Shown here: one piece after another, positions 1-64,000 of the stretch
How positions within the stretch are numbered: the first letter of the stretch is position 1
Layout: every line of letters starts with the position of its first letter
Translations under genes and position numbers: made by a program
Notes under the pieces: model-generated
Seen by the model: only the letters and a program-made list of their open reading frames with translations
What the model was told of the DNA's origin: nothing
The model's database searches: none
NCBI GenBank assembly: GCA_014526335.1
Contig: JACTAT010000037.1
Span: forward strand, 3,050,394-3,114,393
Direction: 5' to 3'
DNA from: Chrysaora quinquecirrha
Taxonomy: Eukaryota; Cnidaria; Scyphozoa; Semaeostomeae; Pelagiidae
DNA: 64,000 nucleotides

Positions 1-57
1 AGTACTGAGAAATTCATCAAAGGAAGGTAAGTTGCTGATCACCTGTCTAATGACATA
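1..57 (+). pseudogene. Diverged duplicate of the 733-860 exon (or upstream exon end)
   Basis: Bases 10-57 align with 765-812 of the downstream exon; codons read as KFIKGR-stop-VADHLSND beside TFINGRYDADHLSV. The in-frame TAA sits where a GTAAGT donor could lie (after base 26). It is either a decayed exon duplicate or a real paralogous exon that ends early. Confidence 0.35.
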
Positions 58-243
58 ACAAGAAACTCTCTGCTACAATCTTGATTTGTAAATATGATGA
101 GAAAACAAATTGATCTCTGTTTTTATCAAAATATATACAAAAGCATATGAATTTGAGCAATGTGCTCTCCTGTCTATCACCATAGTTGTTCTATTGCAAC
201 CTATGCACTTTGGACATATGGTGTACAGTGAACGGTATTCGCT

Positions 244-608
244 TACTCTCTGGTCGCTAATAGACAGGGGGTTAGAATAGCAGGGGGGTTGGAAAAGTCT
301 CAAAAAATTAATAAGCGGGGGGGGCTGGAATGAGAATGTCCTGGGTGGAAACTTAATCTGAGAATTCCTTAAAAGGGGAAATCTGTGAGAGACAGAATGT
401 GGTGACAGTGAGATGTTGAAAATATAGTGCAATAACTTCAGTGATTTCACTAAAAATTCTCAATCTCATAGATTTTTGTAGTGTAACTCTTGTTTTGCTT
501 GCAACTTGTTACCAGAATGAATTAGCGGGGTTGCAATAAAATGTCTTGGCTGGAAAATTTTCTAAAACTTAATAAGTGGGGGGGACGTCTATTAGAGACC
601 AGAGAGTA
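244..608. mobile_element. MITE-like foldback element with ~20-bp inverted ends
   Basis: The left end (TACTCTCTGGTCGCTAATAG) and the right end read as inverted copies of each other over about 22 bp, differing at one or two positions. Both ends are followed inward by G/C homopolymer runs. There is no coding capacity inside. This fits a short non-autonomous DNA transposon; the superfamily cannot be told from the ends. Confidence 0.5.
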
Positions 609-732
609 TATTATGCTCGTTTTCCATTTGTTGACTTTAGCACTCTGCATATGCTTGCACCAATTTCTTCTGTTATACATTTAATTCAAGGCTATTTCCA
701 CAGATTTTATGTTGGTAAATTTTCATTCCTAG

Positions 733-2308
733 CGATTATACCAACATTAAAATAACTGGGACATTTATCAATGGAAGGTATGATGCTGATCATTTGTCTG
801 TCACTCTACCTGGGGATAAAGATGTACTTGACAAACTAGAAATAAATGGAGAATTCCCAGGTAATAATTATCTCTAGATCTAAAATTATAGAATTATAAA
901 TTTTCACTATCTTATATTCAATAGTTTTTGCTTTAAGGGTTATTGAGGCTATATAGAGCTATTTCAAAGTTTGCAACTCCTGTAGCTATAACCGATACAT
1001 TCCATGAAATTGCCCTTTTTCACTGAGTGTTAAGATTACTAGTGCATGCTTGCTTCAAAGTTAATGGATTACACTCCATAGCTTCTAGAATTCTTCCTTG
1101 AATGCTAATTCTTTTTGTTCTAGAAATGCCTGTTAGATGTCCCATCAGTGTAGAAAATTTTGGTGACATAACTGTGCAAGATGAGAGGAAAGGTAATTTA
1201 AAGATCAACTTGATTGTAGAGTCAATGAGACAAATTCATAATTTATTATCAAATTATGAATTTGAGAGGATAATTTAGAATTATTTCAAAGCTGCAATTT
1301 GTTAAGATACTGACATTACTGAAGACATAGGGCATGAATTATTTCTAGTGAAACTGTTACAGTATGTATACAACAGAGCAGAAACTGCATTCAGCGATAT
1401 TACCATTCATTTTGACTATAGGTGCTTGATCAAAATAAGCTTTTTTAAATGGTTACCAAGATTTTAAGAGGTAAGGCAAAAATAGCAAGGATTGCCTTAC
1501 TTCTCGATCTGTTCAAGGGAGCCCCATAGTGGGGCTCAAAGTAACACAGTTTTGCCCATGCACCCACAGTTTTTGCTTAGTCTGTGTATATACATAAAAT
1601 ATCTGCCATGCAAAAAACATTGCTGTAAGCGAAAAAGAAACTTTCTGCAATTTATACCTACAATCCCCGCCAAAAGTAGTTGGAACACCCTTGTTTTACT
1701 TGACAAATAACTACTTTTTAAGCTTTCCTTGCATTTGATTTCCAATTAAACCCCCTCCCCCCTCAAAACAATGTTGTTTACAAAAGGGACTTTATGAGAC
1801 TACACCAAACACTAGCTGAATGCTATTGGGCTAGCTTTTGTTATCAGAAACAACATTGTAAAGGGGGAGGGGAGGGGGCAAGATGTAGGAAACTGTAAAA
1901 GTCATGCAGGTGTTCCGAGACTTTTGGCTGGGGTTGTAGATGAAATATATGGTTGTTGCTATTGCAAACAGCCTGTTATCGACAAATCAAATAAAGCGAA
2001 GAGGGTATCAAAGTTAGAGCTCTTTTTTTATTGCAGATTGGTATATAAATAAGTGGCTTGATGGTGACGAAAAATTCATTGAGGACAATGAGAAAGAAAA
2101 AGATCAAATTTGCCTAAAGAAAAGGTTTCAGATCATGAAGACGCTCGTTTCTGCTGAAGAAGAATTTTATTTCCAAAGAGCAATCAGTCTTTGTGAGGTT
2201 TTTTTTTGTAGAACAAAGCCTGGCATCTTTGAATTTAACTGCAAGTTTTGTGATAAGTTTCATGAAGCACTGTTCTTGCACGAGTTTCTCTATGAAGATG
2301 ATCTGTAG
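733..2308 (+). CDS. 3' exons of an unrecognised host gene
   Basis: Three exon-like blocks join in one frame: 733-860, 1124-1192 and 2037-2308. Each has consensus junctions: acceptors TTCATTCCTAG, TTTTTGTTCTAG and TTTATTGCAG, donors G|GTAATAA and G|GTAATTT. Phases agree, since each exon ends with one base of a codon that the next completes. The last block is open for 90 codons to TAG at 2306-2308. The joined protein has no family I recognise. It ends in a C-x2-C...H pattern (CKFCDKFHEALFLHEF) that might bind zinc. Upstream exons lie outside the window. The intron between the second and third blocks contains a MITE. These exons are too short or split to show as long ORFs, and no transcript evidence is available. 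Confidence 0.5.
1661..1936. mobile_element. Tc1/mariner-like MITE with TA flanks
   Basis: Ends CAATCCCCGCCAAAAG and the inverse CTTTTGGCTGGGGTTG are flanked by TA on both sides (1659-1660 and 1937-1938). The inverted similarity runs about 33 bp and resumes further in (around 1748-1783 against 1848-1880), so almost the whole 276 bp is an imperfect palindrome. TA target duplication and AAAAGT ends suit Tc1/mariner-derived MITEs. No transposase is present. Confidence 0.6.
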
Positions 2309-2829
2309 TTAGCTTGAGTAAGAAAGAAGTCAAATGGCAAACTACTTGAATTTTATGAATTTGTTGCTGTCGTACAGTTTTGTATCAGGAAGATCTGTTT
2401 TTTATCTTTCTCCAAATCTTAAAAATTGAGTTTTCTTTGCGATGCTATTTCTGACACTAAGGGTAAAATGGACCGTATTTCTCCACCATTGAACTATCTT
2501 GACTGTAAAACGATTTTCGAAATGGCAGACGGGTGCATTTTCAAAGCTCTGACGCTGTTAGCATTCTTCTATGTCTATAAAGCCAAGTTTGATAATCATC
2601 TGGCAAGAGTTAAGTTCACTGATGAGATCTTTAACAGTTGTGGCTTGTTCTGTAGTGGAGGTAGCATTCTAAATGGGTCAGAGACCGTTATAGCCATCAA
2701 CCGAGGGGGAAAGGCCTAGGCCCTATGGGCCTAAAGGGCCTAAACAGGCAAGGTCAGCAGAGATGGTGGTAGACAAGCCTACATTCAACTTATTTATGAA
2801 ACTCATGATTCTTAGGGGGAGACATTCAG
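2309..2829. other. Stretch without a supported gene
   Basis: This follows the stop codon of the split host gene. A 97-codon open frame (2426-2719) lacks recognisable motifs and splice context. Bases 2715-2745 are a GGGCCTAAAGGGCC-rich patch. The 5' part of the CR1-like element probably begins somewhere here, but its exact start is not visible. Confidence 0.4.
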
Positions 2830-2836
2830 CAAAACA

Positions 2837-5800
2837 GGCCCACATAATAGATATCCATGCGGAGTATGTTCAAAGGAAGTGAAAAATAACGGAATACAGT
2901 GTGACTCATGCGACAAGTGGTATCACGCCAAATGCTGTTCTGTGAGTAAAAATATGTTTAACATTCTGGCAAACTCTTCCTGTGTCTGGATTTGCTGCAA
3001 CTGCGGCCTCACTAACTTTTCAAGCTCGTTGTTTACTGAGACTGGTCCGCTTATGAGCACTTATAACTCATTTGAGCTACTTGCAAATGTTGAGGAAAGC
3101 AGAAACTCTTCTTTTGTGTCCGAAGAGCCATTATGTGCTTCCTCTCCAAAAACAGGCAAAGTAGGAATAATGCACAAAAGCTCGGAACACTGAAGGTTTT
3201 ATCTGCAAATTTTAATTCAATTGAGTGTCATAAGACAGAGTTTTGGAACCTCCTGGATCGCACCAACCCGGATATTATCATCGGTGTAGAAACTAAGCTG
3301 GACAGTTCAATTACAAACTCAGAAATATTTCCACCACAATATACTGCTAATGTTTTTCGAGAAGATCGTAATAGGCATGGGGGTGGAGTGTTAGTGGCTT
3401 TTAAAAATGATTATATTGGTACCAAGGAGAGTTCAATGAAAACAGACTGTGAAATTGTTTGGGCAAAAATGGAGGTAGCAGGATGCAGAACGTTACACGT
3501 ATGTTCGTATTATAAACCTTCTGAAGGGATGAGCACAGTGTACAGCAATTGGAGGAATCATTGCAAAACTAAGGCAAAATTCCAATTCTTTTGTCATAAT
3601 TGGTGGGGATATGAACTTCCCTGGGTATGACTGGCACCTAAAAGCACTGAAACCAAACTGCAAATACCCAACAGTCACTTACAAATTTGTTGAACTACTT
3701 GATGACCACTCCCTTAGCCAACATGTTATTGAACCAACAACACTTGAAAATACCTTGGACCTGTTTATAACTAACAATGAATTCATGGTCAAGTCAATCC
3801 AGATAATTCCAGGCCTAAGTGATCATGACATTGTCCAAGCAGAAATAGATATCAAACCCATAATTAACCAGCAAAATCCAAGGAAAGTGCCATTATACAA
3901 AAGAGCAGATTGGGATTCACTAAAAGAACACATGCAGGCATTCTCACTAAATTTTGTAAATAATTCAGAAATAACAGATGATGTGGACAGGCTTTGGATA
4001 AATTTCTCAACTGAGCTAGAAAGAAGCATTATGAAATACATTCCACACAGAACAGCAAGTGCTAAAAATCGCCCACCCTGGATTAGCAGAGAGATAAAAG
4101 ACTTTTCAGGAAAAGGGAAAAAGCTGCATAGAGAATCAAAGAAATCTGCAAATCCAATGAATGAAAAGAGAAGATGAAAAATTGAAGCAAACCATACAGT
4201 CAGCATGTAGAAAATCATATTGGTCATCGTAGAAAATCTCATATCAGAAAATAAGGAAGAGCCGAAGTCCAACACATTTGAGGTGTCTAAACGATTCTGG
4301 AGCTTTATTAAGCACAAGAAGACTGACAGCAGTGCTGTCCAAAGTCTAAATGTTAATGGCAATATGGTGACTGACCCAAAAGCAAAAGCAAATGCCCTTA
4401 ACGATCAATTCCAAGCAGCATTCTCCAACCAAACACCTATGTCCTTGAAAATGATATATGATGATTATCTTGCAAAGAGCTCGAGAGATGATGATAACTT
4501 GATTATGCCTGACTTTGACGTTTCCATCATAGGAGTAAAGCACTTATTAGATAAATTAAAACCTCACAAGGCAGGAGGTCCAGATCAGCTGAGACCAAGG
4601 GTATTAAAGGAACTTTCTTGTCAGATATCCCCAGCTCTAGCACACATTTTTAATGCTTCGTTAGAGCAAGGAAAGCTCCCAAAATATGGAAAAGTGCCAA
4701 TATAGTACCTATTTTTAAAAAAGGAGACAGAGCTGAGGCAGTAAACTACAGGCCAATCTCCCTCACTTGTGTTTGCTGTAAGTTATTAGAGCATGTGATC
4801 TGTTCTCAACTTATGCAACATCTTAACAGTCATGGAATTTTGTATAACTTACAACATGGTTTCAGGGAGAAACGCAGTTGTGAAACGCAGCTTCTTGAAT
4901 TTTCACATGAAATGCTACTATCAATGCAGAATGGTAATCAAAATGATCTAATTGTAATGGATTTCTCCAAGGCTTTTGATAAAGTTGCTCACAATAGTCT
5001 ATTGTACAAGTTAAACAAATGTGGTGTAAAGGGGAAGACCTTGAGGTGGATACGGGCATTTCTTAGTGAAAGATCTCAAAGTGTGGTTTTAGATAACAGC
5101 AAGTCAAAGTCGATTCCTGTGTTATCTGGGGTACCTCAAGGCTCAATATTGGGTCCAGCTCTTTTTCTGGTTTACATAAATGACCTGCCACAGTATGTCA
5201 AGCATAGCACAGTGAGATTATTTGCTGATGACACCTTATTGTACGTAACCATTGCTAATGAAAGAGACTGCCAGAAAATGCAAGAGGACCTACACAACTT
5301 GGAGCAATGGGAGAATGAGTGGCAAATGTGTTTTCATCCTGAAAATGTCAAGTAGTATCAATATCAAGGAAGATAAATCCCATAAAGTTTGTATATAGGT
5401 TGCATGGACAGGCGCTGAAAGCAGTGCCATCTGTTAAGTACCTTGGCCTTACTGTTACACATGATATGAAATGGAATAATCACGTAAATAATATTACTGC
5501 AGCTGCCAATAGAACACTTGGCTTTGTAAAGAGAAATTTGAGAGTAAATTCGGCGAAAGTTAAAGAGCAAGCATATAAAGCTTTAGTGAGGCCTAAGCTG
5601 GAATACTGTGCGACGGTTTGGGATCCTAAAGCAACATCAGATGAATTCACGGGATCAATGAGAAATCATCGTCTTGTTAATCAAATTGAAATGGTTCAAC
5701 GCAGAGCTGTGAGATGGGTGACAGGACGTTATAATAATACATCTAGTGTGTCTGATATGCTCCAATCACTTGGATGGCGCAGTTTAGAACAGCGTAGAGT

Positions 5801-6053
5801 AGACGCCAGGCTGACAATGTTATATAAGATCACACATGGACTTGTCTCTACTCAACTTAAAGATCACCTGAAGTACTCTGGTAGAAATGGGAAATTGTTA
5901 CAGCCTCAAACGAAGACCGATTATTTTAAATTCTCATTTCTGCCACGCACTATCAAACAATGGAGAAGCCTAGATGCAAATGTGATTGACTGTCAATCTG
6001 TAAATATTTTCAAGAAGAGAGTGCAGGATATAACACACGAAAGACTCTTATAA
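2837..6053 (+). pseudogene. CR1/L2-like polyprotein remnant (PHD finger, endonuclease, RT)
   Basis: Around 2851-3010 a C4HC3 PHD finger reads YPCGVC...CDSCDKWYHAKC...CCNC. The endonuclease follows (about 3195-3850) with LSANFNSI, VETKLD, DMNFPGYDW and LSDHD. The reverse transcriptase (about 4600-5355) shows NYRPISLT, DFSKAFDKVAH, GVPQGSILGP and FADD at 5221-5232. The C-terminal region (5400-6053) has the MVQRRAVRWVTGRY-type segment common in CR1/L2 proteins. The frame changes near 3160, 3600, 4180-4220, 4700 and 5355, so no full-length protein can be made. The family normally copies its own RNA at a nicked chromosomal site using the endonuclease and RT. Confidence 0.85.
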
Positions 6054-6338
6054 TAACAAAATTTTTGATAAGAAAGTCAACTAATTTTACTATATATTAT
6101 AGCCTTAAAGGAATCTAAGCATATAATATATTCCAATTTCATTTCAATTTCAATTTTATTTCCAATTCCTTTCCAGATGCGATTGGTTCTTTTCACGGAA
6201 TGGATTACATATGCTTGATTCCTTTCACTTAAAAAAAAAATAAATTTTTGTTTACTAAGCTAATATTTTCCTGTTAATAATTTTTATTTTTATGACACTG
6301 ATGTTAAGCTTCTTTTTAGAAGGCAATCAGTATACTGG

Positions 6339-6373
<35 letters not shown>

Positions 6374-6375
6374 AA
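6339..6375 (+). repeat. (TAAA)n 3' tail of the CR1/L2-like element
   Basis: About nine uninterrupted TAAA/AAAT repeats follow the LINE coding region. Terminal tetranucleotide repeats of this kind mark CR1/L2 3' ends. Confidence 0.85.
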
Positions 6376-6613
6376 ATCACTGCGTGGAATACTTATATAC
6401 TCTCAAAAGGGGATACCATAATTTCAAAGTTTTTTCACAAAAGTGATGCCAAGTAGACAATTACATTTTGGATTCTAATATGTGGATCTCATGTCTTTAT
6501 CTAAAGTGTAACAGTATTTGGAAGAATAATAGGACACCAAGATATATAGGTATTAAAACAGAACACTAAAATAAATCTTACAAAATCTGTTGAAACTCAA
6601 CCTGAGGGATTTC

Positions 6614-7060
6614 TCATTGCTTCTTCTCTTTGTTAAAGTCTCGCCTCATGTGAAATGGAATGTTGTTGTGTGGCTCCCATGTTGGATCCAAAAATCCTCT
6701 CCATTTCACCAGGTAATATCTCTTTTTTTGAATCAATTTTGAACTCAACAGTTTCTCAACAATATAAGTTGAGGCTTCAACTTCTCCTTCAACTTCTGTG
6801 TCTTCAACTCCAACTGAACTGAGAATGCTCCTCTCAATCTCTTCACTCTCAAGTTCCATTCCAGCTGATGCACCGATGCTGATAGAGCTCTCTTCCTCAA
6901 TCTGTTCCTCATTTGGTTCAGATGCTGCGAGAACCCTGGCCATGTCGGCTGGATCGCTGTGGTTGATGGAGCTAGCAGAGTTGTCAGTAACAAGGAATAA
7001 ATTGAGTTTATCATAGTTGGATCTTGGAGAAGAGGTGAATAAAAGATAGAAATATCATTT
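6614..7060 (-). pseudogene. Chromodomain protein fragment
   Basis: The minus-strand frame stays open from about 7060 to a stop at 6614. An acidic linker rich in Glu and Ser precedes a C-terminal chromodomain: YIVEKLL, KRYYLVKWRGF, and WEPHNNI containing the usual aromatic-cage and W-E-P residues. The domain ends about 15 residues before the stop. Chromodomains bind methylated histone tails. A short C-terminal chromodomain after a low-complexity linker is common at the end of Ty3/Gypsy chromovirus integrases, but a host Cbx-like exon is also possible. No other polyprotein domain is visible nearby, and the upstream side is cut by the truncated 5' end of a family B LINE. Confidence 0.6.
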
Positions 7061-7065
7061 TACAT

Positions 7066-10000
7066 TATCTGCTATTGTTTTTCTGCAGGAAACCCATTTA
7101 AATGTAAATACTAAAAATTCAATCATTTCTGACAATAGATGGAAAGGCACCAAAATTCACTCAATTTCCCTAAATAATTTTGCAGGTGTTAGCACTCTCA
7201 TTTCTGAAAATTTCAATGCAACTATACATTCTAATGACGTTTGCCAAGAAGGAAACTATATTTTCACTGACTTGACCTATGACGATCACCGGTTTCTCTT
7301 AATAAATCTATATGCTCCTACAGGAGGTAATAAAACACAAAAAAGAAAAGATAAATTTTCTGAAATTCATACTAAAATCCAAAATTATCCAGATGTTGAA
7401 TTTATCATTTATGGTGGTGATTTCAATACAGTTCTAGATACTAACCTAGACAGAAGCAGGGACATAACATACATAGACAGATCGAAAAATCCTCTAATAG
7501 AGACAATTAATGAAAATGATTTACAAGATATTTGGAGAACCTTTCACCCTGATGAAAAACAATTCACATACAAAAGTCCAATTGGAACATACAGCAGACT
7601 TGACAGATTTTATATCTCAAAAGCTACAATGCATTACTTTACAAAATGTGAAATTGTTCCTTTTCTTCACTCTGATCATCAAAAATTGGTGCTGGTTTTG
7701 ATTTTGATAAAATAAAGAGAGGAAAGGGATCATGGAAAATGAATACGTCCATCTTACAACAAGAAGAATATACACTTGCAATGTCAGGATTTCTTCAGTT
7801 CTGGATTTCAAAAATCACTAAACAGTATTGCATAAAACTATCAATTGAACGCAAAAAGAAAAAGTCAAAACTTTATAAACAATTGCGCAATGCAACCAAA
7901 AAAGCAGAACAGACAGACAGACAGTCATTCAAAGACTTAGTTGAACGTATAACCAAAGAAATAAAAAGTCTTGAAACCAACGAAGCATTTAAATTAAAGG
8001 TCAAAGCAAATGCACGCTGGACAGAAGAGGGTGAAAGGGTCACCAAATATTTTTGTAATTTAGAGAAAAAACGTCAAGCTGCACAAGTTATGAAACCTGT
8101 TAAGACCAAAACAGGAACAATAGTTCACAATCCAAAAGATATGCTTGAAACTGTCAAAATATTCTACTCTGACTTATTTACAAACGAACCGACAGATGCC
8201 TCTAAACAAGATGAACTACTCTCAAAAGTAGAAAACAAACTTTCAGACATTGACAGAGACTCTTGTGAAGGCCAACTAACAAAAGACGAGTTATACACGC
8301 ACTTTCTAAGATGAAAAATAATAAAACACCAGGCCTCGATGGTATTCCAGTAGAGTTTTATAAGACCTTCTGGAATATCATTGGGGAACATTTTACAAGA
8401 GTTGCTAATGCCTGCTTTGAATTACAAAAACTTTCCCACTCTCAACGCGTAAGCTTAATTTCAACGCTTTACAAGAAAGGTGACAAAAACGATCTCGGAA
8501 ATTGGAGACCAATAAGTTTGCTCAATGTTGACTATAAGATTATTGCAAAAACTCTTGCCAATCATTTACGAGATGTATTATCAACCATTGTTTCTGAAGA
8601 TCAAACATGTAGTGTTCCAAATAGATCAATTTTGTCAAATGGACATATATTAAGAGATCTTATTTACTATGCGGAAAATGAAAATCTCCCAGCAGCCCTT
8701 TTATCCTTAGATCAAATGAAAGCCTTTGACCGTGTGAACTGGAATTTCCTTTTCAAAACCCTAGAAAGCTTTGGTTTTGGGCCACAATTCATTTCATATA
8801 TTAAAACATTGTATTCTAATATTAGTAGTCGTGTTAAAGTAAATGGGTACATCTCTGCCCCATTCACCCTTGGTAGGGGAGTGAGACAGGGATGTCCCCT
8901 ATCCCCCTTATTATATGTCCTAGTTTCCGAAATTTTTGCCATCTCTATCAGAAAAAACCAAGACATTACTGGTATTACAATTAAAAGTGTTGAATTTAAA
9001 ATTACCCAGTATGCTGATGACACCACAATAATCCTGCAAGGTGAACAGTCCATCAAATCAATTTTCGATTGTGTCCAAGATTTTGAAATGGCATCAGGAG
9101 CTAAAATAAACAATGGAAAAAGTAATGGAATTTGGCTTGGAAGATACAAAAACAGATCAGATAATCCATATAATTTAAAATGGGGCAGGGAAGCATTGAA
9201 AATCCTTGGTGTTTTTCACGGCCCTATTTTGAAAGAAAAAGAAACTTGGGATCCTCGCATAAATAAATTCTGTAAAACTTTAGACCTTTGGACTTCTTGT
9301 GATCTTTCCTTGAGGGGGAGGGCCGTGGTTGCAAACCAGCTGGCCAGCTCGGTTTTCTGGTACACTGCAGCCATATATCCCCTTCCCCAGTGGGCTCTCA
9401 AAAAAATCAATGATAAACTGTGGAAGTTCATTTATCAGAATAAAAAAGATCCTATTAAACGTACACAAGCAAGACTTCCATACGAATTAGGAGGGTTGAA
9501 TATTATTGATATTGAAAAGAAAGCTGATGCCATTAAATTATCTTGGCTTTCAAAATATCTTCAAAATGACAATCAGTCTAAATGGAAAGCACTGTTCGCC
9601 TTGAACTTTGATAAGTATAAGAACTTTAACATTGGTGCCAAAATATTCAAATGTTACTTACATCCAATCGAAATGAAACATGTCCCACAGTTTTATCGAG
9701 ATGTTATAAAATGTTTTGCGGCAAATTTTTCAGACCTTAGACTAAAACCCACAGATATTGAAGGAATTTACAATGAACCTTTATTCGACAACTATTTCAC
9801 ACATGTTGATACCAGTAATGCTTGGATACAAGCTAACATTACCACAATACGAGACATTTGTTATGAATTTACAACTAGATTCTTACCTTCCAATGCCCTG
9901 AATGAATTAATCCCTTCTGGTTTCTCAGACAGTTTCTACTCCAAATTGAAATCACGCTTACCCCCTGAATGGAAAGAAAAAATAACAACTGGGTGCAGCA

Positions 10001-10731
10001 ATGAAAGAAGTTTATCTGATGACTTTTATATTAAAAATACCAAAGATGAATATGTTTTATTTTCATCTCTGACTTGCAAAACAATCTACAATATGCTCAT
10101 CTTGAAAGATCAAAATGTTATTGCTCAGAAATTTAGAGTTTTTTGGGAACAAAAAATAGGTTCTGTCAATTGGCCAAGACTCTTCAAAACTTTATTTAAA
10201 AGAAATCATGACAGAAAATCTGCCAACATTCAGTGGAAGTTTCTTCAACTTTGTCTCCCTACCTAAGAAAGATTATATAGACATAGGATTGTCCAAACCC
10301 CTGCATGTCAAAGATGCAATTCGTATGATGAAACTTCACTTGATGCCTTTTTCAATTGTACCCCTGTCAGTAAATTGTGGAAATTTGTATTCAAACTTGT
10401 TAAGAAAATCAACCCTTCCCTCAATCTAAATAACATTTGTAAGTTTGTTATATTTGGCTTTTACGAATATAAACCCGACTTACCTGTAGAAAACTTTTTA
10501 CGAGATGCAGCTTTTTCAGTCATTTGGAAAACAAGAAATGAAATAATTTTTGACAACAAAAGAGATGACTTGAGAAACAGATTCATCTTCAAGGTTATTT
10601 CCAAACTCAAAGAAGAACATTTCATTGCTTCACAAGATGTTGAAACTCTCAATCTTTTTGAACAAAAATGGTGTCAAAATGGCGTCCTTGCATCCCTTGA
10701 GAATCGAAAACTCAAAATCAACATCCCATGA
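7066..10731 (+). pseudogene. Family B ORF2 remnant (endonuclease / reverse transcriptase)
   Basis: The endonuclease part (to 7715) has LQETHLN, YGGDFNTVLD, RLDRFY and SDHQK. The RT part (8311-10266) has NWRPISLLNVDYKIIAK, DQMKAFDRVNW, GVRQGCPLSPLLY and a YADD catalytic box at 9010-9021. The frame breaks near 7715, 8300 and 10260, and about 21 codons before the KITKQYC segment are missing relative to other copies. The tail in 10300-10731 carries the TRNEIIFDN segment seen in every copy. The domain order and C-terminal region match Tx1/L1-group ORF2. Because of the breaks it is non-functional. Confidence 0.85.
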
Positions 10732-11314
10732 GACTTGCCTTGTTTTCATTTACCCGATTTCTGTTTTTTTTTTTTCTCTCCATTTTTTCCTGCTTCACTT
10801 TCCCGTTTTTCCTTTTCTTTTATGAATTATTATTGCGTTTATTAAATTGTTTATTTATTTGTTTCAACGTTTGAATTTTTTAACTTAGAATTAGGGAATT
10901 TCAATTGTAGTTTAATAAGTATTTAATTAGTTGTAGTTTATTCATTCGGGTTTACCATTAGAATTTTATAATATTGGGTTTGCTTAGATTAGTTTAATTA
11001 GGTAATTTAAATTGTTGTTAAGTATTTTATTAATTTCATTAATTTTAGTTTTATCATTAGTTAAGTAAGTAATATATTAAGATTAGTTGTAGTTATAGCT
11101 GTTGTTGTAGTATTAAGTTCATTAGAATAGTTAGTTGTAGTTTAAAGTAATTTAGTTAAGTTTGCATTTGAGATTAAAAATAGACCCTTCAACAATATTT
11201 ATATACCATGAACACTTACCAATGACCAATATATTGCAAGTGAACAATTTCAAAACTTATTTAATTAAATTATTTTAACCTGTAAATATGTTGAGTTTTG
11301 AGATAAAATTAAAC

Positions 11315-11337
11315 GAGCGTAGGCATGTGCCTAGGTC
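11315..11337 (+). other. 3'-terminal hairpin of family B (copy B1)
   Basis: GAGCGTAGGCA-TG-TGCCTAGGTC folds into a short stem with a single-base bulge, immediately before the A-run and the U1 junction. The same structure sits at the end of other family B copies. Confidence 0.6.
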
Positions 11338-11348
11338 AAAAAAAAAAA

Positions 11349-11450
11349 TTAATCAACAAGGAGATTCTTCCAGGGCGAGGCCTTTCCATTGCAGTTCGGT
11401 TTGGCTGACCCCTGCGATTACTGCAAACGTTGGTAACTCGACCGTACAAT

Positions 11451-11486
<36 letters not shown>

Positions 11487-11487
11487 T
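11349..11487 (+). pseudogene. U1 snRNA 3' portion (nt 26-164) downstream of LINE B1
   Basis: Contains the stem-loop and Sm-site segment (ACAATTTCTGGTAGTGG) and the GTTCGCGC end of U1, but nucleotides 1-25 are absent because the LINE's A-run abuts nucleotide 26. It reads TTAATCAAC where other copies have TTGATCAAC. Confidence 0.9.
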
Positions 11488-11791
11488 TCCAATAGTACTA
11501 ATGTCAAATTCTGCATACATGTCAGCACACCACCACGACTTGCCAGATACCAGGCATCTCTCGGCACAAAAATTCCCCTACTCTACAAAGAGTGTGCAAG
11601 TTACCGACCGTTTGCCGTTTTCCATATCTTTCGCTCCAGATGCCGGAAGATGCACCAACCTTTACCACATTCAGACAGCCGCAACCGGATGCCCATCCTT
11701 CGCAACACTTTTAAGAGCAAGCTGGGCTTCCTTCTCAGCAGCACTGCACTCCCACGAAGATCTACCTCCATCAACCCACTTCAGACGCATC
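11488..11791 (+). repeat. U1-5S spacer, partial, with internal deletion
   Basis: This is array spacer matching 49828-50160, but about 70 bp around the GCCACGCCCGCTGTTCC segment is missing. It stops at the N gap, so the following 5S and U2 are not visible. Confidence 0.8.
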
Positions 11792-12291
11792 NNNNNNNNN
11801 NNNNNNNNNNNNNNNNNNNNNNNNNNNNNNNNNNNNNNNNNNNNNNNNNNNNNNNNNNNNNNNNNNNNNNNNNNNNNNNNNNNNNNNNNNNNNNNNNNNN
11901 NNNNNNNNNNNNNNNNNNNNNNNNNNNNNNNNNNNNNNNNNNNNNNNNNNNNNNNNNNNNNNNNNNNNNNNNNNNNNNNNNNNNNNNNNNNNNNNNNNNN
12001 NNNNNNNNNNNNNNNNNNNNNNNNNNNNNNNNNNNNNNNNNNNNNNNNNNNNNNNNNNNNNNNNNNNNNNNNNNNNNNNNNNNNNNNNNNNNNNNNNNNN
12101 NNNNNNNNNNNNNNNNNNNNNNNNNNNNNNNNNNNNNNNNNNNNNNNNNNNNNNNNNNNNNNNNNNNNNNNNNNNNNNNNNNNNNNNNNNNNNNNNNNNN
12201 NNNNNNNNNNNNNNNNNNNNNNNNNNNNNNNNNNNNNNNNNNNNNNNNNNNNNNNNNNNNNNNNNNNNNNNNNNNNNNNNNNNNNNNNNNN
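11792..12291. other. Assembly gap (500 N)
   Basis: A run of 500 N. Array DNA is plus-strand before it and minus-strand after it, so the join may hide an inversion or a scaffolding error. Confidence 0.99.
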
Positions 12292-13316
12292 GGGTGTCTT
12301 TATTTTCGTTAGTTGGGTGTTTATCGGTGGTTGATGGTAGTACTGGTCTTGGGCGTTTGGGTCTTGTACTGTTCTCTTGGGTGGGTTCAGGATGGATGTT
12401 ATCTTGGGTTTGTCGTTCTTGGTTTGATTTTCGGGAGTCTTGTCATTATTTTCTATAATATCTGCGTTCCAAGGTTCTTGTTCTAGTTCATTTTCCACAT
12501 TACGGAGGTCTTCAGAGTCAGACTCTTGGACCTCACCTGACATCCGTCTACCTCTCGGCCTTTTTTTCAGGACAACATATTTTCGCACTGTTGTTTAGCG
12601 TGTTCAGTGGAACCGCATAGGTAGCAATGTTTTAGGTCCCGTGAGGGGCAATCGCTGGTACGGTGCGTGTCTTTCATGCAGACTTTGCAGAAGACTGGTT
12701 TGCCTTTGAAGGACAGAGAAACTTTTCTGTTCTTGATAAGTATGAAGGGGGGTGATTCATTAGCCATAGAAGGAAATATAGTAACAAGGCGCTTACCATT
12801 GAAAACATTCGGGAAGCCTTCCCAGGTTTGCTTCCATATTCTTAGTACAGTACCGTATTTTTCTAACTCGCTTCTGATCTCGTTATCTGAGATATCAGGG
12901 TAGCATCAGGGAATAGTTATAAGTAGAGCTCTGCGTCTTACAGGAGTGAATTCAACGCCGATTTCCTCTTTGGTCATGGAGGGGAACTTCACAAGCTCAT
13001 CGATAAGTTGTTCCACCATATTAGCTTTAGCAAAATGATGGTCCAACGTTGTCTACCAGGCATCAAAGAAAGTTGCATAAGTTGCTGGACAGCATTTGGG
13101 TCTTTAAAATTTTGTTTGGAAGTACAGGATAATTTCTTTGAATGATAGAGAATCGGTGGTTTCAAATTTAGCTCCACGTGCTGCTAAATCGCCAGGTGCC
13201 ATTCATGCATCAGACTGTTTGAGTCGTTCAGCGAAGGTTAATTTAGGCCTGTTTGGTTCGATAAGCATATCTCCCCAAACCGAAGTTTCTTTCACAGAAT
13301 CGTTGTTTGATGCCAT
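12292..13316 (-). pseudogene. Family A ORF1 remnant (zinc-knuckle protein)
   Basis: The start codon at 13316 opens MASNNDSVKETSVWGD, matching the conserved MASN...WGD start of the other family A copies. Two CCHC knuckles, CKVCMKDTHRTSDC and CYLCGSTEHAKQQC, lie at about 12605-12700. The family's ORF1 product is thought to bind its own RNA in a particle with ORF2. At least three frame changes or stops, and loss of the C-terminus into the N gap, make it a relic. Confidence 0.8.
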
Positions 13317-13433
13317 TTTAAACTTAAATTCCAGAGGATAACTTTTATCATTGGTGTTTGAAAACTTTTGATAACGTTTGATTCGGTTTCGAGCCAAAAA
13401 CAAGCAAAATGGGAAGAGCGAAAAATAATGTGA
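12292..13433 (-). mobile_element. Family A LINE, 5' part of copy A3
   Basis: On the minus strand this is the 5' UTR and ORF1 of family A. Its 5' end (starting TCACATTATTTTTCGCTC) directly follows U1 nucleotide 38, exactly as in copy A1. ORF2 and the 3' end are lost in or beyond the gap. Confidence 0.85.
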
Positions 13434-13471
13434 CCTTGTTGATCAAGATGTCTTCCCCGTCAGGTAAGTAT
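13434..13471 (-). pseudogene. U1 snRNA 5' fragment (nt 1-38) upstream of LINE A3
   Basis: Begins with the 5' splice-site-pairing sequence ATACTTACCTG on the minus strand and stops at GATCAACAAGG, where family A starts. The last 13 nt are one arm of the expected target duplication. Confidence 0.9.
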
Positions 13472-13804
13472 GCAGGATTTTTCTAGCAGAGGGAGCGTCG
13501 TTCAGGAACTTCTCGTTTCAAATGTGGTACATTGGCAACAGACCAGAAGTGAAAGGGTGGCACTTGCATTCCGTTGAGATCGGCAAAAGATGAGAACAGA
13601 TTTGGTAAGACCTGTGGTTGGAACTTTCGGCACTCATGCTATGCGATGGTGAAAGGTGGAGTAAATAAGGCAAAACAAATGCTGTTTCCTGTATAATGAT
13701 TGTTGATGCAGTGCAATGTGAGAGATGGATGGCTAAGACATCCGCAAGACGATGACGACAGAAAGAGGGTTTTCTGTGTTGCTCGTTTTACACTTCAAGA
13801 TGAG

Positions 13805-13991
13805 GGGGTGGGCCATCCATGGCGGCACTGCAATACCAGGACAACCTGTGTCCGGGGTGAAGCAAGCTTCAGACCCACGGACCAATTCCAAAAATCAGTT
13901 TAATATTTGAGCACCCTTGGGTGCATATCAGATATTAAGCTGATAAGAACAGATACTACACTTGATCTTAGCCAAAAGGCCGAGAAGCGAT
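13805..13991 (-). ncRNA. U2: U2 snRNA
   Basis: Starts ATCGCTTCTCGGCCTTTTGG and contains the branch-point-pairing segment GTGTAGTATCTGTTC, an Sm-type GATTTTTGG and the GGTATTGCAGTG 3' domain. About 187 nt, like U2 in other animals. It has CCTGTGTCCGG where most copies have CCCGTGTCCGG. Confidence 0.95.
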
Positions 13992-14142
13992 AACGAACTA
14001 GTTCGCTTCAGGCGCGTCTCACACGTGTTGCAATCACACGTGGGTGCAGGACAGCGACACGGAATTGCCAGTCCGTGTGCAATACCTTGCCTGGCTACGC
14101 CGTCGGTTTGAAAAGAATAGAAGGACTGCAATTGCAAAAGTG

Positions 14143-14262
14143 AAGCCTACAACACCAGGTGTTCCCAGGCGGTCACCCATCCAGGTACTGACCTGGCCCA
14201 ACCATGCTTGACTGCGGTGATCGGACGAGAACCGGTATATTCATGGTGGTATGGTCGTAGGC
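14143..14262 (-). rRNA. 5S rRNA
   Basis: 120 nt from GCCTACGACCATACC to GTTGTAGGCTT. The internal promoter region (AGTCAAGCATGGT...GATGGGTGACCG) is present, and a TTTT run follows as a Pol III terminator. One A/G difference from other copies in the GGGCC stretch (GTTGGGCC). Confidence 0.96.
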
Positions 14263-14686
14263 GAAAGCTAGAGGGCCGAATGTGCATGACACTACAGGCT
14301 AGAAACGGGGAAGTGTGCACATGCACATGTACGTGTACTGTTTGATGCATACGAAGTGGGTTGGTGGGGGTAGATCTTGGTGGGTGTGCAGTGCTTCTGA
14401 GAAGGTGTGGTGAGCACTCCTGCCAGTTGCAACAGCGGACGTGGCATTCGTGGAAGCCCAGCTTGCTCTTTAATAGTGTTGCACAGGATGGGCTTCCGGT
14501 TGCGGCTGTACGAATTTGGTAAGGATTGGTGCATCTTCCGGCATCTGGAGGGAAAGATGTGGAAAACGGCAAACGGTGGGTAACTTGCACACTCTTTGTA
14601 GAGTACGGGAATTATTGTGACGAGAGATGCCTGGTATCTGGCAAGTCGTGGTGGTGTGCTGACATGTATGCAGAATTTGACATTTG

Positions 14687-14688
14687 AA

Positions 14689-14724
<36 letters not shown>

Positions 14725-14821
14725 ATTGTAAGTTACCAACGTTTGCGGTAATCGCAGGGGGTCAGCCAAACCGAACTGCAATGGAAAGGCCTCGCCCTGG
14801 AAGAATCTCCTTGTTGATTAA
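14687..14821 (-). pseudogene. U1 snRNA 3' portion, diverged
   Basis: Nucleotides 26-164 of U1 on the minus strand. Seven bases (CGGTCGA) are missing between TTGTA and GTTACC, and the junction reads TTAATCAAC as in the copy at 11349. This is the most diverged U1 piece in the window. Confidence 0.85.
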
Positions 14822-15278
14822 CAACAATTAACATATTTGAAAAATTCTAATTAACATATGACAACAACAACAACTACAACTAATTTAATGAATTATCTAC
14901 TTAATAACTATGATAAACTAATGAAAGAAACTACGCCTAACTAATTTAAGAAACTTATGACTACAACAACAAGACTTTAACTACAACTAATCTAATAAAT
15001 TACTTACTTCAAAACTATAAGAAAACTACAACTGATAAAATTAATAACTTAATTAACTACAATTTATTACCAAATATACTCAACCTAAACAAACCCAATA
15101 CTATAAAATTCTAATGTTAAAACCAAATAATAACTAATTAAATATTTATTAAACTACAATTCAAATTACCAAATTCTAAATAAACAAAATTCAAACGTTG
15201 AAACAAATTAATGAAGGAATAATTAGATCAAGGAAAAAAAGAAAAAGAAAGAAATCAGGGATATGGAAACGAGGCAAG
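14822..15278 (-). mobile_element. Family B LINE 3'-terminal fragment (copy B5)
   Basis: AT-rich sequence matching the 3' UTR of family B, including the AAACGTTGAA segment and the GGAAACGAGGCAAG block just after the ORF2 stop. The terminal hairpin and A-run are absent. Similarity ends near 15278 and no U1 5' piece follows, so the unit is broken here. Confidence 0.7.
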
Positions 15279-16901
15279 GCAATTCACTCCTTGAAAGTCT
15301 CGTACATCTTTGCTGGAAGTCCTATTGTTTTCTCGGAAGTCCCTTGAAAGTCCTTTTGTTTTAATGGAAGTCTGTACGCCTTTTGCAGAGTGAAATGCCC
15401 TCGAGTAGAAATTCATTACTCAGATTTCTCGTGAAATACTGCAGGACGTATACAGCATAATTGTATTATCGCTTTCTCTCGGGAATTTTGAGGGTTGCTG
15501 GAATTTTTTTCGGGTCTCGGGAAGTTTACTATTTTGAATGGATCCGAAAACATTTCTCTTTATGCTGTTCTTTTTTATAAGAAACTCGGCCCACCGAGAG
15601 AGGAGGGCAGGGGGGGGGGGCAAAATTTCCCTGGGCCTCAGCTTGAGTAGGGCCTCAAAAAATTATATAGTGTTTTTAACCATTTTTTCTTTACTCAGGG
15701 GGAGCCTCGCCAGGGCTAAGGTATACTTTTGCCCCAGGGCCTCAGCTTTCTCTTGGCGGCCATGAAGAAACTCAGTACAACATCGGGCTGTTGCACCGCT
15801 AAACTGGAGAAACTTTCATAAATTGGTGTAGTTTTGTGAATAACCAGCAAAATACACCACAGAAATGACAAGAGGATAAGATAAGAAAAGAAAAGAAGGA
15901 CGGGAGAAGCACACATCACAACCCAAAAGCCGATGATTTCTAGGCGCATCAAAGGAAATTATCCGGAAATTTTAACAATTTCTAAAATTTGCTAAGGAAA
16001 CCGTTGCAAATTATTGTAACTAATTACAAACAATGGAATCATCGACTAAACATCTAACAGATTAACACTAACAGCTGTCAAAATATCTTTTTGTGTATAA
16101 AGGAGGGCCCAACCCAGCCAAAGGTCATGCACTTTCAAATTTTCTTTCAAGACTACGCACAGTTTGTATGGAGCCATGCAGCGTTCTTTTCTCTTTTCTT
16201 GGTTGCGAAAATGAAACTAACAGTGTTTACCGATGATGACTTTTGGAAATAAGAATTAAAAGTTTAGGCCTACTGACGAGGTAAGTCGGAATTTTAAAAC
16301 TACAGTAGATAGATTTATAAACTTCTTTAGTTTCACAGGAGCTGAGCAATCTGACGTGGAACCGAAAGATTTTTTATGTTTCTATCAAAAATTAAGAAAC
16401 TTTTCTTATAAAAATGAGTGTAGAGGTAAGAACTCAGTGGAAACTCAGTCATATTTCCGAAACACTGGTGATAAAAAGCAAGGCAAGGGCTTTGGGTCGG
16501 GACGGACGGGAGGGTAAGAAAATAAGCAAAGACAAAATAGATACAGGTTTATTTTTATAAGAAACTTATTTCCAAGTTACCAAGTAAAGTATTGGAGCCC
16601 CAAATATTATCAAGAACCATTACATCAAGGTTTTTGCCAACACAATGATTGATGTGGGTCAAGGGTGACTTGTATGTATGCAGTCCCGGTGCAGCAGTGG
16701 AAACTGTGGACCCCTGCGTGTAGTTGTCAGCAAATTTGCTTTTGTTAGATGTTTAATAACCCTTCCAATCCAATAGGATTTACGCCATAGATTATATGTG
16801 GGGGTCTCACCATACCCTTCTATATAAACTGAACTAATGTTTGAAAAGGCTTTACTCTTGTTTCATTAAATTTTTAAAATTCGTAAATATCTTCACTTCA
16901 G
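15279..16901. other. Non-array DNA with no gene I can support
   Basis: Contains repeated GGAAGTC/GAAAGTC motifs (15290-15375) and a G-run around 15610. The open frames here are short and lack motifs or splice context. The part just before 16902 may hold the promoter or an intron of the zinc-finger gene. Confidence 0.5.
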
Positions 16902-16904
16902 AAA

Positions 16905-18442
16905 ATGGAAACATTATGTCACGTATGTAAAAAGGAGGTTGGTGGTGCTCACTCGTGCATTCAATGCAAGAAGCCAGTTCATTTAATTTGTGGAGAGACA
17001 GCGAAAATGACGACGAAAGAATGTTTCGGGCAAAAAGTTACGTGTTTTCAATGTGCACGTAATAAAAATGGTGAGTTAAATTGATAAAAAACTTTTACCA
17101 TTCGTCTGTTTGTTATATTTAATTTTCCACTACCTGTGATAACAAGTATGTGTTTTTCATTACAAGAACTGTAAGAAATGTTGATCCCCAGTACAGTCTT
17201 CCTTCATCTTACAGGATTAACAGCAGCAACAACATTTTTACTCCTAATATGTTTTGTTGTTCGGATTTAAAAATATTCTCTTGGACAAGCATCTAATTAA
17301 GGAATTAACTCTGTTGAAGAATTTCAGCAAAATCCAAACTATGCCAAAATATTTTGTAGTAAGCTATGTCACTAGGAGACAAAAATGCAATACAGGATTC
17401 ATTTTATTGTAGCTTCTGGGAATTCCTGCACCGACAACCATTATCGGCACCAGCACCACAGGTTTCAGCTACAAAAAAACGTGTGAACAAAAAGCTTTAT
17501 TGCAAAGAATGCTTGCTGGGTGGAAGAAAATATTTTACAATATCAAATGGTATGCCTTCGGACATCGAGACGCATTGCAATACAAGTCAGCACCTAGAAA
17601 CTACTGTAACAACAGTGGTTTGCGACTCTCCTGAAGGTGTTTTACTCGCCGAGAAAATAAAAAGTGGAAATAAAAAAACGAAGAAAAAGCTTGCCAAACA
17701 TGAAGAGCCGAAATTGAAGAGATGCAGACCTAGTGAAGCGGAACAGACTCCACAGAAAGATTCTTTGCAAAAGGAAGGATTGGATAAGTTGGAAGAAAAT
17801 TTTGAAGTGCCAGAAAGTTTAGAAAGCATTGTTGATGATGACACTGAAATGATAGACAGCTATGAATTAGATGAAATCCGCCCTACTACAACGAAGGTTC
17901 TTGATCAGTCATATTTAGAGCAATACATTGCACGCACTAATGAGAAAGAGCATGTCCTATCTCAAGCCAGTCAGGTTGTCACTGATGTTCCTACAAGGCA
18001 GCTTACAGCTAAGGATATAGCTCTCGAAGTTGTATCGCTAATGAAGGAGATGAATATCACAAGTGACAGTGCGAATGAACAAAATACATCAAACACTCTG
18101 CTAGATAACTGCGAGATAGCCATGAACCTAAATGAGTGGCAGAAAATAAGCAATATCACTGAGATGGTCAACAAAGTACCTTGTCTCGAGTTTTTTTTTG
18201 ATGATGAAGAAATGGCAGAAAGTGTAGTTAGATGCAAAACTTGTTATTCGTCCATTTCTAACCAAGAGAAAAAGCTAACAAGTCTTTCACCTTATCTGGC
18301 TGCAAAGAGAAAATCTCCGAATGACCATGGAAATCCTTCTACTGGCATTTGGAACGATCGACACAAAACAGAGCAGTATATCAGAGGTGGAAACATTGAG
18401 TGGCGTCTATTGAAATCCATTTTGCGGTCCCTAGGTCTTTAG
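16905..18442 (+). pseudogene. 5' part of a zinc-finger/hAT-like gene, interrupted by BEL/Pao
   Basis: A first exon (ATG at 16905 to a GTGAGT donor after 17070) encodes a compact finger, CHVCKKEVGGAHSCIQC...VHLICG...CFQC. A long open frame follows at 17366-18442; its acceptor could not be placed. It has a C-x2-C...H-x5-H element (CKECLLGG...THCNTSQH) near its start, a Lys- and Glu-rich middle, and a second CKTC pair near its end. The frame dies at 18442, where BEL/Pao sequence takes over. The likely continuation is at 22088-23161. The architecture resembles the BED/hAT-derived regulators and transposase-like genes frequent in invertebrates. A host gene and a DNA transposon are both possible. 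Confidence 0.5.
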
Positions 18443-18539
18443 GAGACAAAATGTGATGTAGTAGAATTTTCACGTGCTAAAGATCATGGACAGCAGGAAC
18501 CCAGGTATCAGCTCTTACATTCCTGAATATCTGTTCAAG

Positions 18540-21500
18540 GCTACCTAGCCCTGTTGATTTGCCAAATTATCCGAAAATAAGGTCCCTAGATCTTGCAGAA
18601 AAGCCAGAAAATTCATCTAAGCTTCATTGATATTTTAATTGGTTCTGAGGCTTATTGGAAAATAGTCAATGGGGAGAAAATAATCAGAGACAGTGGCCTT
18701 GTGGCTATTGATAGTAAGTTGGGTTGGTTGCTCTCAGGCGTTGATGATAGTTTTCATGATGAAACCACCCAACAAAGCTATCATGGTCAGTCGGCCTTTG
18801 GTGATTACAAACTTAGTAATCAATCAACAACTAGGTGTTGTGGAAGAAGAGGATCAGCTAAAATTTCTTCTCAGGAAATTTTGGGTCACAGAAGCTGTGG
18901 GAGCTGAAAATATTTTAAATTTGGAGGAAAAATCTACTGATAAAGAGTTTCTACAAGGAGTTTGTCATGACGGAGAGCGTTACTCTGTAAATCTACCATG
19001 GAAAGATCAGAAAGAGAAATTTAAAGATCATCTAAATCTGAGCAGGGATCGTGCCTCAAAGTTGTTGAAAAGGTTAAAGGGCAAGCCTGACCTGCTTATA
19101 AAATATGATGAAATTATGCGAGATCAGTTGCAAAATGGCATAATTGAGCCTGTGCCTATTGAGGCACAAAATGAGTTCAAAGAGAGTGTGAATGTCATTC
19201 ATTATCTTCCACATCAACCCGTTGTTCGAGATGACAAAACAACAACCAAACTGAGAATTGTGTATGACGGATCTGCACATAGCGCTAGTGATGATTTATC
19301 AATAAATGATTGCCTAGATCAAGGATCCAATCTTATACCGTTAGTTTTTGGAATTCTGATTCGTTTTCGTCTGCATCATATTGGATTGATTGGGGATATC
19401 AAGTATAAAGCATCATTTGTCATCAGTTGAAGAAGAGAAGATATCTGTCACTGTAGAAAAGCTGAAAGAAGACCTGTACATAGATGATTGGATAACAGGA
19501 ACTGGGTCGGAAACAGAAGCCATCCAGTTATATACAGAAGCTAAAGAAATCATGTCGAGAGGAGGATTTACATTGCGTAAATGGACCTCTAATTCATCAG
19601 AAATTTGAGATTATATATTAGATCAAGAGAAAGAGGATATCATTATAGATGAGCAGAGTCAAGAGACAGTTGATGCTAGTCTTCTTGAAGATGATTTATC
19701 AGTCGCTAAAACAACTTTGAGTCAAAATTCATTCGCGGTGAATGAAGGGAAGTGCGTAAAGGTTTTGGGAGTGAATTGGGACACCCAAAATGATATAATA
19801 TTTTATGAATTTGTGGATTTAGTCAGTTATGCTAAGTCTTTGCCATTGACTAAGAGGTCTGTGAGATGTTTATCTGCTCGTATTTTTGATCCACTTGGGG
19901 TGTTGTCATGTTTTGTGATACATTGGAAACTTCTGTTCCAGAGTTTGTGTGTTGATCATCATTCATGGGATGAGGAGTTGACAGGGGACATCCAGAAAAC
20001 TTGGTTGAGTTTGATATCACAACTTGAATTCATGTCAGGGAAAGTAAGAATTCCAAGGTGTTATTTTGTGGAGAAATCTGAAGGCAGAATAAGCTTACAT
20101 GGGTTTTTTGATGCAAGTGGAAAGGCTTATGCAGGAGTCGTATATATGCAGATTATTCATCAGGATCATGTTGAGGTTGTTTTTGTGTGTGCAAAGTCAA
20201 AGGTTGCTCCCTTGAAGGCACAGTCTATACCACGTCTTGAGTTGTTGGGTGCCTTGTTGCTTGCAAGGTTAACTGATTCTGTGATCAAAGAATTGAAGGA
20301 AAAATGCTTCATTGAGAATGTTCATTGCTGGACAGATTCGATGACAGTTTTATGCTGGATTAATAATCAGAAACCTTGGGGGCAGTATGTTATGAATAGA
20401 GTGGATGAAATTCGTACACTTACAGCAGTTGATTCATGGACTCATTGTCCAGGAGAGTTGAATCCAGCAGATATGGCATCCCGGGGAGAATCTGGTTACA
20501 AAATTGTGAATTCACGTGTCTGGTGGAAGGGACCAGAGTTTTTGTTGTTGCCTGAGAAAGATTGGCCTAATTCAAATACACTGTAAATGCAACTCTGACT
20601 GCATTACGTGACAATTATTGGATACCACAAGGTAGACAACTCGTCAAGAAATTTATTCGTCATTGTATCGTATGCGTAAGGTATTCGGGAAAACCGTTTC
20701 CACGTCCACCAGAACCTTCTTTACCGTTTGAACGTGTGGATGAGTCGGCACCATTCACTAACACAGGAGTTGATTTGGCGGGACCACTATTCGTTGTGAA
20801 TAAGCAATCGAAAGAGACTGAAAAGTGTATATATGCCTATACACGTGTGCCTCAACCAGAGCTGTTCATCTCGATTTACTCGAAGATTATTCAGCAGAAT
20901 CATTTCTACGTTCATTTCGTCGCTTTACAAGTCGTAGAGGACTACCTAGTGTCATGATGTCAGATAACGCCAAGAATTTTAAGGCTGCGGCCAAGCTGAT
21001 TACTCGTATCGCAAAGTCAGAACTTGTTCAGAAACATATGAGTTCTTTATGTATTCGCTGGGATTTTATAACTGAGAAATCGCCTTGGAGAGGAGGTTAT
21101 TGGGAACGACTAATCAAGATTACCAAGGATGCGTTGAAGCGTGTAATTGGACGTTCGTCATTGTCTTTTGAAGAGTTCAGAACTCTTATTGTAGAAGCAG
21201 AATGCGTCGTTAACTGCAGACCACTTACCTACGTATATGACGACACAGAAGGAATTTCAAGCCCGTTATGTCCTTCTCATTTGATATATGGACGGAGAAT
21301 TACTACGCAACCAAACCATGAGTTTTATAACGCTGTAAATACAAGTCAGTCGCTTTCAAGAAGAGCAAAACATCATCGTCAGCTACTTATGCATTTTGCA
21401 AAAAGGTGGAAATATGAATATTTGTTAAATCTCAGAGAAGTCGCTCGTAAGGATAAAGGAAAAGAATCAATCGTTTCAGTCGGAGATATCGTTTACCTTC

Positions 21501-21796
21501 GCAAGGATGGGACAGCACGTTGTTTTTGGAAACTCGCTAAAATCGTTAATTTACTGAAGAGTAGAGATGGAGTTATACGTTCAGCGGAGATTTGTGTTGT
21601 GTCGAATGACTCTATGAATACAGTGACACTTAGAAGACCGTTAGAATTACTCGTACCTACAGAAGTATCGGGGGATATCGGAGTGAAAGAAACCGGAGAC
21701 GTAACATTGAACCCAGAAGCGAAGTCGTTTGAGCCAGCTGTCGGAATTACAAGACCTATTCCGTTGGAGGTGATTCAAGCATACAAGGACGAGTGA
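18540..21796 (+). pseudogene. BEL/Pao pol remnant
   Basis: The protease-linked segment reads IDILIGSEAYW...SKLGWLLSG (about 18615-18740). RT runs from 19000 with QLQNGIIEPV and LRIVYDGSAH, but the core between IGDI and KHHLSS near 19400 is deleted, removing the first catalytic Asp region; YIDDWITG (about 19480) remains. RNase H follows (LHGFFDASGKAYAG, CWTDSMTVLCW) to 20582. A second deletion removes the start of the integrase zinc finger, leaving HCIVC. The integrase core has NTGVDLAGPLF, MSDNAKNF and SPWRGGYWERL, followed by VGDIVYLRKDG. Frameshifts occur near 18790, 19430, 19610 and 20860. The element cannot encode an active enzyme. Confidence 0.88.
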
Positions 21797-21875
21797 TGAC
21801 TATCTTTCTATATTTTTTAGTTGTATTCACGTTTTGTTAATTATCTAGATTCGAGAGACGAATCTACCCGGGGAG

Positions 21876-22071
21876 TGTAGAAATCTGTCTACATCCGGGA
21901 GGTTTAGAACTCATACGGGACTCGCACCACGTTTTTTTGTTTTTAGCTGTTGTAGTTTTAGATTTGGAGTAGTTGAAAAGAAAAATGTGTTCATGAAGCA
22001 AACATGGCCGATTCGTTCGTGTAATCAAACTTTCAGGGCCCATCCATTCGTTAATTATTACATTTGCGACA
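21876..22071 (+). repeat. Probable BEL/Pao 3' LTR
   Basis: Lies between the purine tract after pol and the resumption of the zinc-finger/hAT-like frame. Starts TGT and ends ACA. No partner LTR was seen upstream, so the limits are inferred. Confidence 0.45.
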
Positions 22072-22075
22072 ATGT

Positions 22076-23161
22076 TGAAGAGTTGCCCGCTTTAAGAAAA
22101 AATTGGCCGACATCAGAAAATTTGAATTCAACGTAGTTAAGCTTCTGGAAGGCTGGCATTTTACAAATGCAGAACAAATTAAAGATCCAGAAGAAGGAGC
22201 ATCTGTCGTCTACAACTGGGTGGAAAGAAATGTTGACAAGTTTCTACAAGACCTCACATTATTTGCCAATGACTTAAAAGAAGCATGCAGGAGAAGGCTG
22301 CATACTGGAATTTCAGAACTGTCATTGCTACTTTCAGAGTGCTTTGATTTTGAAAAGATGCTAATGGCCTTAGAAGGAACATTAAAAGCAGAAGCAACGA
22401 GCCCCTTGCATTGTTTGAAGGATAGGAAAAGTATCTAAAATTGGGTAAAGAAGAGTTTGCTACATGGTTCAAATATGTGTCTCTACTTCCTCATGTACAA
22501 GAAAATGCAGAGAGATATGGCCGCTTAGAAGCAGACTGTGCAGAAGCAGTTTACATTACTTTCAAGGAAGTCATCTGTGAAATGTTTTGGGGCAGCCTAC
22601 GAGAATATGGTATTGGTTGCCTGTCAATCGGAAATGAGCCTTTGAAGCAGCACTTTACTTCCTTGTCCCCTGATTCTTCAGTAACAGGAATACGCCAGCA
22701 ATTTAAGCTGAAACTTCTCAACGGAAATGAGGTTAGAGCGTTTCTGGATGAAGCACAGCTTGTAGAAGCTTTATTTACCGTGCAAGAATTATACTCGAGG
22801 ATTGGCCCAGAATGCATGATTGCATTAGATGTTGCGCTTGCATCAGGGGGGTTCTGAAGCGATTGCTGAAAGTTTCTATTCTATCATGGGGATACAAAAA
22901 CAGCGATGTCACCAATCGAACCAAATAATTGAATTAAGAACGAAGCTGGACTGGCTTTTACCTTTTGTTGGAAACTGCACAGAAAACGTTGTTGGAGGAA
23001 TAGCCAAGAAGTTTTTGGAAAATCATTCAACTCCACTGCTTAGGTATCCGCGATCCATTGATAACTACTTCAAAAGAAACAGTAAATCAAAGGTAGTCCA
23101 CCGGATTACAGAAAAGCCTGTTAATTATTCGTATCTTCTCTACAACAAAAACAGGTTTTGA
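22076..23161 (+). pseudogene. hAT-like C-terminal region, frameshifted
   Basis: Three successive frames form one protein: 22076-22438, 22441-22857 and 22850-23161. The second break is an extra G in a six-G run (GCATCAGGGGGGTTC); correcting it joins DVALASGG to SEAIAESFYSIMG. The first break is near 22425. The QSNQIIELRTKLDWLLP block belongs to a transposase-like family seen in many invertebrate genomes, often behind BED or other zinc fingers. It is probably the 3' part of the gene whose 5' part lies at 16905-18442. Function is unknown. With two frameshifts and an LTR element inside, it is unlikely to be expressed as a whole protein. Confidence 0.55.
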
Positions 23162-23554
23162 CTTTTGACTGACGCCTGATTTGTACACTTGATTAATCCG
23201 AACTTATTATAGTCTTGTTACTTTCGCGAGAAAGTTTTGTTAAATGCATATTTCGCTACGTGTTTGGTGGTGTTTCACCTATCTTGAGTTGTTGTACTTA
23301 TAGTTATTGTTATTTTCTAAAACATAAAAAGTTTTCCCAAATCTTGTTTTTCCGCTTTCTTTCTTAAATGATGATAATTTTAACTATTGTGATGTTAATG
23401 GTATTGCGCTGGAACCGCGCTTTCAACATTAACGATAGCTTCGAGCTGCGAGCTGCGACAAACTTTTTGCAAAATATGAATGAGCCAAACCCTGGCTGCG
23501 ACACTATAGTACTAGAATATAACGTAGGTGCGACAACAAGCAAGTTTTCCACCC
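23162..23554. other. Spacer without a supported gene
   Basis: AT-rich sequence between the hAT-like frame and the truncated end of LINE B2. No motif, repeat or RNA gene recognised. Confidence 0.5.
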
Positions 23555-26500
23555 TGGGGTTTGGACAATCCTTTGTCTATATAATCTTTCATAGGTAGGG
23601 AGGCAAAGTTGAAGAAACTTCCACTGAATGTTGACAGATTTTCTGTCATGATTTCTTTTGAATAAAGTTTTAAAGCGTCTTGGCCAGTTGATAAAACCTA
23701 TTTTTTGTTCCCAAAAAACCCGAAATTTCTGAAGAACAACATTTTGATCTTTCAAGATGAGCATATTGTAAATTGCTTTGCAATTCAGAGATGAAAATAA
23801 AACAAATTCATCTTTAGTATTTTTAATATAAAAGTCATCAGATAAACTTCTTTCATTGCTGCACTCAGTTGTTATTTTTTCTTTCCATTCAGGGGGTAGA
23901 CGTGATTTCAATTTGGAGTAGAAACTGTCTGAGAAACCAGAAGGGATTAATTCATGCAAGGCATTGGAAGGTAAGAATCCAGTTGTAAATTCATAAGAAA
24001 TATATCGTATTGTGGTAATGTTAGCTTGTATCCAAGCATTACTGGTATCAACATGTGTGAAATAGTTGTCGAATAAAGGTTCATTGTAAATTCCTTCAAT
24101 ATCTGTGGGTTTTAGTCTAAGGTCTGAAAAATTTGCTGCAAAACATTTTATAACATCTCGATAAAACTGTGGGACATGTTTCATTTCGATTGGACGTAAG
24201 TAACATTTGAATATTTTGGAACCAATGTTAAAGTTCTTATACTTATCAAAGTTCAAGGCGAACAGTGCTTTCCATTTAGACTTATTGTCATTTTGAAGAT
24301 ATTTTGAAATCCAAGATAATTTAATGGCATCAGCTTTCTTTTCAATATCTATAATATTCAACCCTCCTAATTCGTATGGAAGTTTTGCTTGCGTACGTTT
24401 AATAGGATCTTTTTTATTCTGATAAATGAACTTCCACAGTCTGTCATTGATTTTTTTGAGAACCCACTGGGGAAGAGGATATATGGCTGCAGTGTACCAG
24501 AAGACCGAGCTGGCCAGCTGGTTTGCAACCACAGCCCTCCCCTCAAGGAAAGATCACAAGAAGTCCAAAGGTCTAAGGTTTTATAAATTGGTTTACACGT
24601 GGGTCCCAAGTTTCTTTTCTTTCAAAACAGGGCCATGAAAGACACCAAGGATCTTTAATGCTTCCTTGCCCCATTTTAAATTATATGGATTATGTGATAT
24701 GTTTTTATATCTTCCAAGCCAAATTCCATTACTTTTTTCTTTGTTTATTTTAGCTCCTGATGCCATTTCAAAATCTTGGACACAATCAAAAGTAGATTTA
24801 ATGGACTGTTCACCTTGCAAGATAATTTTTGTGTCATCGGCATACTGGGTAATTTTACATTCAACATTTTTTTATAGTAATACCAGTAATGTCTTGGTTT
24901 TTTCTGATAGATATTGCAAAAATTTCAGACACAAGGACATATAAAAGAGGGGATAGGGGGACATCCCTGCCTCACTCCCCTACCAAGGGTGAATGGGGCA
25001 GAGATGTACCCATTTACTTTCACACGACTACTAATATTAGAATACAATGTTTTAATATATGAAATGAATTGTGGCCCAAAACCAAAGCTTTCTAGGGTTT
25101 TGAAAAGGAAATTCCAGTTTACGCAGTCAAAGGCTTTCATTTGATCTAAAGATAGAAGGGCTGCTGGGAGATTTTCGTTTTCAGCATAGTAAAGGAGATC
25201 TCTTAATATATGTCCGTTTGACAAAATTGATCTATTTGGAACACTACATGTTTGATCTTCAGAAACAATGGCTGATAATACATCTCGTAAACGATTGGCA
25301 AGAGTTTTTGCAATGATCTTATAGTCAACATTGAGAAAACTTATTGGTCTCCAATTACCTAGTTCACTTTTCTTACCTTTCTTGTAAAGTGTTGAAATTA
25401 AGCTTACGCGTTGAGAGTGGGAAAGTTGTTGTAATTCAAAGCAGGCGTTAGCAACTCTTGTAAAATGCTCCCCAATGATATTCCAGAAGGTCTTATAAAA
25501 CTCTACTGGAATACCATCGAGGCCTGGTGTTTTACTATTTTTCATCTTAGAAAGTGCCGTGTATAATTCGTCTTTTGTTAGTTGGCCTTCACAAGAGTCT
25601 CTGTCAATGTCGGAAAGTTTGTTTTCTACTTTTGAGAGTAGTTCATCTTGTTTAGAGGCGTCTGTCGGTTCGTTTGCAAATAAGTCAGAGTAAAATATTT
25701 TCACAGTTTCAAGCATATCTTTTGGATTGTGAACTATTGTTCCTGTTTTTGTCTTAACAGATTTCATAACTTGTGCAGCTTGACGTTTTTTCTCTAAATT
25801 ACAAAAATATTTGGTGACCCTTTCACCCTCTTCTGTCCAGCGTGCTTTCGCTTTGACTTTTAAATTAAATGCTTCATTCGTTTCAAGAGTTTTTATTTCT
25901 TTGGTGATACGTTCAGCTAAATCTTTGAATGACTGTCTGTCTGTCTGTTCTGTTTTTTTTTGTTGCATTGCGCAATTGTTTATAAAGTTTTGACTTTTTC
26001 TTTTTGCGTTCAATTGATAGTTTTATGCAATACTGTTTAGTGATTTTTGCTATTTGTTTTTTAGCTTTATCCCACCAATCAAGTGGATTACGAAAATCTT
26101 CAAATATGGAAATCCAAAACTGGAGAAATCCTGACATTGCAAGTTGATATTCTTCTTGTTGTAAGATGGACGTATTCATTTTCCATGCCCCCTTTCCCCG
26201 CTTTATTTTGTCAAAATCAAAAACTAGTAACAGCTTTTGATGATCAGAGTGAGGAAAAGGAACAATTTCACATTTTGTAAAGTAGTTCATTGTAGCTTTT
26301 GAGGTATAAAATCTGTCAAGTCTGCTGTATGTTCCAACTGGGCTTTTGTATGTATATTGCTTTTCATTAGGGTGAAAGGTTCTCCAAATATCTTGTAAAT
26401 CATTTTCATTAATGGTCTCAATTAGAGGAATTTTTTATCTGTCTGTGTATGTTATGTCCCTACTTCTGTCTAAGTTAATATCAACGACTGTATTGCAGTC

Positions 26501-26938
26501 ACCACCATAAATTATAAATTCAACATCTGGATAATTGTGGATTTTAGTATGAATTTCAGAAAATATATCATTTCTTTTTTGTGTTTTATTACCTCCTGTA
26601 GGAGCATATATGTTTATTAAGAGAAATCGGTGATCGTCAATTGTCAAATCAGTTATAATGTAAGTGCCCTCTTTGCAAATGTCATTAGAATGTATTATTG
26701 GGTGTTAGTTTTCAGAAATTAGAGTGCTAACACCTGCAAAATTATTTGGGGAAATTGAGTGTATTTTTATTCCTTTCCACCTATCATCAGAAATGATGGA
26801 GTTTTTTGTGTTATGATTTAAATGTGTTTCCTGCAAAAGTACAATACTTGGCTTATCATTCTTTAAATTGTGGAAAATTGCGTCTGCCTTATTGTTGTCA
26901 TTTAGACCATTAACATTTATACTAACTATAGATGGCAT
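23555..26938 (-). pseudogene. Family B ORF2, copy B2, broken and 3'-truncated
   Basis: Starts at 26938 with MPSIVSINVNGLNDNNK. Endonuclease motifs LQETHLN, YGGDCNTVVD (Cys in place of the usual Phe) and HSDHQKLL follow. The RT has DQMKAFDCVNW (Cys for Arg) and GVRQGCP, and the catalytic region around 24830-24850 is frameshifted. Stops and frame changes occur near 26705, 26435, 25920, 24925 and 24590. Relative to copy B4 the last 170 or so codons are missing. Non-functional. Confidence 0.85.
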
Positions 26939-27049
26939 ATTCAGCTAGGTTTTGGGAGACAATTCAATTCAATAGTTAACTAGAGGGTTATTCAAAATCC
27001 TAATGAAAAAATAAAATTATTATACGAATAGTTGGTGTGATGCCATGAA

Positions 27050-28775
27050 ATTAGTTTTTTTGTTTCTTCTTCTTCACCTTTGCTTTTTCCATTGTTGCAC
27101 TCTTGGAAGTTTTCTTTTGTGATGATGATGAAGATGAAAGTGGCCTTTTGTGCTGTGATGTCATGGATATGGTGTTTGGGAATGGTGTGGGTTGACTGGT
27201 GGATAATACTGGGGATGCTGTTTGTGTGTTGGGTTTGAATAGTTGAAAAGTGTGTGTGCAATTGTTTCTGTGATTACGTGTGGGTTGGGTGACATTTGTG
27301 TGGATGATGTGAAATGTTGTTGTTGTTCATTTGAGATAGCAGTAACGGGTGAGTTGGTGGCAGATGATCTAGGTTGAGTTGGTGTGGAATTGGAGTTCTT
27401 TGGTAGAGAGTCGTTGATTTGTGATGTTTTTGGAAGGATAGATTGTGACTGACTTTGCTGGGTTGTTTGTGGAGATTCTATTAAGGGTGGAATGATTGCA
27501 TTGGGTTGTGTCGAGATCAATGGATGCATGGGTGGAGATTGGGGTGTTGTGAAAATTAGTGGAGGGCCCTTAGCCTCACTACCACTGCTTCTGTCAAACT
27601 GTGTTGGGTCATCGTCCTGTTGGTCAGTATCACTGTCACTGTCACTCTGTTGTTGTTGTTGTTGCCTGTTGGAGGGCCTAAGCCTATACTTAGGCCCTGC
27701 AGGTCTGTCCTGTTCATCCATCTCACTGTCCAAGTTGTCCTGTTGTTGCTGTGATGTGGGCCTAAGACGATTTCTAGGCAGTGGTCTGCCCAGTTCGCTG
27801 TCATAGTCAGACAGTATTACAGTATTGCCGTCAAAATTGTTGAGGTCACTGTTGTTGTCACTGTCCATGTCACTGTCAGATGTTGGTCTTTGTGTTGTAT
27901 TGTGAGTTGTTGGTCTGTCACCGTTTTGTCAAATGTCACAGTCCACATAGTTATGTCCATCGTCTCCACAGTGGTAGCAAAGCTTTAGGCCCCTTAGGTT
28001 GCAGTTAATGGTGATGTGATGCTTTGAATTGCAGTGCATGCATATTGGTTGACGCCCTCTGTATGAGATAGGATTTTCTGGCCAGATATGATAATGAAGG
28101 GTGGAAGTGGATTATCAGGGTTTGGGTAAATGGTGCAAAGACGTTTTCCTGTGGAAATGGAGGGGAATTCTTGGTATGTTTGGCTCCAAATGCTCATGAT
28201 TTTGCCGTGAGGTTGGAGATGTTCTTGGATTTGAAAATTGGAAACGTCTGGTGAAGCAAATGGAATCGTGATGAGTGTGGGACGTGATCGAATAGGTGAA
28301 ATGGGTAATGGATGTTCTGGTTGGGAAGGAAAAAATATGGATTTGGACAAGAGGACGTCAACCAATGTAGATGATGACAAGATGGCGTTCCAATTTTGAT
28401 AGCCCTGTTTTGATGGCATGCGCTGTAAGTGGATGATAGCTGTTGGATCGTTTAGTGCTTTATGTATGTTTGTGATGATTTCTGTATGTTGGATGCTTGA
28501 TTTGGTGAAAACTTTATTCTGCGTTGGGCTAGAGACCCAGAATTTTCCTTGTTTGCTCTAACGATTCTACTTTTAACTTTATCTGCAAATGTATTACCTT
28601 CTGAAGTATTTGTGAGATGTTCTTCTTCTTCTCGAAGCACTTGTGGTTCTTCATGTTGCTGAGCAATTTGAGAGTTATTTGAATCTTCAATTTCTTTATT
28701 TTCCACCAAAGAAGCCCAGTCTTGACTAGTTTCCATCACGTTGTCGTCAACAGCAATATTACCTGACGGGTCCAT
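27050..28775 (-). pseudogene. Family B ORF1, copy B2
   Basis: The ATG at 28775 opens MDPSGNIAVDDN, encoded by the U1-complementary segment. An acidic N-terminus is followed by the RRM-like TLITIPFASPDVSN block (about 28230-28270) and two CCHC knuckles near 27960-28050, the second disturbed. A Gln/Ser/Pro-rich region with DRPAGPKYRLRP and a Lys-rich tail follow. Frames break near 28440 and 27990. The intact protein would be an RNA-binding partner of ORF2. Confidence 0.8.
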
Positions 28776-28802
28776 GCTAACACATTTCTTCCCGTCAGGT
28801 AA
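28759..28802 (-). repeat. U1-5'-end / ORF1 inverted repeat (copy B2)
   Basis: TTACCTGACGGG at 28759-28770 (inside ORF1) and its exact complement at 28791-28802 (U1 nt 5-16) form a perfect 12-bp inverted repeat. On the transcript the 20-nt loop contains the ORF1 AUG. Confidence 0.9.
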
Positions 28803-28806
28803 GTAT
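28787..28806 (-). pseudogene. U1 snRNA 5' fragment (nt 1-21) upstream of LINE B2
   Basis: ATACTTACCTGACGGGAAGA on the minus strand, one G short of copies with GGGG. Family B sequence follows at once. Confidence 0.88.
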
Positions 28807-29033
28807 GCAGGATTTTCTAGCACAGAGAGCGTCGTTCAGGAACTTCTCGTTTCAAATGTGGTACATTGGCAACAGACCAGAAGTGAAAGGGTGGCGCTTG
28901 CATTCAAATCAAACGGTCAGTAACTTGCACACTCTTTGTAGAGTAGGGGAATTTTTGTGTCGAGAGATGCCTGGTATCTGGCAAGTCGTGGTGGTGTGCT
29001 GACATGTATGCAGAATTTGACATTAGTACTATT
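28807..29033 (-). repeat. Aberrant short array unit lacking 5S and U2
   Basis: About 95 bp of U1 upstream region (28807-28903) runs straight into the spacer that normally lies 3' of U1 (from 28912). Roughly 1 kb holding U2, 5S and both flanking spacers is missing. Confidence 0.85.
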
Positions 29034-29037
29034 GGAA

Positions 29038-29073
<36 letters not shown>

Positions 29074-29177
29074 ATTGTACGGTCGAGTTACCAACGTTTA
29101 TGCGGTAATGGCAGGGGTCAGCCAAACCGAACGGCAATGGAAAGGCCTCGCCCTGGAAGAATCTCCTTGTTGATCAA
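29034..29177 (-). pseudogene. U1 snRNA 3' portion (nt 26-164) downstream of LINE B3
   Basis: Starts at TTGATCAACAAGG after the A-run of the LINE on the minus strand. It carries an extra T and A in the ACGTTTATGCGG stretch relative to the intact gene. Confidence 0.88.
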
Positions 29178-30102
29178 TTTTTTTTTTTTTTGAGCTAGGC
29201 ACATGCCTAAGCTCGTTTAATTTTTCAATTTAACTCAACATATATACAAGGTAAAATAATTTAAATTAAATAGAAATTGAAATTCTTCATCTGAATGTTT
29301 ACTGTGTAGTGATTAATCGTATTTTCATTGTGTAGCAAGAGTCTTTATTTCTAAATGTCAAATTTAACTTAAATTATTGTAAACTACAACTAACATATTC
29401 TTAAAAACTCTAATTAACATACAACAACAACAACTAACTTAATGAATTTTCTACTTAATGACTATGATAAACTAATTACGGAATCTACAACTAACTATTT
29501 AACTAACTTATGACTAAAACTACAACTTCAGAACTATAAGAAAATTACAACTAATATACTTAACAACTTACTTAACTACAATTTATTACTAATTAAACTA
29601 ACCTAAGCAAACCCAATACTATAAAATTCTAATGTTAAAACCAAATGAATAAACTACAACTAATTAAATACTTATTATTAACTACAATTGAAATTCCTAA
29701 TTCTAAGTTAAAAAAATTCAAACGTTGAAACAAATAAATAAAAAATTAAATAAACGCAATAATAATTCATAAAATAAAAGGAAAAACGGAAAAGTGAAGC
29801 AAGAAAAAATGGAGAGAAAAAAACAGAAATCATTGAAATGGAAACGAGGCAAGTCTCATGGGACATTGATTTTGAGTTTTCGATTAGCAAGGGATGCAAG
29901 GACGCCATTTTGACACCATTTTTGTTCGAAAAGATTAAGTGTTTCACCATCTTGTGAAGCAATGAAATGTTCTTCTTTGAGTTTGGAAATAACTTTGAAG
30001 ATGAATCTGTTTTTCAAGTCATCTCTTTTGTTGTTAAAAATAATTTCATTTCTCGTTTTCCAAATGACTGAAAATGCTGCATCACGAAGAAAATTCTCAA
30101 CN
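29178..30102 (-). mobile_element. Family B LINE, copy B3, 3' end only (rest in gap)
   Basis: From the U1 junction: A-run, terminal hairpin (29192-29214), AT-rich 3' UTR, and the last 75 or so codons of ORF2 (29856-30102, ending SLANRKLKINVP). The N gap then begins, and U1 upstream DNA follows it, so the missing body may be collapsed in the gap. Confidence 0.85.
29192..29214 (-). other. 3'-terminal hairpin of family B (copy B3)
   Basis: Reads GAGCTTAGGCATGTGCCTAGCTC on the minus strand: a 5-bp stem, a bulged T, a second 5-bp stem and a TG loop. It sits right before the A-run. Confidence 0.7.
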
Positions 30103-30601
30103 NNNNNNNNNNNNNNNNNNNNNNNNNNNNNNNNNNNNNNNNNNNNNNNNNNNNNNNNNNNNNNNNNNNNNNNNNNNNNNNNNNNNNNNNNNNNNNNNNN
30201 NNNNNNNNNNNNNNNNNNNNNNNNNNNNNNNNNNNNNNNNNNNNNNNNNNNNNNNNNNNNNNNNNNNNNNNNNNNNNNNNNNNNNNNNNNNNNNNNNNNN
30301 NNNNNNNNNNNNNNNNNNNNNNNNNNNNNNNNNNNNNNNNNNNNNNNNNNNNNNNNNNNNNNNNNNNNNNNNNNNNNNNNNNNNNNNNNNNNNNNNNNNN
30401 NNNNNNNNNNNNNNNNNNNNNNNNNNNNNNNNNNNNNNNNNNNNNNNNNNNNNNNNNNNNNNNNNNNNNNNNNNNNNNNNNNNNNNNNNNNNNNNNNNNN
30501 NNNNNNNNNNNNNNNNNNNNNNNNNNNNNNNNNNNNNNNNNNNNNNNNNNNNNNNNNNNNNNNNNNNNNNNNNNNNNNNNNNNNNNNNNNNNNNNNNNNN
30601 N
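30103..30601. other. Assembly gap (~500 N)
   Basis: N run joining the end of a family B ORF2 to the U1 upstream region of the next unit. Orientation is the same on both sides. Confidence 0.99.
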
Positions 30602-30699
30602 CAGATTTGGTAAGACTCGTTGCGGTTGGAACTTTCAGCACCAATGCTATGCGATGGTGAAAGGTGGAATTAATAAGGCAAAACAAATGCTATTTCCTG

Positions 30700-30750
30700 T
30701 ATAATAATTGATGTTGATGTTGATGTTGATGTTGATGATGTTGATGCAAT
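30700..30750. repeat. (TTGATG)n microsatellite downstream of U2
   Basis: Repeated GATGTT triplet pairs between U2 and U1 of this unit. The repeat count differs between units: long here and at 50840-50880, short at 42290-42305 and 47578-47592. Confidence 0.85.
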
Positions 30751-30852
30751 GTGAGAGAAGGATGGCTAAGACATCCGCAAGACGATGACGACAGAAAGAG
30801 ATGTGAGGATGAAGAAGGTTTTCTGTGTTGCTTGTTTTACACTTCAAGATGA

Positions 30853-31038
30853 GGGGTGGGCCATCCATGGCGGCACTGCAATACCAGGACAACCCGTGTC
30901 CGGGGTGAAGCAAGCTTCAGACCCACGGACCAATTCAAAAATCAGTTTAATATTTGAGCACCCTTGGGTGCATATCAGATATTAAGCTGATAAGAACAGA
31001 TACTACACTTGATCTTAGCCAAAAGGCCGAGAAGCGAT
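30853..31038 (-). ncRNA. U2: U2 snRNA
   Basis: Full length at 186 nt, one base shorter than the copy at 50535 through loss of a G/C in a homopolymer (AATTCAAAAATC against AATTCCAAAAATC). All functional segments are present. Confidence 0.95.
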
Positions 31039-31193
31039 AACGAACTAGTCTTCGCTTCAGGCCGCGTCTCCACACGTGTTGCAATCACACGTGGGTGCAG
31101 GACAGCGACACGGAATTGCCAGTCAGTGCGTGTGCAATACCTGGCTGGCTACGCTACGTCGGTTTGAAAAGAAGGACTGCAATTGCAAAAGTG

Positions 31194-31313
31194 AAGCCTA
31201 CAACACCAGGTGTTCCCAGGCGGTCACCCATCCAGGTACTGACCTGGCCCGACCATGCTTGACTGCGGTGATCGGACGAGAACCGGTATATTCATGGTGG
31301 TATGGTCGTAGGC
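31194..31313 (-). rRNA. 5S rRNA
   Basis: 120 nt, identical by eye to the other array copies outside the 14143 copy, with a downstream TTTT terminator. Confidence 0.96.
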
Positions 31314-31743
31314 GAAAGCTAGAGGGCCGAATGTGCATGACACTACAGGCTAGAGACGCAGAAGTGTGCACATGCACATGTACGTATACGACTGGATGCG
31401 TACGAAGTGGGTTGATGGAGGTAGATCTTCGTGGGAGTGCAGTGCTGCTGAGAAGGTGTGGTGAGTACTCTGGCCAGTTGGAACAGCGGGCGTGGCATTC
31501 GTGGAAGCCCAGCTTGCTCTTTAATAGTGTTGCAAAGGATGGGCTTCCGGTTGCGGCTGTACGAATGTGGTAAGGTTGGTGCATCTTCCGGCATCTGGAG
31601 CGAAAGATGTGGAAAACGGCAAACGGTCGGTAACTTGCACACTCTTTGTAGAGTAGGGAATTTTGTGTCGAGAGATGCCTGGTATCTGGCAAGTCGTGGT
31701 GGTGTGCTGACATGTATGCAGAATTTGACATTAGTACTATTGG

Positions 31744-31745
31744 AA

Positions 31746-31781
<36 letters not shown>

Positions 31782-31883
31782 ATTGTACGGTAGAGTTACC
31801 AACGTTTGCGGTAATCGCAGGGGTCAGCCAAACCGAACTGCAATGGAAAGGCCTCGCCCTGGAAGAATCTCCTTGTTGATCAA
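31744..31883 (-). pseudogene. U1 snRNA 3' portion (nt 26-164) downstream of LINE B4
   Basis: Normal U1 3' sequence on the minus strand from the TTGATCAAC junction, with one substitution (ACGGTAGAG for ACGGTCGAG). Confidence 0.9.
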
Positions 31884-32486
31884 TTTTTTTTTTTTTTTGA
31901 GCTAAGCACATGCCTAAGCTTGTTTAATTTTTCAATTTAACTCAACATATATACAAGTTAAAATAATTTAAATTAAATAGAAATTGAAATTGTTCATCTG
32001 AATGTTTACTGTGAAAGTGTTAATTGTTCATTGTTCAAGTGTTTGTAATTTAAATGCAAATTTAACTAAATTATTCTAAACTACAACTAACTATTCTTAA
32101 AACTTATGACTACAACAACAACAAAACTATAACTACAACTAATCTTAATAAATTACCTAATTAACTAATAATAAAACTACAACTAATGAAATTAATAAAT
32201 ACTTAACAACAATTTAAATTACCTAATTAAACTAACCTAAGCAAACCCAATACTATAAAATTCTAATGTTAAAACCAAATGAATAAACTACAACTAATTA
32301 AATACTTATTAACTACAATTGAAATTCCTAATTCTAAGTTAAAAAAATTCAAACGTTGAAACAAATAAATAAAAAATTAAATAAACGCAATAATAATTCA
32401 TAAAATAAAAGGAAAAACGGAAAAGTGAAGCAAGAAAAAATGGAGAGAAAAAAACAGAAATCATTGAAATGGAAACGAGGCAAGTC

Positions 32487-35400
32487 TCATGGGATGTTGA
32501 TTTTGAGTTTTCGATTCTCAAGGGAAGCAAGGACGCCATTTTGACACCATTTTTGTTCGAAAAGATTGAGTGTTTCAACATCTTGTGAAGCAATGAAATG
32601 TTCTTCTTTGAGTTTGGAAATAACTTTGAAGATGAATCTGTTTTTCAAGTCATCTCTTTTGTTGTCAAAAATAATTTCATTTCTCGTTTTCCAAATGACT
32701 GAAAAAGCTGCATCTCGTAAAAAGTTTTCTACAGGTAAGTCGGGTTTGTATTCGTAAAAACCAAGGATAACAAACTTACAAATGTTGTTTAGATTGAGGC
32801 TGGGGTTGATTTTCTTAACAAGTTTGAATACAAATTTCCACAGTTTACTTACAGGGGTACAGTTGAAAAAGGCATGAAGTGAAGTTTCATCATAGGAATT
32901 GCATCTTTGACATGTAGGGGTTTGGACAATCCTATGTCTATATAATCTTTCATAGGTAGGGAGACAAAGTTGAAGAAACTTCCACTGAATGTTGGCAGAT
33001 TTTCTGTCATGATTTCTTTTAAATAAAGTTTTGAAGAGTCTTGGCCAATTGATGAAACCTATTTTTTGTTCCCAAAAAACCCTAAATTTCTGAAGAACAA
33101 CATTTTGATCTTTCAAGATGAGCATATTGTAAATTGCTTTACAATTCAGAGATGAAAATAAAACATATTCATCTTTGGTATTTTTAATATAAAAGTCATC
33201 AGATAAACTTCTTTCATTGCTGCACTCAGTTGTTATTTTTTCTTTCCATTCAGGGGGTAAGCGTGATTTCAATTTGGAGTAGAAACTGTCGGAGAAACCA
33301 GAGGGGATTAATTCATTCAGGGCATTGGAAGGTAAGAATCCAGTTGTAAATTCATAACAAATGTCTCGTATTGTTGTAATGTTAGCCTGTATCCAAGCAT
33401 TACTGGTATCAACATGTGTGAAATAGTTGTCAAATAAAGGTTCATTGTAAATTCCTTCAATGTCTGTGGGTTTTAGTCGAAGGTCTGAAAAATTTGCTGC
33501 AAAACATTTTATGACATCTCGATAAAACTGTGGGACATGTTTCATTTCAATTGAACGTAAATGGCATTTAAAAATTTTGGCACCAATGTTGAAATTCTTA
33601 TACTTCTCTAAGTTCAAGGTGAACAGTGTTTTCCATTTAGACTGATTGTCATTTTGAAGATATTTTGAAATCCAAGATAATTTAATGGCATCAGCTTTCT
33701 TTTCAATATCAATAATATTCAACCCTCCTAATTCATATGGAAGTCTTGCTTGTGTACGTTTAATAGGATCTTTTTTATTCTGGTAAATGAACTTCCACAG
33801 TTTATCATTGATTTTTTTGAGAGCCCACTGGGGAAGGGGATATATGGCTGCAGTGTACCAGAAAACCGAGCTGGCCAGCTGGTTTGCAACCACAGCCCTC
33901 CCCCTCAAGGAAAGATCACGAGAAGTCCAAAGGTCTAAAGTTTTTATGAATTTGTTTACACGTGGGTCCCAAGTTTCTTTTTCTTTCAAAATAGGGCCAT
34001 GAAAGACACCAAGGATTTTCAATGCTTCCCTGCCCCATTTTAAATTATATGGATTATCTGATCTGTTTTTGTATTTTCCAAGCCAAATTCCATTACTTTT
34101 TCCTTTGTTTATTTTAGCTCCTGATGCCATTTCAAAATCTTGGACACAATCAAAAGTTGATTTGATGGACTGTTCACCTTGCAGTATTATTGTGGTGTCA
34201 TCAGCATACTGGGTAATTTTAAATTCTACATTTTTAATTGTAATACCAGTAATGTCTTGGTTTTTTCTGATAGAGATGGCAAAAATTTCGGAAACTAGGA
34301 CATATAATAAGGGGGATAGGGGACATCCCTGTCTCACTCCCCTACCAAGGGTGAATGGGGCAGAGATGTACCCATTTACTTTAACACGACTACTAATATT
34401 AGAATACAATGTTTTAATATATGAAATGAATTGTGGCCCAAAACCAAAGCTTTCTAGGGTTTTGAAAAGGAAATTCCAGTTTACACGGTCAAAGGCTTTC
34501 ATTTGATCTAAAGAAAGAAGGGCTGCTGGGAGATTTTCATTTTCCGCATAGTAAAGGAGATCTCTTAATATATGTCCGTTTGACAGAATTGATCTATTTG
34601 GGACACTGCATGTTTGATCTTCAGAAACGATAGTTGATAGTACATTTCGCAAACGATTGGCAAGAGTTTTTGCGATTATCTTGTAGTCAACATTGAGTAA
34701 ACTTATTGGTCTCCAATTACCTAGATCACTTTTGTCACCTTTTTTGTAAAGTGTTGAAATTAAGCTTAAACGCTGAGAGTAGGAAAGTTGTTGTATTTCA
34801 AAGCAGGTGTTAGCAACTCTTGTAAAATGCTCCCCAATGATACTCCAGAAGGTTTTATAAAACTCTACTGGAATACCATCAAGGCCTGGTGTTTTATTAT
34901 TTTCATCTTAGAAAGTGCTGTGTATAATTCATCTTTTGTTAGTTGGCCCTCACAAGAGTCTCTGTCAGTGTCAGAAAGTTTGTTTTCTACTTTTGAGAGG
35001 AGTTCATCTTGTTTAGTAGCCTCTGTTGGTTCATTTGCAAACAAGTCAGAGTAAAATATTTTGACAGTTTCAAGCATATCTTTTGGATTGTGAACTATTG
35101 TTCCTGTCTTTGTCTTAACAGATTTCATAACTTGTGCAGCTTGACGTTTTTCTCTAAATTACAAAAATATTTGGTGACCCTTTCACCCTCTTCTGTCCAG
35201 CGTGCTTTTGCTTTTACTTTTAAATTAAATGCTTCATTGGTTTCAAGACTTTTATTTCTTTTGTTATACGTTCAACTAAATCTTTGAATGACTGTCTGTC
35301 TGTCTGTTCTGCTTTTTCGTTGCATTGCGCAATTGTTTATAGAGTTTTGATTTTTTCTTTTTGCGTTCAATTGACAGTTTTATGCAATATTGTTTAGTAA

Positions 35401-36291
35401 TTTTTGCTATTTGTTTTTAGCCTTATCCCACCAATCAAGTGGATTATGAAAATCGTCAAATATGGAAATCCAAAACTGGAGAAATCCTGACATTGCAAGT
35501 TGATATTCTTCTTGTTGTAAGATAGACGTATTCATTTTCCATGATCCCTTTCCCTCTTTATCTTATCAAAATCAAAACAAGTAAAAGTTTTGATGATCAG
35601 AGTGAGGAAAAGGAACAATTTGACATTTTGTAAAGTAGTTCATTGTAGCTTTTGAGGTATAAAATCTGTCAAGTCTGCTGTATGTTCCCACTGGGCTTTT
35701 GTATGTATATTGCTTTTCATCAGGGTGAAAGGTTCTCCAAATATCTTGTAAATCATTTTCATTAATGGTCTCAATAAGAGGATTTTTTGATCTGTCTATG
35801 TATGTTATATCCCTACTTCTGTCTACGTTAATATCAAGAACTGTATTGAAATCACCACCATAAATTATAAATTCAACATCTGGATAATTTTGGATTTTAG
35901 TATGAATTTCAGAAAATTTATCCTTTCTTTTTAGTGTTTTATTACCTCCTGCAGGTGCATATACATTTATCAATAGAAAGCGGTGATCGTCATAGGTCAA
36001 GTCAGTGAAGATATAGTTTCCTTCTTGGCAAATGTCATTAGAATGTATAGTTACATTGAAATTTTCAGAAATGAGAGTGCTAACACCTGCAAAATTATTT
36101 TGAGAAATGGAATGGAATTTCATTCCTTTCCATCTATTATCAGATATAATTGTGTTTTTAGTGTTTACATTTAAATGGGTTTCTTGTAAAAATACAATAT
36201 CTGGTTTATCATTCTTAAGATGGTGAAAGATTGCTTCTGCCTTGTTTTTGTCATTCAACCCATTGACATTTATACTAAGTATAGATGGCAT
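32487..36291 (-). pseudogene. Family B ORF2, copy B4 (endonuclease/RT), frameshifted
   Basis: Starts MPSILSINVNGLNDKNK at 36291. The AP-like endonuclease occupies the first 235 codons, with SINVNG, LQETHLN, YGGDFNTVLD, RLDRFYTS and PHSDHQ. Frame breaks occur near 35575, 35270, 35140 and 34910. From 34652 the last 721 codons are open: RT with DQMKAFDRVNW, GVRQGCPLSPLLY and TQYADDTTI (near 34190-34215), then the C-terminal zinc knuckle C-x2-C...H-x4-C (CQRCNSYDETSLHAFFNC) and the end LKINIP. The family performs target-primed reverse transcription. The breaks are few, so this is a fairly recent loss. Confidence 0.88.
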
Positions 36292-36401
36292 TCAGATTTA
36301 AGGTTTTGGGACACAATTCATCCAAATATAATGTTTAAGAAATTTTAAATGAAATAATTATAGGAAAATATAAGTATTTGATGTAATAGTTAATGTGTTC
36401 T

Positions 36402-38131
36402 TTATTTTTTTGTTTCTTCTTCTTCATGTTTCTCTTTTTGTCTTTGGATTCTTGAGTGGTCTGTTGAGATGATGATGATGATGATGATGCCATGGGTCTT
36501 TTCTTCTGAGAATGTGAATTGGTGAGTTGTGTTTGCATGGTGTTGAGGTTGGTTGTAGTGAGTTGAAACAGATTGTATGACTGGGTTTGATGATGCTTGT
36601 GTGATGGAGCGGAACAGAAAAGTGTGGATAATTTGTGGAGATAATTGTTTGCTGGGTTCGGTTGTAGTTGATTTAATGGTGGTGAAGTTGTTGGGGTTGA
36701 TCAAAGTTGGGGATGAAAGTGACGTTGCTTGGTGGAGGCAATGGAATTTGAGATGATTGTGGAAGAATTGATTGTGATTGTGACTGTGGATTTGAGATGC
36801 TGATGAAGTTGGAGTGGTCTGTGTCTGATATTGATGATTGAAATGATTGAGATGGCTTTGATGGTGTTTGTGGGAAATGGCTGGGGTCATCAGTCTGACT
36901 TCCACTGTGGGCGTCAAACTGTGTGATTGCTGTGTCAGAGTCATTGTCATCCTGTTGTTGTTGTTGTTGTTGCGTTGGCAAGGGCCTAAGCCTATACTTA
37001 GGCCCTGCTGGTCTGTCCTGTTCGTCTGTCTGCTGTCACTGTGTTGTTGTTGTTCTGTGATGGTAAGGGCCTAAGCCTATATGCAGGCAGTGGTCTGTCC
37101 AAGTCACTGTCATAGTCGGATAGTATAACTGTATCTCCGTCGAAGTCCATTGGTACTGTCATTGTCACTGTTCATGTTACTGTCATGTCACTGTCAGAAG
37201 TTTGTCGCCGTCCTGTATTGTGTGTTGTGTATCTGTCACCGTTGAGTCGTATGTCACAGTCAACGTAGTGGTGTCCATCGTCACCACAGTAGAAGCAGAG
37301 CGAAGGTCCCTGAGATTGCAGTTGATGGTTAGATGGAAGGTTGAATTGCAATGCATACATATTGGTTGACGTCCTCGGAATGAAATCAAGATTTTGTGGC
37401 CTGAGATGATGATGAATGGTGGAAGTGGGTTTTCTGGGTCTGGATAGATGGTAACTAGACGTTTGCCAGTGGCGATGGATGGAAATTCTTGGTATTTTGA
37501 TTCCAGATGTTTTGAATTTTGCCATGAGGTGAAAGTTCTTCATAAATTTGAAGATTGGAGATGTCTGGGTGGCAAATGGAATGGTGATGAGGGTTGGTCG
37601 TTGAACGAATTGGAGTGATTGGTAATGGATGTGCTGGCTGAGATGGGAGGAATATGGATTTGGCTACGAGGACGTCAACCAAGGATGAATGATGATAATA
37701 TGGCATTCCAATTTTGATGGCCTTGTCTTTGATGGCATTCTTTGTAGATGTGTGATGGCACATGGGTTGTTTAGAGATTTGTGGATGGTTGTAATGATTT
37801 CAAGTATGAGACACTGATGGATTTGTGAAGAATTTGATGCCACGATGGGCAATACTGGAATTAGGTTGTTGTTGCGCTGTATTTTTAATTTATTTGCAGC
37901 TGTGAAATCATTACCTTCAGGTCCCTGGATTGAACCGAAGACTTGTGATCGATCTTGTTCTTGTTCTTGGTCTTAGTCTTGCGCATGCGTTCTTCTGGAT
38001 TGAGATGTTGTTGCCAATTTTCTTCTTCTTCAACCAAACTATTGTGGGAAGCGTTGTCTTCTTCATCCATAATGTCACTCCAACTTTTATTACTTCTTTT
38101 ATCTTCATTACCTATTACCTGACGGGTCCAT
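36402..38131 (-). pseudogene. Family B ORF1, copy B4
   Basis: The start at 38131 reads MDPSGN; the first codons overlap the U1-complementary 12-mer. The order is acidic N-terminus, RRM-like region (near 37560-37620), first CCHC knuckle (CMHCNSTFHLTINC, about 37340), second knuckle (CFYCGDDGHHYVDC), then Gln-rich and Asp/Ser-rich tracts with the PAGPKYRLRP motif and a Lys-rich end. Frameshifts split it near 37890, 37750, 37540, 37180 and 36950. It presumably encoded the RNA-binding partner of ORF2. Confidence 0.8.
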
Positions 38132-38158
38132 GTTAAGACACTTCTTCCCGTCAGGTAA
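38115..38158 (-). repeat. U1-5'-end / ORF1 inverted repeat (copy B4)
   Basis: Arms at 38115-38126 (ORF1 side) and 38147-38158 (U1 nt 5-16) are perfectly complementary over 12 bp. The ORF1 AUG lies in the 20-nt loop. Confidence 0.9.
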
Positions 38159-38162
38159 GTAT
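38143..38162 (-). pseudogene. U1 snRNA 5' fragment (nt 1-21) upstream of LINE B4
   Basis: Same junction (GGGAAGA, then element) and same one-G deletion as the fragment at 28787. Confidence 0.9.
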
Positions 38163-38528
38163 GCAGGATTTTTCTAGCAGAGGAGCGTCGTTCAGGAACT
38201 TCTCGTTTCAAATGTGGTACATTGGCAACAGACCACAAGTGAAAGGCTGGCACTTGCATTCCGTTGAGATCGGCAAAGGATGAGAACAGATTTGGTAAGA
38301 CTCGTTGCGGTTGGAACTTTCAGCACCAATGCTATGCGATGGTGAAAGGTGGAATTAATAAGGCAAAACAAATGCTGTTTCCTGTATAATAATGTTGATG
38401 ATGTTGATGTTGATGCAGTGCAATGTGAGAGAAGGATGGCTAAGACATCCGCAAGACGATGACGACAGAAAGAGATGTGAGGATGAAGAAGGTTTTTCTG
38501 TGTTGCTTGTTTTACACTTCAAGATGAG

Positions 38529-38714
38529 GGGGTGGGCCATCCATGGCGGCACTGCAATACCAGGACAACCCGTGTCCGGGGTGAAGCAAGCTTCAGACCC
38601 ACGGACCAATTCAAAAATCAGTTTAATATTTGAGCACCCTTGGGTGCATATCAGATATTAAGCTGATAAGAACAGATACTACACTTGATCTTAGCCAAAA
38701 GGCCGAGAAGCGAT
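38529..38714 (-). ncRNA. U2: U2 snRNA
   Basis: Full-length U2, 186 nt, with no differences noticed from the 30853 copy. Confidence 0.95.
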
Positions 38715-38868
38715 AACGAACTAGTCTTCGCTTCAGGCCGCGTCTCACACGTGTTGCAATCACACGTGGGTGCAGGACAGCGACACGGAATTGCCAGTCA
38801 GTGCGTGTGCAATACCTGGCTGGCTACGCTACGTCGGTTTGAAAAGAAGGACTGCAATTGCAAAAGTG

Positions 38869-38988
38869 AAGCCTACAACACCAGGTGTTCCCAGGCGGTC
38901 ACCCATCCAGGTACTGACCTGGCCCGACCATGCTTGACTGCGGTGATCGGACGAGAACCGGTATATTCATGGTGGTATGGTCGTAGGC
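38869..38988 (-). rRNA. 5S rRNA
   Basis: 120-nt full-length copy with the conserved internal promoter region and a T-run terminator. Confidence 0.96.
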
Positions 38989-39419
38989 GAAAGCTAGAGG
39001 GCCGAATGTGCATGACACTACAGGCTAGAGATGCAGAAGTGTGCACATGCACATGTACGTATACGGCTGGATGCGTACGAAGTGGGTTGATGGAGGTAGA
39101 TCTTCGTGGGAGTGCAGTGCTGCTGAGAAGGTGTGGTGAGTACTCTGGCCAGTTGGAACAGCGGGCGTGGCATTCGTGGAAGCCCAGCTTGCTCTTTAAT
39201 AGTGTTGCAAAGGATGGGCTTCCGGTTGCGGCTGTACGAATGTGGTAAAGGTTGGTGCATCTTCCGGCATCTGGAGCGAAAGATGTGGAAAACGGCAAAC
39301 GGTCGGTAACTTGCACACTCTTTGTAGAGTAGGGAATTTTGTGTCGAGAGATGCCTGGTATCTGGCAAGTCGCGGTGGTGTGCTGACATGTATGCAGAAT
39401 TTGACATTAGTACTATTGG

Positions 39420-39421
39420 AA

Positions 39422-39457
<36 letters not shown>

Positions 39458-39559
39458 ATTGTACGGTCGAGTTACCAACGTTTGCGGTAATCGCAGGGGT
39501 CAGCCAAACCGAACTGCAATGGAAAGGCCTCGCCCTGGAAGAATCTCCTTGTTGATCAA
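39420..39559 (-). pseudogene. U1 snRNA 3' portion (nt 26-164) downstream of LINE Bc
   Basis: Matches the intact U1 genes from nucleotide 26 to the end. The missing 5' part lies 2.5 kb away at 42038-42057, on the other side of the insertion. Confidence 0.9.
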
Positions 39560-40348
39560 TTTTTTTTTTTTTTTGAGCTAGGCACATGCCTACGCCCGTT
39601 TAATTTTATCAATAAACTCAACATATTTACAACTTAAAATAATTTTAATTAGATAGAAATTGAAATCGTTTTTTGAATGTTCATCGTATATTCATTGCTC
39701 ATTTATTCATTTTTGAATTGTTCATTTCTAATTTCAAAATTAAACTAAATTATTCTAAACTACATTAAACTACAACCAAAAACTATTCTAATAAACTACA
39801 ACAACAACTATAACTACAATTAATCTTAATATATTACCTACTTAACTAATGATAAAACTACAACTAATGAGATTAATAAAATACTTAACAACAATTTAAA
39901 TTACCTAATTAAACTAACCTAAGCAAACCCAATACTTTAAAATCTAATGTTAAAACCAAATGAGTAAACTACAACTAATTAAATACTTATTAAACTACAA
40001 TTGGAATTCCCTAATTCAAAGTTAAAAAAATTCAAACGATGCAACAAATTAATGAACAATTTAATAAACGCAATTTTCAGTTTTCGATTCTCAAGGGATG
40101 CAAGGACATGATTCATTTTAATTGGATGTAAGTAACATTTCAATATTGAGGCACTATTTCAAAGTCTTGGAAAATGGAAAGTAGATTTTATGGACCCATT
40201 GACATTGATACTAAGTAGGGAAGGCATTGACATTTAAGGTTGTGGGGCATAATTCATTTGTTAAGGAATTTATTTAATTATGAAAAATTATTGAAAATTA
40301 AAGAGAAAAAAGAAACAAAAAAGGATGAGTGTCAATATTTGCTGCGTG

Positions 40349-40910
40349 TTATTTTTGTGCTTTTCTTCTGTGATTTCCTTTGTCTATCAGTTCCTGGTAT
40401 GTCTTTTGAGAAGATGATGATGATGATGATGCCATTCGTCTTTTGTGCTGGGAATGTGTTGGTTGTGGTTGGGGTCTTGAGGTTGGTTGAGTGAGTGAAG
40501 AATCAGATGTTATGACTGGTGATGGTGTTTGTGTTGATGGAGCGGAATAATGAAAGAGTGTTGAGGCAATAGCGGGAGTGATTGTGGGTTGTGTTGGCGT
40601 GATTTTAGTTAACTGGGGTGAATATTCTTGGGTTGGATTGGAGTTTGCGAATGAAGTAGATGAACGTTGTCTTCGTCGAGGCAATGGAATTGGAGAGCAT
40701 TGTGGAAGAATGGATTGGGAATTGCATTGTTGGGGGACTGGAGATGTTGGTGAAGTTGGAATTGTGGTGTCTGATTTGGATGATTCTAATGATTGAGTTG
40801 GTTTGGATGGCGTTGTGTGGGAAATGGAACTGGGGTCATCAGTCTGACTTCCACTGCAGGCGTCAAACTGTGTTACGTCTTGGTCTTCTGTGTTAGAGTC
40901 ATTGTCATCC

Positions 40911-40941
<31 letters not shown>

Positions 40942-42026
40942 GCGTTTGCAAGGGCCTAAGCCTATACTTAGGCCCTGCTGGTCTGTCCTGTTGATCTGTC
41001 TCGCTGTCACTGTGTTGTTGTTGTTGCTGTTCTGTGGATAAGGGCCTAAGTCTCTTAGGCAGTGGCCTGTCCAAGTCACTGTCATAGTTGGAAAGTATAA
41101 CTGTGTCACTGTTGTTGTCACTGTTACGTGTTGTATTGTGTGTTGTGTATCTGTCACCGTTTAGTCTAATGTCACAGTCAACGTAGTTGTGGCCGTCGTC
41201 TCCACAGTAGAAGCAGAGCTTCAGACCCCTAAGATTGCAGTTGATGGTGAGGTGAAGGGTTGAATTACAATGCATGCAGATTGGTTGACGTCCTCGATAT
41301 GAAATTAAGATTTTGTGGCCTGAGATGACAATGAATGGGGGCAGTGGATTTTCTGGGTTGGGATAAATGGTACAGAGACGTTTTCCAGTGGAGATGGATG
41401 GAAATTCTTGATATTTTGGTGCCAGATGTTGATTATTCTGCCGTGAGGGTGGAGTTGTTCATAGATTTGTGAATTTGAGATGTCTGGTGTGGCAAATGGA
41501 ATGGTGATGAGGGTTGGTCTGGAACGAATTGGTGTGATGGGTAATGGATGCTCTGGCTGTGAGGGTAGAAATATGGATTTGGAGAGGAGGACGTCAACCA
41601 AGGATGAATGGGATAGTATTGCATTCCAGTTTTGGTATCCTGGCTTAGATGGCATTCTTTGAAGGTGTGTGATGGCTGTAGGGTTGTTCAGTGATTTTGA
41701 ATGTTAGTGATGATTTCAGAATGTGAGGTGCTTGATTTTGTAAAGAATTTGATGCCACATTGAGATATTGAGTCGTAACTTCTTGTTGTTGTTGAATTTG
41801 ATGTCTTAAGTTTATCTGCAAATGTTTTACCTGATGAATTCTTTGATGAAGCTGAGATGTTGGACATATTTTCATCTTCTTGATGCGATTGTGGTTTGTT
41901 AGATCCCGCATGCGCGTCTTCTTTATCATGTTGAGCATGCGTTTCTTCTTCTTCAACGATAGAGCTCCAATCTTTCTGAGTATCCATGATGTTGTCTGTT
42001 GCTGTACTATTACCTGACGGGTCCAT
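40349..42026 (-). pseudogene. Family B ORF1, copy Bc
   Basis: Starts at 42026 with MDPSGNSTATDN. An acidic N-terminal part with a FADKLKTS motif is followed by the RRM-like TLITIPFATPDISN and knuckles CMHCNSTLHLTINC and CFYCGDDGHNYVDC. Two poly-Gln tracts (11-12 Gln at about 40908-40945), PAGPKYRLRPL and a basic end complete it. Frames break near 41690, 41410 and 41320; from 41275 to the stop it is open. The few breaks suggest recent activity, perhaps mobilised with ORF2 supplied by other copies. Confidence 0.8.
40908..40946 (-). repeat. (CAA)n poly-glutamine tract in ORF1 (copy Bc)
   Basis: A run of GTT on the plus strand, CAA on the coding strand, giving about 12 Gln. The equivalent tract in copy Bd (44780-44811) is about two codons shorter and those in B2 and B4 are shorter still. 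Confidence 0.9.
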
Positions 42027-42053
42027 GTTGACACACTTCTTCCCGTCAGGTAA
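42010..42053 (-). repeat. U1-5'-end / ORF1 inverted repeat (copy Bc)
   Basis: A perfect 12-bp inverted repeat: 42010-42021 in ORF1 and 42042-42053 in the U1 fragment. Confidence 0.9.
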
Positions 42054-42057
42054 GTAT
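42038..42057 (-). pseudogene. U1 snRNA 5' fragment (nt 1-21) upstream of LINE Bc
   Basis: U1 5' end with GGG (one G short) joined to family B after GGGAAGA. Confidence 0.9.
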
Positions 42058-42419
42058 GCAGGATTTTTCTAGCAGAGGGAGCGTCGTTCAGGAACTTCTC
42101 GTTTCAAATGTGGTACATTGGCAACAGACCACAAGTGAAAGGCTGGCACTTGCATTCCGTTGAGATCGGCAAAGGATGAGAACAGATTTGGTAAGACTCG
42201 TTGCGGTTGGAACTTTCAGCACCAATGCTATGCGATGGTGAAAGGTGGAATTAATAAGGCAAAACAAATGCTGTTTCCTGTATAATAATTGATGATGTTG
42301 ATGATGCAGTGCAATGTGAGAGAAGGATGGCTAAGACATCCGCAAGACGATGACGACAGAAAGAGATGTGAGGATGAAGAAGGTTTTTCTGTGTTGCTTG
42401 TTTTACACTTCAAGATGAG

Positions 42420-42605
42420 GGGGTGGGCCATCCATGGCGGCACTGCAATACCAGGACAACCCGTGTCCGGGGTGAAGCAAGCTTCAGACCCACGGACCAA
42501 TTCAAAAATCAGTTTAATATTTGAGCACCCTTGGGTGCATATCAGATATTAAGCTGATAAGAACAGATACTACACTTGATCTTAGCCAAAAGGCCGAGAA
42601 GCGAT
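42420..42605 (-). ncRNA. U2: U2 snRNA
   Basis: Full-length U2 of 186 nt, no disrupting change seen. Confidence 0.95.
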
Positions 42606-42760
42606 AACGAACTAGTCTTCGCTTCAGGCCGCGTCTCCACACGTGTTGCAATCACACGTGGGTGCAGGACAGCGACACGGAATTGCCAGTCAGTCCGTGT
42701 GCAATACCTGGCTGGCTACGCTACGTCGGTTTGAAAAGAAGGACTGCAATTGCAAAAGTG

Positions 42761-42880
42761 AAGCCTACAACACCAGGTGTTCCCAGGCGGTCACCCATCC
42801 AGGTACTGACCTGGCCCGACCATGCTTGACTGCGGTGATCGGACGAGAACCGGTATATTCATGGTGGTATGGTCGTAGGC
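42761..42880 (-). rRNA. 5S rRNA
   Basis: Complete 120-nt copy with a downstream T-run. Confidence 0.96.
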
Positions 42881-43310
42881 GAAAGCTAGAGGGCCGAATG
42901 TGCATGACACTACAGGCTAGAGACGCAGAAGTGTGCACATGCACATGTACGTATACGACTGGATGCGTACGAAGTGGGTTGATGGAGGTAGATCTTCGTG
43001 GGAGTGCAGTGCTGCTGAGAAGGTGTGGTGAGTACTCTGGCCAGTTGGAACAGCGGGCGTGGCATTCGTGGAAGCCCAGCTTGCTCTTTAATAGTGTTGC
43101 AAAGGATGGGCTTCCGGTTGCGGCTGTACGAATGTGGTAAGGTTGGTGCATCTTCCGGCATCTGGAGCGAAAGATGTGGAAAACGGCAAACGGTCGGTAA
43201 CTTGCACACTCTTTGTAGAGTAGGGAATTTTGTGTCGAGAGATGCCTGGTATCTGGCAAGTCGTGGTGGTGTGCTGACATGTATGCAGAATTTGACATTA
43301 GTACTATTGG

Positions 43311-43312
43311 AA

Positions 43313-43348
<36 letters not shown>

Positions 43349-43449
43349 ATTGTACGGTCGAGTTACCAACGTTTGCGGTAATCGCAGGGTCAGCCAAACC
43401 GAACTGCAATGGAAAGGCCTCGCCCTGGAAGAATCTCCTTGTTGATCAA
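43311..43449 (-). pseudogene. U1 snRNA 3' portion (nt 26-164) downstream of LINE Bd
   Basis: U1 from nucleotide 26 onward, with one G missing in the CAGGGTCAGCC stretch compared with CAGGGGTCAGCC elsewhere. Confidence 0.9.
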
Positions 43450-44780
43450 TTTTTTTTTTTTTTTGAGCTAGGCACATGCCTACGCCCGTTTAATTTTATC
43501 AATAAACTCAACATATTTACAATTTAAAATAATTTAAATTAAATAATTAAACTACAACCAAAATCTATTCTAATAAACTACAACAACAACTATAACTACA
43601 ATTAATCTTAATATATTACCTACTTAACTAATGATAAAACTACAACTAATGAAATTAAGAAAATACTTAACAACAATTTAAATTACCTAATTAAACTAAC
43701 CTAAGCAAACCCAATACTATAAAATCTAATGTTAAAACCAAATGAATAAACTACAACTAATTAAATACTTATTAAACTAATTCAAAGTTAAAAAAATTCA
43801 AACGTTGAAACAAATTAATGAACAATTTAATAAACGCAATACAAAATTCTACTGTTCTATAAGGATGGATGGACGGGAAGAGGCAAAAAGAGAAAATTAA
43901 TGAAAACATGGAAACGAGGCAAGTCTCATGGGATGTTGATTTTCAGTTTTCGATTCTCAAGGGATGCTAGGACATGATTCATTTTAATTGGATGTAAGTA
44001 ACATTTCAATATTGAGGCACTATTTCAAAGTCTTGGAAAATCGAAAGTAGATTTTATGGACCCATTGACATTGATACGAAGTAGGGAAGGCATTGAAATT
44101 TAGGGTTGTGGGGCAAAATTCATTTGTTAAGTAATTTATTTAATTATGAAAAATTATTGAAAATTAAAGAGAAAAAAGAAACAAAAAAGGATGAGTGTCA
44201 ATATTTGCTGCGTGTTATTTTTTGTGCTTTTTCTTCTGTGATTTCCCTTTGTCTATCAGTTCCTGGTATGTCTTTTGAGAAGATGATGATGATGATGATG
44301 CCATTCGTCTTTTGTGCTGGGAATGTGTTGGTTGTGGTTGGGGTGTTGAGGTTGGTTGAGTGAGTGAAGAATCAGATGTGATGACTGGTGATGATGTTTG
44401 TGTTGATGGAGCGGAATAATGAAAGAGTGTGGAGGCAATAGCGGGAGTGATTGGTGGGTTGTGTTGGCGTGATTTGAGTTAACTGGGGTGAATATTCTTG
44501 GGTTGGATTGGAGTTTGCGAATGAAGTAGATGAACGTTGTCTTCGTCGAGGCAATGGAATTGGAGAGCATTGTGGAAGAATGGATTGGGAGTTGCATTGT
44601 TGGGTGACTGGAGATGTTGGTGAAGTTGGAATTGTGGTGTCTGATTTGGATGATTCTAATGATTGAGTTGGTTTGGATGGCGTTGGGTGGGAAATGGAAC
44701 TGGGGTCATCAGTCTGACTTCCACTGCAGGCGTCAAACTGTGTTACGTCTTGGTCTTCTGTGTTAGAGTCATTGTCATCC

Positions 44781-44812
<32 letters not shown>

Positions 44813-45908
44813 CGTTGGCAAGGGCCTAAGCCTATACTTAGGCCCTGCTGGTCTGTCCTGTTGATCTGTCTCGCTGTCACTGTGTTGTTGTTGTTGCTGT
44901 TCTGTGGATAAGGGCCTAAGTCTCTTAGGCAGTGGCCTGTCCAAGTCACTGTCATAGTTGGAAAGTATAACTGTGTCACTGTTGTTGTCACTGTTACGTA
45001 TTGTATTGTGTGTTGTGTATCTGTCACCGTTTAGTCTAATGTCACAGTCAACGTAGTTGTGGCCGTCGTCTCCACAGTAGAAGCAGAGCTTCAGACCCCT
45101 AAGATTGCAGTTGATGGTGAGGTGAAGGGTTGAATTACAATGCATGCAGATTGGTTGACGTCCTCGATATGAAATTAAGATTTTGTGGCCTGAGATGACA
45201 ATGAATGGGGCAGTGGATTTTCTGGGTTGGGATAAATGGTACAGAGACGTTTTCCAGTGGAGATGGATGGAAATTCTTGATATTTTTGGTGCCAGATGTT
45301 GATTATTCTGCCGTGAGGGTGGAGTTGTTCATAGATTTGTGAATTTGAGATGTCTGGTGTGGCAAATGGAATGGTGATGAGGGTTGGTCTGGAACGAATT
45401 GGTGTGATGGGTAATGGATGCTCTGGCTGTGAGGGTAGAAATATGGATTTGGAGAGGAGGACGTCAACCAAGGATGAATGGGATAGTATTGCATTCCAGT
45501 TTTGGTATCCTGGCTTAGATGGCATTCTTTGAAGGTGTGTGATGGCTGTAGGGTTGTTCAGTGATTTTTGAATGTTAGTGATGATTTCAGAATGTGAGGT
45601 GCTTGATTTTGTAAAGAATTTGATGCCACATTGAGATATTGAGTCGTAACTTCTTGTTGTTGTTGAATTTGATGTCTTAAGTTTATCTGCAAATGTTTTA
45701 CCTGATGAATTCTTTGATGAAGCTGAGATGTTGGACATATTTTCATCTTCTTGATGCGATTGTGGTTTGTTAGATCCCGCATGCGCGTCTTCTTTATCAT
45801 GTTGAGCATGCGTTTCTTCTTCTTCAACGATAGAGCTCCAATCTTTCTGAGTATCCATGATGTTGTCTGTTGCTGTACTATTACCTGACGGGTCCATGTT
45901 GACACACT
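43450..45908 (-). mobile_element. ORF1-only family B derivative, copy Bd
   Basis: A sister of Bc with the same patchwork ORF2 remnant (43950-44092) and the same U1 junctions, nearly identical through ORF1. It retains the GGAAACGAGGCAAG block lost from Bc. Sharing of the deletions shows either one deleted source that moved twice or duplication of the whole unit by unequal exchange. Confidence 0.88.
44215..45897 (-). pseudogene. Family B ORF1, copy Bd
   Basis: Start at 45897 (MDPSGNSTATDNIMDTQKDW). The first 240 codons are open and include the RRM-like block; a one-base loss near 45210 then shifts the frame. The knuckle and poly-Gln half (45145-44372) is open, and a further shift lies near 44470. 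The in-frame tail ends in a Lys-rich DKGKSQKKKHKK before TAA. It is closer to intact than ORF1 of Bc. Confidence 0.82.
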
Positions 45909-45925
45909 TCTTCCCCGTCAGGTAA
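45881..45925 (-). repeat. U1-5'-end / ORF1 inverted repeat (copy Bd)
   Basis: Arms 45881-45892 and 45914-45925, perfect over 12 bp. The U1 side has the full GGGG. Confidence 0.9.
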
Positions 45926-45929
45926 GTAT
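45909..45929 (-). pseudogene. U1 snRNA 5' fragment (nt 1-21) upstream of LINE Bd
   Basis: U1 nucleotides 1-21 with four G, joined to family B. The upstream region beyond 45930 is normal. Confidence 0.9.
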
Positions 45930-46289
45930 GCAGGATTTTTCTTGCAGAGAGAGCATCGTTGAGGAACTTCTCGTTTCAAATGTGGTACATTGGCAACAGA
46001 CCACAAGTGAAAGGGTGGCACTTCCATTCCGTTGAGATAGGCAAAGGATGAGAACAGATTTGGTAAGACTCGTTGCGTTTGGAACTTTCAGCACCAATGC
46101 TATGCGATGGTGAAAGGTGGAATTAATAAGGGAAAACAAATGCTGTTTCCTGTATAATAATTGATGATGTTGATGCGGTGCAATGTGAGAGAAGGATGGC
46201 TAAGACATCCGCAAGACGATGACGACAGAAAGAGATGTGAGGATGAAGAAGGTTTTTCTGTGTTGCTTGTTTTACACTTCAAGATGAGG

Positions 46290-46476
46290 GGGGTGGGCCA
46301 TCCATGGCGGCACTGCAATACCAGGACAACCCGTGTCCGGGGTGAAGCAAGCTTCAGACCCACGGACCAATTCCAAAAATCAGTTTAATATTTGAGCACC
46401 CTTGGGTGCATATCAGATATTAAGCTGATAAGAACAGATACTACACTTGATCTTAGCCAAAAGGCCGAGAAGCGAT
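46290..46476 (-). ncRNA. U2: U2 snRNA
   Basis: Full-length U2 of 187 nt. Confidence 0.95.
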
Positions 46477-46631
46477 AACGAACTAGTCTTCGCTTCAGGC
46501 CGCGTCTCCACACGTGTTGCAATCACACGTGGGTGCAGGACAGCGACACGGAATTGCCAGTCAGTCCGTGTGCAATACCTGGCTGGCTACGCTACGTCGG
46601 TTGAAAAGAAGGACTGCAATTGCAAAAAGTG

Positions 46632-46751
46632 AAGCCTACAACACCAGGTGTTCCCAGGCGGTCACCCATCCAGGTACTGACCTGGCCCGACCATGCTTGA
46701 CTGCGGTGATCGGACGAGAACCGGTATATTCATGGTGGTATGGTCGTAGGC
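46632..46751 (-). rRNA. 5S rRNA
   Basis: Complete 120-nt copy. The terminator run is TTTTT here, one T longer than in most units. Confidence 0.96.
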
Positions 46752-47183
46752 GAAAGCTAGAGGGCCGAATGTGCATGACACCAGAGGCTAGAGACGCAGA
46801 AGTGTGCACATGCACATGTACGTATACGACTGGATGCGTACGAAGTGGGTTGATGGAGGTAGATCTTCGTGGGAGTGCAGTGCTGCTGAGAAGGTGTGGT
46901 GAGTACTCTGGCCAGTTGGAACAGTGGGCGTGGCATCGTGGAAGCCCAGCTTGCTCTTTAACAGTGTTGCAAAGGATGGGCTTCCGGTTGCGGCTGTACG
47001 AATGTGGTAAAGGTTGGTGCATCTTCCGGCATCTGGAGCGAAAGATGTGGAAAACGGCAAACGGTCGGTAACTTGCACACTCTTTGTAGAGTAGGGGAAT
47101 TTTTGTGTCGAGAGATGCCTGGTATCTGGCAAGTCGTGGTGGTGTTCTGACATGTATGCAGAATTTGACATTAGTACTATTGG

Positions 47184-47185
47184 AA

Positions 47186-47221
<36 letters not shown>

Positions 47222-47347
47222 ATTGTACGGTCGAGTTACCAACGTTTGCGGTAATCGCAGGGTCAGCCAAACCGAACTGCAATGGAAAGGCCTCGCCCTG
47301 GAAGAATCTCCTTGTTGATCAAGATGTCTTCCCCGTCAGGTAAGTAT
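47184..47347 (-). ncRNA. U1: Intact U1 snRNA
   Basis: 164 nt, the usual U1 length. The 5' end ATACTTACCTG pairs with 5' splice sites. Stem-loop sequences (CCAGGGCGAGGCC, CCATTGCAGTTCGG), an Sm-type site (AATTTCTGG) and the terminal GTTCGCGC stem are all in place. The LINE target TTGATCAACAAGG is uninterrupted. U1 directs the first step of 5' splice-site recognition in the nucleus. A single G is missing in CAGGGTCAGCC compared with the copy at 48599. Confidence 0.96.
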
Positions 47348-47705
47348 GCAGGATTTTTCTAGCAGAGGAGCGTCGTTGAGGAACTTCTCGTTTCAAATGT
47401 GGTACATTGGCAACAGACCACAAGTGAAAGGCTGGCACTTCCATTCCGTTGAGATAGGCAAAGGATGAGAACAGATTTGGTAAGACTCGTTGCGTTTGGA
47501 ACTTTCAGCACCAATGCTATGCGATGGTGAAAGGTGGAATTAATAAGACAAAACAAATGCTGTTTCCTGTATAATAATTGATGATGTTGATGCGGTGCAA
47601 TGTGAGAGAAGGATGGCTAAGACATCCGCAAGACGATGACGACAGAAAGAGATGTGAGGATGAAGAAGGTTTTTCTGTGTTGCTTGTTTTACACTTCAAG
47701 ATGAG
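47348..47705 (-). promoter_or_regulatory. U2-U1 intergenic region, presumed U1 promoter
   Basis: About 360 bp between the U2 3' end and the U1 start. The 150 bp nearest U1 are conserved in all units, as expected if they hold the proximal and distal elements used by snRNA genes, but no animal-wide PSE consensus is certain by eye. Just after U2 lies AAGTGTAAAACAAG, reminiscent of the snRNA 3' box. A variable GATGTT repeat lies in between. Confidence 0.55.
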
Positions 47706-47891
47706 GGGGTGGGCCATCCATGGCGGCACTGCAATACCAGGACAACCTGTGTCCGGGGTGAAGCAAGCTTCAGACCCACGGACCAATTCAAAAATCAGTT
47801 TAATATTTGAGCACCCTTGGGTGCATATCAGATATTAAGCTGATAAGAACAGATACTACACTTGATCTTAGCCAAAAGGCCGAGAAGCGAT
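47706..47891 (-). ncRNA. U2: U2 snRNA
   Basis: Full-length U2 of 186 nt. Carries CCTGTGTCCGG, as in the copy at 13805. Confidence 0.95.
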
Positions 47892-48045
47892 AACGAACTA
47901 GTCTTCGCTTCAGGCCGCGTCTCCACACGTGTTGCAATCACACGTGGGTGCAGGACAGCGACACGGAATTGCCAGTCAGTCCGTGTGCAATACCTGGCTG
48001 GCTACGCTACGTCGGTTGAAAAGAAGGACTGCAATTGCAAAAGTG

Positions 48046-48165
48046 AAGCCTACAACACCAGGTGTTCCCAGGCGGTCACCCATCCAGGTACTGACCTGGC
48101 CCGACCATGCTTGACTGCGGTGATCGGACGAGAACCGGTATATTCATGGTGGTATGGTCGTAGGC
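48046..48165 (-). rRNA. 5S rRNA
   Basis: Complete 120-nt copy within the uninterrupted unit, TTTT terminator downstream. Confidence 0.96.
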
Positions 48166-48598
48166 GAAAGCTAGAGGGCCGAATGTGCATGACACCAGAG
48201 GCTAGAGAGGCAGAAGTGTGCACATGCACATGTACGTATACGACTGGATGCGTACGAAGTGGGTTGATGGAGGTAGATCTTCGTGGGAGTGCAGTGCTGC
48301 TGAGAAGGTGTGGTGAGTACCCTGGCCAGTTGGAACAGTGGGCGTGGCATTCGTGGAAGCCCAGCTTGCTCTTAAATAGTGTTGCGAAGGATGGGCATCC
48401 GGTTGCGGCTGTACGAATGTGGTAAAGGTTGGTGCATCTTCCGGCATCTGGAGCGAAAGATGTGGAAAACGGCAAACGGTCGGTAACTTGCACACTCTTT
48501 GTAGAGTAGGGGAATTGTTGTGTCGAGAGATGCCTGGTATCTGGCAAGTCGCGGTGGTGTTCTGACATGTATGCAGAATTTGACATTAGTACTATTGG

Positions 48599-48600
48599 AA

Positions 48601-48636
<36 letters not shown>

Positions 48637-48762
48637 ATTGTACGGTCGAGTTACCAACGTTTGCGGTAATCGCAGGGGTCAGCCAAACCGAACTGCAATG
48701 GAAAGGCCTCGCCCTGGAAGAATCTCCTTGTTGATCAAGATGTCTTCCCGTCAGGTAAGTAT
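48599..48762 (-). ncRNA. U1: Intact U1 snRNA
   Basis: The second uninterrupted U1 copy, about 164 nt. It has CAGGGGTCAGCC complete but three G in GACGGGAAGAC, the same one-G variant seen in several LINE-interrupted copies. The integration site is intact. Confidence 0.95.
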
Positions 48763-48922
48763 GCAGGATTTTTCTAGCAGAGAGAGCGTCGTTGAGGAAC
48801 TTCTCGTTTCAAATGTGGTACATTGGCAACAGACCACAAGTGAAAGGCTGGCACTTCCATTCCGTTGAGATCGGCAAAGGATGAGAACAGATTTGGTAAG
48901 ACTCGTTGCGGTTGGAACTTTC
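48763..48922 (-). promoter_or_regulatory. U1 upstream region, cut by gap
   Basis: Matches the conserved 150 bp upstream of other U1 copies and ends at the N run. Confidence 0.6.
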
Positions 48923-49422
48923 NNNNNNNNNNNNNNNNNNNNNNNNNNNNNNNNNNNNNNNNNNNNNNNNNNNNNNNNNNNNNNNNNNNNNNNNNNNNNN
49001 NNNNNNNNNNNNNNNNNNNNNNNNNNNNNNNNNNNNNNNNNNNNNNNNNNNNNNNNNNNNNNNNNNNNNNNNNNNNNNNNNNNNNNNNNNNNNNNNNNNN
49101 NNNNNNNNNNNNNNNNNNNNNNNNNNNNNNNNNNNNNNNNNNNNNNNNNNNNNNNNNNNNNNNNNNNNNNNNNNNNNNNNNNNNNNNNNNNNNNNNNNNN
49201 NNNNNNNNNNNNNNNNNNNNNNNNNNNNNNNNNNNNNNNNNNNNNNNNNNNNNNNNNNNNNNNNNNNNNNNNNNNNNNNNNNNNNNNNNNNNNNNNNNNN
49301 NNNNNNNNNNNNNNNNNNNNNNNNNNNNNNNNNNNNNNNNNNNNNNNNNNNNNNNNNNNNNNNNNNNNNNNNNNNNNNNNNNNNNNNNNNNNNNNNNNNN
49401 NNNNNNNNNNNNNNNNNNNNNN
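48923..49422. other. Assembly gap (500 N)
   Basis: Minus-strand array before, plus-strand LINE and array after, so the strand switches across unknown sequence. Confidence 0.99.
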
Positions 49423-49687
49423 ATTAAGATTAGTTGTAGTTATAGTTTTGTTGTTGTTGTAGTATTAAGTTTTTAAGAATAGTTAGTTGTAGTTTAAAAT
49501 AATTAAGTTAAATTTGAATTTAAAAACGAACTCTTGAACAATGAACGATTAATCACTACACAGTAAACATTCAGAGAGGAATTTCAATTTCTATTTAATT
49601 TAAATTATTTTAACTTGTATATATGTTGAGTTAAATTGAAAAATTAAACGAGCTTAGGCATGTGCCTAGCTCAAAAAAAAAAAAAAA
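49423..49687 (+). mobile_element. Family B LINE 3' end (copy B6)
   Basis: AT-rich 3' UTR, a perfect form of the terminal hairpin (GAGCTTAGGCATGTGCCTAGCTC at 49650-49672) and a run of about 15 A up to U1 nucleotide 26. The rest lies in the gap. Confidence 0.85.
49650..49672 (+). other. 3'-terminal hairpin of family B (copy B6)
   Basis: GAGCT / AGCTC and AGGCA / TGCCT stems, separated by a bulged T and closed by a TG loop. Probably the RT recognition structure. Confidence 0.7.
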
Positions 49688-49789
49688 TTGATCAACAAGG
49701 AGATTCTTCCAGGGCGAGGCCTTTCCATTGCCGTTCGGTTTGGCTGACCCCTGCCATTACCGCAAACGTTGGTAACTCGACCGTACAAT

Positions 49790-49825
<36 letters not shown>

Positions 49826-49827
49826 TT
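49688..49827 (+). pseudogene. U1 snRNA 3' portion (nt 26-164) downstream of LINE B6
   Basis: Plus-strand U1 from TTGATCAACAAGG to the end. Has CGTTCGG and CCATTACCGC where intact genes have AGTTCGG and CGATTACCGC. Confidence 0.9.
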
Positions 49828-50260
49828 CCAATAGTACTAATGTCAAATTCTGCATACATGTCAGCACACCACCACGACTTGCCAGATACCAGGCATCTCT
49901 CGACACAAAAATTCCCCTACTCTACAAAGAGTGTGCAAGTTACTGACCGTTTGCCGTTTTCCACATCTTTCGCTCCAGATGCCGGAAGATGCACCAACCT
50001 TTACCACATTCGTACAGCCGCAACCGGAAGCCCATCCTTTGCAACACTATTAAAGAGCAAGCTGGGCTTCCACGAATGCCACGCCCGCTGTTCCAACTGG
50101 CCAGAGTACTCACCACACCTTCTCAGCAGCACTGCACTCCCACGAAGATCTACCTCCATCAACCCACTTCGTACGCATCCAGCCGTATACGTACATGTGC
50201 ATGTGCACACTTCTGCGTCTCTAGCCTGTAGTGTCATGCACATTCGGCCCTCTAGCTTTC

Positions 50261-50380
50261 GCCTACGACCATACCACCATGAATATACCGGTTCTCGTCC
50301 GATCACCGCAGTCAAGCATGGTCGGGCCAGGTCAGTACCTGGATGGGTGACCGCCTGGGAACACCTGGTGTTGTAGGCTT
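50261..50380 (+). rRNA. 5S rRNA
   Basis: GCCTACGACCATACC to TTGTAGGCTT, 120 nt, followed by CACTTTTGC (terminator). Confidence 0.97.
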
Positions 50381-50534
50381 CACTTTTGCAATTGCAGTCC
50401 TTCTTTTCAAACCGACGTAGCGTAGCCAGCCAGGTATTGCACACGCACTGACTGGCAATTCCGTGTCGCTGTCCTGCACCCACGTGTGATTGCAACACGT
50501 GTGAGACGCGGCCTGAAGCGAAGACTAGTTCGTT

Positions 50535-50721
50535 ATCGCTTCTCGGCCTTTTGGCTAAGATCAAGTGTAGTATCTGTTCTTATCAGCTTAATATCTGATA
50601 TGCACCCAAGGGTGCTCAAATATTAAACTGATTTTTGGAATTGGTCCGTGGGTCTGAAGCTTGCTTCACCCCGGACACGGGTTGTCCTGGTATTGCAGTG
50701 CCGCCATGGATGGCCCACCCC
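50535..50721 (+). ncRNA. U2: U2 snRNA
   Basis: ATCGCTTCTCGGCCTTTTGG at the start, branch-site-pairing GTAGTATCTG, GATTTTTGG, and end GGCCCACCCC; 187 nt. Followed by AAGTGTAAAACAAG, which resembles a snRNA 3' box. Confidence 0.96.
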
Positions 50722-51113
50722 CTCATCTTGAAGTGTAAAACAAGCAACACAGAAAAACCTTCTTCATCCTCACATCTCTTTCTGTCGTCATCGTCTTGCG
50801 GATGTCTTAGCCATCCTTCTCTCACATTGCACTGCATCAACATCAACATCATCAACATCATCAACATCAACATCAACATCAATTATTATACAGGAAATAG
50901 CATTTGTTTTGCCTTATTAATTCCACCTTTCACCATCGCATAGCATTGGTGCTGAAAGTTCCAACCGCAACGAGTCTTACCAAATCTGTTCTCATCCTTT
51001 GCCGATCTCAACGGAATGCAAGTGCCAGCCTTTCACTTGTGGTCTGTTGCCAATGTACCACATTTGAAACGAGAAGTTCCTGAACGACGCTCCCTCTGCT
51101 AGAAAAATCCTGC

Positions 51114-51151
51114 ATACTTACCTGACGGGGAAGACATCTTGATCAACAAGG
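51114..51151 (+). pseudogene. U1 snRNA 5' fragment (nt 1-38) upstream of LINE A1
   Basis: ATACTTACCTGACGGGGAAG through to ACAAGG. Its last 13 nt (51139-51151, TTGATCAACAAGG) recur at 57232-57244 on the far side of the element. Confidence 0.95.
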
Positions 51152-51315
51152 TCACGCGATTTTTCGCTCTTCCCCTTTTCTCGCTTTTCTAGCTTAAAAG
51201 TGTCAGAAAACGATCAAATCTTGTTTATAAATATTGATAAAGTTTCTATAAAGTCATTTAAAGACTTTTGGAATCTAATTTCAGTTATCCTTTGGAATTA
51301 CTCTCATTTTTGGAT

Positions 51316-52536
51316 ATGGCATCAAACACGGAAACAACAATATGGGGAGATTTGATTGAAGATCAACCTGCTGAAAACCAACCTAAGAAGCTTTCCATTG
51401 CTGAGAAACTCAAGGGGTCTGATGCACGGATGCTACCTGGTGATGTGGCTGCTCGTGGAGCGAAATTCGAAACCCAAGATGGTATAAATTTTAAAGAAGT
51501 TATTACTTTTTTTCAAAACAAATTTCAAGATCATAATGCAGTCCAACAACTCATGCCTTTGTCGTCCATGCCCGGACGTCAAAGATGGAATATAATCTTT
51601 GCTAAGCCCAATATGGTTGACAATGTAATTGAAAATATGGTTAAATTCCCCTCAATGACCAAAGAAGAAGTAGGAGTTACCTTCACCCCTGTCAAACGTA
51701 GAGCTACGCTCATCACAATCCCAGACGCAACTCCAGACATATCAGACAATGAGATTCGAAGGGAGTTGGAAAAATTTGGAACTGTTCTCCGAATTTGGAA
51801 ACAGACATGGGATGGCTTCCCTCATGTTTTTAACGGAAAACGGCTGGTGACGATGTTCCCCTCAATGGCGCAAGATTTACCACCCTATCTTCTCATAAAG
51901 AACAAGAAAATTTCACTATCCTTCAAAGGCAAACCCGTCTTCTGTAACATCTGCATGAAGGATACACATAGGACGGGGGATTGCCCCTCGAAGGATATGA
52001 AACAATGCTACCTTTGCGGAGCAACTGATCACCAAAAGAGCAAGTGCGAAAAATTCCAAGTTATTCGCCGCCCTAGAGGTCGAGTACTACCAAACGAAAT
52101 TGTCGATTCTGACCAAGAAGAATTCGATGCAGAGGGAATTACCGAGCCCTGGCAAGAAACGCCCGAAGTGCAAGAGGAGCCAGAGAAGGAGGAGGGAACA
52201 CCCCCCCATGAAGTCTCTGCGAACGATGGCGATAATGAAAAAACAGAAATTGAACAGGCTGATAAGAAAGCTGTAGAAAAACCTGAAAAACCAAAGAAAA
52301 AGGAAAAAACAGAGCAACAGAGACCACAGACAGAAAATTCAGAGCCCACAGAACGACAACAAGATGACAGTGAACCAGAGGAAGATGATGCATCCCAAGT
52401 AAAAATCAAGGCAGAGAAAGATATTCAAAGATATGAACCCTTTAAAAAAGCAAAGAAAAGAGCCATCCACCTCACTCCTGAGAAAAAAGCGCAACCGAAG
52501 ATCACACCAGGTAAAAGAAATAAACAATCAAAGTAA
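51316..52536 (+). CDS. Family A ORF1 (RRM-like and CCHC RNA-binding protein), intact
   Basis: 406 codons from MASNTETTIWGD; this start is chosen because the A2 and A3 copies share MASN...WGD. Residues 1-120 resemble the matching part of A2 (GDVAARGAKFET, VQQLMPLSS). An RRM-like stretch lies at about 128-170 (TLITIPDATPDISDNEI...VLRIWKQ). Two CCHC knuckles follow: CNICMKDTHRTGDC (about 209-222) and CYLCGATDHQKSKC (about 231-244). The last 150 residues are a Glu- and Lys-rich, probably disordered tail. ORF1 proteins of Tx1/L1-group elements coat the element RNA and assist reverse transcription. ORF2 starts about 50 bp downstream. Confidence 0.9.
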   Translation: MASNTETTIWGDLIEDQPAENQPKKLSIAEKLKGSDARMLPGDVAARGAKFETQDGINFKEVITFFQNKFQDHNAVQQLMPLSSMPGRQRWNIIFAKPNMVDNVIENMVKFPSMTKEEVGVTFTPVKRRATLITIPDATPDISDNEIRRELEKFGTVLRIWKQTWDGFPHVFNGKRLVTMFPSMAQDLPPYLLIKNKKISLSFKGKPVFCNICMKDTHRTGDCPSKDMKQCYLCGATDHQKSKCEKFQVIRRPRGRVLPNEIVDSDQEEFDAEGITEPWQETPEVQEEPEKEEGTPPHEVSANDGDNEKTEIEQADKKAVEKPEKPKKKEKTEQQRPQTENSEPTERQQDDSEPEEDDASQVKIKAEKDIQRYEPFKKAKKRAIHLTPEKKAQPKITPGKRNKQSK

Positions 52537-52586
52537 TATCCTAACCAATTATGATGCGTAGTCTTAAACCTTTTATTATTATCATG

Positions 52587-55500
52587 ATGACTTGTATTGC
52601 GAGTATAAATGTGAATGGGTTGAGAGACCCCCGTCGTCGTGACACAATTTTCCACCATCTTTTTGCTCAGAATTTTGACATTATTATGTTGCAAGAAACG
52701 CATTTAAATTCTACCGAGCTTGATAAAACCTTCGCAAATTGGAAAGGGAAATCCTTTCATTCTGTGTCAACAGACAACAGAAAGGGTGTCTCGATTTTAA
52801 TCTCTGATAAAATCAACACTACAATCCATTCACATTATGCCTGCAATACAGGTCATTATGTAATTATAGAACTCTCTGTTGACGACAATCGATTCATTCT
52901 TGCTAATATTTATGCCCCGACTGGAGGACAAGACGCCATTGTTCGTCGTAAAGATTTTCTTCGAAACCTTCAAAATGATTTGAACAAGTACCCACGTACT
53001 TTTCCTTTCATCGTTGGTGGTGATTTTAATTGCGTCTTAAATAATAATCTTGATAGATCGAATAACGTAACCTATGTAGATAGAAGTGCCCCAAATCTTA
53101 AACACTTCTCAAACGTCTTTAACTTAGAGGATATCTGGCGTACCAAGAATCCTACTAAAAAAGAATTTACTTATCGTAGCCCCCTAGGATCTTTTAGTAG
53201 ACTTGATAAATTCTATACTTCTCGAGAATTCCGCGATAAATTTTCTAAATGCCTTATCGAACCCTTTCCCCACTCCGATCATGATAAAATTATTTTAAAA
53301 CTCGACTTCTCTTGCATAAAACGCGGACCTGGATCTTGGATGTTAAATACCTCTACCTTGAAAGAACAATCCTTTCTCAACCTCATCAATGATTTCATAG
53401 ACACCTGGAAGGGCAAAAAGGGGGACTTTCACTCCTTGTCTGACTGGTGGGAGTACGGGAAATCTCGCATCCAATCAATTGCTAAAGAATACTCAGCTAA
53501 GCGTAAGAAAGAACACATGAAGAGAAAGTCCCAGTTATATAAAAAACTGCGCAACTCCAAACGCAAAGCCGAAACAACAGGGGACCCCAGATTTGTTACC
53601 CTCACAAAAACCATATCAGATGAGATAAAACGTATAGAAACCCAAGAAGCTGAAGCCGTGAAACTCCGCGCTAAAGCAAAATGGTCAGAGCAAGGAGAAC
53701 GAGTCACCAACTACTTCTGTTCGCTTGAAAAGAAACCGCAGGGTGACAGAACTATGAAGGCTATTAGAAATAGCCGAGGTATTATCGTTTCCCAACCCCA
53801 CGAAATCTTAGATTCTGTTAAGACATTCTATGAAGAGCTCTACACAGCGGAACCTACTGACGATAACTGCCAACAGGAACTTTTAGGTAAACTATCTCGA
53901 ACCCTTCCGAACGACAAGAAACAAGCCTGCGAGGGCAAAGTTACCCTTAAGGAAATATCGTTAGCGCTAAGCCAAATGGTGAACAATAAATCACCGGGCA
54001 CAGATGGCTTACCATACGAGTTTTATAAAATTTTCTGGAATAAAATCTCGAAAGATTTCTTAGCCGTTGTCAATGAATGCTTTGAAAATAAAAGTCTAAC
54101 CCCCTCGCAGCAAATGGCCTTGATTTCTTGCCTGTTAAAAAAGGGCGAGAGAGAGAAAATCGAAAATTGGCGACCTATAAGCCTGTTGAACTGCGACTAT
54201 AAAATCATTGCCAAAGTTATTTCTAATCGCCTTTCCTGTGTTCTACCTTGCATAGTGGCTGAAGATCAGACCTGTTCCATTCCGGGAAGGACTATTCTCT
54301 CTAACTGTCATGTTTTACGCGATTTAATCCAAATAAGTGAGGATGACAACCTCCCTGTGGGCTTACTTGCAATTGATCAAATGAAGGCTTTCGATAGAGT
54401 TAACTGGAACTTTCTCTTCAAAACCCTTGAAAAGTTGGTCTGGTTTTTAGTAGCTGGGTTAAACTGCTTTACACAGATATAAAAGCTCTGTTAAAGTCAA
54501 TGGCTATCTTTCAGACACTTTTAACCCTACCCGAGGGGTCAGACAGGGCTGTCCTCTTTCTGCCCTTCTCTATGTGATCATTGCTGAAGTTTTCGCAGAA
54601 AACATCAGGCAAGAACCAAAGATCAAAGGTATTACTGTTAACAAAACCGAATTTAAAATTGTACAATATGCCGATGACACGACTTTAATCCTCCAAGGAA
54701 ATCCCTCAATCCTTGCTTGTCAACAACACCTCACTGACTTTGAAAAAGCCACAGGTGCAAAAATAAATACAGACAAAAGTGAAGGCCTCTGGCTGGGAAG
54801 CTTTAAAAATAGAAATGATTCTCCGTTTGGTTTCGACTGGTCGAAAAAGTCTTTGAAAATCCTTGGAATCTTCTTTGGACTACATAATGTTTCTAAGCTA
54901 AACTGGGACTCTAAAATTTCGAAATTTCAAAAGACACTAAATCTTTGGAAAAACCGCGACCTCACATTTCGTGGTAAAGCTATTGTAGCAAATCAACTTG
55001 CTTCTTCTGTTTTACTTTACACTGCCACTATCTTTCCCATCCCTCAATGGGCTTTGAAAACCTTAAATGAGAGTCTGTGGGCCTTTCTTTTCAACGGCAA
55101 AAAGCCGCCAATCAAACATATCCAAGCAAAGCTTCCATACACTGATGGCGGCCTCAATTTTGTTGATATTGAAAAGAAAGCCCAAAGTCTCCATTTGTCT
55201 TGGCTAGCCAAACTGTTTGACAAAGAACAAACAGGAAAATGGAAAGTCTTATTCACTTATATTCTTGGGAAATACAAAGACCTTAATATTGGGCCTAATG
55301 TTTTAAAATGCTTTCTTAGTTCAAGGCAAATCAATAAACTGCCTTGTTTCTATAAATCGCTTTTGAAATCCTATCTAAACTTATGCAACAACAAAAGATC
55401 TAATCCAAATCCTGCTGTTGAAATCTTCAATGAACCATTGTTTGATAATTCTCTTATAGCTAAAGAAAAGCTCCCATTCGTACAGTCATGGGTCGATGCA

Positions 55501-56403
55501 GGGGTTACTCTGGTTCGAGACGTGACTTACGAGCTCTCCCCAGGATTTCTCCCGAGTCTTGCCCTTAAAGAACTCGTAGGAGATCGCTTTAGGAAAAATG
55601 ATCATGATACTATGCTCTCCCTTATACCCCCCGAGTATCGAGAAATTGTTCGGAATAACGCTGCACCCCCCGATCACTTTTCTGTAGACTTTAAGCTTCC
55701 TCTCACTGGATTGAATAAACCTATTTCGAAACTAACATCGAAAGACTTTTATCACTATCTTGTTGCTTCTACTCTCGATTTACCTTCTCAGAAATTCAGA
55801 CTGTTTTGGAATAACAAATTCGGCAATTTAGATTGGAAATTTATTTTCAAGTCAATTTTCTCTTGCGATATTGATCGAAAATCTTGCGATTTACAATGGA
55901 AGTTAATCCAGCTTGCCCTCCCGACAGCTGATAAACTTTCCAGACATAACATCATCGATAACCCGAATTGTTTACGTTGTCAAATAAACGTAGAGACTTC
56001 TATGCATCTCTTTGTTCGCTGCCCTTTAGTCCATGACCTTTGGCAAACAGTAATCCAATTGACTAAAGACCTGGATCTAAATGTAAACATTGATCTTAAC
56101 AACCTAGAATACTTTGTTGTTATTGGGTTTGCCTTAAATAAAACTACGCAAGCTTTGATTCCTGCTCTAACCGTTCGCGATATCGCACTCCGCTCTGTCT
56201 GGTCAACCCGAAATAAAATTGTCTTTGATGATGAAGTAAAAAGCCCCCTAGATATTTTTAAATCTAAATTAAGACGCAAAATTAAAGAACAATTTCATCT
56301 CTCTAAAGATTCAAATGCTGCCCTTTCCCTATTCAAAACCAACTGGTGCCGACACAATGTTTTAGCCTCAGTTGTAAATAATAACTTACATGTAAACATC
56401 TAA
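52587..56403 (+). pseudogene. Family A ORF2 (endonuclease/RT), one damaged region
   Basis: Starts MTCIASINVNGLRDPRRRD. The AP-like endonuclease occupies about 235 residues (SINVNG, LQETHLN, VGGDFNCVLN, RLDKFYTS, PHSDHDK). RT follows with NWRPISLLNCDYKIIAK, DQMKAFDRVNW, GVRQGCPLSALLY and YADD at 54667-54678. A C-terminal C-x2-C-x8-H-x4-C knuckle (CLRCQINVETSMHLFVRC) lies near 55970-56025, and the end is NNNLHVNI. Near 54437-54475 about 8 nt are missing relative to A2 (two small deletions), which shifts the frame inside the RT palm just before the GVRQG box. Otherwise it is open over about 1,270 codons. It would nick U1 and copy its RNA there. Confidence 0.9.
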
Positions 56404-57190
56404 AACATGCTTACTATTGCCTTAAACAACAACAACAATGTTAAAATCACTACATTTTGCGCGAGAAAACACTACTGCTGACCAACGGCACTCGTTGGTT
56501 ACCGCTTGCTTTCTGACCCGTGTGAATCAGAAAAACTCTCACTGAGCTCCGTTGTTATACATACACACGGCTCCTTATGACCCTGTTATAACCCCATCAA
56601 ATGCACACTTGATGCTCCTTATGGACATTAAGCAGAAAAGTTTTCCAAACCCCCGTAATAAATTCATGATGCTCCTTATAGGCACAATTTAAAATGTACT
56701 TAGTACCCTGTAATACATACTTGATGATCCTAATGGACATCTTGTTCAAATGTATTGTTGTAAATATTTGCATATTATAATATCGCTATGCTATTTTATC
56801 AATAATCAATAATTCTACCCTTACTTCTTTATATTTGGTATCATTATTAGTATTTAAATTCTTTACATTTCGAGCCTGAATACACATAAAGTAGCAGACC
56901 CCACTCAGTCTAGCACAGCTCGACTCCAAAATGAGGGGAAACAACAACAACAACAATGTCCACCCAGTTTCACTCAATTATCGATGTGTTTTCAAACTCG
57001 TTATGGATTAATTCAAGTTAATGCAATGTGACTGGCACAAATTATGCAATTTAAGTTTCATGAACACTGAAATCAAAATATAGAGAATTTCAAACAGTAT
57101 CCACTTTAAAATAATTTTTATTTTTGTAATTATTTTAGATTATTTTTTAGTTTAAATTTTTGTAAATATTTTTGATTTGGTAAATTAAAC
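56404..57190 (+). other. Family A 3' UTR
   Basis: Non-coding AT-rich sequence with several CTTGATGCTCCTTATGG-type direct repeats (near 56607, 56670 and 56727). It matches the sequence after ORF2 of A2 in part (63639-64000). Confidence 0.75.
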
Positions 57191-57213
57191 GGGTGCTGGC
57201 ATTCGCCAGACTC
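57191..57213 (+). other. 3'-terminal hairpin of family A
   Basis: GGGTGCTGGC-ATTC-GCCAGACTC: a CTGGC/GCCAG stem, a bulged G, then a GGGT/ACTC stem. Same layout as the family B hairpin although the bases differ. Confidence 0.65.
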
Positions 57214-57231
57214 AAACGAAGAAAAAAAAAA

Positions 57232-57333
57232 TTGATCAACAAGGAGATTCTTCCAGGGCGAGGCCTTTCCATTGCAGTTCGGTTTGGCTGACCCCTGCGA
57301 TTACCGCAAACGTTGGTAACTCGACCGTACAAT

Positions 57334-57369
<36 letters not shown>

Positions 57370-57371
57370 TT
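57232..57371 (+). pseudogene. U1 snRNA 3' portion (nt 26-164) downstream of LINE A1
   Basis: Starts with the second copy of the 13-bp duplication and continues as normal U1 to the end. Confidence 0.94.
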
Positions 57372-57804
57372 CCAATAGTACTAATGTCAAATTCTGCATA
57401 CATGTCAGCACACCACCACGACTTGCCAGATACCAGGCATCTCTCGACACAAAAATTCCCCTACTCTACAAAGAGTGTGCAAGTTACCGACCGTTTGCCG
57501 TTTTCCACATCTTTCGCTCCAGATGCCGGAAGATGCACCAACCTTTACCACATTCGTACAGCCGCAACCGGAAGCCCATCCTTTGCAACACTATTAAAGA
57601 GCAAGCTGGGCTTCCACGAATGCCACGCCCGCTGTTCCAACTGGCCAGAGTACTCACCACACCTTCTCAGCAGCACTGCACTCCCACGAAGATCTACCTC
57701 CATCAACCCACTTCGTACGCATCCAGCCGTATACGTACATGTGCATGTGCACACTTCTGCCTCTCTAGCCTGTAGTGTCATGCACATTCGGCCCTCTAGC
57801 TTTC

Positions 57805-57924
57805 GCCTACGACCATACCACCATGAATATACCGGTTCTCGTCCGATCACCGCAGTCAAGCATGGTCGGGCCAGGTCAGTACCTGGATGGGTGACCGCCT
57901 GGGAACACCTGGTGTTGTAGGCTT
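57805..57924 (+). rRNA. 5S rRNA
   Basis: Complete 120-nt copy, TTTTT terminator downstream. Confidence 0.97.
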
Positions 57925-58080
57925 CACTTTTTGCAATTGCAGTCCTTCTTTTCAAACCGACGTAGCGTAGCCAGCCAGGTATTGCACACGCACTGACTGG
58001 CAATTCCGTGTCGCTGTCCTGCACCCACGTGTGATTGCAACACGTGTGGAGACGCGGCCTGAAGCGAAGACTAGTTCGTT

Positions 58081-58267
58081 ATCGCTTCTCGGCCTTTTGG
58101 CTAAGATCAAGTGTAGTATCTGTTCTTATCAGCTTAATATCTGATATGCACCCAAGGGTGCTCAAATATTAAACTGATTTTTGGAATTGGTCCGTGGGTC
58201 TGAAGCTTGCTTCACCCCGGACACGGGTTGTCCTGGTATTGCAGTGCCGCCATGGATGGCCCACCCC
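58081..58267 (+). ncRNA. U2: U2 snRNA
   Basis: Complete 187-nt copy, no differences noticed from the 50535 copy. Confidence 0.96.
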
Positions 58268-58626
58268 CTCATCTTGAAGTGTAAAACAAGCAACACAGAA
58301 AAACCTTCTTCATCGTCACATCTCTTTCTGTCGTCATCGTCTTGCGGATGTCTTAGCCATCCTTCTCTCACATTGCACCGCATCAACATCATCAATTATT
58401 ATACAGGAAACAGCATTTGTTTTGCCTTATTAATTCCACCTTTCACCATCGCATAGCATTGGTGCTGAAAGTTCCAACCGCAACGAGTCTTACCAAATCT
58501 GTTCTCATCCTTTGCCGATCTCAACGGAATGCAAGTGCCAGCCTTTCACTTGTGGTCTGTTGCCAATGTACCACATTTGAAACGAGAAGTTCCTGAACGA
58601 CGCTCCCTCTGCAAGAAAAATCCTGC

Positions 58627-58650
58627 ATACTTACCTGACGGGGAAGACAT
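58627..58650 (+). pseudogene. U1 snRNA 5' fragment (nt 1-24/25) upstream of LINE A2
   Basis: U1 stops at GGGGAAGACAT and family A begins CACGCGATTTTT. One C is shared, so the break is after nucleotide 24 or 25, 13-14 nt earlier than in A1. Confidence 0.92.
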
Positions 58651-58778
58651 CACGCGATTTTTTTGCTCTTCCCTATTTGCTTATTTATTGCTCGAAAGTT
58701 ATTGTTTTCTTGCTCTTCGGAGTTCATAAAGTTTAGCAATTCAATTTGCACTTGTTATCCATTGGAAATACGACTATC

Positions 58779-60017
58779 ATGGCTTCAAATGTTCCAGAAA
58801 CAACGATTTGGGGAGATGCCATAGAGCCCTCAACACGGCCTAAGCCACATCTTAGCTTTGCGGAAAGATTAAAACGATCAAATGCAAAGATGTCTACAGG
58901 AGATTTAGCAGCAAGAGGAGCCAAATTTGAAACCCCAGACAACATTGATTTTAAGGAAATCATCACGTATTTTCAATCAAGATTTAAAGATCGCGATGCT
59001 GTTCAACAGCTTATGCCTTTATCATCTTTGCCTGGTAAACAACGTTGGAACGTCATTTTTTCAAAGCCCTCTTATGTTGACTCAGTCATAGACAACCTGG
59101 TCAAATTCCCGTCATCTCAAGAAAATGATATCGGTGTTACAGTCGTTCCTGTTCAGAGAAGAGCTCTGCTTATTACCATCCCAGATGCAACGCCTGATAT
59201 ATCTGACGATGAAATACGGGACTGCCTTTCGTATCATGGCACTGTTTTACGTATTTGGAAGCAGACATGGGAAGGCTTCCCCAATGTTTTTAACGGGAAA
59301 CGCCTCCTCACTATGTTTCCTTCTGGAGGACAAGACCTACCTCCTTTTATTAATATCCGCAATAAGAAAATCTCACTTTCCTTCAAAGGCAAACCAGTGT
59401 TTTGCAATATATGTATGAAGGATACCCACAGAACCGGGGAGTGCCCCTCTAAAAGCTTGAACTTAAAACATTGTTTTCTCTGCGGTTCCACCGATCACCG
59501 AAAGCAAGATTGTGAGAAATTTGTAGTGCTCAGACGTCCAAGGGGACGAAGAATGTCCAATGAAATTCAAGATTCCGACAATGAAACAGATGAAATAACA
59601 GCAGAAAATCTTGAAAACCCCTTCTTCCCAAAAGACCAACTACCGGTGACAGCTGAGACAGGAGAAAAGGATGCTAAGCCCAACAAAAACACACCACCCA
59701 CAATTAGAACAAATGAAACTCAAGATGAAGATGGTGAACAAACCCCCCCACCTTTAACCAGCACACACCCAACAACCAATAATCTGCCTTCAACAAAAAC
59801 CGAAAGAAATGGAACCCAAACCGAAGAAAACACACAAACCCCTCCACCTTCAATCAACGCACAACCAACAACAGATAATTTACTCCAGAAAAAAACCGAC
59901 GACCAAGGTGCTATACAGAACTATGCCCCCTTTAAGAAAGGGGTAAAATGCGGTATTCCCACCACTCCTGAGAAGAAAACAAAAACAAAGAAAACTCAAG
60001 GTAAATCAACAAAATGA
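58779..60017 (+). CDS. Family A ORF1, copy A2, intact
   Basis: 412 codons from MASNVPETTIWGD to KTQGKSTK. It shares with A1 the N-terminal AERL and GDLAARGAKFET segments, the RRM-like LLITIPDATPDISDDEI block (about residues 128-165), and knuckles CNICMKDTHRTGEC and CFLCGSTDHRKQDC. The C-terminal tail differs: it is rich in Thr, Pro and Gln with imperfect repeats around TQTPPPSINAQPTTDNL, and not Glu/Lys-rich as in A1. Tail divergence against a conserved core is usual for ORF1 proteins. Being open, it could still supply RNA-binding protein even though its own ORF2 is dead. Confidence 0.9.
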   Translation: MASNVPETTIWGDAIEPSTRPKPHLSFAERLKRSNAKMSTGDLAARGAKFETPDNIDFKEIITYFQSRFKDRDAVQQLMPLSSLPGKQRWNVIFSKPSYVDSVIDNLVKFPSSQENDIGVTVVPVQRRALLITIPDATPDISDDEIRDCLSYHGTVLRIWKQTWEGFPNVFNGKRLLTMFPSGGQDLPPFINIRNKKISLSFKGKPVFCNICMKDTHRTGECPSKSLNLKHCFLCGSTDHRKQDCEKFVVLRRPRGRRMSNEIQDSDNETDEITAENLENPFFPKDQLPVTAETGEKDAKPNKNTPPTIRTNETQDEDGEQTPPPLTSTHPTTNNLPSTKTERNGTQTEENTQTPPPSINAQPTTDNLLQKKTDDQGAIQNYAPFKKGVKCGIPTTPEKKTKTKKTQGKSTK

Positions 60018-60065
60018 ACACTAAATCTATCGTACTTTATACTTTTACCCCCTTTACAATTTATC

Positions 60066-63000
60066 ATGGCTTGTATTGCAAGTATAAACGTGAATGGGTT
60101 GCGAGACCCCCGTCGTCGTGACACGATTTTTCATCATTTATTTGCTAAAAACTTTGACATAATTATGTTGCAAGAAACGCATTTAAACTCCACTGAACTT
60201 GACAAAACCTTCGCAAATTGGAAAGGAAAAACCTTTCATTCCGTGTCAACAGACAACTGAAAGGGTGTCTCGATTTTAATCTCTGAAAAAATCAACACCA
60301 CAATTCATTCACATTATGCCTGCAATACAGGTCATTATGTAATTTTAGATCTCTCTGTTGACGATAATCGTTTTATTCTCGTTAATATTTATGCCCCGAC
60401 TGGAGGACCACACGCCATTGTTCGTCGTAAAGATTTTCTTAGAAACCTTCAAAATGATTTGAACAAGTACCCACGTACTTTTCCTTTCATCGTTGGCGGT
60501 GATTTTAATTGCGTTATCAACAATAACCTGGATAGATCTAATAAAGTTAACTATGTAGATAAGAGCACCCCAAATCTTAAACACTTCTTAAACGTTTTTA
60601 ACTTAGAAGATATCTGGCGTACCCAGAACCCTACTAAAAAAGAATTTACTTATCGCAGCCCCCTAGGATCCTTTAGCAGACTTGATAAATTCTATACCTC
60701 CCGCGAATTTCGCGATAAATTTTCTAAATGCTTTATTGATCCCTTTCCTTATTCTGATCATGACAAGATTATCTTAAAACTCGACTTCTCCTCTGTAAAA
60801 CGCGGACCCGGGTCCTGGATGCTAAACACTTCCATCCTAAAAGAACAGTCCTTCGTGGACCTCATCAATGATTTCATTGACTCCTGGAAGGGCGGAAAAG
60901 AGGACTTTCAATCCTTGTCTGACTGGTGGGAGTACGGTAAATCCCGTATCCAATCAATCGCGAAAGAATATTCCACCAAGCGCAAGAAGGAACACATGAA
61001 GAGAAAATCCCAACTATACAAAAAACTACGAAATTCTAAACGCAAATCCGAAACAACAGGGGACCCCAGATTTGTGAACCTAACTAAAACAATCTCAGAC
61101 GAAATAAAACGCATTGAAACCAAAGAAGCGGAGGCCACTAAGCTACGTTCTAAAGCCAAATGGTCAGAACAAGGTGAAAAAGTAACCCGTTATTTCTGTT
61201 CTCTTGAAAAGAAAAGACAAGGTGACCGAACCATGAGGGCGATTAGAGATAAACAAGGAACCATCGTAACAAAACCAGAAGAAATCCTAGAATCTGTTAA
61301 ATCCTTTTATGAAGAACTCTACACCACCGAACCTGTTGACGAAAACATTCAACAGAATCTTCTACAAAAGCGTTCTAAAACCCTTCCTGAGGACAAGAAA
61401 CAACTCTGTGAAGGAAAAATTACTAAGAAGGAAATTTCCTAGCCCTCAGTCAAATGGTGAATAATAAATCACCAGGTACTGATGGTTTACCCTATGAATT
61501 TTATAAACTATTCTGGAACAAACTGTCGGACTGTCTTCTAGACGTTATCAACGGATGTTTTGACAATAAGAGCCTAACCCCCTCGCAGAAAATCGCGCTT
61601 GTTTCTTGTCTGTTCAAGAAAGGTGAAAGAGAAAAAATCGAAAATTGGAGACCGATCAGTTTACTAAACTGCGACTATAAAATAATTGCCAAAGTTATCT
61701 CTAATCGTCTTTCACGGGTTCTCTCAACTATTATCTCTGAAGACCAGACCTGTTCTGTCCCAGGGCGAACGATCTTATCCAATTGCCATGTTTTGCGTGA
61801 TCTCATACAAATAAGCGAGGATCAAAATCTCCCCGTGGGCTTGCTTGCAATAGATCAGATGAAAGCTTTTGACAGAGTTAGTTGGGATTTTCTCTTTAAA
61901 ACCCTGGAAAAACTTAACTTTGGACCAGTTTTTATTAACTGGGTTAAACTGCTTTACACAGATATTAAAAGCTCTGTTAAAGTTAACGGTTATATTTCGG
62001 AAACCTTTTCGCCCTCCCGAGGGGTCCGACAGGGTTGTCCTCTTTCCGCACTTCTCTATGTTATCATTGCTGAGGTCTTTGCAGAAAACATCCGACAAGA
62101 TTCAAAGATTATAGGTATTTCTGTCAATAAAACCGAGTTTAAAATTGTGCAATATGCCGATGACACGACTTTAATCCTCCAAGGAAATCCCTCAATCCTT
62201 GCGTGTCAACAACATCTCTCTGACTTTGAAAAAGCCACAGGCGCAAAAATAAACACTGACAAAAGTGAAGGCCTCTGGCTAGGAAGTTTTAAAAATAGAA
62301 CTGATTCTCCTTTTGGTTTCGACTGGTCGAAAAAGTCGTTGAAAATACTTGGAATCTATTTTGGACTAGATAATGTTTCTCAGTTAAACTGGAACTGTAA
62401 AATCTCGAAATTTCAGAAGACACTCAACCTTTGCAAAAATCGCGATTTAACATTCCGCGGGAAAGCTGTTGTAGCAAATCAACTTGCTTGCTCTGTTTTG
62501 CTTTATACTGCCACTATCTTCCCCATCCCTCAATGGGCTCTGAAAACCTTGAATGAGAGTCTGTGGACTTTTCTTTTCAACGGCAAGAAGCCGCCGATCA
62601 AACGTATTCAAGCAAAGCTTCCATACGTTGACGGCGGCCTTAATTTTGTTGATATTGAAAAGAAAGCCCAAAGCCTCCAATTGTCGTTGTTAGCCAAGCT
62701 GTTTGACAAAGAACATAAAGGGAAATGGAAAGTTTTATTCAATCATTTTCTTGGGAAATACAAAGGGCTTAATATTGGGCCTAATGTTTTGAAATGTTTT
62801 CTGAACACAAGACAAATTAATAAATTGCCTTGTTTCTATAAATCGCTTTTGCAACCTTACCTAACCCTTTGTAATAACAAAAGATCTAATCCAAATCCTC
62901 TCGAAATTTTCAATGAACCTTTATTTGACAACACTCTTTTTTGCTAAGGACAAACTTCTATCCGTACAGTCATGGATCGATGCAGGGGTTACTCTTGTTC

Positions 63001-63638
63001 GAGACGTGACTTACGAACTCTCCCTCGGATTTCTCCCGAGTCTTGCCCTTCAAGAACTCGTAGGAGATAACTTCAGGAAAAAAGATCATGATAATATTCT
63101 CTCCTGTATACCCCCCGAATATCGGGACGTCGTGCGAAATAATGCTGCGCCCTCCCCGACAGCGGATAAACTTTCCAGACACAACATTATCGACAATCCG
63201 AATTGTCTCCGTTGTCAAACGAACAAAGAGACTTCTCTACACCTCTTTGTTCGTTGCCCTTTAGTCCATGACCTTTGGCTAACAGTAATCTCATTGATTA
63301 AAGATCTCGATCTAACTGTCAACATTGACCTTAACAACCTAGAATTCTTCGTTATAATTGGTTTTGCTCTACATAAAACCACACAAGCTTTAATTCCAGC
63401 TATAACTATTCGCGATATTGCACTCCGCTCTATCTGGTCAACGAGAAATAAAATTGTTTTCGATAACGAAGTAAATAACCCCTTAGATATTTTCAAATCC
63501 AAACTAAAACGTAAAATCAAAGATCAATTTAACCTCTCTAAAGATTCAAATGCCAACCTTTCCTTATTTAAAACCAACTGGTGTCGAAACAATGTTTTGG
63601 CTTCAGTTGTAAATAATAACTTACACTTAAACATTTAA
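60066..63638 (+). pseudogene. Family A ORF2, copy A2, broken
   Basis: Starts MACIASINVNGLRDPRRRD. A TGA at 60258 replaces AGA of A1 in the endonuclease. A one-base loss near 61440 shifts the frame before the RT, and an extra T near 62940 shifts it after. At about 63155 some 250 bp are deleted relative to A1, at a short CCC/GACAGC similarity. The RT core itself is well kept: NWRPISLLNCDYK, DQMKAFDRVSW, GVRQGCPLSALLY and YADD at about 62153-62164. The terminal knuckle CLRCQTNKETSLHLFVRC is present. Confidence 0.9.
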
Positions 63639-64000
63639 AGCCTCTATTGCTCTGAACAACAACAACAATGTTAAAATCACTGCATTTTGCGCGGGAAAAC
63701 ACTACCGCTGACCAAAGGAATCCTTTGTTCCATTTTGCTTTCAATCCCCTCACTTGTGAGAATCAGAAAACTCCTCACTCAACCCAGTTGTTAAGATTTG
63801 TACTTTAGTACCCTGTGATACATACTTGATGCTCCTTATGGCCATCTTGTTGAAATGTATCTCTGTATATTTTTGCTAGTTCCCATACCTCTATTTTATA
63901 GCTGTATCAATATCTAATGATTTTATCGCCATTCCATCATATTTAGTAGTTTTTAAATTTTTAATATTTCGAGCTTGAATATACATGAAGTAATAGATCG
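63639..64000 (+). other. Family A 3' UTR, copy A2, partial
   Basis: Non-coding sequence matching 56404-56900 with a shortened middle part. Runs off the window. Confidence 0.75.

Follow-up and report, generated by a model that had tools for sequence, protein, structure and literature searches.

A site-specific AP-endonuclease non-LTR retrotransposon at the U1 snRNA genes of Chrysaora quinquecirrha

The interrupted U1 gene and its surroundings

The window, that is, the whole 64,000-nucleotide stretch of Chrysaora quinquecirrha DNA analysed here, contains a U1 snRNA gene interrupted by an insert of 6,080 bp (51152-57231) at the joint U1 nt 25|26. COX1 places the host among the scyphozoan jellyfish. 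As described in the initial annotation, the gene is split by a LINE in the same orientation and with a perfect 13-bp duplication: blastn and the sequence itself place both U1 parts on the + strand, and since nt 1-38 and nt 26-163 are both present there, nt 26-38 are duplicated around the insert, as a direct repeat with no mismatch between its copies. The features of this focal copy are as follows:

51114..51151, +: U1 snRNA gene 5′ part, nt 1-38 (blastn with the U1 gene of 47185-47347)
51139..51151, +: 5′ copy of the target site duplication (TSD), TTGATCAACAAGG, U1 nt 26-38 (sequence)
51152..57231, +: lineage-A LINE, both ends present, ORF2 frameshifted (sequence, Pfam, homology)
51168..51175, +: head segment TCTTCCCC, complementary to U1 nt 15-22 GGGGAAGA at its own joint (fold)
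51316..52536, +: ORF1 with two CCHC zinc-knuckle-like motifs (by eye)
52551..54482, +: ORF2 frame 1, AP endonuclease (PF03372) and first part of the RT (PF00078) (Pfam; LINE-1 ORF2p relative)
54484..56403, +: ORF2 frame 2, remaining RT and zf-RVT (PF13966) (Pfam; L1 comparison)
57184..57213, +: ATTAAA, a possible poly(A) signal, and a 9-bp 3′ hairpin with one bulged nucleotide (pair counts)
57222..57231, +: A10 tail at the 3′ joint (sequence)
57232..57370, +: U1 3′ part, nt 26-163, opening with the second TSD copy (blastn)

Regarding its coding capacity, ORF1 (ATG at 51316, stop at 52534-52536) had no Pfam match, and ORF2 is broken into the two frames listed (52551-54482 and 54484-56403); it matched LINE-1 ORF2p (phmmer, 6.1e-54). 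With an ORF2 encoding AP endonuclease (EN) and RT, a TSD and an A-rich 3′ joint, the element is a non-LTR retrotransposon of the L1 group, a class assignment made via human L1 ORF2p, the homologues compared bearing no clade names such as Tx1. Utopia or R2 were rejected as identities because the endonuclease is of the AP type and Pfam gave no second endonuclease type, and Dada because RT and AP endonuclease were found instead of a DDE transposase. At the 3′ end, the order is hairpin, A10 and U1 nt 26.

Lineage A, to which this copy belongs, and another lineage, B, recur in the window, along with further RNA genes:

57805..57923, +: 5S rRNA gene, in the tandem unit of the focal U1
58081..58269, +: U2 snRNA gene, in the tandem unit of the focal U1
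58627..58651, +: U1 nt 1-25 ahead of the next lineage-A element (blastn)
58652..64000, +: second lineage-A LINE, extending past the window end
12582..13433, -: lineage-A head and ORF1, behind U1 nt 1-38 at 13434-13471
31884..38142, -: lineage-B LINE, tail at U1 nt 26 (31883), head at a U1 5′ part (38143-38162)
39560..42037, -: short lineage-B derivative in U1, homology to ORF1 only, both ends kept
43450..45908, -: short lineage-B derivative in U1, homology to ORF1 only, both ends kept
7074..11348, +: lineage-B LINE, ORF2 and tail, stopping at U1 nt 26 (11349-11487, G28A)
23540..28786, -: lineage-B LINE, head at a U1 5′ part (28787-28806)
47185..47347, -: complete U1 gene, target unoccupied
48600..48762, -: complete U1 gene, target unoccupied

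The second lineage-A LINE is 88% identical to the focal copy in EN and RT, and the first A tail downstream of it (locus L046) joins U1 nt 26. Overall, eight U1 3′ parts of the window begin at nt 26 behind foreign sequence, seven of them behind a LINE tail with poly(A) and one behind a degenerate end, against two complete U1 genes.

Joints with U1 across the genome

Genome-wide, 94 exact strings composed of a B tail, at most 30 nt and U1 were found, and none with the reversed pattern used as control; given these numbers and the repetition of nt-26 joints in the window, the focal joint did not arise by chance. The initial annotation had proposed U1 as a dedicated target and had named beforehand, as the opposite outcome, a majority of copies outside U1; what was found is that exact B tails adjoin U1-derived sequence in 99 of 100 cases, and A tails in 54 of 56. 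The dedicated target thus stood, with the correction that the U1 lineages number two.

As for the position of the joint, 80 distinct U1 nt-26 sites were read, in a sample for which intact arrays were mostly passed over when loci were fetched: 69 have a tail at 25|26, from lineage A in 13 and from lineage B in 56, with 68 of these joints exact and the first T missing or altered in the remaining one; a degenerate LINE end stands at one site, and 10 are uninterrupted. Poly(A) is present at the joint in 69 of the 80. The genome has 257 U1 nt 26-50 sites, of which 54 are uninterrupted (at most one mismatch), leaving by subtraction about 200 interrupted U1 3′ parts.

Copies located by their protein, with no use of U1, lead to the same place. 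Contig C290 has 29 A-like ORF2 matches that reach the C-terminus; 25 are followed by an A tail 662-816 bp downstream, and 24 of these tails are at U1. For the other four, no tail was found at two mismatches or fewer; a worn tail lies at U1 in L123, and none was seen in L122, L124 and L125. In the ORF2 protein search, in which the best 69 of 1153 candidates were scored, all 76 matches among those listed fall on four contigs, each of which also carries U1-joined tails.

Specificity is not absolute, since three tails (L070, L083 and L104) lie outside U1; further A tails are joined elsewhere in U1, near nt 20 (L109) or near nt 36 (L111 and L112). Apart from the three outside tails, every A or B joint that was read falls in U1, which excludes an identity with Keno, an element of U2. 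Duplication of array units may account for many of the copies, and independent insertions would then be fewer than copies.

Lineages A and B and their relatives

Lineages A and B are about 50% identical in EN and RT (45-59%) and have the joint in common; B copies are 65-98% identical among themselves. In trees of EN and RT, A and B fall in one clade, and Keno-like LINEs that sit in U2 of the U1-bearing arrays form a separate branch, together with P0009 in both trees; the identity of these U2 copies to A and B in EN and RT is 30-39% for rows in which over 600 columns are filled, and 29-47% for all rows. For the first tree, element copies had to exceed 600 filled columns (19 of 26) and proteins 680 columns, the latter being thinned at 85% identity (40 of 120). 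The second tree, with 22 chosen proteins, was built without L021_A2, w_25k_B, L010_B and L016_B, copies with 300 filled columns or fewer. Searches elsewhere gave five distant loci in bacterial or archaeal MAG records of a genome contig collection, and no relatives in a viral contig collection.

The 3′ hairpin is common to both lineages, with 93.4% of cells paired over 27 distinct tail cores and changes on both sides in three pairs; among 500 shuffles, 285 reached this two-sided pair count and none reached the paired percentage.

Proposed insertion mechanism and the 5′ joints

By analogy with established target-primed reverse transcription, the ORF2 protein would nick the template strand of U1 between nt 25 and 26, and the freed 3′ end would prime cDNA synthesis on the RNA of the element, starting at its poly(A) end, with the conserved 3′ hairpin serving to hold this RNA. 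In lineage A, the other strand would then be cut about 13 bp downstream, giving the 13-bp duplication; nick, priming and second cut are inferred steps. The 13-bp stagger is not universal, because the A 5′ joints vary: they lie at U1 nt 38 twice, at about 25 once and at about 30 once, and the TSD in other copies is shorter or absent. Pairing of the A head with U1 nt 15-22 is weak, an 8-nt complementary match arising in 125 of 5000 letter shuffles; a fold as low occurred in 3 of 500 shuffles.

Seven of the 56 A tails are followed by the 13-bp U1 piece and then by an A-like head; among these tandems, the spacer of L099 carries two changes. They would be explained by the duplication itself, which regenerates U1 nt 1-38 ahead of the inserted element and so offers a second element a site. 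Such tandems imply that recognition can do without U1 sequence 3′ of nt 38.

Lineage B has a constant 5′ joint. All 34 B heads read (L156 by eye) begin at one position behind U1 nt 1-21, and exact B-head joints number 75 genome-wide, with none in the control. In the element head, a 12-nt block is conserved that pairs with U1 nt 5-16 (357 of 360 cells, and 15 of 18 changed cells still pair); identity is 0.92 in this block against 0.454 in the following 12 nt. The covariation of this pairing did not exceed that of shuffles, 412 of 500 being as high, and the changes are mostly one-sided and pairing-preserving. The ORF1 ATG is about 12 nt from the joint, which leaves little space for a promoter or a 5′ UTR. 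A search of one A head and one B head gave no Rfam match to an HDV-like ribozyme at E ≤ 1.

This arrangement suggests, as the least certain step of the proposal, that B RNA would be transcribed from the U1 promoter, starting where U1 itself starts, and that the U1 leader would contribute to fixing the 5′ joint. Tentatively, and at less than an even chance, B would have no promoter of its own and would have co-opted U1 nt 1-21 as a functional piece; the 12-bp hairpin with the anti-U1 block at the start of ORF1 would fix the joint, and might also hide or capture the U1 sequence that pairs with splice sites. If this were true, the expression of B would be linked to the splicing machinery that B disrupts.

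It is also quite possible, although short of probable, that a second-strand cut at U1 nt 21|22, with a 4-bp target deletion, determines where the B 5′ joint lies. A fixed cut likewise yields one joint, the GGG or GGGG U1 5′ variants present in more than one B subfamily fit an origin of these nucleotides from the target, and full-length R2 copies have small fixed target deletions. However, such a cut leaves unexplained the conserved block complementary to U1 nt 5-16, the drop in identity directly behind it, and the closeness of the ORF1 ATG to the joint.

Targeting and other origins of the U1 association

The association could in principle derive from a few U1 insertions multiplied by tandem duplication of the snRNA arrays, with amplification in place of targeting. 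Some near-identical neighbours (L028_B and L028_B2, 98%; L021_A and L021_A2, 97%) and four A tails spaced 5.9 kb apart have this appearance; however, one joint is common to lineages 45-59% identical and to B copies whose identity ranges from 65 to 98%, 39 distinct tails occur among the 69, A elements stand in tandem over the 13-bp spacer, and the ORF2 matches listed among the best candidates all lie on contigs with U1-joined tails. Amplification raises copy number and leaves the near-exclusive site unexplained, which makes it a very improbable account.

Even less credible are SINE- or LINE-like repeats that carry their own U1 piece and never inserted into U1: B heads, which open with U1 nt 1-21, could hardly be distinguished from these by the head alone, but the tails in the window continue into the remaining U1, spacer, 5S and U2, the usual U2-U1 spacer precedes the head (in the window, with a similar order in the fetched loci), and the same arrays contain uninterrupted U1 genes. 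With the upstream snRNA spacer intact, B heads were ruled out as SINE-like U1 heads.

In conclusion, it is highly probable that A and B represent an AP-endonuclease non-LTR retrotransposon of strong site specificity, with the U1 snRNA gene as its dedicated target. Non-LTR retrotransposons thereby gain U1 as a target; two lineages persist at a single position, roughly four fifths of the U1 3′ parts are interrupted, and U2 comes under attack in these arrays as well. The system offers a natural test of the number of spliceosomal RNA genes that an animal can do without, and of the way in which the choice of target shifts from one snRNA gene to another. It equally tests how little sequence an AP-type endonuclease requires, for which U1 nt 1-38 is the limit given by the tandems.

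Comparison with known systems

No U1-specific LINE was found in the full-text literature searched, although a Repbase entry or a subscription paper may exist; none is among the families in the available part of a 2015 paper, and the term "U1 snRNA" was not found in the accessible portions of PMC10886601 and PMC5911963.

The U2-specific AP-endonuclease family, called Keshi in the initial annotation, is properly Keno: "Keshi" has no occurrence in the available text of PMC4640811, where Keno is described as a U2 snRNA-specific AP-endonuclease non-LTR element of animals including hydra. Like A and B, Keno, as far as that text goes, has an AP endonuclease and a 3′ joint at an exact position of a multicopy snRNA gene; A and B differ in targeting U1 nt 25|26. 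Utopia is also U2-specific, with a restriction-like endonuclease, and the same portion of PMC4640811 reports for it, as seen here, several lineages per snRNA array and disrupted genes that outnumber intact ones; endonuclease type and target gene differ from those of A and B. Dada is a DNA transposon, and Dada-U1 of zebrafish has U1 as its dedicated target, like A and B; according to the part of PMC3706591 available, it differs by its DDE transposase and by a proposed 6-bp duplication, GCGAAT/GCGAAC, which indicates a different place in U1.

The LINEs of the Tx1 and L1 group share with A and B the AP endonuclease, the RT, zf-RVT and a zinc-knuckle-like ORF1. R2 is site-specific in the tandem 28S rDNA and has a restriction-like endonuclease. 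A and B resemble it in being site-specific in a tandem RNA gene, and differ in endonuclease, in target and in their joints, which gave no HDV-like match in the two searched. As with R2, these elements would survive because the loss of many copies is tolerated in a multicopy RNA gene. R2 is co-transcribed with its host gene and has a self-cleaving 5′ RNA (PMC3774820, in the portion available); if confirmed, the U1-led 5′ structure of lineage B would be an AP-endonuclease counterpart to this 5′ use of host sequence.

Array setting and the U1 insertion

The window is a piece of the 15.3-Mb contig C290 (the genome has 328 Mb in 740 contigs), and U1, 5S and U2 genes form tandem units in it, spaced about 1.41 kb where uninterrupted. 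The initial annotation had described a LINE splitting a U1 gene with a perfect 13-bp duplication, and this reading is confirmed: U1 nt 1-38 precedes the element and nt 26-163 follows it, the 13-bp repeat being perfect.

51152-57231 (+): lineage A LINE inside a U1 gene, in the same orientation

The element codes for ORF1 and ORF2, the latter with AP endonuclease, RT and zf-RVT domains, and human LINE-1 ORF2p is its top match among solved structures; ORF2 is broken across two frames, so that this copy is probably dead. Between snRNA units, the window also holds remains of a Pao-type LTR retrotransposon (19717-20586 and 20825-21796; PF05380, with PF18701 in a neighbouring ORF), and three N runs of 500 bp each, probably scaffold gaps, lie inside or beside insertions (11792-12291, 30102-30601, 48923-49422). 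As for the nuclear contig C179, it contains a long COX1 frame, open under code 4 (1325925-1327262; locus L157), whose protein is 92% identical to Aurelia and Acromitus COX1; it is either a mitochondrial insertion or a misassembly. On this match the host is most probably a jellyfish of the Scyphozoa.

Specificity for U1

Eight U1 3′ parts of the window start at nt 26 behind foreign sequence: seven behind a LINE tail and poly(A) (one of lineage A, six of the diverged lineage B), the eighth being degenerate. Together with 60 fetched loci, 80 distinct nt-26 sites were read, with tails at 69 (A 13, B 56), a degenerate LINE end at one, and 10 uninterrupted (four intact by script, plus six of the seven rows the script called "other", in which U1 lacks one G); this ratio is not a census, as intact array stretches were mostly passed over in fetching. 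Genome-wide, U1 nt 26-50 was matched at 257 sites (≤2 mismatches), and uninterrupted reads across the joint numbered 54 (≤1 mismatch) or 60 (≤3 mismatches), leaving about 200 interrupted sites by subtraction from 257 rather than by inspection of each.

The proposal that U1 is a dedicated target, to be abandoned if most copies lay elsewhere, is upheld by the tail flanks. The B tail has 160 copies (≤2 mismatches; control 0). The 100 at the head of the list are all exact, and U1 adjoins 99 of these, following 87 by pattern match and 12 in mutated form, while one (C152, L070) has no U1. The A tail has 56 copies (control 1), with flanks read for all (13 + 40 + 3), and U1-derived sequence adjoins 54; in the batch of 40, the script assigned 33 and five more were recognised by eye as U1-derived (L099, L105, L106, L111, L112). 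For most of the 54 the joint is at nt 26 or at most 1-2 bases off, the deviant ones lying near nt 20 (L109) or nt 36 (L111, L112). The two A tails off U1 are L083 on C290 and L104 on C2; the latter apparently ends a short copy (C2:8745582, read as L131) flanked on both sides by the direct repeat ATAAGATACTTTAT, which suggests a rare off-target insertion.

Starting from the protein, with the best 69 of 1153 candidates scored, 76 ORF2 matches fell on C290, C380, C324 and C620 only. On C290, 29 A-like matches from this set reached the C-terminus, and 25 had an A tail 662-816 bp downstream, 24 at U1-derived sequence and one elsewhere (L083). The tail of the A-like copy L123 is worn and lies at U1; for L122, L124 and L125 no tail was found in about 1.1 kb.

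Behind ATTAAA, both lineages have a 9-bp hairpin in which one nucleotide is bulged. Over 27 distinct cores 93.4% of the cells are paired, a value equalled by none of 500 shuffles, and slid-register controls reach at most 53.7%. Two-sided changes occur in three pairs (at least as many in 285/500 shuffles) and may be few events, because they mostly divide A from B.

The 5′ joints

Lineage A joins U1 at nt 38 in two copies (window 51151 and 13434), and near nt 25 (window 58651) and near nt 30 (L027) in one copy each. Seven of the 56 A tails, at five places, run into U1 nt 26-38 and then immediately into an A-like head, identified by eye from its CTCTTCCC motif.

A-A tandem loci: L082, L088, L099 (U1 piece with two changes), L105, L106, L114, L126

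On C290, four A tails are spaced at 5.9 kb (1991468, 1997405, 2003295, 2009194). U1 itself follows the first; behind each of the other three, the 13-bp U1 piece leads into an A-like head. With unequal crossing-over between units as the source, whole snRNA units would be expected to separate the elements. Tandems over the 13-bp piece would arise if a second element inserted into the restored U1 nt 1-38, and they place recognition within U1 nt 1-38.

In lineage B, all 34 heads read start behind U1 nt 21, without nt 22-25, and the ORF1 ATG lies about 12 nt beyond the joint (14 + 20 heads; in the batch of 20, 19 were script calls and one, L156, whose U1 part has a deletion, was assigned by eye). 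The genome has 128 B heads (≤1 mismatch; control 0), with individual reading covering the 34 above, and 75 exact joints (control 0).

The B element carries a block, CCCGTCAGGTAA, that is the reverse complement of U1 nt 5-16. Over 30 distinct heads, 357/360 cells pair with U1, 15 of the 18 changed cells keeping the pairing as G-U, and identity is 0.92 in the block vs 0.454 in the adjoining next 12 nt. A 12-nt match to U1 arose in 0/5000 letter shuffles. When the element part of one B copy was shuffled 500 times against an unchanged U1 part, no shuffle folded as low as the original. Shuffles revealed no covariation between U1 leader and block, because U1 is almost invariant there and two positions account for most of the changes. 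P-to-L and S-to-L changes within the block preserve the pairing and not the amino acid, and are thus suggestive, but only that, of an RNA-level constraint.

U1 also harbours short B copies that retain both ends and match ORF1 but show no ORF2 homology; these may be non-autonomous derivatives mobilised by full elements.

Window 39560-42037: short lineage B copy in U1
Window 43450-45908: short lineage B copy in U1
L009:84-2003: short lineage B copy in U1
L014:8246-9894: short lineage B copy in U1

Relationships and comparison with known elements

EN+RT identity is 45-59% for A vs B, 65-98% within B and 79-97% within A. In a first tree (59 rows, EN+RT), A, B and the outside protein P0001 form one clade (SH-aLRT 100); in a second, of 43 rows and largely RT, A and B group with P0001 and P0121-P0125 (support 100/99), and P0122 and P0124 fall inside lineage B. 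P0124, from a record labelled as a Desulfobacterales MAG, is probably animal contamination, and P0122 is likewise a lineage B-like protein in an outside record, both resembling animal contamination in bins. Since A and B share a clade and one U1 site, a U1 habit with a single origin would predate their split.

Within the same U1-5S-U2 arrays, U2 genes carry AP-endonuclease LINEs that resemble Keno and belong to two branches. Their 3′ joint lies before U2 nt 35 and their 5′ joints end at nt 25 (three read); in both trees the U2 inserts branch separately, with P0009.

Keno-like LINEs in U2
L017: 619 and 6143-6167
L018: 620 and 6154-6178
L019: 615
L022: 6848
L027: 6629
L028: 6972-6996

A 2015 paper names Keno and Utopia (both in U2), Dada-U1 and Dada-U6 as the sole elements then reported for snRNA genes (PMC4640811), and two others name U1 as a Dada target (PMC3706591, PMC8869645). 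A U1-specific non-LTR element was not found in the full-text literature searched, whose scope leaves out Repbase, Dfam and most subscription papers. Within that literature, what is new here is U1 as the target of a site-specific LINE, together with the unusual 5′ end.
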